Source: Boswellia sacra
Taxonomy: Eukaryota > Streptophyta > Magnoliopsida > Sapindales > Burseraceae
NCBI GenBank assembly: GCA_013180625.2
Contig: SNVD02006192.1
Coordinates: 179,341 to 243,340 of the forward strand
Direction: 5' to 3'
Length of the DNA: 64,000 bases
Of this stretch, positions 1-64,000 are shown piece by piece. A model generated the notes under the pieces. It was not told the origin of the DNA, searched no databases, and was given only the letters and a program-made list of their open reading frames with translations. Position numbers and translations under genes: made by a program. The stretch's first letter is position 1. The number at the start of each line of letters is the position of its first letter.

Positions 1-1055
1 ATCACTAGATCCTCCTCCTATCTTATACTCGGATAGACCAACCCCAAGTTCCCCGCCACTTTCATATAACTCCCCAACAGTCCAATCCTCATGGAACAAA
101 GTCACCTAACCAATGTGTCTTAAGCTCTCAAAAACCCTATGGCTACAACCGACCTTTATCTATGAAACCAGGATTTCTCTATGTCTCTCAATTATTTCCC
201 TTTCCCTACCACCAAGTAAAAATAACCAACACCATTGAACCTAGCACCTCGACGAATCCATCAAAATCCCCAGGCCGTATCATGGCAACTCACAACCCCA
301 TTATTTATGGCACAACACAACAATACACCAACACAGAAACAAAACCCATCCACATATAAAAGATTTGAGAAATAAAAGTAAAAGAGAAGAGAAGAGAAGC
401 TAGAAAAAGTGAGTTTGTCAATACCGAAGCCAGATCTAAAATAAACGCAGATACCTTTCAAAAATCATACCAAGAAGAGAGAAAACACAAATGCCTTTTA
501 AAAAAAGCTAACCAAATACACCGTCTGGCTTCAGCCGACTTTGGCTGGAAGGAAAGTCACAACTGAGGTTTGAGGAAGAATGCTTCAACCGTGACTTCGA
601 GATAATAAACGGTGGATTTGAGGTTTGGGAACGAGTAAGCTTGCATTTTTTTTTTTACTGGATGCTTCAACCGAGTAAGCTTCAGGTTATGGATGATGGG
701 ACATGCTCGAAGATGGAGCTGCAGAGATTTTCGTGGGCTCTTGAGGAAGCAAAGTATACGGTGGGAATTTCTACCGTCCGAGTGAGATTTGAGATTGAAT
801 TTGAGAGATTGAAGAAATTAGGGATTTGGGAGGGAATGATAAGAGAGTGAGAAGTGGGAGAATGGCGTTAAAGAGAGGGGGCAAAATAAAACAATTAGAT
901 TATATAAAAGCTTTTTATTGCGGGTCTCAAGAAACGCGGTAAACTTCGTAACTTCTACTGCGGGTGTGGTAGCCTGCCACAAAATTTTAATTTTTACTAC
1001 AGTTTTAAAGGTCCGCGGTAAATAGGTGCAGTAAAAAGTTCATTTTGTAGTAGTG
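1..1055. mobile_element. CACTA (En/Spm) transposon, right-hand part only
   Basis: The stretch ends in TTTTGTAGTAGTG at 1055, whose reverse complement begins CACTACTACAAAA, the signature terminus of CACTA elements. Just inside lie repeated GC-rich subterminal motifs (variants of ACTGCGGG, GGTAGCCTGCCA, CGCGGTAAA at about 915-1030), closely matching those at the right end of the element ending at 13446. The left end lies outside the window, so no target duplication can be tested (the 3 bases after the end are TGT). No transposase or recognisable captured gene is visible; short ORFs at 162-359 and 641-850 look like chance. It is probably a non-autonomous relative of the 9994-13446 element. Confidence 0.8.
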
Positions 1056-3251
1056 TGTGTCCAGTTTGTATGAAAATAAAAACAAAGAATGAGCCGAATA
1101 ATGAAAATAAAAAATAAAAATAAAAAATTGGAAAAAGCTTAGCTAGATAGCTATACGCTTACTACAAAGTTTACCATTCTTCCGTTACCGTCGGTCCAAA
1201 CTTCTGAATTAAAACAAAATAGGAGAAGAGTTATCACTTACTTGATCAACAATAAAGTGGAAAGAAATAATCCAAGTAGCTAGAAGAAGCGAATTTCGGA
1301 TTTTTGCAAATTTGACTAGATGGTGGTTGCAATATCCTTAAAACAACATGCACCTTCAATCAGTTAGCTATATATGGAAAATGGAGAGCACTGTGCTCTG
1401 ACCTGAAGGAGCTCGAGCCCCACCAGATCAAAATAAAAATCTTAAATGTTTTTTAAATATTCTATTATAATAATAAGGTCGTATAGTATAAGATTTTTCT
1501 GTTTAGACTTTCTCACATCTTTTGTGAAACTACATTCAACATAAGAATATAACCAATATTTTAATTAAATGGATTTACAAACTTATTAGTTTTGTTTTAA
1601 TTAATTCACTGAATATTATTTTTAAAGAAGTCTTGCTTGGTAAAATAAGGATTCGTCTTGTGAGTGAATTTCCTATCAGAGTCATCATTAATAGCATTTA
1701 TAAATAATAGTTCCTTGCTCTTTCTACGAATTTTATCTATCAGACTCTCTCTTTCTCTTGCTTTTATTTAGCCATGCTAATAATTTTAAATGTTTTACTT
1801 TTTTAATCTTTTTAAGTAATATTTTCTGTTTGAGCATCTTGTTATTAAAGACTTAAATATTGGAGTTAGACGCACCAATATAAGCTTATATATACTTTTT
1901 TGAAAAATATAACTTAACAAAATATCATAACCATTTACAAGGGCAAAACATGAGGTCTTTGCATGTCATAGAGTGCATTAAAGACTCAAATATTAGAGTT
2001 AAACTCATACTTATAAAGTTTAAATTTTTAAGAATATGATATTTTAATACTTAATCGTTGTTTGTTTGAATCACTTGAGACTTGAGAAAACTTAAAACTT
2101 AAGAAGATTTAATTTATATAACTTAATAGTATGTTTGTTTGCTCTTTTATATATTTCTTAAAAAAGTGGTAAGAGGATATCACAACTTTAATGTAACTTT
2201 TTTACTCTTGTTGAATATAAAATATTTATATTATATTTATTACAATCTTTTAAAAATTAAATAGTTAAAAAAATTAAACCAAAATTATTTTTCGTTTAAA
2301 TAAATTTTATTTGTTACAATCATTTAAAAAATAAAAATATAATAAATGAAATCAAAAATTTAATTATTAAATAAATTATTTTAAATAAATAAAAATATTA
2401 TTTTTATTTATTTACAATAATTTATTATAATATATAATAAACATTATTTAAAAAATTTGAAATTTAATTACATATTACATAGTTAAAATTTGGAATCCAA
2501 ATACAAATAAATATAAATAATATTATCTTCTTAACTTAAATTATATTGACATATTTATCTTTATAATAAAGCATATAAATATATTTTCACTATAATTGTT
2601 TTAAACATTTGAAAATTTCAAATATAATCATTAATAAATTACAGAAATTTTTTTATATTTCAAATAAATATTTATATTAGAGAAATTAAATTTACTTATT
2701 TATCAAAATTAAAAATTAAAAAATTTTGAAATAAATATTTATATAAAAGAAATTTTATTATTTATTTAAATTTTAAGAACTTTCAAATCAATATTTATAT
2801 TAAAGAAATTATATTATCTTATTAAAATTAAAAAATAAAAAATTCAAAAAATCTCGAAATAACCATTGGAGTTGTCACCTTATCGTTGCTGGCAACCATC
2901 GTGACCTTGCACATATGGTACACTATTGGTACTGTTTTGATCATCTAAAGACGATCTACCTCCTTATTCGACTTTTTCTGGCAATAAAAGCAAAGTTTCT
3001 AGGAAAAATTCAGTCAAAGATCCGGCTGCCACATGTTTCTCAATCTTCAACCATAAAAATCTGCATCTATTACCCATGAAAACTATATGGATGAGTAATG
3101 GCAGCCTATTGTTTCTCTTCTTCAAACAATCGGGCACAATCCCTCATCCATCATCTAGATACAAGCAGTGTTCTCCAACAGCCATAGAGAATATTTGTAG
3201 ATCATTCGATGGGGAGTATTTTCATACCAATTTTTGGTGGTTAGAGTAAGA
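1056..3251. other. AT-rich DNA without recognisable gene
   Basis: No ORF of note, RNA gene or terminal-repeat structure was recognised. The stretch 2040-2860 is extremely AT-rich with poly-A/T runs. This is the flank into which the 55-kb chromovirus nest inserted. Confidence 0.6.
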
Positions 3252-3256
3252 ATATT

Positions 3257-5420
3257 TGTAGAATTCCAATATATATATATATTACAAATTTTAGAAACAA
3301 TGCCTAAGGGTATTTGAGTAATTTTTTTGAATTTGATGGGCTTTAGGCCATGAAATAGTTATAAAACCATGTTTAATAAATGAGGATTGGGTTGGATTAC
3401 AGTTGTGAGCTTATGTTAGAATTTGATAAGGATGAAATGAGCTTGGATTTGAAGTGAACTTACGCCCATAGGTTAAGGCCTTGTATATATAAGAGACATT
3501 AGGGTTTCAAAAGAGACATTTTTCTTTCATTTTTGTAATAGAAGAGGAGGGTGCTACGGGCTATAGGGAGAGAGAAAGAGAAGAAGAAGAGGAGAAAGAG
3601 AAGGAAGAAAAAGAGAAGAAAAGAGGGAAGAGAAAAGGGAAAAAGAAAAGGGGTGTATAGGCTTGGAAACTAAGCAGGGATTTTCTAACACTATACTTAA
3701 ATCTTATTATTCATTTTTGTTGTTTTAATTGATATAGGTTTGCAATGCATGTGATTTATTGTGAAATTATTTGTGAAATTATGTGCTTATGAAGTGGAGG
3801 AGATGTTGTTCTTGATGGAAGTTGTAGTTCATGTGACTGTTCTATGTTCTTTGAGCTGCTACATTTTTTTGGATTGTGATTTATATAATTTTTCTTTTTT
3901 TTTAGGAAAATAGACATATGAAGCTTTAAATAGCCACTTATTTCATTGAATTTGGATTTAAAATGAAATTTGGGTGAATTTTTGAAAATAGAAGTCAAAA
4001 TCTGGAAATTGCATTGTTGATCCGAGGGGCTTAGACATTTTTGCAAATCTGTATCTTTTGACACTAGTTTTGAGAAATCCCATTTTTGTTTTGAAAAGTA
4101 AACATGTCAAGCTTTAATTTAACACTAGTTGTACTAAATTTGGATTTGAAATGAAATTTTGGTGAATTATTGAATATAAATGATACAAACTGACATTTTG
4201 ATAGCCATCTGGGATTTGGAATATGTTTTTGCAAAACTATATGCACTAGATGTTAATTCTGTAAAATTAACATTTATACCTTATAATAGACTTCATAAAA
4301 TTTCATTTGCAAGTTGAATCACCCGAAAATCATTTTTCTACACTTTTTGGTGATTTTTCTAATTTGAGCTTGAAATCTTGAAATTTTCACTCGTTTAGTG
4401 ATAGGTTTGGATTTTTCATAAAAATTATATTGCCCTAGGACTTATTTTAGAAAGATTATATTTTATTTTGAATCTAGACATTTGAATCTTTCATTTCCAA
4501 CTGGTCTCACTTAAATTAGTTGAGTGTACAATTTATAGCAAATTTTCAAACTTAAAGATTAGCAGCTGAATAATGTAGTAGTATGGAATGAATAATATGG
4601 TTGAAGCTTAGAATTAATTTCTTTGGGTGTGGAATTTGGCATCAATAGCTTTTTAAAATATGCAATTAGAAATTGTATTGAAAGATTTATAAATATATGC
4701 ATTGGACCTTGGATGGGCCATTTCGAATACAGATCCAAGGGGAATGCGGATACAAAATTCTTAGTGTTGGACCTTGGATGGACCGTTTTGGATATGGACC
4801 CAAGAGGAACACGAATATAAACTTGAGATGTTAGACCTTGGAAGGGTTGTTTGGATACGAGTCTAAGGAAAACATCAGATGAATAATTTTAATTGTTAAG
4901 TGAATAAGTGATACCTTGATGTATGAATGAGAATGATTGTATGACTTATTGTAATAGGTTGTGTAACTGTGTAATTAAGTAACTGTTTGAATGCTTGTGA
5001 TTTAGTATAATGTTAGAATTTTTCCTACTGGGTTGTATGTTCACCCCATCCGTCCATATGTACACAAAAAGATATTCATACTAGTGGTGTTCCAGAGCTT
5101 TCCTAAGGAGTCTGGACGTTTACATGCATACAATGGTTTTGGGGAATATTTTGACTTAGCTTAGATCATGATAGACAATTTTGTTATGTAATTAGCAACC
5201 TATGTACTAAGTGTAGTCATAGGTGTATGTAAAAGTTTATCTTGAACAAATAGCTAGATGTTGGAATGGATTCATGTGATATGTACAAATATATGTGTAA
5301 ATTAGAAAACGATCTTGGAAAAAAAGAAAACGAAAAAGGTAGATACTAATGATGTCTCTTTATTATTTTCTTAATTAGTCACCCTTAAAGTATCTAAATA
5401 ATAGATTTTAAGGCGTAACA
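3257..5420 (+). repeat. 5' LTR of the chromovirus
   Basis: Starts TGTAGAATTC and ends GGCGTAACA, directly before the PBS. It aligns along its whole length with 55932-58050, sharing for example the segments around 3310-3500, 4620-4880 and 5080-5250. It contains a short (AT)n run near 3270 and a purine-rich GAGAAAGAG block at about 3540-3660, both also in the 3' LTR. A TATATATAA-like box near 3484 is a plausible promoter. Confidence 0.93.
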
Positions 5421-5423
5421 GAG

Positions 5424-5435
5424 TGGTATTAGAGC
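5424..5435 (+). other. Primer-binding site, initiator tRNA-Met type
   Basis: TGGTATTAGAGC lies 3 bases after the 5' LTR. It matches the usual plant initiator-Met PBS (TGGTATCAGAGC) with one C-to-T change, a common decay product of cytosine methylation. Confidence 0.85.
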
Positions 5436-5599
5436 TTAAGCTTTTACTGTTGACCTGGGAAAAGGATGTAGATTGTTTGGGAGGTATAGAGTTATGTCTT
5501 GTGTGGTTGCATGTGCCTTGAATATTTGTTTGTTATGTTTATCTTCTATATGTTATAGAATTCTGCCACTTATGTTTTTACCATTGATGAAATTAGATA

Positions 5600-6640
5600 A
5601 TGAGTTCTTGTTCTAGTTTCAATCCGCCTGAGGGTGGTGAGAGGTCAGAGTTTTATAGGGTTATGAGAGATATGGCCAATACATTGTCAGAGACAGTGGC
5701 AAACACAGTTAGAGATACTCTTCTGCTAAACCACCACCACCACCTCAACTGGTATTAGTGACAGGTGTTGATAATTGAATGAAGAATGCACTTAGAGAGG
5801 TCTGACGTCACAATCCTCCTATTTTTCATAGGGAGCCTGATCTCAATGTTGCAGAAGACTGGCTTATATGAGTTGAGCACCTCTTTAACCTTTTGGAAGT
5901 TGAAAAAAATTTATGAGTTAGGGTGGCAACTCACTTTTTGATAGGAGATGCATTGCTGTGGTGGACATCTATTGAGCATATTAGAGAAAGAAGTATCCTC
6001 ACTTGGAGAGATTTCTCTATTGCTTTTCTAGACAAATATTTTCTTTCAATCTTTCTTGATTAGAAGGAAAATGAGTTCATATACTTGACATAGGGGAATA
6101 CGATAGTGTAGCAATATGAGGCATGATTTAATACCTTATCCCATTTTGCACTTGGTTTACTAGTAGATGAGGCTAGCAAGGCTCGAAGATTTCAAAAAGG
6201 ATTGAGAGATGACATCAGACCCTCAGCTATAGTATGTAGATTGACCACATATGCTGATGTAGTAGAGACTGCCTTAGTTACAGAACAAGAGTTGTCTCAG
6301 GGTCACAGAGTGGAAGGGTATTGGCATACCTCCTAGAGGAATGAGACAGCATGATTGTTCAGCTAAGAGATAGAGAACTCATTTCAGTAAAATTTCCTTT
6401 AATTCCTAGTATCAGCTACTGCAATCTCAAAGCTCCATAGTAAGTAGGTCCGCACAAAGTCAAAAAGTTTGTTATGAGTGTGGGAAATCAGGTTAGTGAC
6501 ATCAGTGTCCTAGATGCTATGGATGTGGATAGTACAATCACATTCAGTAGGATTGTCCAATAGAAATGACAAGTCCTCAAGCTCAAAATATCACTAGTCA
6601 GACCTAATTGACTCCTTAACAGAGGTCAGAGCCACAGTCT
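5600..6640 (+). pseudogene. Chromovirus gag (broken)
   Basis: Begins at ATG 5600 (MSSCSSFNPPEGGERSEFYR) about 165 bp after the PBS. A gag core is recognisable at about 5825-6320 (AEDWL, GDALLWWTS, TWRDFSIAFLDKYF, RRFQKGL) and a zinc knuckle (CYECGKSG, then HQCPRCYGCG) at about 6470-6560. At least eight in-frame stops interrupt it, several of which look like TGG-to-TAG/TGA or CAA/CAG-to-TAA/TAG changes. The product would have been the capsid/nucleocapsid protein packaging retrotransposon RNA. It cannot be made from this copy. Confidence 0.85.
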
Positions 6641-6649
6641 AGACCACCG

Positions 6650-7130
6650 TCTCAAGGACGAGTTTTTGCTTTGACTCAACTAACAGAGCCTACATATAAC
6701 ATGGTTGTTGGAGGTACATTATTGATTTTTAACTCATAGGCCCATGTTTTATTTGATTCTGGAGCTACTCATTCCTTTATATTTACTCAGCTTGCATCTG
6801 CATTAGGATTAGAGTCTGATTTGTTGCATTTTGTATTACACGTGGAGTCAGCCATAAGTAGTACCATAGAATTTGGGAGGATATGTCATTCTTGTGTGCT
6901 AGAGATCAATAGGCACAGGTTGTCATTTGATTTGATACTTGATTTCACTGAGTATGATGTGACATTAGGAATGGATTGGTTGTCAACTTATTAAGTTATA
7001 TTAGGCTGTTACAAGAAGAAAGTGATAATTCACATGCCTGAGGGGATCATTTTCAGTTTCTATGGGGACAAATATGCATCCTTGCATTACCCTTTGCTTG
7101 GGTTGTAAAACCAAAAAGGCATCAGGACCA
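6650..7130 (+). pseudogene. Chromovirus protease domain (broken)
   Basis: The aspartic-protease motif FDSGATHSF is seen at about 6752-6778, followed by LGMDWL at about 6966, typical of the RVP_2 retropepsin of Ty3/gypsy elements. Stops lie at about 6737 (just before the active site) and 6993. It sits in frame order between the gag zinc knuckle and RT. Confidence 0.85.
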
Positions 7131-7149
7131 TGATATATAGCAAGTATTT

Positions 7150-7433
7150 TGGTAGAAGAGACCAATAAAGGGGCTTCTGAACTTCCTTATGTGATAAGTG
7201 ATTTCCCTGATGTTTTTCTTGAAGAGTTGCCCGGGTTACCTCCAACTAGAGAAGTGGAGTTTGCTATTGAGGTGTATCTAGGTGTGGCACCCATATCATT
7301 TGCTCTTTACTGAATGGCTCTAAAAGAGTTGAGGGAGTTGAAGTTACAAATAGAAGAATTGTTAGAAAAAGGATTCATCCGACCAAGTACGTCTCCTTGG
7401 GGTGCACCAGCATTGTTTGTGAAGAAGAAAGAT
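7150..7433 (+). pseudogene. Chromovirus reverse transcriptase, N-terminal part
   Basis: Translates to a typical RT start: EELPGLPP, then [17 protein letters not shown] and [17 protein letters not shown] stop lies at about 7310. The reading is cut immediately after KKKD by the 7434-9380 insertion and resumes at 9386 with the expected next residues, so the two halves are one domain. Confidence 0.88.
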
Positions 7434-7842
7434 TGATAAGGAATGGGGATGCTCAAATTAACAGAAAGGGAGGGAGATATAGATAAAGGAAAGGAGAGAA
7501 ATAATAGAAGAAATTTGAGGGAGAAGTAGAGTGAAATTGGGGGAGAAAAATAATCTTTTTACTAAAAGTTCAAAAATCCATATTCAACAACCTAAGAAAT
7601 AAAAAAACTAAAGATACTTATTTATAGTGTTAATAATCATAACTTGACTAGGAAATAGAATCTACCTCTAAGTAAACAAGAAAATATTAAAATTAAATCC
7701 TAAATAAAATAGTAAACTATTAAGTAGGAAAATAACTCAAATTAAGATTACTCCCAATTTAAGAAGTCAAAATCCCTAATTAATTAAAATTTCTAAAATC
7801 AAAATTAAAATCTCTAATTTATTGCTAATATGTCCTACATCA
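7434..7842 (-). repeat. LTR of the non-autonomous element (right LTR in its own orientation)
   Basis: 409 bp, TG...CA, about 90% identical by eye to 8972-9380. Confidence 0.85.
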
Positions 7843-8117
7843 ATTCTTATCCACTTGAAAGAACTCGACTTCTGGCGAGTTGTCAAGGAAGAAGTTGCCA
7901 ATACACAACAAAACGGCACGTTTTGTCTTGCACGATCATTGGAAAGTCATCAATCCACATCTTCACTTTATGACGATCCAATATTGAAAGCACACATGAT
8001 AGAAAAATTACTGATGCTAGAACGGCCTTCGATATTGGTAGAGAAACAATAATCACCATGGAAAACTTCACCATTGAACCAATGATAGGAGTAGAGAACC
8101 CAAATATGAATCACAAC

Positions 8118-8426
8118 CTATGAAATCAACTTTTTTAATGATTCATGAGATTCTTCATATGTACGCTCGACATCATCATTAGAATTCATCTTGCCCTTGA
8201 TCTCAATATCACCTCTAGATTCATGCCCATCTTCAAGATCAATCTCTCTTGCTTCATCATCCCCACTAGAATCATCACACTCATCCTCATGGTTCATAGG
8301 AGTTGCATCCAAAATCCCTTGATTCCTATGTTTGGTAGATGACTCTAAATTAGGGTCTTGTTTTGTGATAAAGGAAGCTTGTAAGGCTTTAATAGTTGCT
8401 AATATTTCTGCCATTCTATTTTTCAA
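8118..8426 (-). CDS. Gag-like or hypothetical ORF of the non-autonomous LTR element
   Basis: An open frame of 102 codons on the minus strand, in the element's inferred orientation. It has a helical N-terminus (MAEILATIKALQASF) and a long acidic middle (DECDDSSGDDEAREIDLEDG) followed by a mixed-charge tail. Position just inside the LTR and the coiled-coil-like start fit the N-terminus of a Ty3/gypsy gag polyprotein, but no zinc knuckle or capsid motif is seen. The frame seems to continue upstream with a stop. Function uncertain; gag remnant is the best guess. Confidence 0.4.
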   Translation of the reverse strand: MKNRMAEILATIKALQASFITKQDPNLESSTKHRNQGILDATPMNHEDECDDSSGDDEAREIDLEDGHESRGDIEIKGKMNSNDDVERTYEESHESLKKLIS

Positions 8427-8971
8427 AGCATCTATCCTAATGTTTGTCCTATTTTTTTGAGGCTTGTATCATTAGCTGGAGTGTTTCTAGTGTTTCGGGT
8501 TGTTGGACTGAGGTTTCAGATGTGTCAGGGTCTTCAGTTTAGAATGAAGTTTGGTTTTTCTTGCTTCTAATCACATAATAGGATAAAATTAGGCTAAATT
8601 GATGCAAAATTACTCAAATACCCACAAAATCAACAAGTCAAAGAAAAGTCAAAGGGGTAGAAAGGTCAAATTGAATTATGTGTTGTCTGTGAATAGTAAC
8701 TTCGGCGTGAACAATGTTTATCTGTGAATATTACTCCGAAATGAACAGTACTCCATGTGAATAGTGAAATCCCGTGAACAGTACTCTGATATGAACAATA
8801 CACGTTCGTAAATAGTGATTATAACTTTTTTTTTTAATTGAGGGGATGATGGAAGATGAAATTGGGGTAAAGTGAGTTAATGGTGGTGGAAGGTTTAGGG
8901 TTTATGGGTTGAGAAAAAAATTAAAGAATAAATAATATAAGAGGGGATCAAAACCACATTCGGATACTAAT

Positions 8972-9380
8972 TGATGAGGAATGAGGTTCCTCAAATTAAC
9001 AGAAAGGGAGGGAGATATAGATAGAGGAAATGGGAGAAATAGTAGAAGAAATTTGAGAGAGAAGTAGAGTGAAATTGAGAGAGAAAAATAATTTTTTTAC
9101 TAAAAGATAAAAAATCCATATTCAACAACCTAAGAAATAAAATAACTAAAGACACTTATTTATAGTGCCAACATTCATAACTTGACTAGGAAATAGAATC
9201 TAACTCCAACTAAACAAGAAAATACTAAAATTAAATCCTAAATAAAATAGTAAATTATTAAGTAAGAAAATAACTCAAATTAGGATTACTCTCAATTTAA
9301 GAAGTAAAAATCCTTAATTAATTAAAATCCCTAAAATCAAAATTAAAATCCCTAATTTATTCCTAATATGTCCTATATCA
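8972..9380 (-). repeat. LTR of the non-autonomous element (left LTR in its own orientation)
   Basis: 409 bp partner of 7434-7842, starting TGATGAGGAATG and ending CCTATATCA, followed by the TSD-like AAGAG. Confidence 0.85.
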
Positions 9381-9385
9381 AAGAG

Positions 9386-9990
9386 GGTTCATTACGTTTA
9401 TGTATAGACTACAGGCAGTTAAATTGGGTTACAGTAAAAAACAAATATCCTTTACCTAGGATTGATGATTTGTTTGACCAGTTAAGAGGATCTTGTTATT
9501 TTTCCAAGATAGATCTCTGTTAAGGCTATCATCAGTTGAGAATAAAGGAAAGAGACATACCAATGAACCGTATTTTCAAACCTCACTTGGACCAATTTGT
9601 AATTGTGTTTGTGGATGATATCCTTATTTGTTCTTCATATGAAGTTGAACATGAGCAACATATACGTATAGCTCTTCAAACACTGAGAGAACATCATCTT
9701 TATGCCAAGCTAAGTAAATGTGAATTTTGGCTATCAGAAGTAAAATTTTTAGGCCATATGGTGTCAAGACAAGGAATCTCAGTAGATCCATCAAAAGTGG
9801 AAGCAATTATGAAATGGGAACGACCAAAGAATGTGTTTGAAGTACGTAGTTTTTGGGTCTAGCAGGTTACTATCGGCGTTTTATTGAGAATTTTTCTCGA
9901 TTGATTGCTCCAATGACTAGGCTAACAAGGAAAGGAATCAAATTCGAATGGAATGATTCATTTGAACAAGCATTCCTAGAATTGAAGAAA
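9386..9990 (+). pseudogene. Chromovirus reverse transcriptase (rest) and start of RNase H
   Basis: Continues the RT: MYRLQ (decayed CIDYRQLN), [21 protein letters not shown], then the catalytic FVDD box ([10 protein letters not shown], about 9608-9637), GHMVS, and [14 protein letters not shown] with PMTRLTRKG. About 25 residues are missing between KERDIP (about 9545-9562) and [10 protein letters not shown], removing the conserved PFGLTNAP block; the frame is kept, so this is a clean internal deletion. A 1-base shift at about 9857 precedes GLAGYY. Cut at 9993 by the next CACTA insertion. Confidence 0.9.
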
Positions 9991-9993
9991 AGA

Positions 9994-12900
9994 CACTACA
10001 AGAAAAAAAGCTTTTTACGGCGGGCTAAAATCGCGGTAAAAAGTCATTTACGGCGGGTTTACGACAGTTTTAGCCCGCTGTAAAAAGATATTTAACTTTT
10101 TACCATGGTTTTGGCATGCTGTAAAAGACCTTTTATCGCGGTTTTTGAGCCCGCCATAAATAACTATCATGTGATTGTCCAACAATATTTTTACTTTTTA
10201 CTTCGGTTTTTGGCCTTCAGTAAAAGACCTTTTACTGCATTATAAAGACCTTTCATTAAAAACCCTGCATTTGTAACTGCTATTGATTTTAACATATTTA
10301 TTTCATTATAAATCTATGTGAACAAAATCCAAATATCATATGTATGTAAAATAAAAATTAATTAACAAAATCATATATTTTTGATACATTGTTTATAATT
10401 AACGTTAACTACATAAGTCATTGATCTAAAAGTATATAAAGCCTAAAACGTCAAATCAATCCAGCAACTAGGGCTAGCTCATCAAACTTTCTTTGGAAAT
10501 CAGCTCATCAAACTTTCTCTGAAGGTCAGCTCATCAAACTTTTCTTGAATCCAAGCCACTGTAATCCAATAAAAACAAATCTACCCATTTAGTCAATTAA
10601 CATAAGCATCTTAATTATTTGCTCCACTTGAAATGCAAGCAACATAAGCATAAAATTTATCAACCAATTAAAGAAAATGCATAAATATTGTAAACAAGTT
10701 ACCTACGTTAGAGACTTTTCTATGCTTTGTCATGAAATGTTGCACTCGAAGTAAAACACATTGAACCATCCAAATATTCCCTTAAGAAACCGAAACATCA
10801 TTGGTTCCCTATAAGTACAATGAATAAGTCACTTAATAGAAAATGGAGATCCACAAATTTACTTCACTCTAAGGATTCAATTATGGTATATTAAGCAAAA
10901 CCAGTCATCAAATTTCAAAGCTAATCTTTTTTGTGGCAAGTAACATAACAAATAATAGCTATTATTAACTAATAACTTATTAAACAACCAAGTAATGTTC
11001 ACTATCTTTAAGCTAGCTAGCAAATAAATGTATCATAAATAGATGTGAAAGCCAATTTTTCCTAGCAAACTCAATAAAACTTAGTCACCAAGTTCAATAC
11101 AAAACTCTTTCACAAAAAAAAAAAGTATCAATAATTCTTTGTTCTCATACCAATAAACAAGAAAGTATCAATAATTCTTTATGCCCACTAAAATTCAATA
11201 TCAGCAGTTTACAAAAATTGAAAACTAACATTTTAGCAGCTACTAATATAACTATATACTTGAAAATGTCTAGCTGCAAATCAAATTTAGTTAGATGCTC
11301 CTTTCTCCCTCTATCTAACCTTTCTTGAATTAGAGTTGACAAATTTCAGTGTTAAAGAAAGCCTTTTTTTAAAGTAGCCAAAATGAAAGAGAAATAGAAG
11401 GAAAAAAAAATCATATAAAACATGACAAACTTGAACAACCTTCCCAAACTAAATGTGATACCTAAAAATAATCATTTAAAACTTAGAGGCCTCACTAAAA
11501 TTTGCCCAAATTTAGCCTTTGTCAGATCAAGAAGTGGTTTCCACATGATTTAACCTGGTCAAGGAATATTATTATGTAAATAAATCTTGCAACCAAGTTA
11601 TGAACTTTTATTTGTAAAAGTAAAAAAATATGTGGCCTAAAACAATGAATGAGACAATATTAATAAATGTCCTTTAAAGTCATTGTCTTACACTTCTTTA
11701 CAAAGCTTTGACGATACAAAACAAAATATAATGCTTGAGACAATTCACCTTTATAAAGCTTTGACGATTGACTATATATATGTTAACCTAAAAACTAAGA
11801 GAAATTATAAAGGAGTACAAGAAGAAGGAAGGAGAAGCAAATAGAAGAAAGAGAGTGCGAGTAAAAGTAACAAATAGAGAAGAAATTTGCTACTAAGAGA
11901 AAGATTAGAGAATTTTGCCCGAACCGAACAAGTTTTCAATAGTTGCAAGTAACGTAGCTTCAAAACCAATAAGTGTATTCTCTTTCACTTCTTTTTTCAA
12001 TTACATGTTTTGCACTTTTAATCACTTTACCTTGTTCTTTTTCCTCCGCATTTTTTTTAAACAAGTTCTTATTTAAATAATGCAAATTGCCTATAACATC
12101 AATGGCCAGCTGCAAGCCACATCTCGCCATAGTTGGGATTAGCCTGTGATATGCATACATTATGATTGAGTTGGCAAGAGAAATAAAGATTTAAAAAGCT
12201 ATAATTAAATCAATCTTTTTGTCTGTTTGGATAACATATATTTCATAGGTGTTGATAATAAAGAAGAAGCTACAATATTTACGGGTGGGCCTTGCAGAGA
12301 GTAAATGCGTAAAAAGCTTAGTGGAATCTTTATCTTTTGGAACCTTTCCTTGTAGATGAAAACATGCCATAAAGGATAAGTGATAATTTGTCTATACATG
12401 TGATTCATTAGACTCGAATAACTCCAGTAGGACAAGACTTTATTTGTAAAATTGGAATAAATTAATAACTTTAGTGGATTTGAAACACAAACAAATTAAA
12501 TTAATAAACATATCGTGATTTCAGATTTAACAAATGAAATCCCAAACTCCCAACATTAATTAACATCTAATTTACCAAATTAAAATAAAAAAATTAAACA
12601 CCTAAATCGAATCTAAGCACCAAATAAAAAAATTCAAATAATTAAATTCAAAAAGGAATTAAAATCATTAAATCAAATGCATTAGTCATAAGGTAGCATC
12701 AGTTAATGGCTTACTAAATGGGTTTTTGTGTTCATGATGGAAGGAGGAGTGTCAGGTTCCAACACTGATCCTCAACCTCAAGCTCCGTTTGATAAATCAC
12801 GGGTTTTGGATGTAACCTCTTGGTAGTTTGGTTCCAGTATTGCCATCAAGCTTGCTTCAAATATGCCCCTCCTTGTGGTCCTTTCCCAACTGGGTTTTCA

Positions 12901-13446
12901 TCAATTTGCCCTTTTAATATGCCGCTAACTACAACTGACAATGGCTAGAACAACGAACTAGATGCCGCCTGTTTCATTCGTTGCTGATCTTATATGCTCT
13001 TTTAGGTCCCCTGACGTTCATTTCTCTGACGTCTCTAATGGGGATGTGGGCTCCTCTACTTGGAAAGCTGATAGGCAGAAACGTGGTAAAAGTTTCAAAT
13101 CTCATGGATCTGGTTCTAAGCAAAAATGGTAAAGAAGGGCAAAATATTAGGCATTTGTTGGTAAATGGCAAGAAAATATGAAAAGGATTTGTTGGGAGAG
13201 AACGAATATGAAAGGAAAGGGGATTTGATGGGAAATTTAGGGATTAGGAAATTACGAGATAAGACGAGAGATAGGGGAAGTGATAAAAGTATTTTAAAAG
13301 ATTTTACTGCAGACCACTAAAAACTGCCTTAGATATAATACATTTCTACTACGACCGTGGTAGCCTGCCATAAAATTGGATTTTTTACTGCATATCTTAA
13401 GGCCTGCCGTAAAGGGGTGCAGTAAAAAGCACATTTTCTAGTAGTG
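9994..13446 (+). mobile_element. CACTA transposon (3453 bp) carrying a SUVH gene fragment
   Basis: Left end CACTACAAGAAAAAAAGC; the right end (reverse complement) reads CACTACTAGAAAATGTGC, and both then continue CTTTTTAC. Flanked by the 3-bp duplication AGA (9991-9993 and 13447-13449), diagnostic of CACTA. Subterminal GC-rich motifs (GGCGGG, CGCGGTAAA, GGTAGCCTGCCA) repeat at both ends. No transposase domain is visible, so it is non-autonomous. Removing it rejoins chromovirus RNase H. The middle (10260-12700) shows no recognised gene; 12737-13125 is a captured host gene piece. Confidence 0.92.
12737..13125 (+). pseudogene. SUVH: Captured fragment of a SUVH1/SUVH3-type histone H3K9 methyltransferase (N-terminal region)
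   Basis: ATG at 12737 opens a frame ending in DKSRVLDV, the conserved start of SUVH1/SUVH3-like proteins. A TAG stop follows at about 12824. Further family pieces appear in shifted frames: LVPVLPSS (about 12833), APPCGPFPTGFSS with CPFNMP (about 12864-12925), and SFRSPDV with VSNGDVGSS (about 13000-13060). Order and spacing match the Pro-rich, low-conservation N-terminus of that family; the SRA (methyl-cytosine reading), pre-SET and SET (catalytic) domains are absent. The piece has stops and frameshifts and cannot make enzyme. Identification rests on short conserved words, so moderately sure. Confidence 0.68.
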
Positions 13447-13449
13447 AGA

Positions 13450-13860
13450 TTAACTTCAATACTTGTCCTTGCGATACCACAACGTGGAGTTGATTATGTA
13501 GTATTCACTGATGCCTCCTTGAATGAATTAGGATGTGTGCTAATGCAACAAGGTCAGTTGTAGCTTATGCTTCTGGGTAGTTAAAACCTCAGGAGCAGAA
13601 TTATCCCACCCATGATTTAGAACTTGTTATGGTAGTGAATGCTTCGAAAATTTGGTGACGTTATTTGTATGGCAAAAGGTTTGAAGTCTTTTGTGATCAT
13701 ATAAGTTTGAAATACATTTTCACCCAAAAAGACTTGAACTTGAGACAACGAAGATGGATAGAGTATTGGGAAGACAATGACTTCTCTATCCAATATCACC
13801 CGGGCAAAGCAAATATGGTGGCTGATGCATTAAGTAGAAAGTCGAGGGCTATGGTTAGTG
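13450..13860 (+). pseudogene. Chromovirus RNase H (rest)
   Basis: Resumes after the CACTA insertion: YVVFTDASLNELGCVLMQQG (first catalytic Asp in TDAS), then HDLELV in decayed form, [20 protein letters not shown] (Asp in CDH), [35 protein letters not shown] (last Asp in VADALSR). Frame changes at about 13560-13665 and stops between break it. The RNase H removes RNA from RNA-DNA hybrids during reverse transcription. Confidence 0.88.
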
Positions 13861-14710
13861 CAATGATAGGAGAGTGGAGCATGTTGCAGTCTATTCATGA
13901 TTTTGATATCTTGGTTAAGGATTGCGGAGATCAAATTCGCCTTTTCACATTTGTTGCTCAACCGTCTCTTATGCATAGAGTGATCGAGTTACAAAATCAA
14001 GATTTAGAGACTAAAGCCATGTATGAGCAAGTGTTACACGGTGACGGAATTGTTGATTAGACAATTAGTTCAGATGGGAGTTTACGATTCAAAGGCAGGA
14101 TCTTTGTGCCATCAAGTAAAGAGTGTAAAGATGACTTCCTTAAGGAATTTCATTACTCTAAATTTGTTGTTCATCCTGATGGTACCAAGATGTATCATGA
14201 CTTGCGTTGTCAGTTTTGGTGGAAAGGAATGAAAAGGGATGTTGTTAAATATGTGTGCAAATACCTTACTGGTCAACAAGTGAAGGCTAAGCATCAAAGG
14301 CTTGCAGGATTACTCCAACCACGTCCTGTAGCAGAATGGAAATGGGACTTCATCACCACGGATATTGTTACTGGATTGCCACGTTCTTTAAGAGGAAAGG
14401 ATGCAATATGGGTGATTGTAAATAAGTTAACAAAAGCATCACATTTTCTTCCTATCCGCTAATCGATTCGGTGGATGTTTTGAGTCAGCTGTACATTAAA
14501 GAAATTGTGAGATTGCATGGAGTTCAAGTTTCAGTGGTGTCAGATAAAGATCCTAGATTTACAGCTCAATTTTGACAAAGCCTTCAAAGAGCTATGGGTA
14601 CGTAATTGTTATTTAGTACAGCTTTTCATCCTCAACTGATGGTCAATCAGAGTGTACTATTCAAATTTTGGAAGATATGTTGAGGGCTTGTGTGATGGAT
14701 TTTCAAGGTA
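13861..14710 (+). pseudogene. Chromovirus integrase, N-terminal and core parts
   Basis: Follows RNase H directly. The zinc-binding region reads EFHYSKFVVHPDGTKMYHDL with FWWKGMKRDV, but the usual CxxC is decayed to CKYLTG, losing one Cys. The core has WDFITTDIVTGLP (first catalytic Asp), VSDKDPRFTAQF (second Asp), and QSECTIQILEDM (catalytic Glu). Stops at about 14058 and 14460 and two frame changes break it. The domain is cut at 14710 after ...MLRACVMDFQG by the 40-kb CACTA and continues at 55182. Confidence 0.9.
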
Positions 14711-15930
14711 CACTACGTGAAAAATAGGTATTTGCGACAAAATTTTTTGCGACGAAACAACATTTGTCACAAAAAGCGCCTTTCTGTGACAAAATGTAAT
14801 TTTATCGCCAAAAGTAGTAGCAAAATTAAAAACTTAAGAAAATCATATGTTGCGACGAATATTTTCTCTCTAAAAAAGCTATATTGCGAGAAAACCATTT
14901 TCCTCGCAAAACGTCAATGATGAATATAAATATGAAGCTTTCACGATGAAAGTTACACATTTTGCGAGGAAATTATCGTCTCCATAAGAAGCAGCCAAAT
15001 TTATTCCTTTTCTTTTTTTTTGACCACTATTTCCTCACGATATAACACCTATTGCGACAATAGTCATTTCCTCGCAAAATGACTAGGTGAAATAAATACT
15101 TCTGCGACGAAATTAGCACCTTTCGCGAGAAAATTTTCCTCACCAAAAGAAGTAACCAAATTCCCCTTTTTATTTTTTTCGAGCACTATTTCCCCCTAAT
15201 ACATAATATATTGCGATAAAACTCATTTTCTTGCAAAATGAGAAGGATGCGTAAATCTTTCTATGATGAAAATCATAACTTTCGCTAGGAAATTGTCTCC
15301 ACCAAAAGATGTGAACAAATTTCGCTCTTTATCTTTTTGCGACCATTACTTCCTTGTGACATGGCTTCTTTTGCGACAACACATTTTTGCTGCAAAATGA
15401 GAAGAATATGTAAATCTTTTTGTGACGAAAATTGCACTTATTGGGAGGACAATATCCTCACAAAAAGATTTAACTAAATTTCAGACTTCTCTTTTTTATG
15501 ACCATTCTTTCCTCGCGATATGATGTCGTTTGCGATAAAACTTATTTCTTCAGAAAATTACTAGAGCAAATAATTTTTTTGCAACAAAAGTTACATCTTT
15601 TGGGAGGAAAATATCCTCACTGGAAGACATAATTTAATACCTCTCTTTTTTTTTTTTTTGCGACCATATTTTCATCGTCGTAGTGCGTCTTTTGCGACAA
15701 AAGTTGTTTCCTCGCAAAATGAGAAGTGCACATAGATCTTTTTGCGACAAAAGTTGTGCCTCTCATGAGCAAATAATCCTCGCCAAAAGATGTAACTAAA
15801 TTTCTCTCTTTTCTTTTTTGTGACAATTATTTCCTCGCGATTACGAATCATTTGCGACAAAACTAATTTCCTTGCAAAATGTCAAAGCCACATAAATCTT
15901 GTTGCATCGAATTTGGTTTCCTCACAGTAT
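14711..15930 (+). repeat. 5' terminal region of the composite CACTA with a tandem array of about 160 bp units
   Basis: The motif TTTTGCGACAAAA and variants (GCGACGAAA, CTCGCAAAATGA, GCGAGGAAA) recur on both strands, as expected for subterminal transposase-binding repeats. From about 14930 they are organised as some six units of about 155-160 bp, each with a T-rich run, a GCGACCATTATTTCCTCGCGAT-like core seen near 15020, 15173, 15334, 15493, 15652 and 15812, a GCGACAAAACT block and an AAATCTTTTTGCGACGAA block. The minus-strand ORFs here are by-products of the repeats. Confidence 0.75.
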
Positions 15931-15949
15931 GGCAATGGTACAAAAAATT

Positions 15950-18600
15950 AAATACTAAGAAAGTTAAACAAATTAAATATTAATATAAAATAACTTGTAT
16001 ATTAGTTTTATAAAATTAAATTAATTAATCCCTGTGGTTTTAATAAATAACCAAAATTTAAATATTAATTAAAATATATAATTTATTGAATCAAATTAAA
16101 TAATTTATGATATTTATCAAATATTCTTAATCTCTATTTTTTAATAGTTTTCAAAAATTTGAATATTAAGTTAAATAATTTATATTTACTAAATGAATTT
16201 TTTAAGAAATATAAATCAACTTCAGAATAAATTTTGGACGATTAATATTAGTTATGTTATTGTAAAACATTTTATTCATTAAATTATTATAGAAATATAG
16301 TCTTATATTATATTTATAATTTCGGATTGTGTTCAGATTTTGATACTACGTGGATTGAAACTCGGATGAACCAATTAGTTTATTAATTTTATTTTATTAG
16401 TTTATCTTTTTTATAATTAATATTATTTAGTCAATAGTGCTTCAATTAGTGCTGATGGTCTTGCGGTTGCGTCTTAATTGGCAAAAACACGAACTTGGGT
16501 TCAAGGCATGCCTCTCTACGTTTAAGTTTTTATTGTTATTTTAGGAAGCATAGATTTAAAATATATTTAAATATTGTGTGTAAAATTAATCAAATTCAAA
16601 AATAGGTATAAACCAATTTCTTCTAATCTAAATTCATAGTTTATATTAACTTGGTTTTTATAGAAGTTTTATAATTTGGTTCCTAACCAATCAATGTCTA
16701 TGTGTTACTGTAAATTTATAGTTATGATTCGTAATCAAGTAAACTCATATAAATAAATATTTAATTTGAAAATGAATTACTAATAAATCAGTCCAATGCG
16801 TTTATCAGTTTAATTTAGGATTGATTGACTGATTGGATCAAGGTAACCACATACATTTATTATAATTAATCAAACTACAAATATAATTTTTACAATTTAA
16901 TACGTAATGAATTGAATACATAAATAAGTTTAGTTAGATTTAAATTAATTATCAATTTAATTTAGACTTAGAAGTATCTTATTTGTAGATGATCAAATCA
17001 CTAATCAATCACGCAAATTTAGTTATAAATTTGATTGAGGATACGTTGACTCAAACAGTAAAGTAAGTATATAAAAATATCATAATTAATCAAACTACAT
17101 TTACAATTTTTTTTTTAATTTGATTCATAATCAATTAAATTGTATATAGAATTTTCTTCATAACTTAATTATGAATAAATTAAAACTTATTTATGGAAGT
17201 AATATTTTATTAAACAAAACTTTAACTTTTATTTTATATTTTAAATTTTTAACATATTGAATACACAGGTTTATACACAAGGGTTTTGGACCTCGATCCT
17301 TGTTTAACTCCCTGGATATTCTTGTAATTCCCAATCCCATCCTTGGCTAGGTAGTTTCGTGACTCCTACTTCAATGTCAAATATTCAATTCTTAATTTAA
17401 TGTTTATAATTAATAATTTGGATATAAAATTTTTTTATAAACTATTGTTTTTATAATTGCAATTAAATTCGTTAAATAATTGATTTCCAAAAGTATATAG
17501 GAAATAAGGGTAAATAGGTAATATTTTAGATCAAATAATATGTATATTCAGTGTTAAAAATCTTGTTAGCACTTCTTTTAAGATTTAGCAAAATTTAAAA
17601 CAAATAGGGATAATTCTAATTTGCCCCCTGAGGTTAGGCCTAAAAAAAATTGAGGACCTCAGTTTTCTAAAACCTAAGATTGCCCCCTGAGGTTACTGTA
17701 GCACCGTTGATTTAACGGAAAATGTATTAAACCGTTAGATTTAACGGAAATGCATTAAATAATAACTTAATGCTAATATTAGATTTAACAAAAAATATAT
17801 TAAATAATAACTTAACGCTAATAAGCAGTAAAATGAACTATAATACTCTTTTCTAAATGGTTTCTAAAGCGTTAAGTTACTATTTAATGCATTTTCCGTT
17901 AAATCTAACGGTGCTACAGTAACCTTAGGGGGCAATTTTAGGGGTCAAAAAACTGAGGTCCTCAATTTGCTTTAGGCCGAACCTCAGGGGGCAAATTGGA
18001 ATTATCCCAAACGGATATTAATAAGCAGTATAAATTAATAAAGTGATATTACATGTTAAACGGTTAGTAGACATATTAAGTGATTATAACAAATACTTAC
18101 GGTAATAGTAAATTGTTGAGATATTCTGAGTAATGCTTAGTGCGTGCAAACAACATAAATAATTAAAATTAAACTGTATAATTAATGTCATGTACAACAT
18201 ATGAATAATCAATCATTTATCAATTTGAGCAAAAAAATAGGATTTAAATTTCAATACTTCCATAAAATTTGGGAAAAACATAGGATCATAATTATTTACC
18301 GTTTTGATTTTTTTTTTTTACAACATAAAGAAATATCTTTCTTCAATAAAGATATATTAAGTAATTAAAGATTTGATTTACGAAAATAATTAAGTATAAT
18401 TTTATTCATAATATTAAAATAATATTTCTATGTGTAATTAATGTAAGAAATGAAAAATGAACATTAATTACCATAATTTGAAGTATTGTTAGAAATATTA
18501 CGTATGATTAGAAAATCAAACAATTAAAATTAAGATTGACATAATAAAATAATATATTAAGCAAGTTGATTATGTATTATAAAAGATTAAGGAAATATAC
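15950..18600. other. Copy A: AT-rich non-coding left arm of the CACTA
   Basis: No coding signal. It aligns with copy B at 35232-37970 (shared words such as TTAATTAATCCCTGTG at about 16020 and 35235, and CAACATAAAGAA at about 18321 and 37663), proving that A and B are copies of one element. The intact pre-insertion site of B's hAT element lies at 16967-16974 (CTTAGAAG). Confidence 0.75.
17607..18008. mobile_element. MITE with long inverted repeats (Mutator-like)
   Basis: 402 bp. The ends are near-perfect inverted repeats of more than 100 bp: GGGATAATTCTAATTTGCCC on the left against GGGATAATTCCAATTTGCCC from the right end, continuing through CCCCTGAGGTT and AACGGTGCTACAG. Flanks AAACAAATA (17598-17606) and AAACGGATA (18009-18017) fit a 9-bp TSD with two changes, the length for Mutator-like elements. 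No coding capacity. Transcripts would fold into a long hairpin, a potential small-RNA source. Confidence 0.8.
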
Positions 18601-18689
18601 CGGCTTGACGTAAGGAGAGTTTGCGGGAAACAAAAAAATTTCCCAAATTATTAGGGGGAAATCCCTAGAGCCAAAAACAACCCATCACT

Positions 18690-18940
18690 AGGTCCCTTTC
18701 CTCACCACCACCGTTTTCTCCTCCATCTGTTTAAAGTTGTAGTACTACTATCGCCTCCTCCATCTTTTAAAGGCAACACCACCATCATCTCCTCCATCTA
18801 TTGAAGGCAACACCATCGTCATCTCATCCATGTATTTGGAGCACCACCACTGCCATCTCCTCCATCTATCAAAAGCACCATCACCGCTGTCTCTTCCATC
18901 TGTTTAAAGCAACGCCAATTGCATCTCCTCCATCTATGCT
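18690..18940 (+). repeat. Minisatellite of about 36 bp, copy A
   Basis: Some six or seven degenerate units built around CACCACCATC-TCTCCTCCATCT followed by ATT/TTTAAAGGCAA. A matching array occurs in copy B at about 38050-38300. It lies in the leader region upstream of the transposase genes. Confidence 0.7.
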
Positions 18941-18999
18941 AGTAATATGGGTTTCTCCTCTGGTTCATTATCAGTCTTTGTTTGATTTTTTTTTAGTAT

Positions 19000-21852
19000 A
19001 ATTTATATAGCCCAATGATGGACAATTTTGGAGTATGTTGGCCTAGATCTTCATTGTAATTCTTTGTTTGATAATTTTTTTCATGATTCTTATACATATT
19101 TTTATAAGTGAATCGAACCTAGTAGGTTTCATGACCACAAATAAGTGACATTATTTATTATAATAGCTGATAATAATATTCGTTGTAATTCGGAAGAGTA
19201 TTATTTTATTGATTTAATAAATATTATTAAACCAATTGAACCTTTTAATTCATACATTGATATGATGAATGTTATCAAGCTTACCAAAGTCTTGATTTTA
19301 CGTCTAAAGGCTTCCTTTAAAAAAAAAGTTCTGTTAAGATTTTGTTGTTGGGCAGCTACTCCACAAAAAAAAAATGTATGTATTATTAGAGTTAAAACTC
19401 ACTAATCAAATATATTCTACTACATGCTTGGATATTTGAAAGTTGATCTTTTCCTCTAATGAATCTATCAATTTCATATACTTAGGTGTAAATTCTTGAG
19501 CATTGTTGTCAAATAAGACCTTCCACCCTCCCATGACAATTATAGGAAACAATGATACATCTTCGCTTGTGATTCATATATAAACTTTAAAAATTAATAT
19601 ACAATTGGATACTTTGAATGCATGTAGGAAGCAAGTATGGTTAGTTCTTTCTACCGCACATGTTTGGTCACTTGAAGAACCATTTTATTGGATTTCAACA
19701 TATTTGATTTGCTAATGGGATGATACTAACTTCCCACGGTGTGTACAAGCTCCTAATGATGTTGTTCTTATGACTTTTGTTGTTCTACATTTTGTTTTGT
19801 GTGTGCAATAATCTGCATGGTCTTGTACACAGGGATATATGCTTTTCTGGGTAGTTAGTTATTCATTCTACCAATGGGTTACCTGGTTGCCACCTCTGTT
19901 ATTTGCATTGAAGCCTACAGCTAGAATACTTGTGTATTGTTCTTTTTATTTGACTAATTTTACTTTTTTGTGGATACGAACTAAAAAAGAAATAAAAATG
20001 TAGTAACTAAGGATGTATAAAGCAATGATGACATTTTTTAAAGTAAGTTTAAACATGTATTTGTCAAGACAACTAAAGGTAATCAAATAGTCAAAATATA
20101 GTGCACATGGCATTGCAAAAAAGCCCTGAAATTGGCAAAAGCAACTAAATTAACATTTTGATCTTTAGAACTTCAAAATGAGTTATTCTTTTCTCATCTT
20201 ATAGGCTAGTTTACAGCTATATATCCTGGTAAATAGAAAAAATCATTTAAGATGGCAGTGCTTATTATTATTCTGGACTATAATCATATTAAGGGTGTGT
20301 TTATAGCAAATTGATTTGGAAAGAGGTAGAAGCATGTATTTCAAAAGTTTCATTGTAACCTTTGATTCTATTTAGATGAATCTATCCATGTATTTTTCAA
20401 AGAGTTGTTGTATTTTTATTTTTTGCTAAGCTTAGAGCTGCTGCATTAGTTATGAGGTCACTTCCATAAGTATTGGTAAGAACTAGGTTGCTTTAAGACT
20501 TTTATTAAGTATCTATTGTCTTGCTTGGAAACATCATGAAATGTGACATTTTCAATGTAATTTTTAAGCTTTTATTTGCTTGATTTTATAATGCAATCCT
20601 GATGTTATATTTGACCGATAGTGATTTCATATTAGATGTTGAAAGAAGTTCTTGTTATAATGATTTAACATGATGTTTTTCAGCTATCGTAGATCTTATT
20701 TCATAGCTTACGAAATTCCTCTTTGCCAAGGCATATATTTTGCGGATAACCATTCACAATTTGAAAAAAAAAAAAAAAGGTCGTACGGTCAACATTTATT
20801 TGGTTAAACCATTTGTTTTGAGTCATCAACATTAAAAGTAGTTGTTAATCAATCAAGCTCTCTGACTCCCTCTTGCCTTGCCAAGGATTTCAATTTATGA
20901 GCTAAAGATGGCAAATGGGCCCTCCAATTAAGCTTAGCTGCCTTTGCTGTGGGGCATAGAAGTAAACTCCACAAAGTAATGTCTCAAATCTTGAAGTGAT
21001 TGTCTTCATATCTTTTCACTATTAATGAATCTATTTGTGACTGTAAAAAAAAAAAATTAATATTTTGCTATTTTAAATTTTGTAAATTTATGTTTAGAAT
21101 TGGCTAAATTTAATTTTTATGATAGCAATCAAAGTTATTAAAATTAGCATCTGATCTATCATTATCCCGCAGGTGAAGAACTGGTTGGATTATACTTTCA
21201 GCATGATTTGTCCCATCTTCCTATAGAATCAGAGCTCTTCCTAACCTATACTAGGTTAGCACCGAATAAAGAAAAAATGATAAGTTTACTAGGATAGAAT
21301 GCCCTGTTATTTGATGAATTAATCGCCAATGAAATAAGTTCCAAATAATGTATTAGATCATACACCCCTTAAAATCAGCATATGACATAACAATTCATCA
21401 AGTTTGGTAATCCTATTGGAATAAGTAGAAGACCTTGATGTTTGTTTGAAATGCAAGTAGCACCTTTGATTGGAAGATTTGATTCCTATAGTAAGCAATC
21501 AAAGGCGGACTTCAAACAAATAAGAAGCTTTAGCTATTTTGATTTAGTTTAGTTATTGTAAATTAAAACTAACATATGGCAGCTTTTACATCACTATCTT
21601 AATTTATTTATTTTATTTTTTTATATGTTGAATACCATAATATGGAAATCAATTGTTGGATTTAGTTTTCTTTTTTGGTTGATATTGATACTAATGTGGG
21701 ATTAGATTAATGGTAATTTTTACATGCGTATTTGTGTTTAAATGATATATGATCATGTTATTAATTATGTTTTTCTTGAACTATGCTTTAAGGTAATCTT
21801 ATTGCTAAAAAATGTAGTTATGTAATTAATGCATATTTATTTTGTGTTTCAG
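19000..21852. other. Copy A: region upstream of the Transposase_24 gene, no gene recognised
   Basis: Aligns piecewise with copy B (about 38300-49450) outside B's private insertions. At about 21683 the sequence passes from GGTTGAT to ATTGATACTAATG. In B these two words lie at about 49452 and 53638, on either side of the tnp2 gene, so A has lost about 4.2 kb here with only a few bases of junction homology. Position 20003-20010 (AACTAAGG) is the unoccupied target site of the Pack-CACTA found in B at 40936. Confidence 0.7.
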
Positions 21853-23788
21853 ATGGCTCCAGGTGGCAGAAAGAAATCAAAGAATCTCAACATTCAAGAA
21901 ACTGCTAATATTAACACGCAAGAGACAACTGAAAGTCATATAGAAGTTCAAAATACTACCAGTAAATTAGGTTCTACATTTTATCATGTTATTATTATGT
22001 AACATATGAGATATATTTACATAGGTTCAAAATAGTCTTTAGAACCAACCTTATTTTAGTTATATTAGGCAATGCTTATTTTTTTTTATTTTTTTATTTT
22101 TGTAGCCTCACCTTCACCACCTCCGCAACGTAAAGGTTGTGGTCCTTCTCAAAGTATACAAGTAGACTATATTGTGCATTCAAAAGGCAAGATAGTTTTG
22201 ACTATCTCAATAGAGACTCAAAAAGCCACTAGAGAATATGCAAAGAACCTTGCTAGTGAGTCTGGAATCATTGTTCGTAACCCTGCTTCACAGGAGTTTG
22301 AGTCTTGGTCTAAGATGCCTTGGAGACCTACTAGAGCAGAGTTGTTTGATAGACTTCTAGTATGTTTACTAGTTTTCTAAACATTCTTTGTTTTTTCTGT
22401 CATTATTTGTTTTTCTTCATATGTATAATGTTTATTTGAAAATATAGGCAAAGTTTGATTTAGATTTCAGCCAAGAGCATGTTGTACATTGCATCAATGA
22501 TATTATGGGTGATCGGTACAGATATCATCAATATTATTTGAAGAAAGAATATTTGAGACTTGGTGCAAATGATGAGGCTCGAAGACATCCTCCACCTAAT
22601 GTTACTCAAAAGGGTTGGGACTATTTATGTACTTTGTGGTCCAATGAAAAGTACAAGGTAAGAAGATTTTATATTTATTAAGTTTATTGAGATTTTTATA
22701 ATATAATAAAGTTTAAGTTGTTATATGGATGATAACAAGCATTTCACTAATTGACATATCATTAATATTAAACAACGAAGGTTGTTTGCATTTTCAGATA
22801 TATCATTTATATTGTAGAATATATGAAATTTGTGAGTTTCACAATAATATGGAATATAAGGTGTGGTTATTGTTATGGTTATTTAAGTATAAAATTTATG
22901 TATTGTGTAATTTCATTATGGAAATTGCAAATATCATGTTGAAATCAATCAATCTTGTTTACAATGATTTCATCATTTACTCTTTTTCTTTTTTACTTGT
23001 TATTAACATGTGATATAGCTTAATTTAGGAGAAATGCTTGAAATATAAAGAGAACAGAAAGAAACTCCCATTTGCTCATCACGGAGGGTCAAAATCCTTT
23101 GTATCTCATCGTGCTAAGATTTCTCAGGTGAAGTTATGGTTTTTTTTATTGATTTCATAATTTTGTTTAATATAACATGAAATTGTGAGGCATTTTGTAA
23201 CTTTTTCAAATCACTCTTTTGGATAAGGGTGGAAGTCAGACACAAAGTTTCTCTGACTTATTCAAAGCCACACATTACAAAACTGGCAAGGGATAGGTTA
23301 ACTCAAAAGCACAAGAGCATCATGTATGTCTATTATTTTTGTACATATTAAATTCATATTTCATTTTATGACTAATTACATATGAATCCTTATATTTGTA
23401 GGCATCGATATGTGAGTTAGAGAAACCTAATGGTGAAGGAGAAACACAATTGAGTGAGATAGAGATATCTCAAAAGGTCTTTGGAAAATAATCAGGCTAC
23501 GCTGAAGGATTAGGTACGCGTATACCAACAACTCAAAGGTTTACTTCACTAGCTTCATCAAGCAATGCAGAATTAAAGCAGCAAATGGAGGAGCAGAAAA
23601 AGCTGATTGAGGAATAACAAACTCAGTATGAGGTAATGGAGTCTCAGTTGGAAGGTGTTATATCTTCACAAAAAGAAACCATTGAAGAAATGCATTCCAA
23701 GTTTAAAAAATTTGAGGACTTTATGAGTCAACATTTAGCTACTAACTCTGTTGGGTCATCATCATGTTTGCCACCATCTTCATCTTAG
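21853..23788 (+). pseudogene. tnpA-like protein, Transposase_24 family (Ptta/En/Spm), copy A
   Basis: Six exons with GT-AG borders: 21853-21970 (MAPGGRKKSKN start), 22106-22359, 22448-22657, 23029-23127, 23228-23333, 23402-23788. The Transposase_24 core is clear: EYAKNLASESGIIVRNP, SWSKMPWRPTRAELFDRLL, QEHVVHCINDIMGDRYRYHQ, KCLKYKENRKKLPFAHHGGS, SFSDLFKATHYKTGKG, SGYAEGLGTRIPTTQ, then a Glu/Lys/Gln-rich coiled coil. In En/Spm the partner protein binds subterminal repeats and helps the transposase. Stops at about 23296 (a Trp codon turned TAG), 23489 and 23617 make it a pseudogene. The gene follows the start of the missing tnp2 gene's position, as in CACTA elements generally. Confidence 0.88.
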
Positions 23789-24176
23789 CTTTGGGTTCTA
23801 CTTATGGCACTTATTATCAGTCTTTTGTTAGTATATACCTTTGCTAACCTTGTTGGATCATCATCTTACTGTCAACTTTATCTTACTTTGTAGTCTACAT
23901 GTAGTAGTTAATATTAGTTTCTTTTGGTTTGTTTATGTTTTTCCTAACTCTGCTATTATGCTTACCACCATCATCATTTGTAGCCTACATGTAACAACTA
24001 ATATCATTTTCCTTTTGTTTGTATATAATTTTTCTAACTTTGATGGCCTAAGGTCATGCTTACACCACTTTTACCTTAACTTATGGTTTACTTGTAGCCC
24101 TTTTATATAGTTATTGTCGTACTTATGAAATGTTAAATTTCCTTGTAAAAATTTTATATAATATTGTATAATGAAG

Positions 24177-25588
24177 TGATGAACACTTAAATATGTATGC
24201 TTAATAAAAGCTTAATTCATCATATTGCATTAATAGTGTCATTAAATTCCTCAATTTAAGTATATTTGTAATCTTTGCATCTTTTGAATTAACTCTCTCT
24301 TAATTTTGGTTTTGTTGTAGGTTTAGTAAAATGGGCATAACTTTCTATTCATAGATCAGAATGGTGCAAATCTTGATGTTTTAGAAAGCTGATTCAATTA
24401 TCTACAAGATTATATTTCACAAGCATCATCAAATTCGGGCTCTTATTAGATCAAAAATGGACTTGAAGTGAACCCATCTGTAGTTTCAGCCCAGCCTGAC
24501 CATGCCTCAATATTTTGATCATATCTCTTGATCTACGTATCCAAATGGTATAAATCAAGATGTTCTAAAAAGCTGAGAGAAATATCTACAACTTTCATGA
24601 AGACATGTGATCAAAATTCTCAATAATTCAGTGCCGAAATCAGTGGTTAAAGTTGGTTCACCTAATTACCCCAATTGTCAACAAAATATTTGACAAATGT
24701 TCCTTTGTAATTTGACAAGTTTGCCCCTGAATGTATCTATAAATAAAGGTGCATTGTGACCCATTAGGGCATCTTGGCCTTGGCTAGGATCTTTTGTTAT
24801 TGTGTTTTTCTCTCTTGTATTTTAATGTTATTAATGAATTTCCTTTTTCTTGCAATTTGTTTTCTTTCTTTTATAATATCTTGCTAAATTATCTCTTGCT
24901 AAGGTGAAAGGGTGAGACCCTTGATATGAAAATACGGATTTTCTAACCCTTTGATATGTGCTTAATAATCATAATCTTGTGTTGTTTAATTTATATGATT
25001 TATATTTATTTACTTAATCAATCTTGACACCACTCGTAAAGTGGAGGTCTTGATCCATTATCGACAATCCTTGACACGTCAAATACTTGGATCCTTTTTA
25101 GATGTCGTATGGTTCTTCCTTACCAACACAAATCTAGTTAGGAACCTTGATTTGTTGTAGACATATGGTGATTGGCACATTGGATACTTGAACCCATTTA
25201 CAAGAAGTGGTATAAATATTGGTAACGAACAAATATAATTCATATAGCTAAAATGAGCTACTTATCCTTATTTGATATATCAAGGGTGGATCCCTGAACC
25301 TTAGCTTTCATTATTATTGTGTTAATTCCTCTTACTTTTATACTTTAATTATTCTTATATATTGCTTATGAAATTGGTTTTTCATTTGCTATGGTAGGTT
25401 TTACCTCTTATTCTCATGGATGGTTTTACCACCTTTTATTAACATCATCTTAATTATTTATATCATATTTGCTTACCTTTTAATTTGTAGCGCTAAAATC
25501 TCCTTCCTCGTGGATCAACCTTGGTCTCATCGGGTTTATTACTTCGACACTCCTATACTTGGGAGATAATCCTTTTTTGGATGTGTCA
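24177..25588 (+). repeat. 5' LTR of the Athila-like element
   Basis: 1412 bp. Contains a TATAAATAAAGG promoter-like box at about 24738 within a roughly 70-bp segment missing from the 3' LTR. Confidence 0.93.
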
Positions 25589-25594
25589 AGTTTT

Positions 25595-25612
25595 TGGCAC
25601 CGTTGCCAGGGA
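25595..25612 (+). other. Primer-binding site of the Athila-like element
   Basis: TGGCACCGTTGCCAGGGA begins 6 bases after the LTR and resembles the TGGCGCCGTTGCCGGGGA type used by Athila-like elements (usually assigned to tRNA-Asp), with G-to-A changes. Confidence 0.75.
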
Positions 25613-25689
25613 AGGTCAAAATTGGCATGCAAAATTGTAAGTATTCTCTTTTCTCATTTTAGATCTTTTTTTTTTTTTTACTTTGTCGT

Positions 25690-27340
25690 GTGTTCATCTT
25701 TTCTTTTCTTTTCTTTTCCCTTTCTTGCATGAAAATTTGGTCACGAACATCTAGTGGTAGACTTGTTAGAAAAACATCATCTTCCTTGGAAAACATGACC
25801 GAAAATCAAGTGGAAAGGTTCACAGATGAAGGGGACAACCATTCCCAACAAAATGATCAAAACCAACCAAGAACCCTAAGAGATTACATGAATCCGGTAA
25901 GGACCAATGCATCATCTTGTATTATTTCTCCTCCCGATTCAATCCATTTCAATTTCAAACCAAGTTTTGTTCGACTTCTACCCACCTTTCATGGCCTTGA
26001 TATAGAGAACCCATATTCGCACTTAAAAATCTTTGAAGAGGTGTGTAACTCCTACAGTGACCCAAATTATAGCATAAACACCATTAGATTAAATCTTTTT
26101 CCTTTTTCTTTAAAAGATAAAGCTAGAACATGGCTACAAAATTTGAGGTCAAATTCCATCAGTTCATGGGATGAGATGAAACAACAATTTTTGAAAAAGT
26201 TTTTTCCTACCCATAGAACAAATTCTCTTAAAAGATAAATTTCCAATTTCACTCAAAAATAAGGGGAAATCCTTTACCAATGTTGGGATAGGTATAAGTA
26301 ACACCTCAAGATAGGCAACTAGTAGAGTTAATGTGTAATGGAGAATTCGGAGATAAAGATCCTGAGGAGGCAATTGACTACCTAGATTCCTTGGCAGACA
26401 AGGAACAAAATTGGGACACTGCTGGTACCTATGAGGTACCAAGCAAGGCCCCAACCTTGACATCCAATAGAGGCATTCACAACCTTAGGGAAGACCATGA
26501 CCTTCAAGCCAAATATGCATCCCTAGCTAGAAAAGTCGAGGCTTTAGAAATTAAAAAGAGTGGTCAATTGAATTCTATTCAAGAAATTGTTTGTCACATT
26601 TGTATAATGACCATTCTACTGATGATTGCCCAACTTTGCCTGCCTTTAGGGAATGTCTCCATGGAGAAGCCAATGCCTTGAACACTTTCAAAAGGCCAAA
26701 TCACAATCCATACTCACACACTTACAATGTCGGTTGGAGAAATCATCCATATTTTAGTTGGAAAAATGACAATCATGCACAATCTTTACAAGTCCCTTTT
26801 CAAACACGACAAAATTTTTAAAATTCTCATGATCATGCATATGCTCTTCCTCCTAGGAATGACCTTGAAGAGACATTGCATTCATTCATTACAAAGCAAG
26901 AGACTTTCAATAGTCAAACTGCTCAAACATTAGCAAATTTGTCAAACACTCTTGCGAAATTTGAATATACATTTAGCAGCCAAGAAAAAGGAAAATTTCC
27001 TTCTCAAGCATTGCAAAACCCTAAAGATTAATCTAACTCAAATGCAGGGAGTTCAAGTAACCATTATTTTGACCAAGCCAAATCAGTCATGACCCTTCGC
27101 AATGGTAAGGTTGTTGAAAAACACATTCCTAACCCTTATGAAAAAGAAGAAGAATCGATCTCTAAAGAGCAGGAAGAGGTTGCCAAACCAACACCTAGCG
27201 AAGAAGAAACCAAATCTTCATCTGTGCCTCCATTTCCTCAAGCATTAGCTACATAAAAAAAGCCAACTCACAATTCTGAAATCTTTGAAATTTTCAAACA
27301 TGTAAAGGTCAACATTCCCTTGCTAGATGTGATCAAATAG
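25690..27340 (+). pseudogene. Athila-like gag (broken)
   Basis: The capsid core is seen at about 25950-26240: FKPSFVRLLPTFHGLDIENP, then HLKIFEEVC, FPFSLKDKARTWLQNL, SWDEMKQQFLKKFFP. A stop at 26236-26238 follows. About 30 residues are missing before VTPQDRQLVELMCNGEFG in another frame (26300-26350), then SRKVEAL-like coiled coil and a partial zinc knuckle (CHIC or CHLYNDHSTDDCP, about 26590-26630) split by a frameshift. A Glu/Lys/Ser-rich linker (about 27110-27240) leads to protease, with further stops at about 26820, 27029, 27256 and 27339. Confidence 0.88.
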
Positions 27341-28831
27341 GTACCTTCTTATGCAAAATTTTTGAAAGAATTGTGCATTGTGAAAAGGAAATTGAATGTG
27401 AAAAAGAAGGCCTTTCTCGCCGAGCAAGCAAGTGCTATTCTTCAAAACAATAATACAGTGAAATATAAGGATCCAGGTTGTCCTACAATTTCATGTGTTA
27501 TTGGAGACCATAAAATTGAACAAGCTTTACTTGATCTTGGTGCTAGTGTGAATTTGCATCCATACTCGGTTTTTCAAAAACTCAATCTAGGTGAGTTAAA
27601 ACCGACTTTTGTGACTCTTTTGCTTGCTGATAGATTAATTAAAGTACCAAAAGGAGTAGTAGAAGATGTGTTAGTTCAAGTTGATAAATTCATTTATCCA
27701 GTGTATTTTATCGTCTTGGACACACAACCAGTGGAAGTATACAATTCAATTCCTGTTATTTTAGGGCGTCCATTTCTAGCTACCTCTAATGCTTTGATTA
27801 ATTGCAGGAATGGAGTCATGAAGCTATCATTTGGGAGCATGACATTGGAACTTAATATTTTTAATATGTACAAACAACCACATGAAGAAGATGATGAAAC
27901 TGAGGAGGCTAATATGATTGAAACTATTGTGGAAGACCACATTCAAAAAGGGAGTTCTTCTGACCCTTTGAAAACTTGTTTAGTAAATTCATTAGAATCA
28001 AGTATGGAAATAAAGCCTGATCTTTCTGATATATGTTCTTTACTGGATTATGCACAGGTGATGGAAAAAGGCTCAAAACCAAGATTCGAAGAATTAGGGC
28101 AAATGAATGAAAGTAAGGAAGAGGAAGCTCCAATGTTAAAACTGAAGCCCTTACCTGAAGAACTGAAATACGCATATCTTGGGGAGAATCAGACATATCC
28201 GGTGGTAATTTCTTCATCCCTCACAAGCGAGCAACAAGGTAAGTTGATACACGTACTTAAAAGGCATAAAAATGCAATCGGATGGACTTTAAAAGACATA
28301 AAAGGCATTAACCCTTTGATTTGTACACATAGAATACATTTAGAAGAAAATGCCAAAACATCCCAACAACCTCAAAGGAGATTAAATCCCCACATGAAAG
28401 AGGTCATTAGGGCTGAAGTTCTCAAACTACTTGATGTAGGAATTATCTACCCTATTTCTGATAGTAAGTGGATAAGCCCTACACAAGTAGTACCTAAGAA
28501 ATCTGGCATTACAGTAGTCAAAAATGAAAAAGGTGAATCATTGCCAACTCTAGTCTCATCTAGTTGGAGGATGTGCATTGATTATAGAAAATTAAATGCT
28601 GTTACCAGAAAAGACCATTTTCCCTTACCATTCCTTCACCAAATTCTAGAAAGAGTAGCAGGGCACCCTTACTACTGCTTTCTCAATGGATACTCAAGCT
28701 ATTATCAAATTTCCATTGCACTTGAAGACCAAGAAAAGACCACATTCACGTGCCCCTTCAATGCTTTTGCATTTAGGAGAAAGCCTTTTGGACTTGTAAT
28801 GCTCCAGCTACTTTTCAAAGATGCATGTTAA
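27341..28831 (+). pseudogene. Athila-like pol: protease and first half of reverse transcriptase
   Basis: An open stretch of 489 codons from 27362. The aspartic-protease active site ALLDLGASVNLHPYSVF is at about 27523-27573, followed by VTLLLADRLIKVPKGVVEDV and ILGRPFLAT at about 27752. RT starts near 28180 with EELKYAYLG, then HRIHLEE, WRMCIDYRKLN at about 28566, and FLNGYSSYYQISIA. A 1-base deletion at about 28796, inside the conserved PFGL-NAP block, throws the frame off. The protease processes the polyprotein; the RT copies element RNA into DNA. Confidence 0.92.
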
Positions 28832-29661
28832 GCATTTTTAGTGACATAGTTGAGCATTGTTTAGAAGTTTTTATGGATGATTTAACTATCTTTGGAAACT
28901 CTTTTGATAATTGTCTTGAAAACTTAGAAAAAGTCCTAAAAAGATGTGAAGAAAAATGTCTTATTTTGAATTGGGAAACATGTCATTATATAGTCACTTC
29001 AAGAATTGTCTTAGGTCATGTGGTGTCTTCTAAGGGAATTGAAGTGGACAAAGCAAAAGTGGAATTAATTTCCCATTTGCCTCCACCAAAAATAGTCAAA
29101 GAAATCCATTCATTCTTAGGGCATGCTGGATTTTATAGGAAGTTCATAAGAAATTTCAGTGCCATATCTAAACCTCTTTGTAACCTTTTAATAAAATACA
29201 CTTCTTTTGAATGGACTCAAGAATGTCAAATTGCCTTTGATAAGTTAATTGGACTTTTAACAACTGCTCCAATTATGCAATCTCCCATTTGGTCATTGCC
29301 TTTCGAATTGATGTGTGATGCAAGTGATTATGCCGTTGGTGTTGTCTTAGGACAAAGAAAAGAAGGTAAGCCTTATGTGATATACTATGCAAGTAGGACT
29401 TTAAATGATGTACAAATGAATTACACAACAACTGAAAAAGAACTACTTGTAGTAGTATTTGCATTAGACAAATTTTTATCTTATTTAATTGGTTCTCCAA
29501 TGATTGTTTACACTGATCATGCAGCTATGAGATATTTAATGTCTAAACAGGATGTAAAACCTAGATTGATACGGTGGATATTGTTGCTCCAAGAATTCAA
29601 CATCATAATAAAGGATAAGAAGGGAGCCAAAAATGTCGTTACAGATCATCTTTCAAGATGA
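28825..29661 (+). pseudogene. Athila-like pol: reverse transcriptase (rest) and RNase H
   Basis: Continues in a new frame after the deletion near 28796. The RT catalytic box is [10 protein letters not shown] (about 28867-28896), then [17 protein letters not shown] and [17 protein letters not shown]. RNase H runs from about 29300: [48 protein letters not shown], and VTDHLSR, so the four acidic catalytic residues are present. It ends at a TGA at 29659-29661; the frame continues into the integrase linker behind this stop. Confidence 0.92.
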
Positions 29662-30917
29662 ACGACAGAGATATTAATTGAAACTTCACCTATCAATATC
29701 TCTTTTCCTGATGAATTTTTATTCTTCGTTGCTGCAGTACCTTGGTTTGCTAACATTGTAAATTTTCTTGCAACAGGAGAAATGCAACCTCATTGGAATG
29801 CTCAAGACAAAAGGAAGTTTTTGACTGAGGTGAAAAATTTTTATTGGGATGAACCATATCTGTTCAAATATTATCCGGACCAAATAATTAAAAGATGCAT
29901 ACCTGACAATGAGGTAAGTAGTGTCATTAACTTTTGTCATTCCGAAGCATGTGGAGGACATTTTTCATCTAAAAAAACAGCTGCTAAAATCTTGCAATGT
30001 GGATTTTATTAGCCCATCTTATTTAAAGATGTACATGCATTTTGTAAAACTTGTGAAAATTGTCAAAAATTGGGATCCATTTCAAAACGAAACATGATGC
30101 CTTTGATTCCCATTCTTGTTGTTGAAATCTGTGATTGTTGGGGTATTGATTTTATGAGACCTTTTCCACCTTCATTTGGTTTTGTGTGCATTCTTGTTAC
30201 AGTAGACTATGTTTCAAAATGGGTTGAGGCAATTCCATGTTGAGACAATGATCACAAAACAGTTATCAAATTCTTGAAAGAGAATATCTTGTGTAGATTT
30301 GGAATTCCTCAAGCCATTATTAGTGATGGGGTGCACATTTTTGTAACAAACCATTTGAAACTCTAATGAAGAAATATGGAATAACCCATAAAGTTTTTAA
30401 ACCTTATCACTCGCAAACAAATGGACAAGTTGAATTGGCTAATGGGGAGATAAAACCGATCTTAGAAAAAATGGTTAACCTAAACCATAAAGATTGGTCT
30501 TTAAGACTTAATGATGCACTTTGGGCTTACCGAACTGCCTTCAAAACATCATTGGGAATGTCTCCTTATAGATTAGTTTATGGAAAACCTTGTCACTTGT
30601 CTGTAGAAATTGAGCATAAAGCTTATTGGGCCATTAAAACATTTAACACAAATTTGGATGTTGCTTGCAATTTACGTAAACTCCAACTGAGTGAACTTGA
30701 AGAAATAAGGAATGAGGCTTATGAAAATTCTAAAATCTACAAAGAAAAAATGAAGGTTTTTCATGACAAATTCATTGTTAAAAAATCTTTTGAACCTTCA
30801 CAAAAAGTTCTTTTGTATGATTCAAGATTGCACTTGTTTCCTGGTAAACTTCGGTCTCGTTTGACTAGGCCTTTCATTGTTAAAAATGTTTTTCCACATG
30901 GAGTAGTTGAAATTTGA
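29662..30917 (+). pseudogene. Athila-like integrase (broken)
   Basis: N-terminal zinc finger: CHSEACGGHFSSKKTAAKIL with CKTCENCQK (HHCC type), interrupted by a TAG at about 30010. Core: CWGIDFMRPFP (first Asp, about 30138), a TGA at about 30241, IISDG (second Asp, about 30322) followed by a frameshift, then [12 protein letters not shown] (catalytic Glu, about 30420-30455). The C-terminal part includes [14 protein letters not shown] and [20 protein letters not shown], normal for Athila/Tat integrases, with no chromodomain. Confidence 0.9.
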
Positions 30918-31153
30918 GAACCTAAAGAATGATAATGTGTTTAAAGTTAACGGACAACGGTTAAAACATTCTTGAAAAATTTTGACCAAAATGAAGAGTC
31001 CATTGCTTTAATCGATCCTTTTTAAGGATTGATTTTTCCCGGTTAAGTAGCGGATACAGTACTCTGTGGCTTTTAAAGTCGGTTTTTCAGTTCCTTAAAA
31101 ATTGTTGCTCACTTTGCATTCATTTTCTTTTCTTCTCTCTCATTTTTTTTCAC

Positions 31154-31603
31154 ATGGATACCATTCTCTCAAATCTGCACAAACATTTTCCCTCTCTTCC
31201 TCAAAATGATTTGCTTAAAATTTACAAAGCTCGCACAGAAAGACTAAGGATGTTGATGCATAAGGGTATTCCTGTTGATTTAAGATGGTTAATTGAAGCC
31301 AAGGTTCGATTTTCTTGTGAGTTTTTAGATAATCTTGTTTCCCACATGCCAGGTTTGGGAAAAAGCTCTTACGCTAAAAAGCGAAGAGCGAAAATGTTAC
31401 AAGTTTGTCACAGATGTGCAAGATGGACTTGTAACCCGCGTTGCCGCTTCTTGGGATATTTGTCTAATAATCGAGAGGATAAACTACAGTTCATCAAGAA
31501 TGGACTGAGTAGGGATTCTTTAGATAATATCCGAGTGACTATCAAGACGCATTCTTGTGGACTTGTGCAGCATGAAATTTTTAAATTGTGGACACAATTC
31601 TGA
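31154..31603 (+). CDS. Small basic Cys-rich protein ORF carried by the Athila-like element
   Basis: 149 codons, uninterrupted, ATG at 31154 just after a pyrimidine-rich leader. It lies about 240 bp after the integrase remnant and outside it. It has a helical N-terminus (LSNLHKHFPSL), a conserved-looking WLIEAKVRFSCEFL, a basic run KKRRAK at about residues 74-79, and directly after it CHRCARWTCNPRC, four Cys in 13 residues (C-x2-C-x4-C-x3-C), a likely zinc-binding, nucleic-acid-binding module. No Cys before about residue 54. The layout (SYAKKRRA then CHRC) is reminiscent of the small Cys-rich nucleic-acid-binding proteins of some flexuous plant RNA viruses, but the Cys spacing differs, so this is only a hint. 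It is not a usual Athila env-like ORF, as no membrane segment is seen. Confidence 0.55.
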   Translation: MDTILSNLHKHFPSLPQNDLLKIYKARTERLRMLMHKGIPVDLRWLIEAKVRFSCEFLDNLVSHMPGLGKSSYAKKRRAKMLQVCHRCARWTCNPRCRFLGYLSNNREDKLQFIKNGLSRDSLDNIRVTIKTHSCGLVQHEIFKLWTQF

Positions 31604-32026
31604 GATGAGCAGGAATGTTATAGTCTTGGGAATCTGACTCAAAATGATCCTGTTTGCCAGTTTATAAGAAAACTATATGGGAAACATATCCCTAACTCAT
31701 AAAAGGTGTTTAAGCTGTTTCTGGACGTAAAATCAGAGGAAGATGTAAGCCACAATCACAACTACCTGTACATATGCATGTGTGCTATCATTTTTGAATT
31801 TTAATACATTACAACTGGCATTTTTGAATCTGTATCTTTTGTTTGACTTATGCATTTATGGTGTTTTTTTCATTATCTTTTTTTGAATTTCTATGCATTA
31901 TTGTCAAACTTTTTCAACAAACAACCGAGCTACCTATTTAGATGTCATCATTAGAATACCTTTTTGCACTCCATAAATATGACATCTCTTGTTCTTCTCT
32001 TCACATAGTTAGAGAGTTGCATAGAC

Positions 32027-32449
32027 ATGGAGGGAACTTCAAAACGTCGAATCCAAAGGATATGTGTATTCTGTAGATCTCAACCTGGAAAAAGTGAAGA
32101 GTTTGTAGCACTAGAAAATTATTTTGGTAGGCTATTAGCTAAAAGAAAGATTCATGTTGTTTATGGGGGAGGTAGCCTTGGGTTAATGGGTTGTGTGTCA
32201 ATAGCTACACTCATAGGAGGCATTCAAGTTTTAGGTATTATTCTTAAAGCTTTGGCTGTAGAAAGCATCGTTGGAAAAACAGTTAGGAAGGAGTTACAGG
32301 TCTCCTCTATGCATAAACGCATGGCATTTATGCTTATCAATTTGGATGCCTTTATTACTTTACTAGGTGGCTTTGGTACTCTCGAAGGAATTTTTCAAAT
32401 TACCTCTTGGGCCCAACTAAATCTCCATAAAAAACCCATAGGTTTGTAA
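32027..32449 (+). pseudogene. LOG: LOG-like cytokinin riboside 5'-monophosphate phosphoribohydrolase, intronless and truncated, carried by the Athila-like element
   Basis: A 140-codon open frame clearly of the LOG family: KRRIQRICVFCRSQPGK (normally CGS), HVVYGGGSLGLMG nucleotide-binding loop (about residues 44-56), MHKRMAFM, LGGFGTLEGIF and ITSWAQLNLHKKPIGL. LOG enzymes release active cytokinin bases from their nucleotides and are about 200-220 residues; this ORF stops right after KPIGL, lacking about 70 C-terminal residues. The hallmark PGGxGTxxE reads LGGFGTLEG, losing the first Pro and the catalytic Glu, and CGS has become CRS. So it is unlikely to be active. Plant LOG genes have several introns in this segment; none here, which implies capture through mRNA. 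Confidence 0.85.
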
Positions 32450-32917
32450 GGAGTTCAATTCCTCTTGAGACGCATTCTGGGTCAGGAATAACAAAGTAAA
32501 GAGGGTCAGTTTGAACTCTTGAAACATACTCTAACCAATTTGTCATTTTGTTTTTGCATTTTTGAAGACTTATTTTAACTAACTTGATATTATTTAGTTT
32601 TGATTTTTGAATTTTATAACAAGGAGGTCTTATTCACTTCACTTTGAATTATTCAAATCTATGAACTCTCACAACCTTATCATTTAATAAACCGTGTGCT
32701 CATGTGCTCATTAAGCAAGTATTCATGAATCTTTCTTCACACACACACATACTTTGATGCATGATTGTGGGTTGCAAAATGAAATATTATAATATTTGAG
32801 TTCTTTTATTTTGTTTAGGATAACAACAAAAGGAAGGGGAAAGTTCAAAAATAAAAAAGAAAAAAAAAAGAGCGATTGTGGATAAGTTTGGTCTTGTAGC
32901 CTCCTTAATTCAAGCAA

Positions 32918-33170
32918 TTAAGCCCGAGGGGTGCCTTAACACCTAATACCCTAAGACCAACTGGTTTGGGAGCTATTGGCTCAAAGCTCGTTACATGGAT
33001 TAAGGAGAAAGCTTAATGGGATTGAAAATTGCACTATCAACAAGTTTTTAAGCAAAAATAAAGCATCGGCAACTCGAGTCGTTAAGCTCGTAGGGGTGTC
33101 TTAACACTTAATGCCCTAAGGCCAACTGGTATGGGAGTCATTGCCTAAGGCTCGCTACATGGGTTAAAGA
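32918..33170 (+). repeat. Pair of direct repeats before the polypurine tract (Athila-like element)
   Basis: Two copies of about 88 bp (about 32918-33005 and 33082-33170) share CGAGGGGTGCCTTAACACC, ACCAACTGG and GGCTCGCTACATGG-type words. Such repeats ahead of the tract are common in Athila/Tat elements. Confidence 0.75.
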
Positions 33171-33492
33171 TGCATTATTTCAAAAAAAAAAGAAGAAAAA
33201 ATATATAAATAATGATGAATGAATGCCCCCTACTTAAGATTGTTAGCTTTAACAAATATTAGAACCGATATGGCTTCTTTCTAATAAGCCCCATGTGTCA
33301 ACTGAGCACAAAAAGAAGGTTTGTTAATATCTTGACTGAAGGATACATGAGTCATTTAAAAAAAAGAGAAAAATAAATCGATTGAGAGTTTGTTTATTTG
33401 GATAAAATCAAAGAAAGTATAATAATGACTACCTTGGATGTAAAATTCTATAAATCACTTTTAAATAATAATGCTTTAATTGCTAGGGACTA

Positions 33493-33514
33493 GGAATAAG
33501 CTGGTTGGGGGGTG
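33493..33514 (+). other. Polypurine tract of the Athila-like element
   Basis: GGTTGGGGGGTG directly abuts the 3' LTR start at 33515, the primer site for plus-strand DNA synthesis. Confidence 0.8.
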
Positions 33515-34854
33515 TGATGAACACTTAAATATGTATGCTTAATAAGAGCTTAATTCATCATATTATATTAATAGTGTCATTAAATTCTTCAACTTAAGTA
33601 TATTTGTAGTCTTTGTATCTTTTGAATAAACTCTCTTTTAATTTTGGTTTTGTTGTAGGTTCAGTAAAATGGGCATAGCTTTCTAATTATAGATCAGAAT
33701 TGTGCAAATCTTGATATTTTGGAAAGATGATTAAATTATCTACAAGATTGTATTTCACAAGCATCATCAAATTTGGGCTCTTAGTAGACCAAAAATGGGC
33801 TTGAAGTGAACCCATCTGCAGTTTCGACCCAGCCTGATCATGCCTCAATATTTTGATCATATCTCTTGATATATGTATCCAAATGATATAAATCAAGATG
33901 TTCTAGAAAGTTGAGAGAAATATCTACAACTTTCATGAAGATATGTGATCAAAATTCTCAATAATTTAATGCCGAAATCAGTGGTTAAATTTGGTTCACC
34001 TAATTACCCCAATTGTCAACAAAATATTTGACAAATGTGCCTTGTGACCTGCTGGGATCTCTTGTTATTGTGTTTTTCTCTCTTGTGTTTTAATGTTATT
34101 AATGAATTTCCTTTTTCTTGCAATTTATTTTCTTTATTTTATAATGTCTTACTAAATTATCTCTTGCCAAGTTTAAAGGGTGAGACCCTTGATATGAGAA
34201 TAAGGATTTTTAACCCTTTGATATGTGCTTAATAATCATAATCTTGTGTTATTTAATTTATATGATTTATATTTATTTACTTAATCAATCTTGACACCAC
34301 TCGTAAAGTGGAGGTCTTGATCCATTGTCGACAATCCTTGGCACATCAAATACTTGGATCCTTTCTAGATGTCGTATGGTTCTTCCTTACCGACACGAAT
34401 CTAGTTAAGAACCTTGATTTGTTGTAGACATATGGTGATTGGCACATTGGATACTTGAACCCATTTACAAGAAGTGCTATAGATATTAGTAACGAATAAA
34501 TATAATTCATATAACTAAAATGGGCTACTTATCCTTATTTGATATATAAAGGGTGGATCCCCTAACCTTAGCTTTCATTATTATTATGTTAATTCCTCTT
34601 ACTTTTGTACTTTAATTATTCTTATTTATTGCTTATGAAATTGTTCTTTCATTTGCTATGGTAGGTTATACCTCTTATTCTCATGGATGGTTTTACCACC
34701 TTTGTTAACATCATCTTGATTATTCATATCATATTTGCTTACCTTTTAATTTGTAGCGCTAAAATCCCATTCCTCGTGGATTGGCCTCGGTCTCATCGGG
34801 TTTATTACTTCGACACTCCTATACTTGGGTAATAATCTTTTTTCGGTTGTGTCA
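33515..34854 (+). repeat. 3' LTR of the Athila-like element
   Basis: 1340 bp, 72 bp shorter than the 5' LTR. Most of the difference is one deletion near 34043 that removes the TATAAATAAAGG box. Confidence 0.93.
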
Positions 34855-34859
34855 TGAAG

Positions 34860-35232
34860 CATATATATGATGTTAGAATTTAGATTTTACTGTTTTGTTA
34901 ATTTTTATGATTTCACTTAATATTTTAATTTTTATAATTTGTATAACTTTTGGGCACAATATAGAAGAATTGGATTCAATAAGCCTATTAATTGCCTATT
35001 AATGATGAAAATGAAATAAACACAACAAAAAAAATTCAAAAATTCAGAACCATGTGATGAAAAATGGTTGACAAAAAACTCTATTTCGCGACAAAACCGT
35101 TGTCAACTCGTTTACCCAATTATGTTGCCAACATTGTTTCTCACAATAAATATGTTTTGCGATGAAAATTTAGTCACAACAGGTAATTTATAATGTCTCA
35201 ACTGTTTTGTAATAAATGTTTCCTCCTAACAT
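34860..35232. repeat. Fusion junction between CACTA copies A and B
   Basis: 34860-35230 aligns with 54005-54376, the 3' subterminal region (shared start CATATATATGATGTTA, then GCATAACTTTTG-like and TTTTGCGAYGAAAATTT words). At TTTCCTCCTA|ACATTAAATT (about 35231) the similarity to the 3' end stops and similarity to 16012 onward (the 5' internal region) begins. The last about 800 bp of A and the first about 1.3 kb of B are therefore missing at the join. Confidence 0.85.
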
Positions 35233-36157
35233 TAAATTAATTAATCCCTGTGTTTTTAATAATTAGCCAACATTTGAATATTAAGTAAAATAAATATTTT
35301 ATGTTTTTCGAATTAAATAATTTATCATATTTACTAAATATTCTTCACCTCTATTTTTTAATAGTTTACAAAAATTTGAATATAAGCAAGTTAAAATATA
35401 TATATATTTATTAATAGAATTTTTTAATAACTATATAATAAATATTGAATAATTAATATTAATTACATTATTGTAAAAAATTTTATTCATTACAACGTAG
35501 TCTTATATTATATTTTTTAACCCCGGATTATGGTTTGGGATTGAAACTCTAATGCACCAATTGGTTTATCATTTGTATTTTATTACTTTATCTTTATTAT
35601 TATTAATATTATTTATTGAACGCGACTTCATTCAGTGCTTATGGTCTTGTGGTTGTGTGCTAATTGACAAATACACGAGACTTGGGCTTGAGGCATCTCT
35701 ATGTTTAGGTTGGTATTGTTTTCCCAGGATGCATAGATTTAAAATATATTTAAATATTGCGTGTAAAATTAATCAAATTCAAAATTAAGTATAAACCAAT
35801 TTCTTCTAATCTAAATTCATATTTTATATTAACTTGGTTTTTATAGAAGTTTTATAATTTGGTTCCTAACCAATCAATGTCTATGTGTTATTGTAAATTT
35901 ATAGTTATGATTCGCAATCAAGTAAACTCAGATAAAAAAATTTAATTTAAAAATGAATTACTAATAAATCAACCCAATACGTTTATCAGTTTAATTTAGG
36001 ATTAGATTGACTGAATAGATCAAGATAACCACATACATTTATTATAAATAATCAAACTACATATATAACTTTTACAATTTAATACGTAATCGATTGAACT
36101 ACATAAAGAAGTTCTGTTACATTTAAATTACTTATCAATTAAATTTAGACATAGAAG

Positions 36158-37122
36158 TAGGGGTAGGCAATATTTTGGGTCGGGGCGGGTTTGGCGATAA
36201 CCGATCATACCCGAATATTCATCAGGTTTGATAAATTAGAACCGATTTCAGATATTTTTTTTGTACTACCTGAAGGGTATCTATAGGGTCGGGTCGGGTC
36301 GGGTGTATTGGGTATATCTGGTTGGGCTGGGCTTTTATTTTGATGCTATTTTGGGCTCGGCTTTCACAATCGACACTCGATATTAGTCCATTTTGAAAGA
36401 CATCGAGTGTCGGATGCATCGACACTTTCTCAATATGTCGAGTCTTGTCGGATTCACAACCGACACTCAATATCAGTTTATTTTCGAAGACATCGAGTGT
36501 CGGATGCATCATCTGACACTCGACACTTAAATGTCGAGTCGTGTCGGATTTACAACCGACACTCGATATCAGTCTGTTTTTGAAGACATTGCTCGACACT
36601 TACTCGACACTTACATGTTGAGTCGTGTCGGATTCACAACCGACACTCGATATCAGTCTATTTTAGACGACATCGAGTGTCGGACGTGTCGGATTCACAA
36701 TCGACACTCGATATCAGTCTATTTTCGAAGACATCAAGTGCCGTATGCATCATCCGGCACTTGACACTTACATGTCGAGTGGTGTCAGATTCATAACCGA
36801 CACTCGATAAGAGTCTATTTTCGAAGATATCGAGTATCCGACACTCGACACTTACATGTCGAGTCATATCGCGCTTTGTCGAGCGCGTTGAGTTTTGTCC
36901 AATTAACTTATGCCACGTGAAAAATTAAATTGTTTTTAATAAAAAATATTCGGGTTGGGTATCAATCGGGTTTATATAATTTTACCTGATTTTGGGTCGG
37001 GTAATATCGGGTACTCCAATTTTATAACCGATTTCGATTATTTTTTCTCTCTTACCCAATCACACCCGATTCGGGTCAGATAAACCCGATCGGGTCGGGT
37101 CGGGGAATTATGCCCATCTCTA
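36158..37122. mobile_element. Non-autonomous hAT-like element with an internal palindromic repeat array
   Basis: Ends TAGGGGTAGGCAATATT and (reverse-complemented) TAGAGATGGGCATAATT are imperfect inverted repeats of hAT type. The 8-bp duplication CATAGAAG is perfect on both sides (36150-36157, 37123-37130), and copy A holds the empty site at 16967-16974. Subterminal zones are rich in GGGTC. The middle (36360-36880) holds about six copies of a CGACACTCGATATCAGTC - ATCGAGTGTCGG hairpin-like unit. No transposase; long ORFs on both strands here are repeat artefacts. Confidence 0.88.
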
Positions 37123-38049
37123 CATAGAAGTATCTTATTTGTCGATGATCAAATCACTAATCGATCAAGCAAATTCAATTATAAATTTGATTGAGGATTA
37201 GTGGATTACGTTGACTCAAACAATAAGGTAAATATATAAAAATATCGTAATTAATCAACCTACATTAACAATTTTTTTTTTGAATTTGATTCATAATCAA
37301 TTAAACTGTATGTAAAATTTTTTATAAATAAATTACTAATAATTTAAACTTATTTATAGACATAATATTTTATTAGACAAAACTGTTGAGATATTATGAG
37401 CATTACTCGTAATCAATTAAGTGATTATAACAAATACCTATAGTGATAGTGAATTGTTGAGATACTATGATTAATATTTAGTCTTTGTGAATAATATAAA
37501 TAATTAAAATTAAACTCTATAATTAATATCATGTACATCATATAAATAATCAATCATTTCTCAATTCAAGCAAAAAAACTAAGATTTAAATTTCAATACT
37601 TCTATAAAATTTGCAAAAATATAGGATATAGAACTATTTATATTTTTTATGTTTTTGTTTTACAACATAAAGAAGTATCTTTGTGTAATGGAGATATATC
37701 AAGTAATTGAAGACTTCATTAACGAAAATAATTAAGTATAATTTTATTCATAATATTAAAATATTATTTGTATTTGTAATCAATGTAGTTATTAAAAAAA
37801 AAGAACATTAATTACAATAATTTGAAGTAGTTTTAAATAAAATTTAAAGATTACGTGTGATTACATAATCAAACAATTAAGATTAACATTAATATAATAA
37901 AATAATATATTAAACAAGTTGATTATGTTATTGTTTACTAAAAGAGTAAGTAGACATTTGGCTTGAAGCAGTGACAGTAGCGGGAAACCAAAAAAATTCC
38001 CAAATTGATAGAGGGAAATCCTGAGAACCAAAAACAAATCAATCGCAGT

Positions 38050-38300
38050 TCCCTTTCCTCACCACCTGATCCATCTTCTCCTCCATCTGTTTAAAGCCCC
38101 ACTATCATCGTCTCCTCTATCTGTTCATGGCAACACCAACGTCATCACCTCCATCTATTCAAGGCAACAATACCACCGTCTCCTCCCTCCCTTTCAAGCA
38201 CCAACATCGTTGTCTCCTCCATCTGCATAAAGCATCGCCACCATCATCTCTTCCATCTATTTGAAGTGCCGCCACCACCGTCTCCTTCATCTGTGTTGGT
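38050..38300 (+). repeat. Minisatellite of about 36 bp, copy B
   Basis: Partner of 18690-18940 with CTCCTCCATCTG and ACCACCGTCTCC words repeated about six times. Confidence 0.65.
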
Positions 38301-38760
38301 GATGTGGGTTTCCAATTTGGTTCTACATTTTTTTTCCTGGTAAAATTGTATACAACCTGATGGTGGACAATTTTGGAGTATTCATTATCAATGTTTGTTT
38401 GATAATTTTTCTGTTCTGTTTATGTGGATTTTGTTGACCCAGGTATGGCAACCCAAGAGGGGGGGTGAATTGGGTTTTTATTTTATCAAAACGGATTTAG
38501 AAAACTTTTCTTTAAAGATCAAAATTAGTTTACTCTTCCTTTGAGAATAGAGGTGAAGAAGATGAAAATAGAAGTTGTCTAAGATGCAATCAAGAGAATA
38601 GCAATAATGAACAATCACAAGTGCAAGTAAATGTAAAGAGGATAGGGATAGAGAGAGTGCAAACTCAATTTACGTGGTTCGGCAAACCTTGCCTACGTCC
38701 ACGGGCTCCTAGCTCCACAAGCTAGACTTTCTACTAAGTTGTAGAATTCTTTACAACTTG

Positions 38761-39017
38761 CTTGATGAACGACCTCACCAAGACTTTTTCCTTCAACCCT
38801 TGATAACACCACACCAAGAGTTCTTCTTGATGAACAACCTCACCAAGGCAACTTCCTTCAACCCTTGATAACACCACACCAAGAGTTCTTCTTGATGAAC
38901 AACCTCACCAAGGCAACTTCCTTCAACTCTTGATAACACCACACCAAGAGTTCTTCTTGATAAAACCTCACCAAGGCAACTTCTTTTAACTCTTGATAAC
39001 ACTACACCAAGAGTTCT
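38761..39017. repeat. 65-bp tandem repeat, four units
   Basis: Units start at 38761, 38826, 38891 and 38956 with CTTGATGAAC and end AAGAGTTCTT; the last is degenerate and 62 bp. Confidence 0.92.
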
Positions 39018-39329
39018 CTCAAGGATAACTTTTATCCTTTACAAGAAGATCTCACTCTCACCACAATACAAGAACAAAGAAAATTTTTATAACAAAAGTA
39101 CAACTCTCTTCAAAGAGTAGATAAAGAATATAAGAGCTCTCTAAACTTGATATTTCTCTTGTTTTTTGCTTGATAGATGCTTCTCTTGCTCTTGCTGAAT
39201 GCATGGGAGAAGGGCTCCTTTTATAGGCAAATATGATGGACTTAATCAAGTGAAGACACCAACTCCAAATTTTCTACCCACCATAAAAACCGAAATCTTG
39301 TCTGCCGTTTTTATCAATGTTCTGCTTGA

Positions 39330-39985
39330 AATTTGAAAATCTATAAAACATAAAAGATCTGCAAAATTGAATGAGCTTTCCAACTCATCAAGAACCAAGT
39401 CATTTGATATCTGTAGCTCAAGATATGGCCAAAACACCATTCGGTGCTCATGTGACTTGATTTTTCTTCCTTGTGCCGATCCACCGACTTTCATGTGTAT
39501 TATGTCAGCCTTCCATTTGAAATTTGAATTTCTTCAAACAATATGAAATGTGCTCCATTGAATCATCTTTCCAATGTCATAATAATCAAGTCATTTGGAT
39601 ATCTCTAGCTCACGATATGGACAAAATATCATTCAGTGCTCATATGAGTTGATTTTTCTTCTCTGTGTCAGTCCACCGAATTGCATGTCAATTATGTCGG
39701 CCTTCCATTTGAAATTTGAATTTCTTCAAAACATATGAAATATGCCTCATTAAGTCCTCTTTCCAATGCCATAAGAATCAAGTCATTTTGATATTTCTAG
39801 CTCAAGATATGTCCAAAAGAGTATTTAGTGCTCATGTCAGCTGCTTCGCTTTATCTTTCAACTTGCATGATGATTTGGACAACCTTGCACTTGAAATTTG
39901 AATTTCTTTAAAACATATGAAATGTTATAAATTGAGTAAGCTTTCCAAAGGCTTAAGAATCATGTCATTTGGACATCTATAGAGA
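39330..39985. repeat. Degenerate tandem repeat of about 180-200 bp, three to four units
   Basis: The phrase CAAGTCATTTGGATATCT followed by AGCTCAAGATATGG recurs at about 39396, 39597, 39779 and (as CATGTCATTTGG) 39962; between them CATTTGAAATTTGAATTTCT also repeats. Confidence 0.8.
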
Positions 39986-41000
39986 TATATATGACCAATT
40001 TGATTGAATATTATTTAAGTGTCACATTCCTTGAGTCAAACCTTGTTCTTAAACTTTGGTGCCTTTAACATGTAGTCTTCTCCTTAGCTTCAACACTTCA
40101 TTTTAATAAGCCTCTTCTTGATTTTACAATTATTTCAATAATCTTATTCTTGCACATAAATAAACATATTAGTAAATCTCAATGAATCAATGTGTATTGT
40201 TATCATCAAAATTATTATGTAGCCTTAGGGCTAACAGGTTTCTCCAAATCAATCGGAGTATTCATTATTCTATTGCGATTTTGTAGTTGGCCAGGTACTC
40301 CAAGAAAAGAAATACATGTCCCATAAGAGTAAAAACATATTTATCAAATATCTGCAGCGTATGATTGGATATTTTGTAAGTTTTTGTTGTCCTCTAATTG
40401 CTTTCTCAATTTGTTTAACTTACGTGTACATTTTGAGCTTTATTGTCAAATAAGAGCTTCCAGCTTCCCGCTACAATTATAGGAAACAATGATACATCTT
40501 CACTTGTGATTCAAATATAAACTTTAAAAATTAATATACAATTGGATCCTTTGAATGAATGCAAGCAGCAAGTGTGATCAGTTCTTTCTACTGCACTAGA
40601 AGAACCATTTTATTAGATTTCTACAATAGGAATTGCTAATAAGCTGATACTCTCTCTTCATGATATGTAAATACTCCTAATGATATTATTCTCATGACTT
40701 TTGTTCTGCATATTGTTTTGTGTGTGTAATAATCTAAATGGTACTTGTAGACAGGGATATATACTTTACTAGGTAGGCATTCATTCATTCTGCAAGGACA
40801 TTTTCTAGGTTTCCTGGTTGCCATCTCTCTTATTGGCATTGAAGCCTACAATTATATAATTGTGTAATTTTTTATTTGACTGAATTTACCTTTTTATGGA
40901 TAAAAATTGAAAAACAAATAAAAATGTTGTAACTACACTACAAGAAAGTAAGCTATATACTGTAGCATTATACGGCGGTTTTTAGAGAACGCCTTAAATA

Positions 41001-42030
41001 GTGAGCATGCATCACTATACACGGCTGTTACATAAACCGCCGTTTAAGGGCCTAAAAATCCCCAAAGACTTTTACCCGAATATGGCCTTATCTCCTAATT
41101 CCTTTCTCGCCTCTTCCCTCAAGCTTCCCCCCAATTGCAAGAACCCTCATTTTCTCACAAAATCTTGCTTCTCAATCACTTTGTAGTGCAAATTTTTCCA
41201 TTTTTCTCAATTGATTCACTTTTAAAATGCTTCTCTCTTGGCTCTCTCCTCTCATTCTCACTCTCTTGGTCTCAGGCATGCTTCCCTTTCACTCTCTCTA
41301 TGCACTTGTTTCCATTGCAATTGTTCTAAGTTTGCTTTATCTTAGGAAGCAAGAAGTCAATTTTCTCCTGCAGTTAATTAGTTTTTCATTGCCACAGTTT
41401 AGTAAGTTGAGTAGATCTCGCGGTCAACTACAACCGTGGCGATTTGCCAGTCCTGTATCGATTTGGGTAAGTGGATTTTCAAGTATTTAATTAATGGCTT
41501 CTATAATTTTCTACAGTTTGTTGTTGTCAATGGAATGATATGGCTACCGATTGGCATTTGGGTTCTGCATTTGAACAACACGTGAAAATCATTGTTTCTT
41601 GAGATTTTATTTTCTGGGTATGTCTTGATTTCGATGATATTGCTTAAACATTTGTGGAAGATTTTGTGGGTACTCAGATTTCGAAATGGACATTTCATAA
41701 ACTTTCTCAATTTGGTTGAATCGTGCTGTAATGTTTTAAGTTTCTTAGTCTTACATTGTTGCTTGTTATATACATCATGCTTTTGAGTTTGGTTTATACT
41801 AGTTGAATTGGGTCTATCGGCTAGATTTGATTTTGGTTTTGGTTTTGATTGAAGTTAAAAATATCCTTACTTTAGTCCTTCGCAGAGAGAAACTGATAAA
41901 GTTAGCCAAAAGTGAAGTGAATAACTGCAGCGCCAGCATCAGACCCTTTTGTTTCCATCCTTGTAAGCTTCTGAATCCTTATTTTCTTAGCTCTATTTTG
42001 TTACTGATTTGTAGTGGGTTCAAGTTTTGA
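41001..42030 (+). pseudogene. Unidentified, possibly captured, 5' segment of the Pack-CACTA
   Basis: From about 41083 (MALSPNSFLASSLKLPPNCK) a Ser/Pro-rich, acid-poor stretch resembles a chloroplast transit peptide and ends at a TAG about 100 bp on. Next an ORF at 41227-41490 starts with a strongly hydrophobic MLLSWLSPLILTLLVSGMLP, and further short open pieces run to 42030. I do not recognise the source gene(s). The GC and pyrimidine content differs from the AT-rich surroundings, which fits captured genic DNA. Confidence 0.35.
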
Positions 42031-42862
42031 GTTGTAAACACCTGAAACAAAATATAAAGATTGTTTTTTTATACGCGTGAAAGCAAGAATGCCAACAAAA
42101 AGAAAATACTTATCCCAACAAGCTATTACTTACATAGATACTGACTAAGAGAACTAGCTAGGCTAGGTAGTGATGAGTAAATAAGAATTAATTTAAGCAT
42201 ATACTTGTCAGTTTCTCTTTCATTTATTCTCTCATGGCCAGAATGAGACAAGTGCCCACTATGCAGAAGTTTGTTATTCAAAATTACAATCTTTTATCTT
42301 TGGCATCTCTTCGGAAGCTTTCTGATCACCCAAGTTTTCAGTAGTTTCACTGCCTTTCTCACCGAAGTCTGGTTCTAAATTTAAAAGTTGAAAATCGTGC
42401 AAGTTTATAGTGAGATTTGAGTCAATTAAGAAACTCTCCTTTTTAACGTGTAAAAAAAAATTGATATTCATTGAGCACAACAGTAACAAAAAAACCACAT
42501 GAAGATGCCAACTTTAGTGATTGATTTTTAATAAATAAATTGCTCTAAGACAACAAACAGTCTTTTGAAACCATGAACCCTACAATTGTACAAATTTGCA
42601 CAGGGAAATAGCTAAGGCATTGCATCAGATATTACTTTACAATTCATATATGCTCTAAATTCAGTAACAAAGGGAAATAATGTATATATATGCTCTAAAA
42701 TCAATTTTGTTTTGAACCCCCAAGGTACTTATAACCTGAAATACAAGGAAAAAATAATAACTTAAAAAAGTCTTGGAGCCATCCAACTTTACAGATAAGA
42801 TAGAAAACCCCTAAGCAAGCTACATTAACCACTAAATCTTGTAAACCAAAAACAGAATTTAC

Positions 42863-43262
42863 CTCCTCATCCTTATTAGAGAGGGTTGGCAGTTCAATAT
42901 GAATTTGAGAGGCATGCAAGGTGAATAAAGAACCAGCTAATGTTGCAGAGTTCTTTATCACACAAGCGACATCATTTCCTTTAACTTCAGAAACCTGCCC
43001 AACTCCAATTAAAACTTATCACTTATGCATGACCAACAACAAGGTTATCTAGAGTGATGCGCAGAAATATTTTCACACATAGTAATTAATTTAACACATT
43101 GTATTGACTTGGAAACAACAGTCAGACAACTGAAACAAAGAGTCATATCCAAGGACCTTAGCCATACAGGCTGTGCTTCTCTTACCTCCAGCCAGATAGA
43201 GGTAGTCTCACTTCCACTAAACAAGTATTGACCAATGAAAATGTGTCTCCCTTTTTGACAGC
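42863..43262 (-). pseudogene. Captured pyruvate kinase fragment (two exons, antisense)
   Basis: On the minus strand, exon 43262-43186 reads AVKKGDT then, after a 1-base deletion, IFIGQYLFSGSETTSIWLE. It is spliced (GT-AG intron 43185-42995) to exon 42994-42863, [20 protein letters not shown] then [18 protein letters not shown]. This matches the B-domain/start-of-A-domain segment of a plant cytosolic-type pyruvate kinase. Catalytic metal and substrate residues lie outside the fragment. It is opposite in direction to the other cargo. Source gene recognised from memory of the family, fairly sure. Confidence 0.72.
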
Positions 43263-43612
43263 CTGTAAAACCCAAAAAAAGAGGCTTCATTTGTCAATAC
43301 ACAGCACAAAAACTAAGCATAATGGATAACACAACAATATGACCATGCAATTAGAGAATCCATCAAATCAAGTGAGAAAACCGATAATTCTAAGCATGTG
43401 AAAAGATATAACCATTTAGCTTCTTTAGGGTCATATCATCTGGTGTAACCATCCATAATCACCCCAATTGGCTGGCCCTAAGGGAATTAGAACCCTTGAC
43501 CTCAATTAGGTCCATTGCTACTTACTAGTAAGCCCAACCCTTGGGGTTATAACCTACATGCTGCGTTGTAACATTCAGTTTTACGTTTTCATAATTCTAT
43601 ACTTTTTTATAG

Positions 43613-45146
43613 CCTACGGTAGCTGCAATAGAAGTAGGGAAAGACATTTGTTTGGCCAATAAGGAGACCATGATTGCTGGTGGTCCTTTTGTCCTTCCTC
43701 TTGCTTGCAAGCATAACATAAAAATTCTTTCGGCTGATTCAGAACATTCTACCATTTTTCAGGTATGAAAGTATTTGTTGATTACAGTTTATCCAACAAA
43801 TTTTATGTAAATCTTAGATACTTAATTGTACATTTATTGATTTCTTATCGGCAATTCTGCATTTACGTATTTGGCTAGGTAAATTTTCTTTCTAGCTGTT
43901 GCATGATTATTTCATTTTCACCCTTCTATTCCTTTCATGCGCACTGCAGAAAAGTTAAAAAAATCTCTTCTTTCTTCAGTGTATTCAGGGCTTGCTGGAG
44001 GTTGCTCTTCGGCGGATTATTTTAACTGCATCTGGTGGGGCTTTCAGGTATAAATATTGATTTTCTGTTACATTGTTAAGCTTGGAAGTTGACATCTACA
44101 TGGGTATATGTACTGTACAAAAATTGGGTTTCTTTTTTATTATCTTATATATATTTGTCTAGTTTAGCTTAATTTTACGAACTGTACGTATCGTTCTATT
44201 GCTTATATATCGGTATATTAATGTAATGAATGGTTATTCGATCTGATTCACTTATTTTAATGGCTAATATGTTCATTTGTCACCAACAGGGATTGGCCAG
44301 TTGATAAATTGAAAGAAGTTAAAGTGGCTGATGCTTTAAAGCATCCTAACTGGAATATGGGGAAAAAGATTACTGTAGATTCTGCTACCCTTTTCAATAA
44401 GGTTTGCATTAATCTAATGTCCCCATTCTATGCTGAAAGCACTGTGGTTTATGTCGAGTCAATGCTACTAAGACACGAGCTAAGTTGTTTAACTATTTGG
44501 CAGGGTTTAGAAGTTATTGAAGCTCATTATCTATATGAAGCTAAATATGATGATATTGAAATAGTTATCCATCCACAATCTATCATACATTCAATGGTTG
44601 AAACACAGTCTTACTCTATCCTGAAGTCACATGTTAGTTTGTAGCAACAATACCATTAAAATGACAAACTTGAACCGTAATCTTGTTAGATATTCTAATC
44701 TTGTCTTTTTTTTTTGTATTATTCTTTTCAGGACTCTTCTGTTCTTGCTCAGTTGGGATGGCCAGATGTGCGTTTGCCAATCCTTTACACAATTTCATGG
44801 CCGGACAGAATTTACTGCTCTGAAATAACATGGCCTCGCCTTGATCTTTGCAAGTAATTGCTCTTTTCCCTGTCATATTGTGGTTTCAATACTTGTTATT
44901 TCCTCTAAACAAATATAAATTATGTATGGATTAAGTGAAATGTTAAATATTCATCATCAGTTTTTTCACATGTGACTAAAATTGAATTGGGTGATTCAGG
45001 CTTGGTTCATTAACATTCAAGGCTTCTGACAATGTAAAATATCCATCAATGGATCTTTCTTATGCCGCTGGACAGGCTGGAGGCACCATGACTGGAGTTC
45101 TTAGTACAGCAAATGAGAAAGCAGTAGAAATGTTCATTGATGAAAA
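43613..45146 (+). pseudogene. DXR: Captured DXR fragment (1-deoxy-D-xylulose 5-phosphate reductoisomerase), six exons
   Basis: Exons 43613-43762 ([19 protein letters not shown]), 43980-44047, 44290-44401 ([19 protein letters not shown]), 44504-44608 ([10 protein letters not shown]), 44732-44853 ([18 protein letters not shown]) and 45000-45146 ([20 protein letters not shown]) give the middle of the plastid MEP-pathway enzyme in order. The metal-binding ADSEHSTIF and NKGLEVIEA segments are included. Missing are the transit peptide, the NADPH-binding N-terminal domain and the C-terminal helical domain. The donor after exon 4 reads CAG|TCTTAC, a lost GT. Several normally fixed residues differ (GLLEV for GLPEG). 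Intron 44402-44503 happens to be open, making one long false ORF. No functional enzyme is possible. Confidence 0.93.
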
Positions 45147-45874
45147 GTATGTGTTTTTTTTCTTGATATCTCTTGATAGAAAATTCTGATTCTGAACCTT
45201 AAGACTTATCTGGACAAGTTTGTTTTCCGGTCTGAGTTTAACCTTAGTGAGATTTTTAACAGCCTGACTCTTAAAAATAAAAATAAAAATAAAAATAAAA
45301 GAGGGGTCATTTGTAAAAAAAAAAATAATTTTTGAATTTCTTTTATCATATGTTTCATTTTTTTTTTTTTTTGTAAATAGGTCCCAGATGCTTCAAGTGG
45401 ACACCATAGTTGTTTCCAATTTGATAGTCATGGAACAAACAACATCATAGATCGTGAATTAAACTAAGAGAACGAATAGGTATATAAATTAAATTAAACA
45501 ATTTGTTTCACAATATATAATGTCACTTAATGATTATGCTCTTGGTGCAAATTGATTCTTGCAGGTTACTTACCAAGTTGGAAGTTGTTTACCAAGTTGC
45601 AACTTTACCAAGTTTTGTGCAAATTTACTTATCAGATGATTAAACTATGTGAAGGTTGTTGAACTATCTAACTGACATGTTGTTTAACTGTTTGATTATA
45701 ACATGTTGAATAGTGTGGATGATGATTGCGTTATATTGGTTTTCTTGGATTATGATTGAACCATTACATCAGATATTTTTGTATTTGATTTGATTTCATT
45801 ATATTCATTAAATGAATGATTACAAAATTATATCAAAACATTTTTCTAAGACAGGTTAATTATTTTGTAAACAG

Positions 45875-46582
45875 CGAATAAATATCTTTATTCCTTTGTG
45901 GAGTCAGTACCATACAAATACATAGTCATATTTACTCTCTTCCAGTTTGTAAATTTTCTGGCTTGCTTTGGTGTTAAATGGATTCCTGTAGCTGGAATCT
46001 TGTTCCCATTGCCATTCTTCTTTCTCATAAGCATTCGTCAGCATCTCCTTCCCAAGGTGTTTCCTCCTCATCACTTGTGGGAACTTGATGTAGCTGAATA
46101 TGATGAAATCACTGGTGCTCCACGACGCTCTCTTAGCCTCTCCTTCAATGTACAAAATACTTTATTTTCTTCTTTAATATTGAATATGCTATCGATGAAA
46201 TCACAATGCTCAAATGAATATGACATGTTTTCACGAGGAGAAGGATATTTCTAATTCTCGAACGGAGGAAAGTGGAGAGGAAATATGTGATGCAGAGATA
46301 TTGGATGTGCTAATAACCAGTCGAGGAGAATTGAAGCTCAGAAGTTTAAGCTTCAATGAAGACAAACATAGTCAGGTAAATATGCATGGCTTCTTTATAT
46401 CTTTCTACAGATCACTTAAAGATCGAGTCCTATGGAAGAAGACTGTTCATGTTTTATGCACAATTATTTTTGTGCACTCAATTAAAAGGCATATGCAATG
46501 AAATTTCGTAGATACTTATAAATAGCTTTTTGCATTTTGTTTTCCCCAGGTCTATCAAGATGATTCTTCAGAAGCAGAATAA
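45875..46582 (+). pseudogene. BOR: Captured C-terminal fragment of a BOR-type borate exporter
   Basis: Exon 45875-46149 reads [68 protein letters not shown], the last transmembrane segments and start of the tail of plant BOR (anion-exchanger family) proteins. Exons about 46238-46375 (AEILDVLITSRGELKLRSLS, EDKHSQ) and 46550-46582 (VYQDDSSEAE, stop) complete the cytosolic C-terminus. The acceptor before 46238 is a poor ACGAG. BOR proteins export borate from plasma membrane; only about the last quarter is here. Confidence 0.88.
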
Positions 46583-46672
46583 GAGATAAATATTTAGATA
46601 AGGAAAAAGTTGTCATAACAATAGTGGTAGTTTCTTTAGTTCGAAGAACTGGCGTTTGAAGGATGCCAGTGT

Positions 46673-46853
46673 CTTCTTGTTAATAGGCATGCAGCTGAAA
46701 TCTTCTTGTCTGTCATTGTATCATCATTATTCTCGTTGTATTCAGCTGCTCTTGTTGGACGTCTTGTTGGATTAGAACCAAGTTTGACAATATCAATTCT
46801 ACCTGGATGTATAACTGTTGCATTAGCCCTCAGTATTGTTTCATTGTTTGAAG
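46673..46853 (+). pseudogene. PLGG1: Captured PLGG1 fragment (plastidal glycolate/glycerate translocator, LrgB domain)
   Basis: A single exon-like stretch reads NRHAAEIFLSVIVSSLFSLY, ALVGRLVGLEPSLTISILP, CITVALALSIVSLFEG and ends with a proper GT donor at 46854. This is the start of the LrgB domain of PLGG1, the chloroplast inner-envelope carrier in photorespiration. The normally conserved PRCITVALA reads PGCITVALA. It starts only about 90 bp after the BOR stop, so the two fragments were joined inside the transposon. Confidence 0.88.
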
Positions 46854-46949
46854 GTACAATACTTTATGTACTCTGCACTTACAGGCTTTCCATCCTTTCT
46901 CCAATACTATAACGAAATATAAAAGGACAAAGCAAGATGCAATAGTTGG

Positions 46950-47453
46950 AGAACATGCTAGTTTTAATATTATGTTTTTTGTTTAATGCAGATTAGTGCT
47001 TGCAATATCTTTTGCTACTCCATACTAATTTTGAAAAACAAAATATATGCAAAATTTATGTTAACTATTTACGGCGGTTTTTAGGTCGACGCAAAAAATA
47101 TTTTCTAACTATTTACGGCGGTTTCCCATCATCCCATGACAGTTGTACAAAAATTATATAAAATCTTTTTACGTCGGTTTTGTGACTTTTTACGATGGTT
47201 TTTTGTTAGTCATAAATACCCACTTTTTACGGTAGACATAAAACCGTCGTAAAAATGTTTGGTGATTGTTGATCCTGTTTTGTCGCTTGTTTTTGCATCG
47301 AACAACTAAACCACTGTAAAATTGTATTTACGGAGGGCCAAAACCACCGTAAAAGCTTTTACTGCGGTTGATTTTGCAATCATCGCATAACCGCCGCAAA
47401 TAACTATTTATGGCGGTTTTGGCCCGCCGTAAATAGTCCTCCTTGTTGTAGTG
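46950..47453. repeat. 3' subterminal repeats of the Pack-CACTA
   Basis: Repeated TTTACGGCGGTTTT and its complement AAACCGCCGTAAA-type words, about nine copies in both directions. Confidence 0.8.
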
Positions 47454-49990
47454 TTAGGAATGATTTACAAAGCAATGAACACATTAGTCATAGTAAGTTT
47501 ACACATGTATTTGATAGGACAGCTCAAAGTAATCAAAAAGTGAAAATATAGTGCTTAGAACATTGCCAAAGAGCCTTGAAATTGGCAAAAGCAGCTAAGG
47601 CAACATTATGATCTTTACAGCTTAAAACTAAAGTTATTGTTTTCTCATCTACGCTAGTTTACAGCTATATATCCTAGTAAATAGAAAAAAATCATTTCAT
47701 CTAGTAATACTTATTATTATTCAAGAGTCATGTTAAGGGTGTGTTTATAGCAGATTGATTTTGAAAGAAGTAGAAGCATGCATTACAATTGTTTCATTGG
47801 AGTTTTAGGTTCTATTCAAATGAATCCATCCATGCATTTTTCAAAGAGTTGTTCTATTTTTATTTTTTGATAAACTTAAAGCTGTTGCACTACTTATGAG
47901 GTGGTAAGAACTAGGCTGCTTAAAGACTTTTATCAAGTATCTATTTATTTGCTTTAAAAAATCATGAAATGTGACATTTTCAAGTTTTTTTTAGCTTTTA
48001 TTTCCTTGATTTGACAATGCCTAACTGATGCTATATTGGCCTGTGATTGATTTCATACCAAATGTTTGAAGAAGTTCTTATCATAATGATTTAATATGAT
48101 TTTTTCAGCTTCCACAAATCTTATTTCACGGCTCACAAATTTCCTCTTTACCATTGCATATATTTTGCGGATAACAATTGACAATGGCAGAAAAAAAGGT
48201 TCAAAGGTCAACATTTTTTCAGTCACAGCATTTGTAATGAGTCATCAATATTAAAACTAGTTGTTAATCCATCGAGCTCTCTAACTCCCTCTTACATTGC
48301 CAGGGATTTCAATTTATGAGTGAAACATGGCAAATAGGCCTTCTAGTCAAGCTTCGCTATCTCAACTACAGGGTATAGAAGTAGGCTTCACAAAGTAATG
48401 TCTCAAATCTTGAAGTGATTGTCCTCATATCTTTTGACCATTACTGAATATGTTTGTGACTTTCTTTTGCTTTTTTAAAATTTCTAAATTTATGTTTAAT
48501 CTTGGCTAAATTTAATTTTTATGCTAGGAATCAAAATTATTAAAACTAGCCTCAGATTTATCAGTATCCAGTAGCTCAAGAGCTTGGTGGATTATTCTTT
48601 TAGCATGAGTTGTCCTATCTTCCTCTAGATTAGAAGCGCTTCCCAACCTATCCTAGGCTTGCACCAAATAAAGAAAAATTGATAAGTTTACTAGGATAGA
48701 ATGCCTTGTTATTTGATGAATTATATCAATTAACCCCATGAAATAAGTTCCAAATAATATATTACATCATATACCATAACACACTTCATCATGTCTGGTA
48801 CTATTTTTGGAATGAATAGAATACCTTGCTGTTTGTTTGAAATGCAACGTCAATGTGCTAACAAATAAAATGTTACTGGAGATTATAGGAAATAGAATAT
48901 CCACATAGATCTAAAAGAAAATCTGAGAACAAAATAAGATGTCATCATGCATGGTAGAGACTCATGTCAACAAACGGAATAAATTAAGTGCAGAATAGAG
49001 ACTTACACTAAGTTTCCAGGGGAATCTTTAATAGGAGATGTAAATGTCATAAAAACCAACTTAGTAACCAATTTAAATTTAACATAGCGTGGACATACCA
49101 AGCATTTAAAATATAAAATTTTATTATTCAGTTGATGTTGTGGGTTGATTGATTTAAGTCTATGACCTTTGATTTTTGGTTTAATTTAAGTGCAAATTCA
49201 TGTTCACTAATCTTTGTATGTTTAAATTTCTAGAAAGTACTATCTTTAATTGGAAGATCTGATTCCTATAGTAAGCAATCGGAGACTACCTTTAAACAAG
49301 TAAGAATCTTTCACTATTTAGATTTAATTTAGTTCTTGTGATTGTGGACTAGCATATTTCAGCTTTTAAATTACTATCTTAATTGATTTTTCTTTTTATG
49401 TTGAATATCATATAATATTTGATTGATTTTTGGGTTCGGTTTTCTTTTTTAGTTGATTCTCAGTAAAAATTCTTGTTTGCATTCATAACTACATTTACCC
49501 TTAGACCTGTTTAAGAGACTTTAAATAGCTTTATGTTCTATTAACATCATGAATATATGATACTAATAGAACACAACTCTATTAAGGTTTCTTGAATTGT
49601 CCAAAGTGGACAGTTTGGGAATACATAAATCTATTACATAGATTATTTGCTTTTACATTGTTTCACCGATAGAAATTTCAGTGGTATCTTCTCTTGTTCT
49701 TCGAATACATGCTAGATGTTTATTGTTTGTGTTGGACATTGGTCATGCCTATGACACAACACAAATGTATATACATTTATGACATGAACTTGGAGAACTA
49801 AGGGGAGATGCTGCTGAAATTTCTATTGGATTGAGACATTTTGTTGGAGCTCTAATCTATGTTATAGAATGTGTTTTCTTGAATGGGATAGGGCCTTACC
49901 TTTTAGTGTGGAGAAAGAGGATAGGTTTAAGGAGCATGTCTTTGACATGTAAAATAGTAAAAGTTTTAAATTTAATTGTTTCATATTCAG
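47454..49990. other. Copy B: region upstream of the tnp2 gene, no gene recognised
   Basis: Aligns with about 20007-21680 of copy A and then runs past the point where A is deleted. About 390 bp (48846-49235) have no counterpart in A. No coding signal. Confidence 0.7.
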
Positions 49991-50002
49991 GAGGAGGAAG
50001 TA

Positions 50003-53000
50003 ATGGATAGATCATGGATTCAACTTCAATACAGACTTTCCAAGGAATATATTGATGGCATTAAGTCTTTTATGACCATAGCAGAAAATTGCTCGGAGAA
50101 GAGAAATGGTCAAATTAATTGTCCATGTCGTAATTGTATGAATGTATTTTGGAAACCATTGGATGTTGTCGAGAGTCATTTGTATAAACCTGGAATTTTG
50201 CCAACTTATCAATAATGGATCTATCATAGGGAGAAAGCTGACTATGGTTCTTGTAGTAGCTTAAACTTTATAAATGTAGAATCAGAAGTTCATAATGATA
50301 CTAATGTTGAAGATGACTATGATAAGATGTATGATTTGATACATGATACATATGGTCCATCGGTAATGGAAAGGGGTTTTCCAATTGGGGATCTTACACC
50401 ATCATTGGATGAAGAAGATATTCAAAACTTTAGTTTATTTGATGAAGCCAAAAAGAGGTTGTTTGAAGGGGCTAAGATATCAACATTGAATTTTGTCATA
50501 AAGTTGATGCATATAAAATTTATTAATAAGTGGAGTAACAAATCATTTGATATGTTACTTGAATTGTTAAATCAAACATTACCCGATAATAATAACCTTC
50601 CAAACTCAATGTATGATGCACAAAAAATGCTGAAGGATATAGGGTTGGGTTATAAAGAAATTCATGCATGCAAGTATGATTATGCTTTGTTTTGGAAGGA
50701 GAATGCAACAAGTGAGAGTTGTCCAATATGCAAGGAACCACGATTTAAACCACACAGTGGTAAGAAGAAAAAGGTTCCACAAAAGGTTTTACGTTATTTC
50801 CCTCTCAAGCCTCGATTACAATGCCTATTTATGTCAAGACATACAACAACTGATATGAGATGACACAAAGAGAAACGATTGGGTGAGGAAGGTGTTCTTA
50901 AACATCCTGCTGATGGTGAAGCATGGAAAGAATTTGATAAGTTGTATCCATGGTTTGCACAAAATCCACGCAATGTGAGGCTAGGTCTTGCTATTGACGG
51001 ATTCAATCCCTTCGGTAACATGCATAACCCATATGGTATGTGGCCTATTATACTTGTGCCATACAATCTCCCATCATGGAAATGCATGAAAGAGACATCT
51101 AGGTTATGTCATTGCTCATCCCAGGACCACGTGCACCTGGGACAGATATTGATATTTACTTGAGACCATTAATTGATGAATTGAAAGAATTATGGAATGT
51201 TGGTGTTGAAACTTATGATGCATATGAAAAAGCCCACTTTCAGATGCATGTAGCAATTTTATGGACCATAAATGACTTTCCAGCTTATGGAAATCTGTCT
51301 GGATGGAGCACCAAAGGTTACAAGGTGTGTCCTGTATACAACGAAGGAACATCTTCTCAATCAATACGAAGTAAAATATGTTATATGGGACATCTCGATT
51401 TTTTCCTTCTGACCATCCATGGAGAAGGAGTACATTACATGATGGTCATTGGGAAAAAAAATGCTCCACAAGAATATTCTGGGTATGACATTCTAAAACA
51501 ATTAGAGATTCTCCTTAATTTGAAACCTGGAAAAAATCCTAACAACAAAGATAGAAAGCGAAGGAGAAAGCCAGAAGAGTTAAATTGGACAAAAAAAAAA
51601 GTATTTTTTTTTTTTGAGTTGGAATATTGGACAACATTGAAACTTCGTCATAATCTTGATGTAATGCATATAGAGAAGAATATATATGATAGTATACTTG
51701 GGACATTATTAAATATTGAAGGTAAAACTAAAGATACTGACAAAGCAAGATTGGAACTAGAAGAGATGGGCCTCAGGAAAGAATTGCATTTACAACAATA
51801 TGGTAATAGATATGTAAAGCCTCATGCTTGTTATGTATTAACAGTGGATGAAAGGAGAAAGTTTTGCCAATTCTTAAAGTGTAAAATTTCCTGATGGATA
51901 CGCATCAAATATTGCCAAGTGTGTAGATGTTAAAGATGGAAAGTTAATGGGTCTAAAAAGCCATGATTGTCATATAATTTTACAAAGACTTCTCCCAATT
52001 GGCATACGCCCTTTTTTACAAAAGGATGTATGCACAGCAATTGTTGAGTTGTGTGATTTCTTTCGACAATTATATGCAAAGACAATAACCAAATCAAACT
52101 TGGATCATCTGGAAAAAGGAATTGTGGTGATACTTTGTAAATTTGAGCGTATCTTTCCACCTGTATTCTTTTATATAATGATCCATTTAGCGATGCATTT
52201 GCCTTGAGAGGCAAAATATGCTGGGCCTGTTGGATTCAGATGGATGTACCCAATTTAACGGTATATTTTATTCATCACAAATTTAATGTTTGTGCTTCAC
52301 ATAAATTATATATTACAATTTAATTATAGTTTAATTATTTTTATATGACAGGGCCTTAGGTAGATATAAGAGCTTTGTCAAGAACAAAGCTTATCCTGAA
52401 GGGTCAATTGCAAAAGCTTACATTGACAGTGAAGCGATGAATTTTTGTTCAATGTATTTGCAACAAATTGAAACAAAATTCACTCTTGATGATCGAATTA
52501 ATGATGGTGGAGAACGTGATAGGGGAATATCAGTTTTCTCCTAAAGAGTTAGAGCATTTGGATTCAATGGATCCAAACTACTCTCTGTATCAGAGATTAA
52601 CAAACTTCATTGGTATGTTTTAAACAATTATGATGAAGTGCAACCATACCTTCAGTAAGTTATTCACTTTACACATTTTCTAAAATGTGATTTTTTTTTT
52701 GTTCTTTGTGTTTATAAATATCTAATATGCAAAATATCATTTATGTAGGCAACACATGATTATTTTACAAAAGGAAGGTGGAACAAATTTGAATATATTG
52801 CAACAAAAATACTTTCTTGAGTGGTTTAAGAAACATGTGAGTGATATTTAAATATAATTTGTGTTAAATTATTAATTTAATCAAGGCTTTAATAACAATA
52901 TTTGCGTTGTAGATAATGGAGTTGCATGATCGTGGATCTCCAATGATAGGTGACTATTTGTATGCATTGGCATGTGGACCTGATATGAGGGTGAAATATT

Positions 53001-53620
53001 TTTTTGGATGTGATGTTAATGGGGTCTGTTATTGTATCCAAGAAAGAGATGATGCACTTACCACCCAAAATAGTGGAGTATCAGTGCCTGGTGAACATGA
53101 TGGAACAAAAATTGATTTTTATGGGTCATTATCAAGTGTCATTGTATTAGAATATAAGAAGGATAATGAAGTTGTTCTATTTCACTGTAAATGGTACGAC
53201 TCTAATCCTAAAATGAAGAGGATTCACCATCATTATCATCTTCTATCCATTAATGTTTCTCGAACTTGGTATAATGAAGATTCTTATATTCTAGCAACTC
53301 AAGCACAACAAGTAATATTTATTGATGATCCAAAACTTGGGGAAGGGTGGAAAGTGGTGGACAAAATAGAACGTAGGGGTTTATGGGATACTCAAGAGAA
53401 GGATGAGATAAATCAAGTACAAATTGAGGTGAATGATGAATCAATAGATCATACTTTTTCATTTCAGCAAGATGAATTGGATGTTGGCCTATTCACTAGA
53501 AATGATGTTAATCCAGAAGAGGTTGATGTCCCCATTGCAAGAATAGGAGCAAGTAGAAGGGAAAATGTATTAGATGATTTTATATGTGATGAGATAGATG
53601 AGGAAGATGAAAGTGGCTAA
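50003..53620 (+). pseudogene. CACTA transposase (tnp2/TNPD type), copy B
   Basis: ATG at 50003 (MDRSWIQLQYRLSKEYIDGI), 12 bp into an exon after a TTCAG acceptor. Domains in order: transposase-associated domain with CPCRNCMNVF (about 50125-50160); tnp2 core with CPICKEPRFK, LKHPADGEAW, VRLGLAIDGFNPFGNMH, WPIILVPYNLPSWKCMKE, LIPGPRAPGTDIDIYLRPLI and LRHNLDVMHIEKNI; DUF4218 (GLKSHDCHIILQRLLPIGIR, about 51948-52210); exons 52352-52654 and 52749-52836; DUF4216 in the last exon 52913-53620 (VKYFFGCDVNGVCYC). Breaks: TAA at 50213, TGA at 50861 (a lost Trp), frameshifts at about 51090 and 51880, stops at about 52205 and 52540. Would cut and rejoin the element ends; inactive here. Confidence 0.93.
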
Positions 53621-53787
53621 GGCACTACAATGTCATATTGATACTAATGTTGGACTAGATTAATGGTAATTGTTCATGAGTATTTGTGTTTAAATAATAT
53701 ATGATCATGTTTTTCTTATGTTTTAAGATAATATTATTGTTAAAAAATATAGTTATGTAATTAATACATATTTTTTTTGTGTTCCAG

Positions 53788-53935
53788 ATGGTTCTAGATG
53801 GCAAAAAGAAATAAAAAAATCTCAACAGTCAAGGGATTGCCAATATTAATACACAAGAGGTGACTGAAAGTCTAATAGAAGTCCAAAATACCTCCAGTAA
53901 ACTGATTTCTACATTTTGCACGTATACATTTTTGG
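53788..53935 (+). pseudogene. Remnant of exon 1 of the tnpA-like gene, copy B
   Basis: ATGGTTCTAGATGGCAAAAA aligns with the start of the copy A gene at 21853, as does the intron before it. It has a stop after eight codons. At about 53920 the homology jumps to sequence matching A after its last exon (GGCACTTAT at 23801 and AATGTTAAATTTC at 24130), so roughly 1.9 kb holding exons 2-6 is deleted. Confidence 0.85.
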
Positions 53936-55178
53936 CACTTATCATCATATTTATGTAATGTTAAATTTCTTTGTACTAATTTTATATAATATTGTATAAT
54001 GAAGCATATATATGATGTTACAATTTAGATTTTATGATTTGTGAATTTCTATGATTTCATTTAATATTTTGATTTTTATAATTTGCATAACTTTTGTGCA
54101 CAACATTGAAGAAGCAGGTCTAATAAGCATATTAATGATGAAAATGAAATACAAATAACCAAAAAAAAAGATTGAAAAATTCAAAGCTTTTTGCAACCAA
54201 AAAATGGTCGCAAAAAATAGTAATTTGCACAAAATTATTGTCAGAAAAAACTATTTGTTTATTCAACTATTTTGCGGCAAACTTTTTCTCAAAATAAATA
54301 TATCTTGCGACGAAAATTTTGTCACAATATGTAATTTAATAATCTCTCAACCATTTTGCGACAAAATATTTCCTCTTAAAAGGATGGCCACGATAGTTTT
54401 ACATTTTTTTGCGACAAAATTATTATCGCAAAATATACTTTCTACGACAAAACAATTGTCACCATAGGCGATTCAAATTGACTAAAATCTCTCGCGACAA
54501 TTTAATTTTGTAGTAAAATCCCTTTTTTGCGATGAAAATATTGTCATAAAATGTAATTTGCATTGTATCAAATATATTGCAACAAATATTTTCTCACAAA
54601 AAGCGCCCTTCAGTGACAAAATTGTTGTCACAATAGGCAATATTCATTATGGTGCACATATTGGGACCAAATATTTCTCTCTAAAGGCAGTTTATTGCAA
54701 CGAATATCTTGCCTCGAAATGGCATCTCTATTGTTTTGTATGATGTCTTTTGCGACAAAAATTTTTTCGCAAAATAAGCTTTTTTGTGAGGAAAAGTGGT
54801 TACAATATATTCAGACGACTTTAAATATCTGTTGCTATATCGCTCATATTGCAACCACAATTTCTTGCAAATAACTATAGGTAGTCACTAATGGTCCTCT
54901 TTTGCGACGAAAGATTCATCGTGAAAGACCAAATAACTAAATGGCCGCTTTTTTGTGGCAAAATTTTGGTTGCCATACACATATTTTAGTGAGGAAATTG
55001 TTGTCGCAATAAGTTTTATTGCGACAAAATTTTGTTTTCTCGCAAAAAAACTTATTGCGACTCACATATTGCGACTATTCCGTGACGGAGTTGATTTTGT
55101 CGCAAAAAGTTTTTACGACAAAATTTTTTCTTTTTGCGGCAAAAAATTTTGTCGCAAAAGATCATATTTCCTGTAGTG
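53936..55178. repeat. 3' terminal region of the composite CACTA with subterminal repeats
   Basis: From about 54190 the motif TTGCGACAAAA/TTTTGTCGCAA recurs some 25 times in both directions up to the terminal CTGTAGTG at 55178. ORFs here are repeat artefacts. Confidence 0.85.
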
Positions 55179-55181
55179 GTA

Positions 55182-55870
55182 ATTAGGAGGATCATATACC
55201 ATTTGTAGAATTTGCATACAAAAACAATTACCAATCAAGCATTAGAATGACACCTTTTGTGGCACTTAATGGTAGGCCGTCTAGGTCTCCTTTATGTTGG
55301 GTAGAAGTGGGAGAAGCTACCTTATTAGGACCCAAGCTTGTATGAGAGACAACAAAAAAGGTGAAGTTGATAAGCCAACATTTACTTATAGCTCGTAGTC
55401 GAGAGAAAAGCTATGCAGACACAAGGAGATGACCGTTAGAATTCAAAGTGGGTGACCATGTGTTTTTAAAAGTGTCTCTGTGTAAAGGCTGATGCGTTTT
55501 GGACAAAAAGGTAAACTAGCTCCACGCTACGTTGGCCCATTTGAAATTCTAAGATGGGTTCACGAAGTAGCTTATGAGCTAGCATTGCCACCACGATTAT
55601 CAGGAATTCATAACACATTTCATGTATTGATGCTAAGGAAGTATGAGTCTTACTCCAATCCACATTTACTGGATTGGAGTGAGTTAGATATTCAACAAGA
55701 TATTTCATATGAAGAGGCTCGTATTCAAATCTTGGACACAAGAGAGTAAGTCATACGTGGCAAGACCATTTGTTAGTCAAAGTCTTATGGAAGCATCATG
55801 GCGCTGAAGAGGCCCCATGGGAGTTAGAGTCAAAGATAAAAAGAAAGTATCTTGAATTTTTGAATGCAAG
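55182..55870 (+). pseudogene. Chromovirus integrase C-terminus and chromodomain-like tail
   Basis: Directly continues the frame cut at 14710: NQEDH-like start, then FAYKNNYQ-like, SIRMTPFVALNGR, SPLCWVEVGE. Later RFGQKGKLAPRYVGPFEIL, LPPRLSGIHNTFHVLMLRKY and, after a TAA at 55747, LVKVLWKHHGAEEAPWELES, the aromatic C-terminal segment of chromoviruses. Stops at about 55342, 55430 and 55491 break it. The C-terminal domain helps direct insertion into chromatin. Confidence 0.88.
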
Positions 55871-55918
55871 AGGTAATTTCTTACTCATATTTTCAAATTT
55901 TGAAGACGAAATTTTTTT

Positions 55919-55931
55919 TAGGAGGGTAGGT
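55919..55931 (+). other. Polypurine tract of the chromovirus
   Basis: AGGAGGGTAGG immediately precedes the 3' LTR, after a T-rich run. Confidence 0.8.
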
Positions 55932-58050
55932 TGTAGAATTTCACAAAAAAGATATATATATATATATATATATTACAAATTTTAGAAACTATCTCTAAGG
56001 GTATTTGAGTAATTTTATTTGAATTTGATGGGCTTTAGGCCATGAAATAGTTATAAAACATGGTTAATAAATGAGGATTGGATTGAATTATATTTGTGGG
56101 CTTGTGTTAGAATTTGGTAAGGATGAAATGGGCTTCGATTTGAAGTAAGTAGATTTAGGCCCATGGGTTAAGGCCTTGTATATATAAAAGACATAAGGGT
56201 TTCAAAAGAGGCATTTTTCTTTCATTTTTGTAATAGAAGAGGGGGTGCTATGGGCTATAGGGAGAGAGGGAAGAAGAAGAGGAGAAAGAGAAGGAAGAAA
56301 AAGAGAAGGAAAAAGGGAAGCGAAAAGGGAAAAGAAAAGGGGTATATAGGCTTGGAAACCAAGTAGGAGTTTTCTAACACTATACTTAAATCTTATAATT
56401 TATTTTTGCTGTTTTAAATGATATGAGTTTGCAACGCATGTGATTTAAATTGATTGTTTATTGATTGGATGATGAATTATTTGTAAAATTATGTGCTTAT
56501 AAAGTGGAGGAGATATTGTTCTTGATGGAAGTCATGTGACTGTTCTATGTTCTTTGAGCTGTTGCATTTTTGTGGACTGTGATTTATTTGATTTTTCTTT
56601 TGTTTAAGAAAATAGACATATAAAGCTTTAAATAACCACTGATTTTATTGAATTTGGATTTAAAATGAAATTTTGACAGTAGAAGTCAAGATTTGGAAAT
56701 TGCATTGTCATCCGAGAGGCTTAGACATTTTGCAAATCTATATCTTTTGAGACTAATTTTGAGATATGTCATTTTTTTTTTGAAAAGTAGACATGTCAAG
56801 CTTTAATTTAGCACTGGTTTCACTAAATTTGGATTTGAAATGGAATTTTAGTGAATTATTGAATATAAATGATAACATTTTGATAGCCATCCGGGATTTG
56901 CAATATGGTTTTGCAAAACTATATGCACTAGATGTTAATTCTGTAAAATTACATTTTTACCTTATAATAGACTTCATAAACTTTCATGTGCTAGTCGAAT
57001 CACCTAAAAATCATTTTTCTACACTTTTTGGTGATTTTTCTAATTTTAGCTTGAAACACTGAAAATTTCACTGGTTTAGTGACAGATTTGGATTTTTCAT
57101 AAAAACTGTATTGCCTTGGGTTGAATCTTTCATTTCCAATTGGTCTCACTTAAATTGGTTGAGTGTACAATTTATAGCAAATTTTCAAACTTAAAGATTA
57201 GTAGCTGAATTATGTAGGAGTATGGAATGAATAATATGATTAAAGCTTAGAATTAATTTCTGAGGGTATGGAATTTGGTATTAATAGCTTTTTAAGATAT
57301 GCAGCTAGAAATTGTATTGAAAGGTTTATAAGTATATGTGTTGGACCTTAGATGAGCCATTTCGAATACGGATCTAAGGGGAATGCAGATATGAAATTCT
57401 TAGTGTTGGGCCTTAGATGGACCGTTTTGGATATAGATCAAATGGGAGCGTGAATATAAACTTGAGATGTTAGACCTTGGATGGGCCGTTTGGATGGGGT
57501 TTAGGGAAAATATTAGATGAAAAATTTTAATTGTTAAATGAATAAGTGATACCTTGATGTATGAATGAGAATGATTTTATTACTTATTGTAATAGGTTGT
57601 GTAACTGTGTACTAAGTAATTGTTTGAATGCTTGTGATTTAGTATAATGTTAGAATTTTTTCTATTGGGTTGTATGCTCACCTCCTCCCTCGACAGGTAC
57701 ATAAAATGATATTCATACTAGTGGTGTTCCAGAGCTTTCTTAGGGAGTTTGGATGTTTACATGCATGCGATGGTTTTGGGAAATCTTTTGACTTAGCCTA
57801 GATCGTGATAGGCAATTTTGTTATATAATTAGCAACCTATGTACTAAGTTTAGTCATCGGCGTATGTAAAAGTTTATCTTGAACAAATAGCTAGATGTTG
57901 CAATGGATTCATGTGATATGCGCAAATATGTGTAAATTAGAAAATGATATTGGAAAAAAAAGAAAAAGGGAGATACTAATGATGTCTTTTTATTATTTTC
58001 TTAATTAATCACCCTCAAAGTCTCTAAATAAGAGATTTTAAGGCGTGACG
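55932..58050 (+). repeat. 3' LTR of the chromovirus
   Basis: 2119 bp, starting TGTAGAATTT and ending GGCGTGACG, where the last base has drifted from A. TSD ATATT follows at 58051-58055. Several small deletions compared with the 5' LTR, for example about 60 bp near 57118. Confidence 0.93.
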
Positions 58051-58055
58051 ATATT

Positions 58056-59424
58056 TGCTCGCTAGTGTCAAAAAATTGAAGTCCATCACATAGGGGTGGG
58101 TGACAACTAGGTGAGAAAGTGAGATGCTAAGATGGGTGGCTGCTAGGCTAAGAAAAGGGGATTTTGAGAGTATAGAATATAGAAGGGTAATTTAGGTCTT
58201 TTCATATTTAAGATGTTCTGAGAGATAAAAAGTGAAAAAATTTCACTTTTTCTATTTAAACAATTTTTTCTGAAAATAAGTGATCTGCTGGCAAAACAAA
58301 CAATCAAAATTGTTTCAACAAATTAAATCTAAATAAATTCGTATTTCAATGGGCAAAACAAACAAACCCTTAGTTTATAGTAAAATGATAATTTAACACC
58401 TTTTAGTTCCAATATCATTCTGCCTTTTTCATAGGATAAAACCTTATGTATAGAATTATAGATGAGAAATATACCAACAAGTAATAATGGTTTACAAAAA
58501 TTTTAAATTATTCAAAAGTTATTGAGTTGTTTGATGAGATAAATATAGAAGCACTTATTTAAGTAAATTACAAAATTGTAGTTTTGTTATAAGAAAAAAA
58601 TAAAGTATAATATTTAAAATTAAATAAGGGCCTCCTTAATATTTCAAAACTCTAAAAAATGGCTTCTCTGAAGGCCTCAATGTTGGGATTGAAGAGATAT
58701 AATAACTTTTTTAATCTTCTATAACCTTTCTTACATTGCAACCAAACAATACGAAATAAGGTTAGAAGAGCTTTTAACATTAGAAATGCTCTTTTAACTA
58801 GGAGAAAAAGCCTTTACAAATGCGTTCTTAATCTTAAAAACAATCTCTCTCCATATGATGGTTATCCAGATTAATTCTTACCACACTAATCCTAGATCTA
58901 AAATGAAAATGAGTCTAATAGAAAACTTGAAAATATTTATTAAATCTGTTTTTCCTCACTCAAATATATTTCGAAAGTAAACAATAAATAAAAACAAATA
59001 TTAACAATAAATATATAAAATAGTTTAATTGATCCAGAGTATGAAATCATCAAAATGACATAGCACCTCAATCGTAATTAATATTCCTTCTTCGGGCAAG
59101 CAAAGTCAAAATTATTCCTGAGTTATAATGGGACAACGGATTCAGTTGCCAAATGTTTTGGTAGTTTGATTAGTCAACATTAAAAATATAAATATGATCA
59201 GTTCACGTCTCGCATAGATTTCTTATAACAGCATGGAACCACATCGCTGGTTCTCGCATAGATTTTTAATATCATGGAGCCACTAGTCTTTTTCTAATGG
59301 GAACCACTACCACTAGAGCTTCAAATTAACGGCTTTGTCTCAAGTTCGTCTTCATCCTTGGCGCTTATGTTCTCGCACTTAAAAACCGAACAAACATACA
59401 TAGGTCAATATCTATGACTATGCT
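58056..59424. other. Flanking DNA without recognisable gene
   Basis: AT-rich, no ORF of note, no terminal-repeat pair recognised. Confidence 0.55.
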
Positions 59425-60842
59425 TAGGCTTGGCAATAGGGCGAGGCGGGTCCAGGGCAGGGTAATATTTGAAAGACAAGATCCAAACTCGCCCAGCCCC
59501 GCCTAATTTAAATTTTATTAAATTATTTAATCTAAAATATAAATATATTGATAATCATTATTTAAAAACTATAAAATGCATTAAATTCAATCTACTTCAT
59601 TAAAAAAAAAGACATAACTCTATATATTTTAAAAATAACAATAAATATAATTTACGCTTGACCTAAAATAAAATAAATACGCACATGATACATATTCTAA
59701 AATGCTTCAAAGTCAAATCTAATTATCCAACAATCATTAAAACTCAAAAGAAATAAAGTTAATTTCTATTAGATAAAAAAAATATTCATTACTCATAAAG
59801 TTTATATAAGTTTTCATTTATATTGGTATTATACACGTTAAATTGTGATTGTAGTTCAACTCTAATAGAAATAAAATTAATTTATATTAGATAAAAAATT
59901 TATTACTCATAAAGTTTAGATAAGTTTTCATTTATAATGACATTATGTAAGCTAAATAGTGATTGTACAAATTAGTTACATCATTTAAAAAAAATAATGA
60001 CCACTAATTACTGTTTGACTTTATTAGTAATAATGTTACATATTTTATTAGCAATAAGGTTCAAAGTGCATTATTGCTTTTAAACTGGTTAATTGATAAT
60101 TTTTCAATTAATTTATAATATAATTAAATAATTTTATAATAGCATGTTGATTTAATTTCAATCTAATAACAAAAATATGATTGGCATATACCAATTAATT
60201 AGCTTTACATGTATATATAACACTAATAATTTAATTAATTAACTTAGATTATGATAAATCATTTGTTTAAGGTTATAAGATTATTCTTATCATATTTCTA
60301 TTTATATATTTAGAAAATAATATATTGATTATATTAGAGGTATACATTTTGGAAATAATCTTCTTAATATTGTAATTAGTACTAGTAATCTATATCAAGA
60401 TGGCATATATTATACAAATTTAATTTTTATAAAATAAAATATTTTATTTTGTCATTATAACATGATAAAATTAATGTTAATATACTAAAATATTCATAAT
60501 TATTAATTAAATTGTAACTTTTGTTAAAGTTTTTGTATTATTTGTAAAAGTCTAAGAAATTCACACATATGAGAAGTTTAACAAATATAACCTTAAAAAC
60601 TAAAAGCAGCCCTAAAATTTTAAAACTTAGTAAAGATATCCCTACATCTTCCGGGTGTGGGGCGGGGCGTGGCGGGGCAACGAGTCTAAGGAGTCAGACC
60701 CGACCCGACCCCGACCCGAATGGGGTAGCATACTTAAGGATCTAGACCTGCCCCTAAACTAAAAAAGAATAGGTCAAGACCTGCCCCTAAAGCACAGGTC
60801 ATGGTGGGGCCTCGGCTCCAACGGGTTCTTTTGCCATCCCTA
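59425..60842. mobile_element. Non-autonomous hAT-like element
   Basis: 1418 bp. Ends TAGGCTTGGCAATAGGGC and (reverse-complemented) TAGGGATGGCAAAAGAAC; flanks ACTATGCT (59417-59424) and ACTATGGT (60843-60850) are an 8-bp TSD with one change. GC-rich subterminal zones (GGGCGAGGCGGG; GGGGCGGGGCGTGGCGGGGC at about 60660) enclose a very AT-rich interior without transposase. The same superfamily as 36158-37122 but a different family. Confidence 0.85.
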
Positions 60843-60850
60843 ACTATGGT

Positions 60851-61168
60851 TTAACAAACCTAACTACCACATGTTAACTTGTCAACAAACATAACATATG
60901 CTTGTATTTTAAAATTTTCTTGTAAATTTTTGCTATTTAAGTATTATAATTCGATTGGAAACGGCTCAATGATTAAAAATCCTAAATACCTAGTGGGCTC
61001 TACATTCTTTTGGTCCAATTCCATCATTTAAACGTCTAAGATGACATTTTTACCGCTTTAGGAAATTTGTTGTTTCTTTAATAGTTCTTATTTGAACTTA
61101 GATTTTTATGCTATTTGTGGCATCAAATTTTTTTTTATCCTCAATTTTTACCTCTCGAATATTCTAAG
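60851..61168. other. Flanking DNA, nothing recognised
   Basis: AT-rich spacer between the hAT element and the possible LTR start. Confidence 0.5.
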
Positions 61169-62122
61169 CGTAACACCCAACCCATGTCAACAAAGCCCAG
61201 CCTAGCCAAATTTTTTTTTTTTAATTCATTTTGCTGTCATAAAACAAGAGGGGGGAGGAAACACAAATGGGGGAAAATAGAGGGGCAACAGAGTTTTCAC
61301 TATTGATCGTCGATTGCCACCTTTGACCGGCGATTCTGACCAATTTTCGTTGAATCTCTAGCCCCATGATATGTCATTTTGAAGCTTGTATGTCCTCTTT
61401 CCAACCATATATATCTCGTCCTTGTGTTCTTCACCGTTTTTGCGAATCAAAGCTTGGAAGCTGACGGCTTCCTATGCACTTTCGGGCCAAAATCCGATGA
61501 GTTACCAGTCAATCTATACATCAAACTAAAGCTTGTTCCATGCTCTTTCTAATAATACCTCTTTTGTTGCATATTAATACGTGAAACTTGTAAAATGGAG
61601 AGAAATGAATTTTGGTCACTATTAATCTTTTTCTAGCGACGTTTCCAATGAAGGTTTTCGATCATCAAATAATTTGTAGAACATTCCTTAAGAGCTTGAA
61701 TTCAGTGAGTGGATTATGTTTTGAGATTTTTATATTATATTAAAGTGTATTAAATTCATGGTTTTTCATATGATTTAAGTTATTAGTTTAATTAAGTAAG
61801 TTATATTAATTGTTGTTAAAATAAATGATTAGTGATTATGCTATTTTGAAAATAAGTGCGTGTAAAGTATTAAATTTTAGATAAAAGAGATCTTTATGGG
61901 TGGTTTTAATAAACTAGTGTTTGAATATATAGTAAATGATGTTTAGTTATGTTTAAATATAAAAGGAAAAGGAATTTAAAGTGACATTTGTAGAATGAAT
62001 GTATAGAATATGTTAATGGGAAGTAGAAATTTTGTTAACGGTTGAAAAATAGACATTTATAATTATATGAATTTGTATAGTAAATTGAAGTATTTAGTTA
62101 TTTTCTTTGAATAAATACACAC

Positions 62123-62150
62123 GTACATACATACATACATACATACATAC

Positions 62151-62199
<49 letters not shown>
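62123..62199. repeat. Compound microsatellite (CATA)n-(TA)n
   Basis: About eight CATA units (62123-62152) run into about 23 TA units (to 62199). Confidence 0.97.
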
Positions 62200-62204
<5 letters not shown>

Positions 62205-63449
62205 AAAATTGTGTTTTTAATTTACAAAATGATGGTTGGTTTTATAATCAAAATAATAGCAAATTGTTTTGAAGAAAAGCTTTGAAAATTAGAATTTAAT
62301 TCTGCAGTGGTGGCAATGAAAAATTTTGAAACTATCCAGCAGCAGGGGTTGAACTACAAATGCTGAAAATTGTTCAGGAAGTTACGGGAACCTAAATGCG
62401 AAATTTTGGAATTTTAGGATATCCAAAGAATTTTCTTTTAAATCATGATTTTTAAGATTTTGGAAGTCTTTGAAATTTTGAATTGAAATTTTTGAAAATT
62501 AAATAAGCATTTAAGTATAAATATGTGAAAAGATGTTATAAAGAAAAAAAAAAGTGTTGTATGGGAAGTGTGAGATTTTGGGATAAACATAAAAGTTATT
62601 GTTTATAGTAAGTTGCAAGAGTATTTTATTTTATGGGTTATAATGATTTACAAATGCGATTTAAAAATATGTTGGAAAATTCTAAAGATATTTAGGAGAT
62701 TTATTTTCTAGATCAACTAAGAAGAATATGTAGTGATGTTATTTAGTATTTTATGAATATGGTTACAAGAATATTTTAGTAAAGTTAGAAGTATTCAAGT
62801 TAGTTCCTATAAAATTCTTGAATATAAATTTAGCATCATTTATTATATTGCTTTCAGTAAATCGAATATTTCAGAGTTAGTTTTTAAAAAAGTTCTAGAC
62901 ATTACTTTCAGTTTCAAAATTTGTTCTAAACAAAGATATAGCACCTTAAATGAGAAATTCAGATTTTATATGTGAAGTGTTTTCTAGATTATCATAGATG
63001 TGTATTTTATCATTTATTGAAAGTGCAAAAGCAGAATATTTACGATTATTTTTTATATATAGTAATTTGATTCAAGAATTTCTTAAAATCTTTGGAAATG
63101 CTCTATTAGGTGTTTATCATGGATTTCAAAGAATTCAAATATTTTTAGCTTTAGCTTGCATCAATCTCCAAAGTTTGATAAAATTGCATAAAAAGCAAAA
63201 GTTTAGCATATGAAGCAGTTTTTGAAAGTAATCAGCTTTTGTAAAGATAAGAAAGTTCACTTATATTATACTAAGCTAGTACCCAAACAGTCATTTAGAA
63301 CACTTAGACAGTGATATAGATAGAGGCCTTTGGGGCTATACACATAGAGGCTTTAGGCCTTACGATCTGGGTGCTTTAATCCTTTGAGGGCAGCTCTGCG
63401 CATGCGTATGACTAGTATAGTAGGCCTATGCAATGTTAAATCTTGACAG

Positions 63450-63595
63450 GTACAGATAGCTCTACCTGTGTGATGTTAGATCTCACCAGGAATGAGAAAT
63501 AGACAGCTCTGCCTACGTGATATAGATCTCACCAGGTATGAGGAGATTCAGATAGCTCTGCCTGTGCGAATTTAGATCTCACCACGTAGGATGAG
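63450..63595. repeat. Tandem repeat of about 48-50 bp, three units
   Basis: CAGATAGCTCTGCCTGTGTG followed by TAGATCTCACCAGG recurs starting near 63452, 63501 and 63548. Confidence 0.85.
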
Positions 63596-64000
63596 ACAGC
63601 TTCAGGGGTACTTATTTAGTATAATCCAAAAGTGTTTTAAGTATGTTCATATGAGTTAGTTTGAGAAAGATGCATTCTTTTTATTATTTTCTTTTAAAAG
63701 TATAGAATCAAGCTACCATATCTGAGAAGTTTTAATTACAAGTTTATTTACTTTAATATTCTATGAGAAAATTGATTATACTTTCAACTATTATGATAGA
63801 TTTTCTTAAGTATAAATAAGAAATGGGATTTTCTAGTCAATAATATAGTATATGATTTTATTATGAGGAAATCGTATTTATTATAACTGTTTTAGGACAC
63901 AGAGTCAATAAGTGTTAGAGTATATGAATTTTAGATGTTCGGTAAACAATCTTCTTGATAAGTTAGAAATGAAAATATGTGGTTTTTAGAACAAAAGGAA

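What the first reader, a model, noticed from the sequence alone, without database searches (positions are those of the whole stretch)
32027..32449. A retrotransposon carrying an intronless LOG (cytokinin-activating enzyme) ORF
Between integrase and polypurine tract of an Athila-like element lies an open, intron-free frame with the LOG signature loops (GGGSLGLMG, GGFGTLE). Host LOG genes are interrupted by introns in this region, so it was probably captured from mRNA during reverse transcription. A hormone-activating gene as retrotransposon cargo is striking. This copy lacks the catalytic Glu and the C-terminus, but less decayed family members might encode a working enzyme.
Basis: partly seen in the sequence, partly recalled or inferred. 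Interest (0 to 1): 0.85.

Follow-up and report, generated by a model that had tools for sequence, protein, structure and literature searches.

The report
Retrotransposon LOG gene with repressor-binding tail
An old family of plant jumping genes carries its own remodelled version of a cytokinin-activating enzyme, with an added tail that looks made to grip the host's gene-repression machinery; the copy in this window is a broken one.

Summary
The LOG ORF is real (PF03641, E 1.6e-18) and sits in an LTR retrotransposon at 24177-34854 with TSD TGAAG. It is no one-off: 39 further scored copies at 91-93%, and 150 of 150 scored matches to a LOG piece lack stops. A host LOG gene has introns at three places where the element's ORF runs through, so mRNA capture is supported. 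Between three lineages LOG dN/dS is 0.13-0.53. Two features were missed. Retro-LOGs end in an LxLxL (EAR-like) tail: 89 of 120 hits against 0 of 120 host LOGs. Upstream lies a conserved ORF matching viral nucleic-acid-binding proteins. Five of 16 copies lack pol but keep both ORFs. This copy's missing C-terminus is a ~460-bp deletion; its Glu-to-Gly change is shared by 24 of 29 aligned rows. LOG domains in Citrus and Populus Gypsy elements are already in print (PMC9289625); tail and partner were not found in my searches. Function is inferred, not shown.

The parts
24172..24176 (.). 5-bp target-site duplication TGAAG, left copy (right copy 34855-34859)
   Evidence: flanks printed
24177..25588 (+). 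5' LTR
   Evidence: K80 0.069 to the 3' LTR, 1340 sites compared; BLAST
25589..25615 (+). primer-binding-site-like stretch directly after the 5' LTR (Athila type by recall)
   Evidence: sequence printed; type recalled, not tested
25663..26238 (+). gag fragment
   Evidence: PF03732 E 1.9e-11
27341..30917 (+). broken pol: protease-like, reverse transcriptase, RNase H and integrase pieces in several frames
   Evidence: RT and RNase H matches E 1.5e-9 to 6.2e-34 and a weak Integrase_H2C2; RVT_1 below cut-off, weak protease and rve; no Pfam hit for 30327-30914
31154..31702 (+). NABP-like ORF, 182 codons, in-frame TGA at 31601-31603 in this copy
   Evidence: Carla_C4 E 3.4e-7 and Viral_NABP E 1.2e-6, both above cut-off; tblastn with P0121 over 1-182 at 70%
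32027..32449 (+). LOG ORF, truncated (about 140 of about 217 codons)
   Evidence: PF03641 E 1.6e-18; PDB 2a33 and 1ydh
32445..32447 (.). junction of a 455-466-bp deletion relative to other copies
33515..34854 (+). 3' LTR

Best explanation
The window holds a decayed member of an Athila-like LTR retrotransposon group that took a LOG coding sequence from a spliced host mRNA long ago and kept it as an accessory gene after pol, beside a viral-NABP-like gene (shown: presence, continuity across host intron sites, spread, past purifying selection). The product was remodelled: LOG fold and PGGxGTxEE motif are kept in most homologues, the Lys after the conserved Arg is usually replaced by Ile, Met or Leu, and a disordered tail with basic residues and an LxLxL motif was added (shown by sequence and model). 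Most likely mechanism (inferred): the protein enters the nucleus and docks by its tail onto TOPLESS-type corepressors, weakening or redirecting repression that bears on the element or on growth genes, while the LOG core releases active cytokinin and so favours dividing cells in which new insertions are inherited. The NABP-like partner would bind element RNA or blunt silencing, as viral relatives do.
For: Copies and TSDs. Host introns. Between-lineage dN/dS LOG 0.13-0.18 (B-C), 0.23-0.29 (A-B), 0.37-0.53 (A-C); NABP 0.08-0.27. Tail in 89 of 120 retro hits against 0 of 120 host LOGs. EE kept in 108 of 120 of either set. Disordered tail on a confident LOG core. NABP beside LOG in 27 of 28 lineage-A loci. 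Pol-less copies keep both ORFs, 5 of 16.
Against: No expression, binding or enzyme data. Short LxLxL motifs arise by chance: 2145 of 20800 shuffles of these tails contain one. In lineage A the Glu is lost in most rows, and LOG there is close to neutral (0.725 pooled, 1.12 in the closest quartile). Lys after the Arg, kept in 117 of 120 host LOGs, is replaced in most retro-LOGs, so enzyme activity may be lowered. A TATA- or acceptor-like signal before LOG was not consistent between lineages.
Confidence: 0.5

Rival explanations
1. Enzyme only: the element's LOG activates cytokinin locally, stimulates cell division and so raises germline transmission; the tail is a minor localisation or stability signal without corepressor binding.
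For: Core motif EE kept in 108 of 120 hits; R98, G115, G117, T118, E120 and E121 invariant in the 41 homologues aligned; LOG fold.
Against: Tail conserved in sequence and place; Lys after the Arg replaced in 105 of 120; the window's subfamily spread without the Glu.
Confidence: 0.25
2. Scaffold only: the LOG fold is a dead platform for the tail; what is kept is corepressor binding.
For: Gly at the catalytic position in 24 of 29 lineage-A rows while the tail is recognisable in 26 of 29.
Against: EE kept in lineages B and C and in 108 of 120 hits; lineage A is decaying and its rows were picked by likeness to the window.
Confidence: 0.15
3. Passenger: a captured gene that hitchhikes without use.
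For: Near-neutral change among lineage-A copies.
Against: dN/dS 0.13-0.18 between lineages B and C; homologues of conserved length in several families; kept in pol-less copies.
Confidence: 0.06
4. One-off processed LOG pseudogene inserted into this copy.
For: Only its intron-free state.
Against: The same ORF sits at the same place in 28 of 28 lineage-A loci read, with different TSDs.
Confidence: 0.01

Closest known systems
YgdH (LOG) domain in Ty3/Gypsy consensus elements of Citrus sinensis, C. clementina and Populus trichocarpa (PMC9289625; it cites Steinbauerova et al. 2011, not held)
   Same: LOG-type domain as an extra ORF of plant Gypsy elements; probably the same group (Populus hits).
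   Different: In the passages and section read, that paper names only the domain. Tail, NABP-like partner, selection, host introns and pol-less copies are not mentioned there.
Plant LOG phosphoribohydrolases (AtLOG3 2a33, AtLOG8 1ydh)
   Same: Fold (TM-score by target 0.95-0.97) and PGGxGTxEE motif.
   Different: Tail absent in 0 of 120 host LOGs having it; Lys after Arg replaced; 44-45% identity for the window copy or a retro-LOG to host LOG and about 50% in the fold alignment.
Athila and other OTA elements with extra ORFs after pol (PMC7264820, PMC6317226; passages seen)
   Same: Place and sense of the extra ORFs, order of parts.
   Different: Extra ORFs are a captured enzyme and a viral-like NABP. 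Clade not tested by a tree.
Carlavirus/betaflexivirus nucleic-acid-binding proteins (PF01623, PF05515)
   Same: Basic stretch plus Cys cluster; scores above Pfam cut-offs for the window ORF and P0121; P0130 only for PF05515.
   Different: 182 aa with a conserved C-terminal half outside the matched stretch; poor model (pLDDT 60.8). Direction of transfer unknown.
AlkB-type demethylase ORF in orchid Gypsy elements (PMC9289625)
   Same: A host-type enzyme captured by a Gypsy lineage and kept.
   Different: Different enzyme, element type and host; theirs was tested in vitro, this one not.

Membership tests
LOG phosphoribohydrolase family | Fold and profile match | tested here: met
   PF03641; 2a33 TM-score 0.97 by target for homologue P0005
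LOG phosphoribohydrolase family | Conserved Arg and PGGxGTxxE with catalytic Glu | tested here: inconclusive
   Met in 41 of 41 aligned homologues and EE in 108 of 120; Glu lost in the window copy and 24 of 29 rows
LOG phosphoribohydrolase family | Release of free cytokinin from its nucleotide | not testable with these tools
   needs an enzyme assay
Athila clade of Ty3/Gypsy | RT/integrase placed in Athila by a tree | not tested
   no reference set on hand; name rests on order of parts, primer site and recall; no PF03078 hit among the ORFs scanned
Athila clade of Ty3/Gypsy | LTRs, 5-bp TSD, gag-pol, extra ORF after integrase | tested here: met
EAR-motif (TOPLESS-recruiting) proteins | LxLxL motif in an accessible place | tested here: met
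   89 of 120 hits; tail disordered in the model; absent from the truncated window copy
EAR-motif (TOPLESS-recruiting) proteins | Binding to TPL/TPR | not testable with these tools
   needs a binding assay
Viral_NABP / Carla_C4 | Profile match above curated cut-off | tested here: met
   30.6 and 29.1 bits against 20.9 and 23
Viral_NABP / Carla_C4 | Nucleic-acid binding or silencing suppression | not testable with these tools
   needs bench assays

The most novel reading that the evidence does not exclude
A eudicot-wide retrotransposon lineage carries a two-gene host-manipulation module: a captured LOG enzyme rebuilt into a nuclear, TOPLESS-docking effector, and a viral-type nucleic-acid-binding protein. 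The module is useful enough that gag-NABP-LOG elements without pol persist and spread with borrowed polymerase. A transposon would thus use cytokinin and corepressor signalling to make its own cell state and chromatin, as plant pathogen effectors do.
Probability: 0.3. Interest if true: 0.92.

Novelty: new variant of a known kind. Interest (0 to 1): 0.72.

Why it matters
If the tail works as it looks, a transposon targets the same corepressor hub as pathogen effectors and couples it to a hormone enzyme: a concrete, testable way in which a retrotransposon shapes host cell state. It also warns annotators that many proteins named LOG or LOGL10 in plant genomes may be retrotransposon ORFs. And the carlavirus-type partner raises the question whether such viral genes came from, or went into, retrotransposons.

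Tried and rejected
One-off insertion: rejected. Neutral passenger: disfavoured. My idea that the ORF ends at a retained host intron (GTAAG after PIGL): rejected, the end is a deletion junction. Splice acceptor or TATA-like box before LOG: looked at, not consistent between lineages, left open. N-terminal host exons: the search did not complete, so only part of one host gene was read (L065). Species of the genome: not identified (one search does not discriminate). Donor clade of the retro-LOG: not resolved; only AtLOG3, AtLOG8 and one long-branched bacterial LOG stood for the outside, and the 120 host LOGs are the nearest relatives of AtLOG3 only. NABP fold: model too poor to search with. Steinbauerova 2011 not held.

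Left out before counting: LTR pairs L010/L036 and L019/L044 (nested, not clearly one element) and automatic pairs inside L019, L023, L026 and L027 (K80 0.098, 0.110, 0.029, 0.153, 0.129, 0.132). In one search pairs with under 40 synonymous sites and codons with gaps or stops were skipped. One search used 4 of 29 lineage-A LOG rows, 3 of 8 B copies and 2 of 3 C copies.

Full report
What is in the window. The frame 32009-32449 is open and matches the LOG family (PF03641, E 1.6e-18; Arabidopsis 2a33, E 6.9e-34). It lies in an LTR retrotransposon: LTRs 24177-25588 and 33515-34854, a 5-bp duplication TGAAG, a gag fragment, broken protease, RT, RNase H and integrase frames, and two ORFs between integrase and the 3' LTR. 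The name Athila rests on the order of parts, the primer-site type and my recall of Athila pol, not on a tree.

Family, not accident. The window's genome G000 has 638.6 Mb in 7431 contigs. The 423-bp ORF has 40 scored matches, one being itself and 39 at 91-93% identity, out of 2863 candidates. A 58-aa piece of AtLOG3 gave 150 scored matches at 60-64%, all 150 without stops, out of 8312 candidates. Candidates are raw and are not copy counts. I read 12 of the 150. Eight belong to a lineage B (L049-L056), three to a lineage C (L057, L058, L060) and one to the window's lineage A (L059). Seven of the 12 have an unbroken frame of at least 200 codons to the tail, and four of these (L054, L055, L056, L060) start at the Met.

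TSDs and age. Both flanks could be read in eight lineage-A copies. Seven have perfect and different 5-bp duplications: TGAAG (window), GCCTA, ACGAT, CAATA, GTAGA, TTGAA, CCTAG; L017 does not (read by eye). Ten LTR pairs assigned to one element differ by K80 0.061-0.102. At a recalled rate of 1.3e-8 per site per year this is roughly 2-4 million years, older in a slow host.

How this copy is broken. L007, L016 and L018 have 455-466 more bases at 32445-32447, with 2-3 bp of overlap at the join, and 16 of 16 copies have extra sequence there; this explains the missing C-terminus. The second Glu of GTLEE is Gly (GGA) in 24 of 29 aligned rows, Glu in 3 and a stop in 2, so the change preceded the spread of a subfamily, with the caveat that rows were chosen by likeness to the window. 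A gap-free open LOG frame remains in 1 of 29 rows and a gap-free open NABP frame in 3 of 29.

Capture from mRNA. The four best places of a C-terminal AtLOG3 piece are host exons at 85-86% identity, and five of the six best stop at residue 41 or 42 of the query. One host gene was read in part (L065). It has splice junctions inside the GG of PGGYGT, between P and V of KPVG, and after KLE. The element's ORF runs through all three. Capture of a spliced transcript is the simplest origin; donor clade and date are open.

Selection. Comparisons of individual copies (NG86) give LOG dN/dS of 0.13-0.18 between B and C, 0.23-0.29 between A and B, 0.37-0.53 between A and C, 0.22-0.33 within B and 0.45 for the one pair within C (dS 0.04). 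Synonymous values near or above 1 are rough. NABP gives 0.08-0.20 (A-B), 0.19-0.27 (A-C) and 0.08-0.14 (B-C). Within lineage A, LOG is 0.725 pooled and 1.12 in the closest quartile of pairs; NABP 0.519 and 0.62. Both ORFs were constrained while the lineages diverged; lineage-A LOG copies have since drifted. Drift after insertion makes the between-lineage values too high rather than too low.

Spread. A search with a lineage-A LOG found 7883 proteins, of which the best 120 were seen; named ones come from Xanthoceras, Reevesia, Diplodiscus, Pterospermum, Populus, Parasponia, Paulownia and Melia, with more than 20 Reevesia rows and a Pterospermum cluster of 327 members. That these are retrotransposon ORFs and not host genes is inferred from their number, tail and tree place. 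A search with a NABP ORF found 263, 120 seen, with names from Xanthoceras, Populus, Rhamnella, Acer and Orobanche. P0002 (LOG) and P0122 (NABP) both name a longest contig of 8723 bases, P0026 and P0163 one of 2128, which suggests shared contigs without proving it. In a tree of 49 rows the 46 retro-LOGs form one group (99/92) apart from AtLOG3 and AtLOG8.

Remodelled protein. In 41 homologues that I aligned (of 120) R98, G115, G117, T118, L119, E120 and E121 are invariant. Compared with the 120 best relatives of AtLOG3 (a few have aberrant predicted ends), two things differ. The residue after the conserved Arg is Lys in 117 of 120 host LOGs but Ile, Met or Leu in 105 of 120 retro hits. And LxLxL stands in the last nine residues of 89 of 120 retro hits against 0 of 120 host LOGs. 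Of 104 retro hits of at least 205 aa, 89 have it; of the other 15 several are near misses (LDLTFSL, LNLTISL) or end early. Shuffled tails contain LxLxL in 2145 of 20800 cases, so the motif alone is weak; its fixed place and spread carry the weight. Four retro hits keep Lys; P0105 and P0001 (Xanthoceras) branch first, and P0105 ends just before the motif, so they may show an older state or be host genes. The model of P0005 has a confident LOG core and a disordered tail and matches 2a33 best. LxLxL motifs recruiting TOPLESS are established knowledge (listing of PMC12566939 and PMC10744876 seen, not read). Basic residues before the motif could serve as a nuclear signal (inference).

Partner ORF and pol-less copies. 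The ORF at 31154-31702 matches Carla_C4 and Viral_NABP above their cut-offs. A NABP stretch is present in 27 of 28 lineage-A loci (not L005) and in 4 of 4 stretches read upstream of B and C LOGs, one of them disrupted (L064). A mandarivirus cysteine-rich protein was reported to suppress silencing (PMC12172455, abstract seen); that it is a relative is my inference. Of 16 lineage-A copies compared along their length, five (L013, L015, L020, L021, L026) share one structure: a gag region at 69-84% identity, nothing like window 27245-31034 (protease to integrase), then NABP and LOG. A sixth, L014, has no match upstream of 30853 either, for reasons not followed up. Gag-like frames remain in the two copies that I read. 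Four of the five have different duplications. The simplest reading is a non-autonomous derivative that moved with borrowed polymerase and kept both accessory genes; chance shared descent without need for the genes is the alternative.

Mechanism and novelty. Shown: a captured, once selected, remodelled LOG ORF with a viral-like partner in an old retrotransposon group. Inferred: corepressor docking, nuclear action, cytokinin release, silencing suppression. A LOG (YgdH) domain in Citrus and Populus Gypsy consensus sequences is in print (PMC9289625: passages, section 12), so this is a new variant of a known kind. Tail, partner and pol-less form were not found in searches of the held library, which lacks most subscription papers, Steinbauerova 2011 among them.

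Noticed in passing
window 31154-31702: ORF related to carlavirus nucleic-acid-binding proteins, conserved across the family, in-frame stop in this copy.
   Followed up: yes
L013, L015, L020, L021, L026: Pol-less derivatives that keep gag-like sequence, NABP and LOG; at least four different TSDs.
   Followed up: partly
window 3269-5419 and 55960-58049; 16011-20009 and 35227-40935; 20009-21456 and 47459-48847: Long direct repeats at 77-86% suggest older nested elements; the LOG-bearing element may sit inside one.
   Followed up: no
window 39403-39998: About three copies of a 180-192-bp tandem repeat.
   Followed up: no
P0105, P0117, P0001, P0025: LOG hits that keep the host-type Lys after the Arg; P0105 and P0001 branch first: possible intermediates between host and element LOG.
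   Followed up: partly
window 31965-32026; L060; L061: TATAAATA-like box and a CATAG acceptor-like site before the LOG ATG in lineages A and C, not in B.
   Followed up: partly
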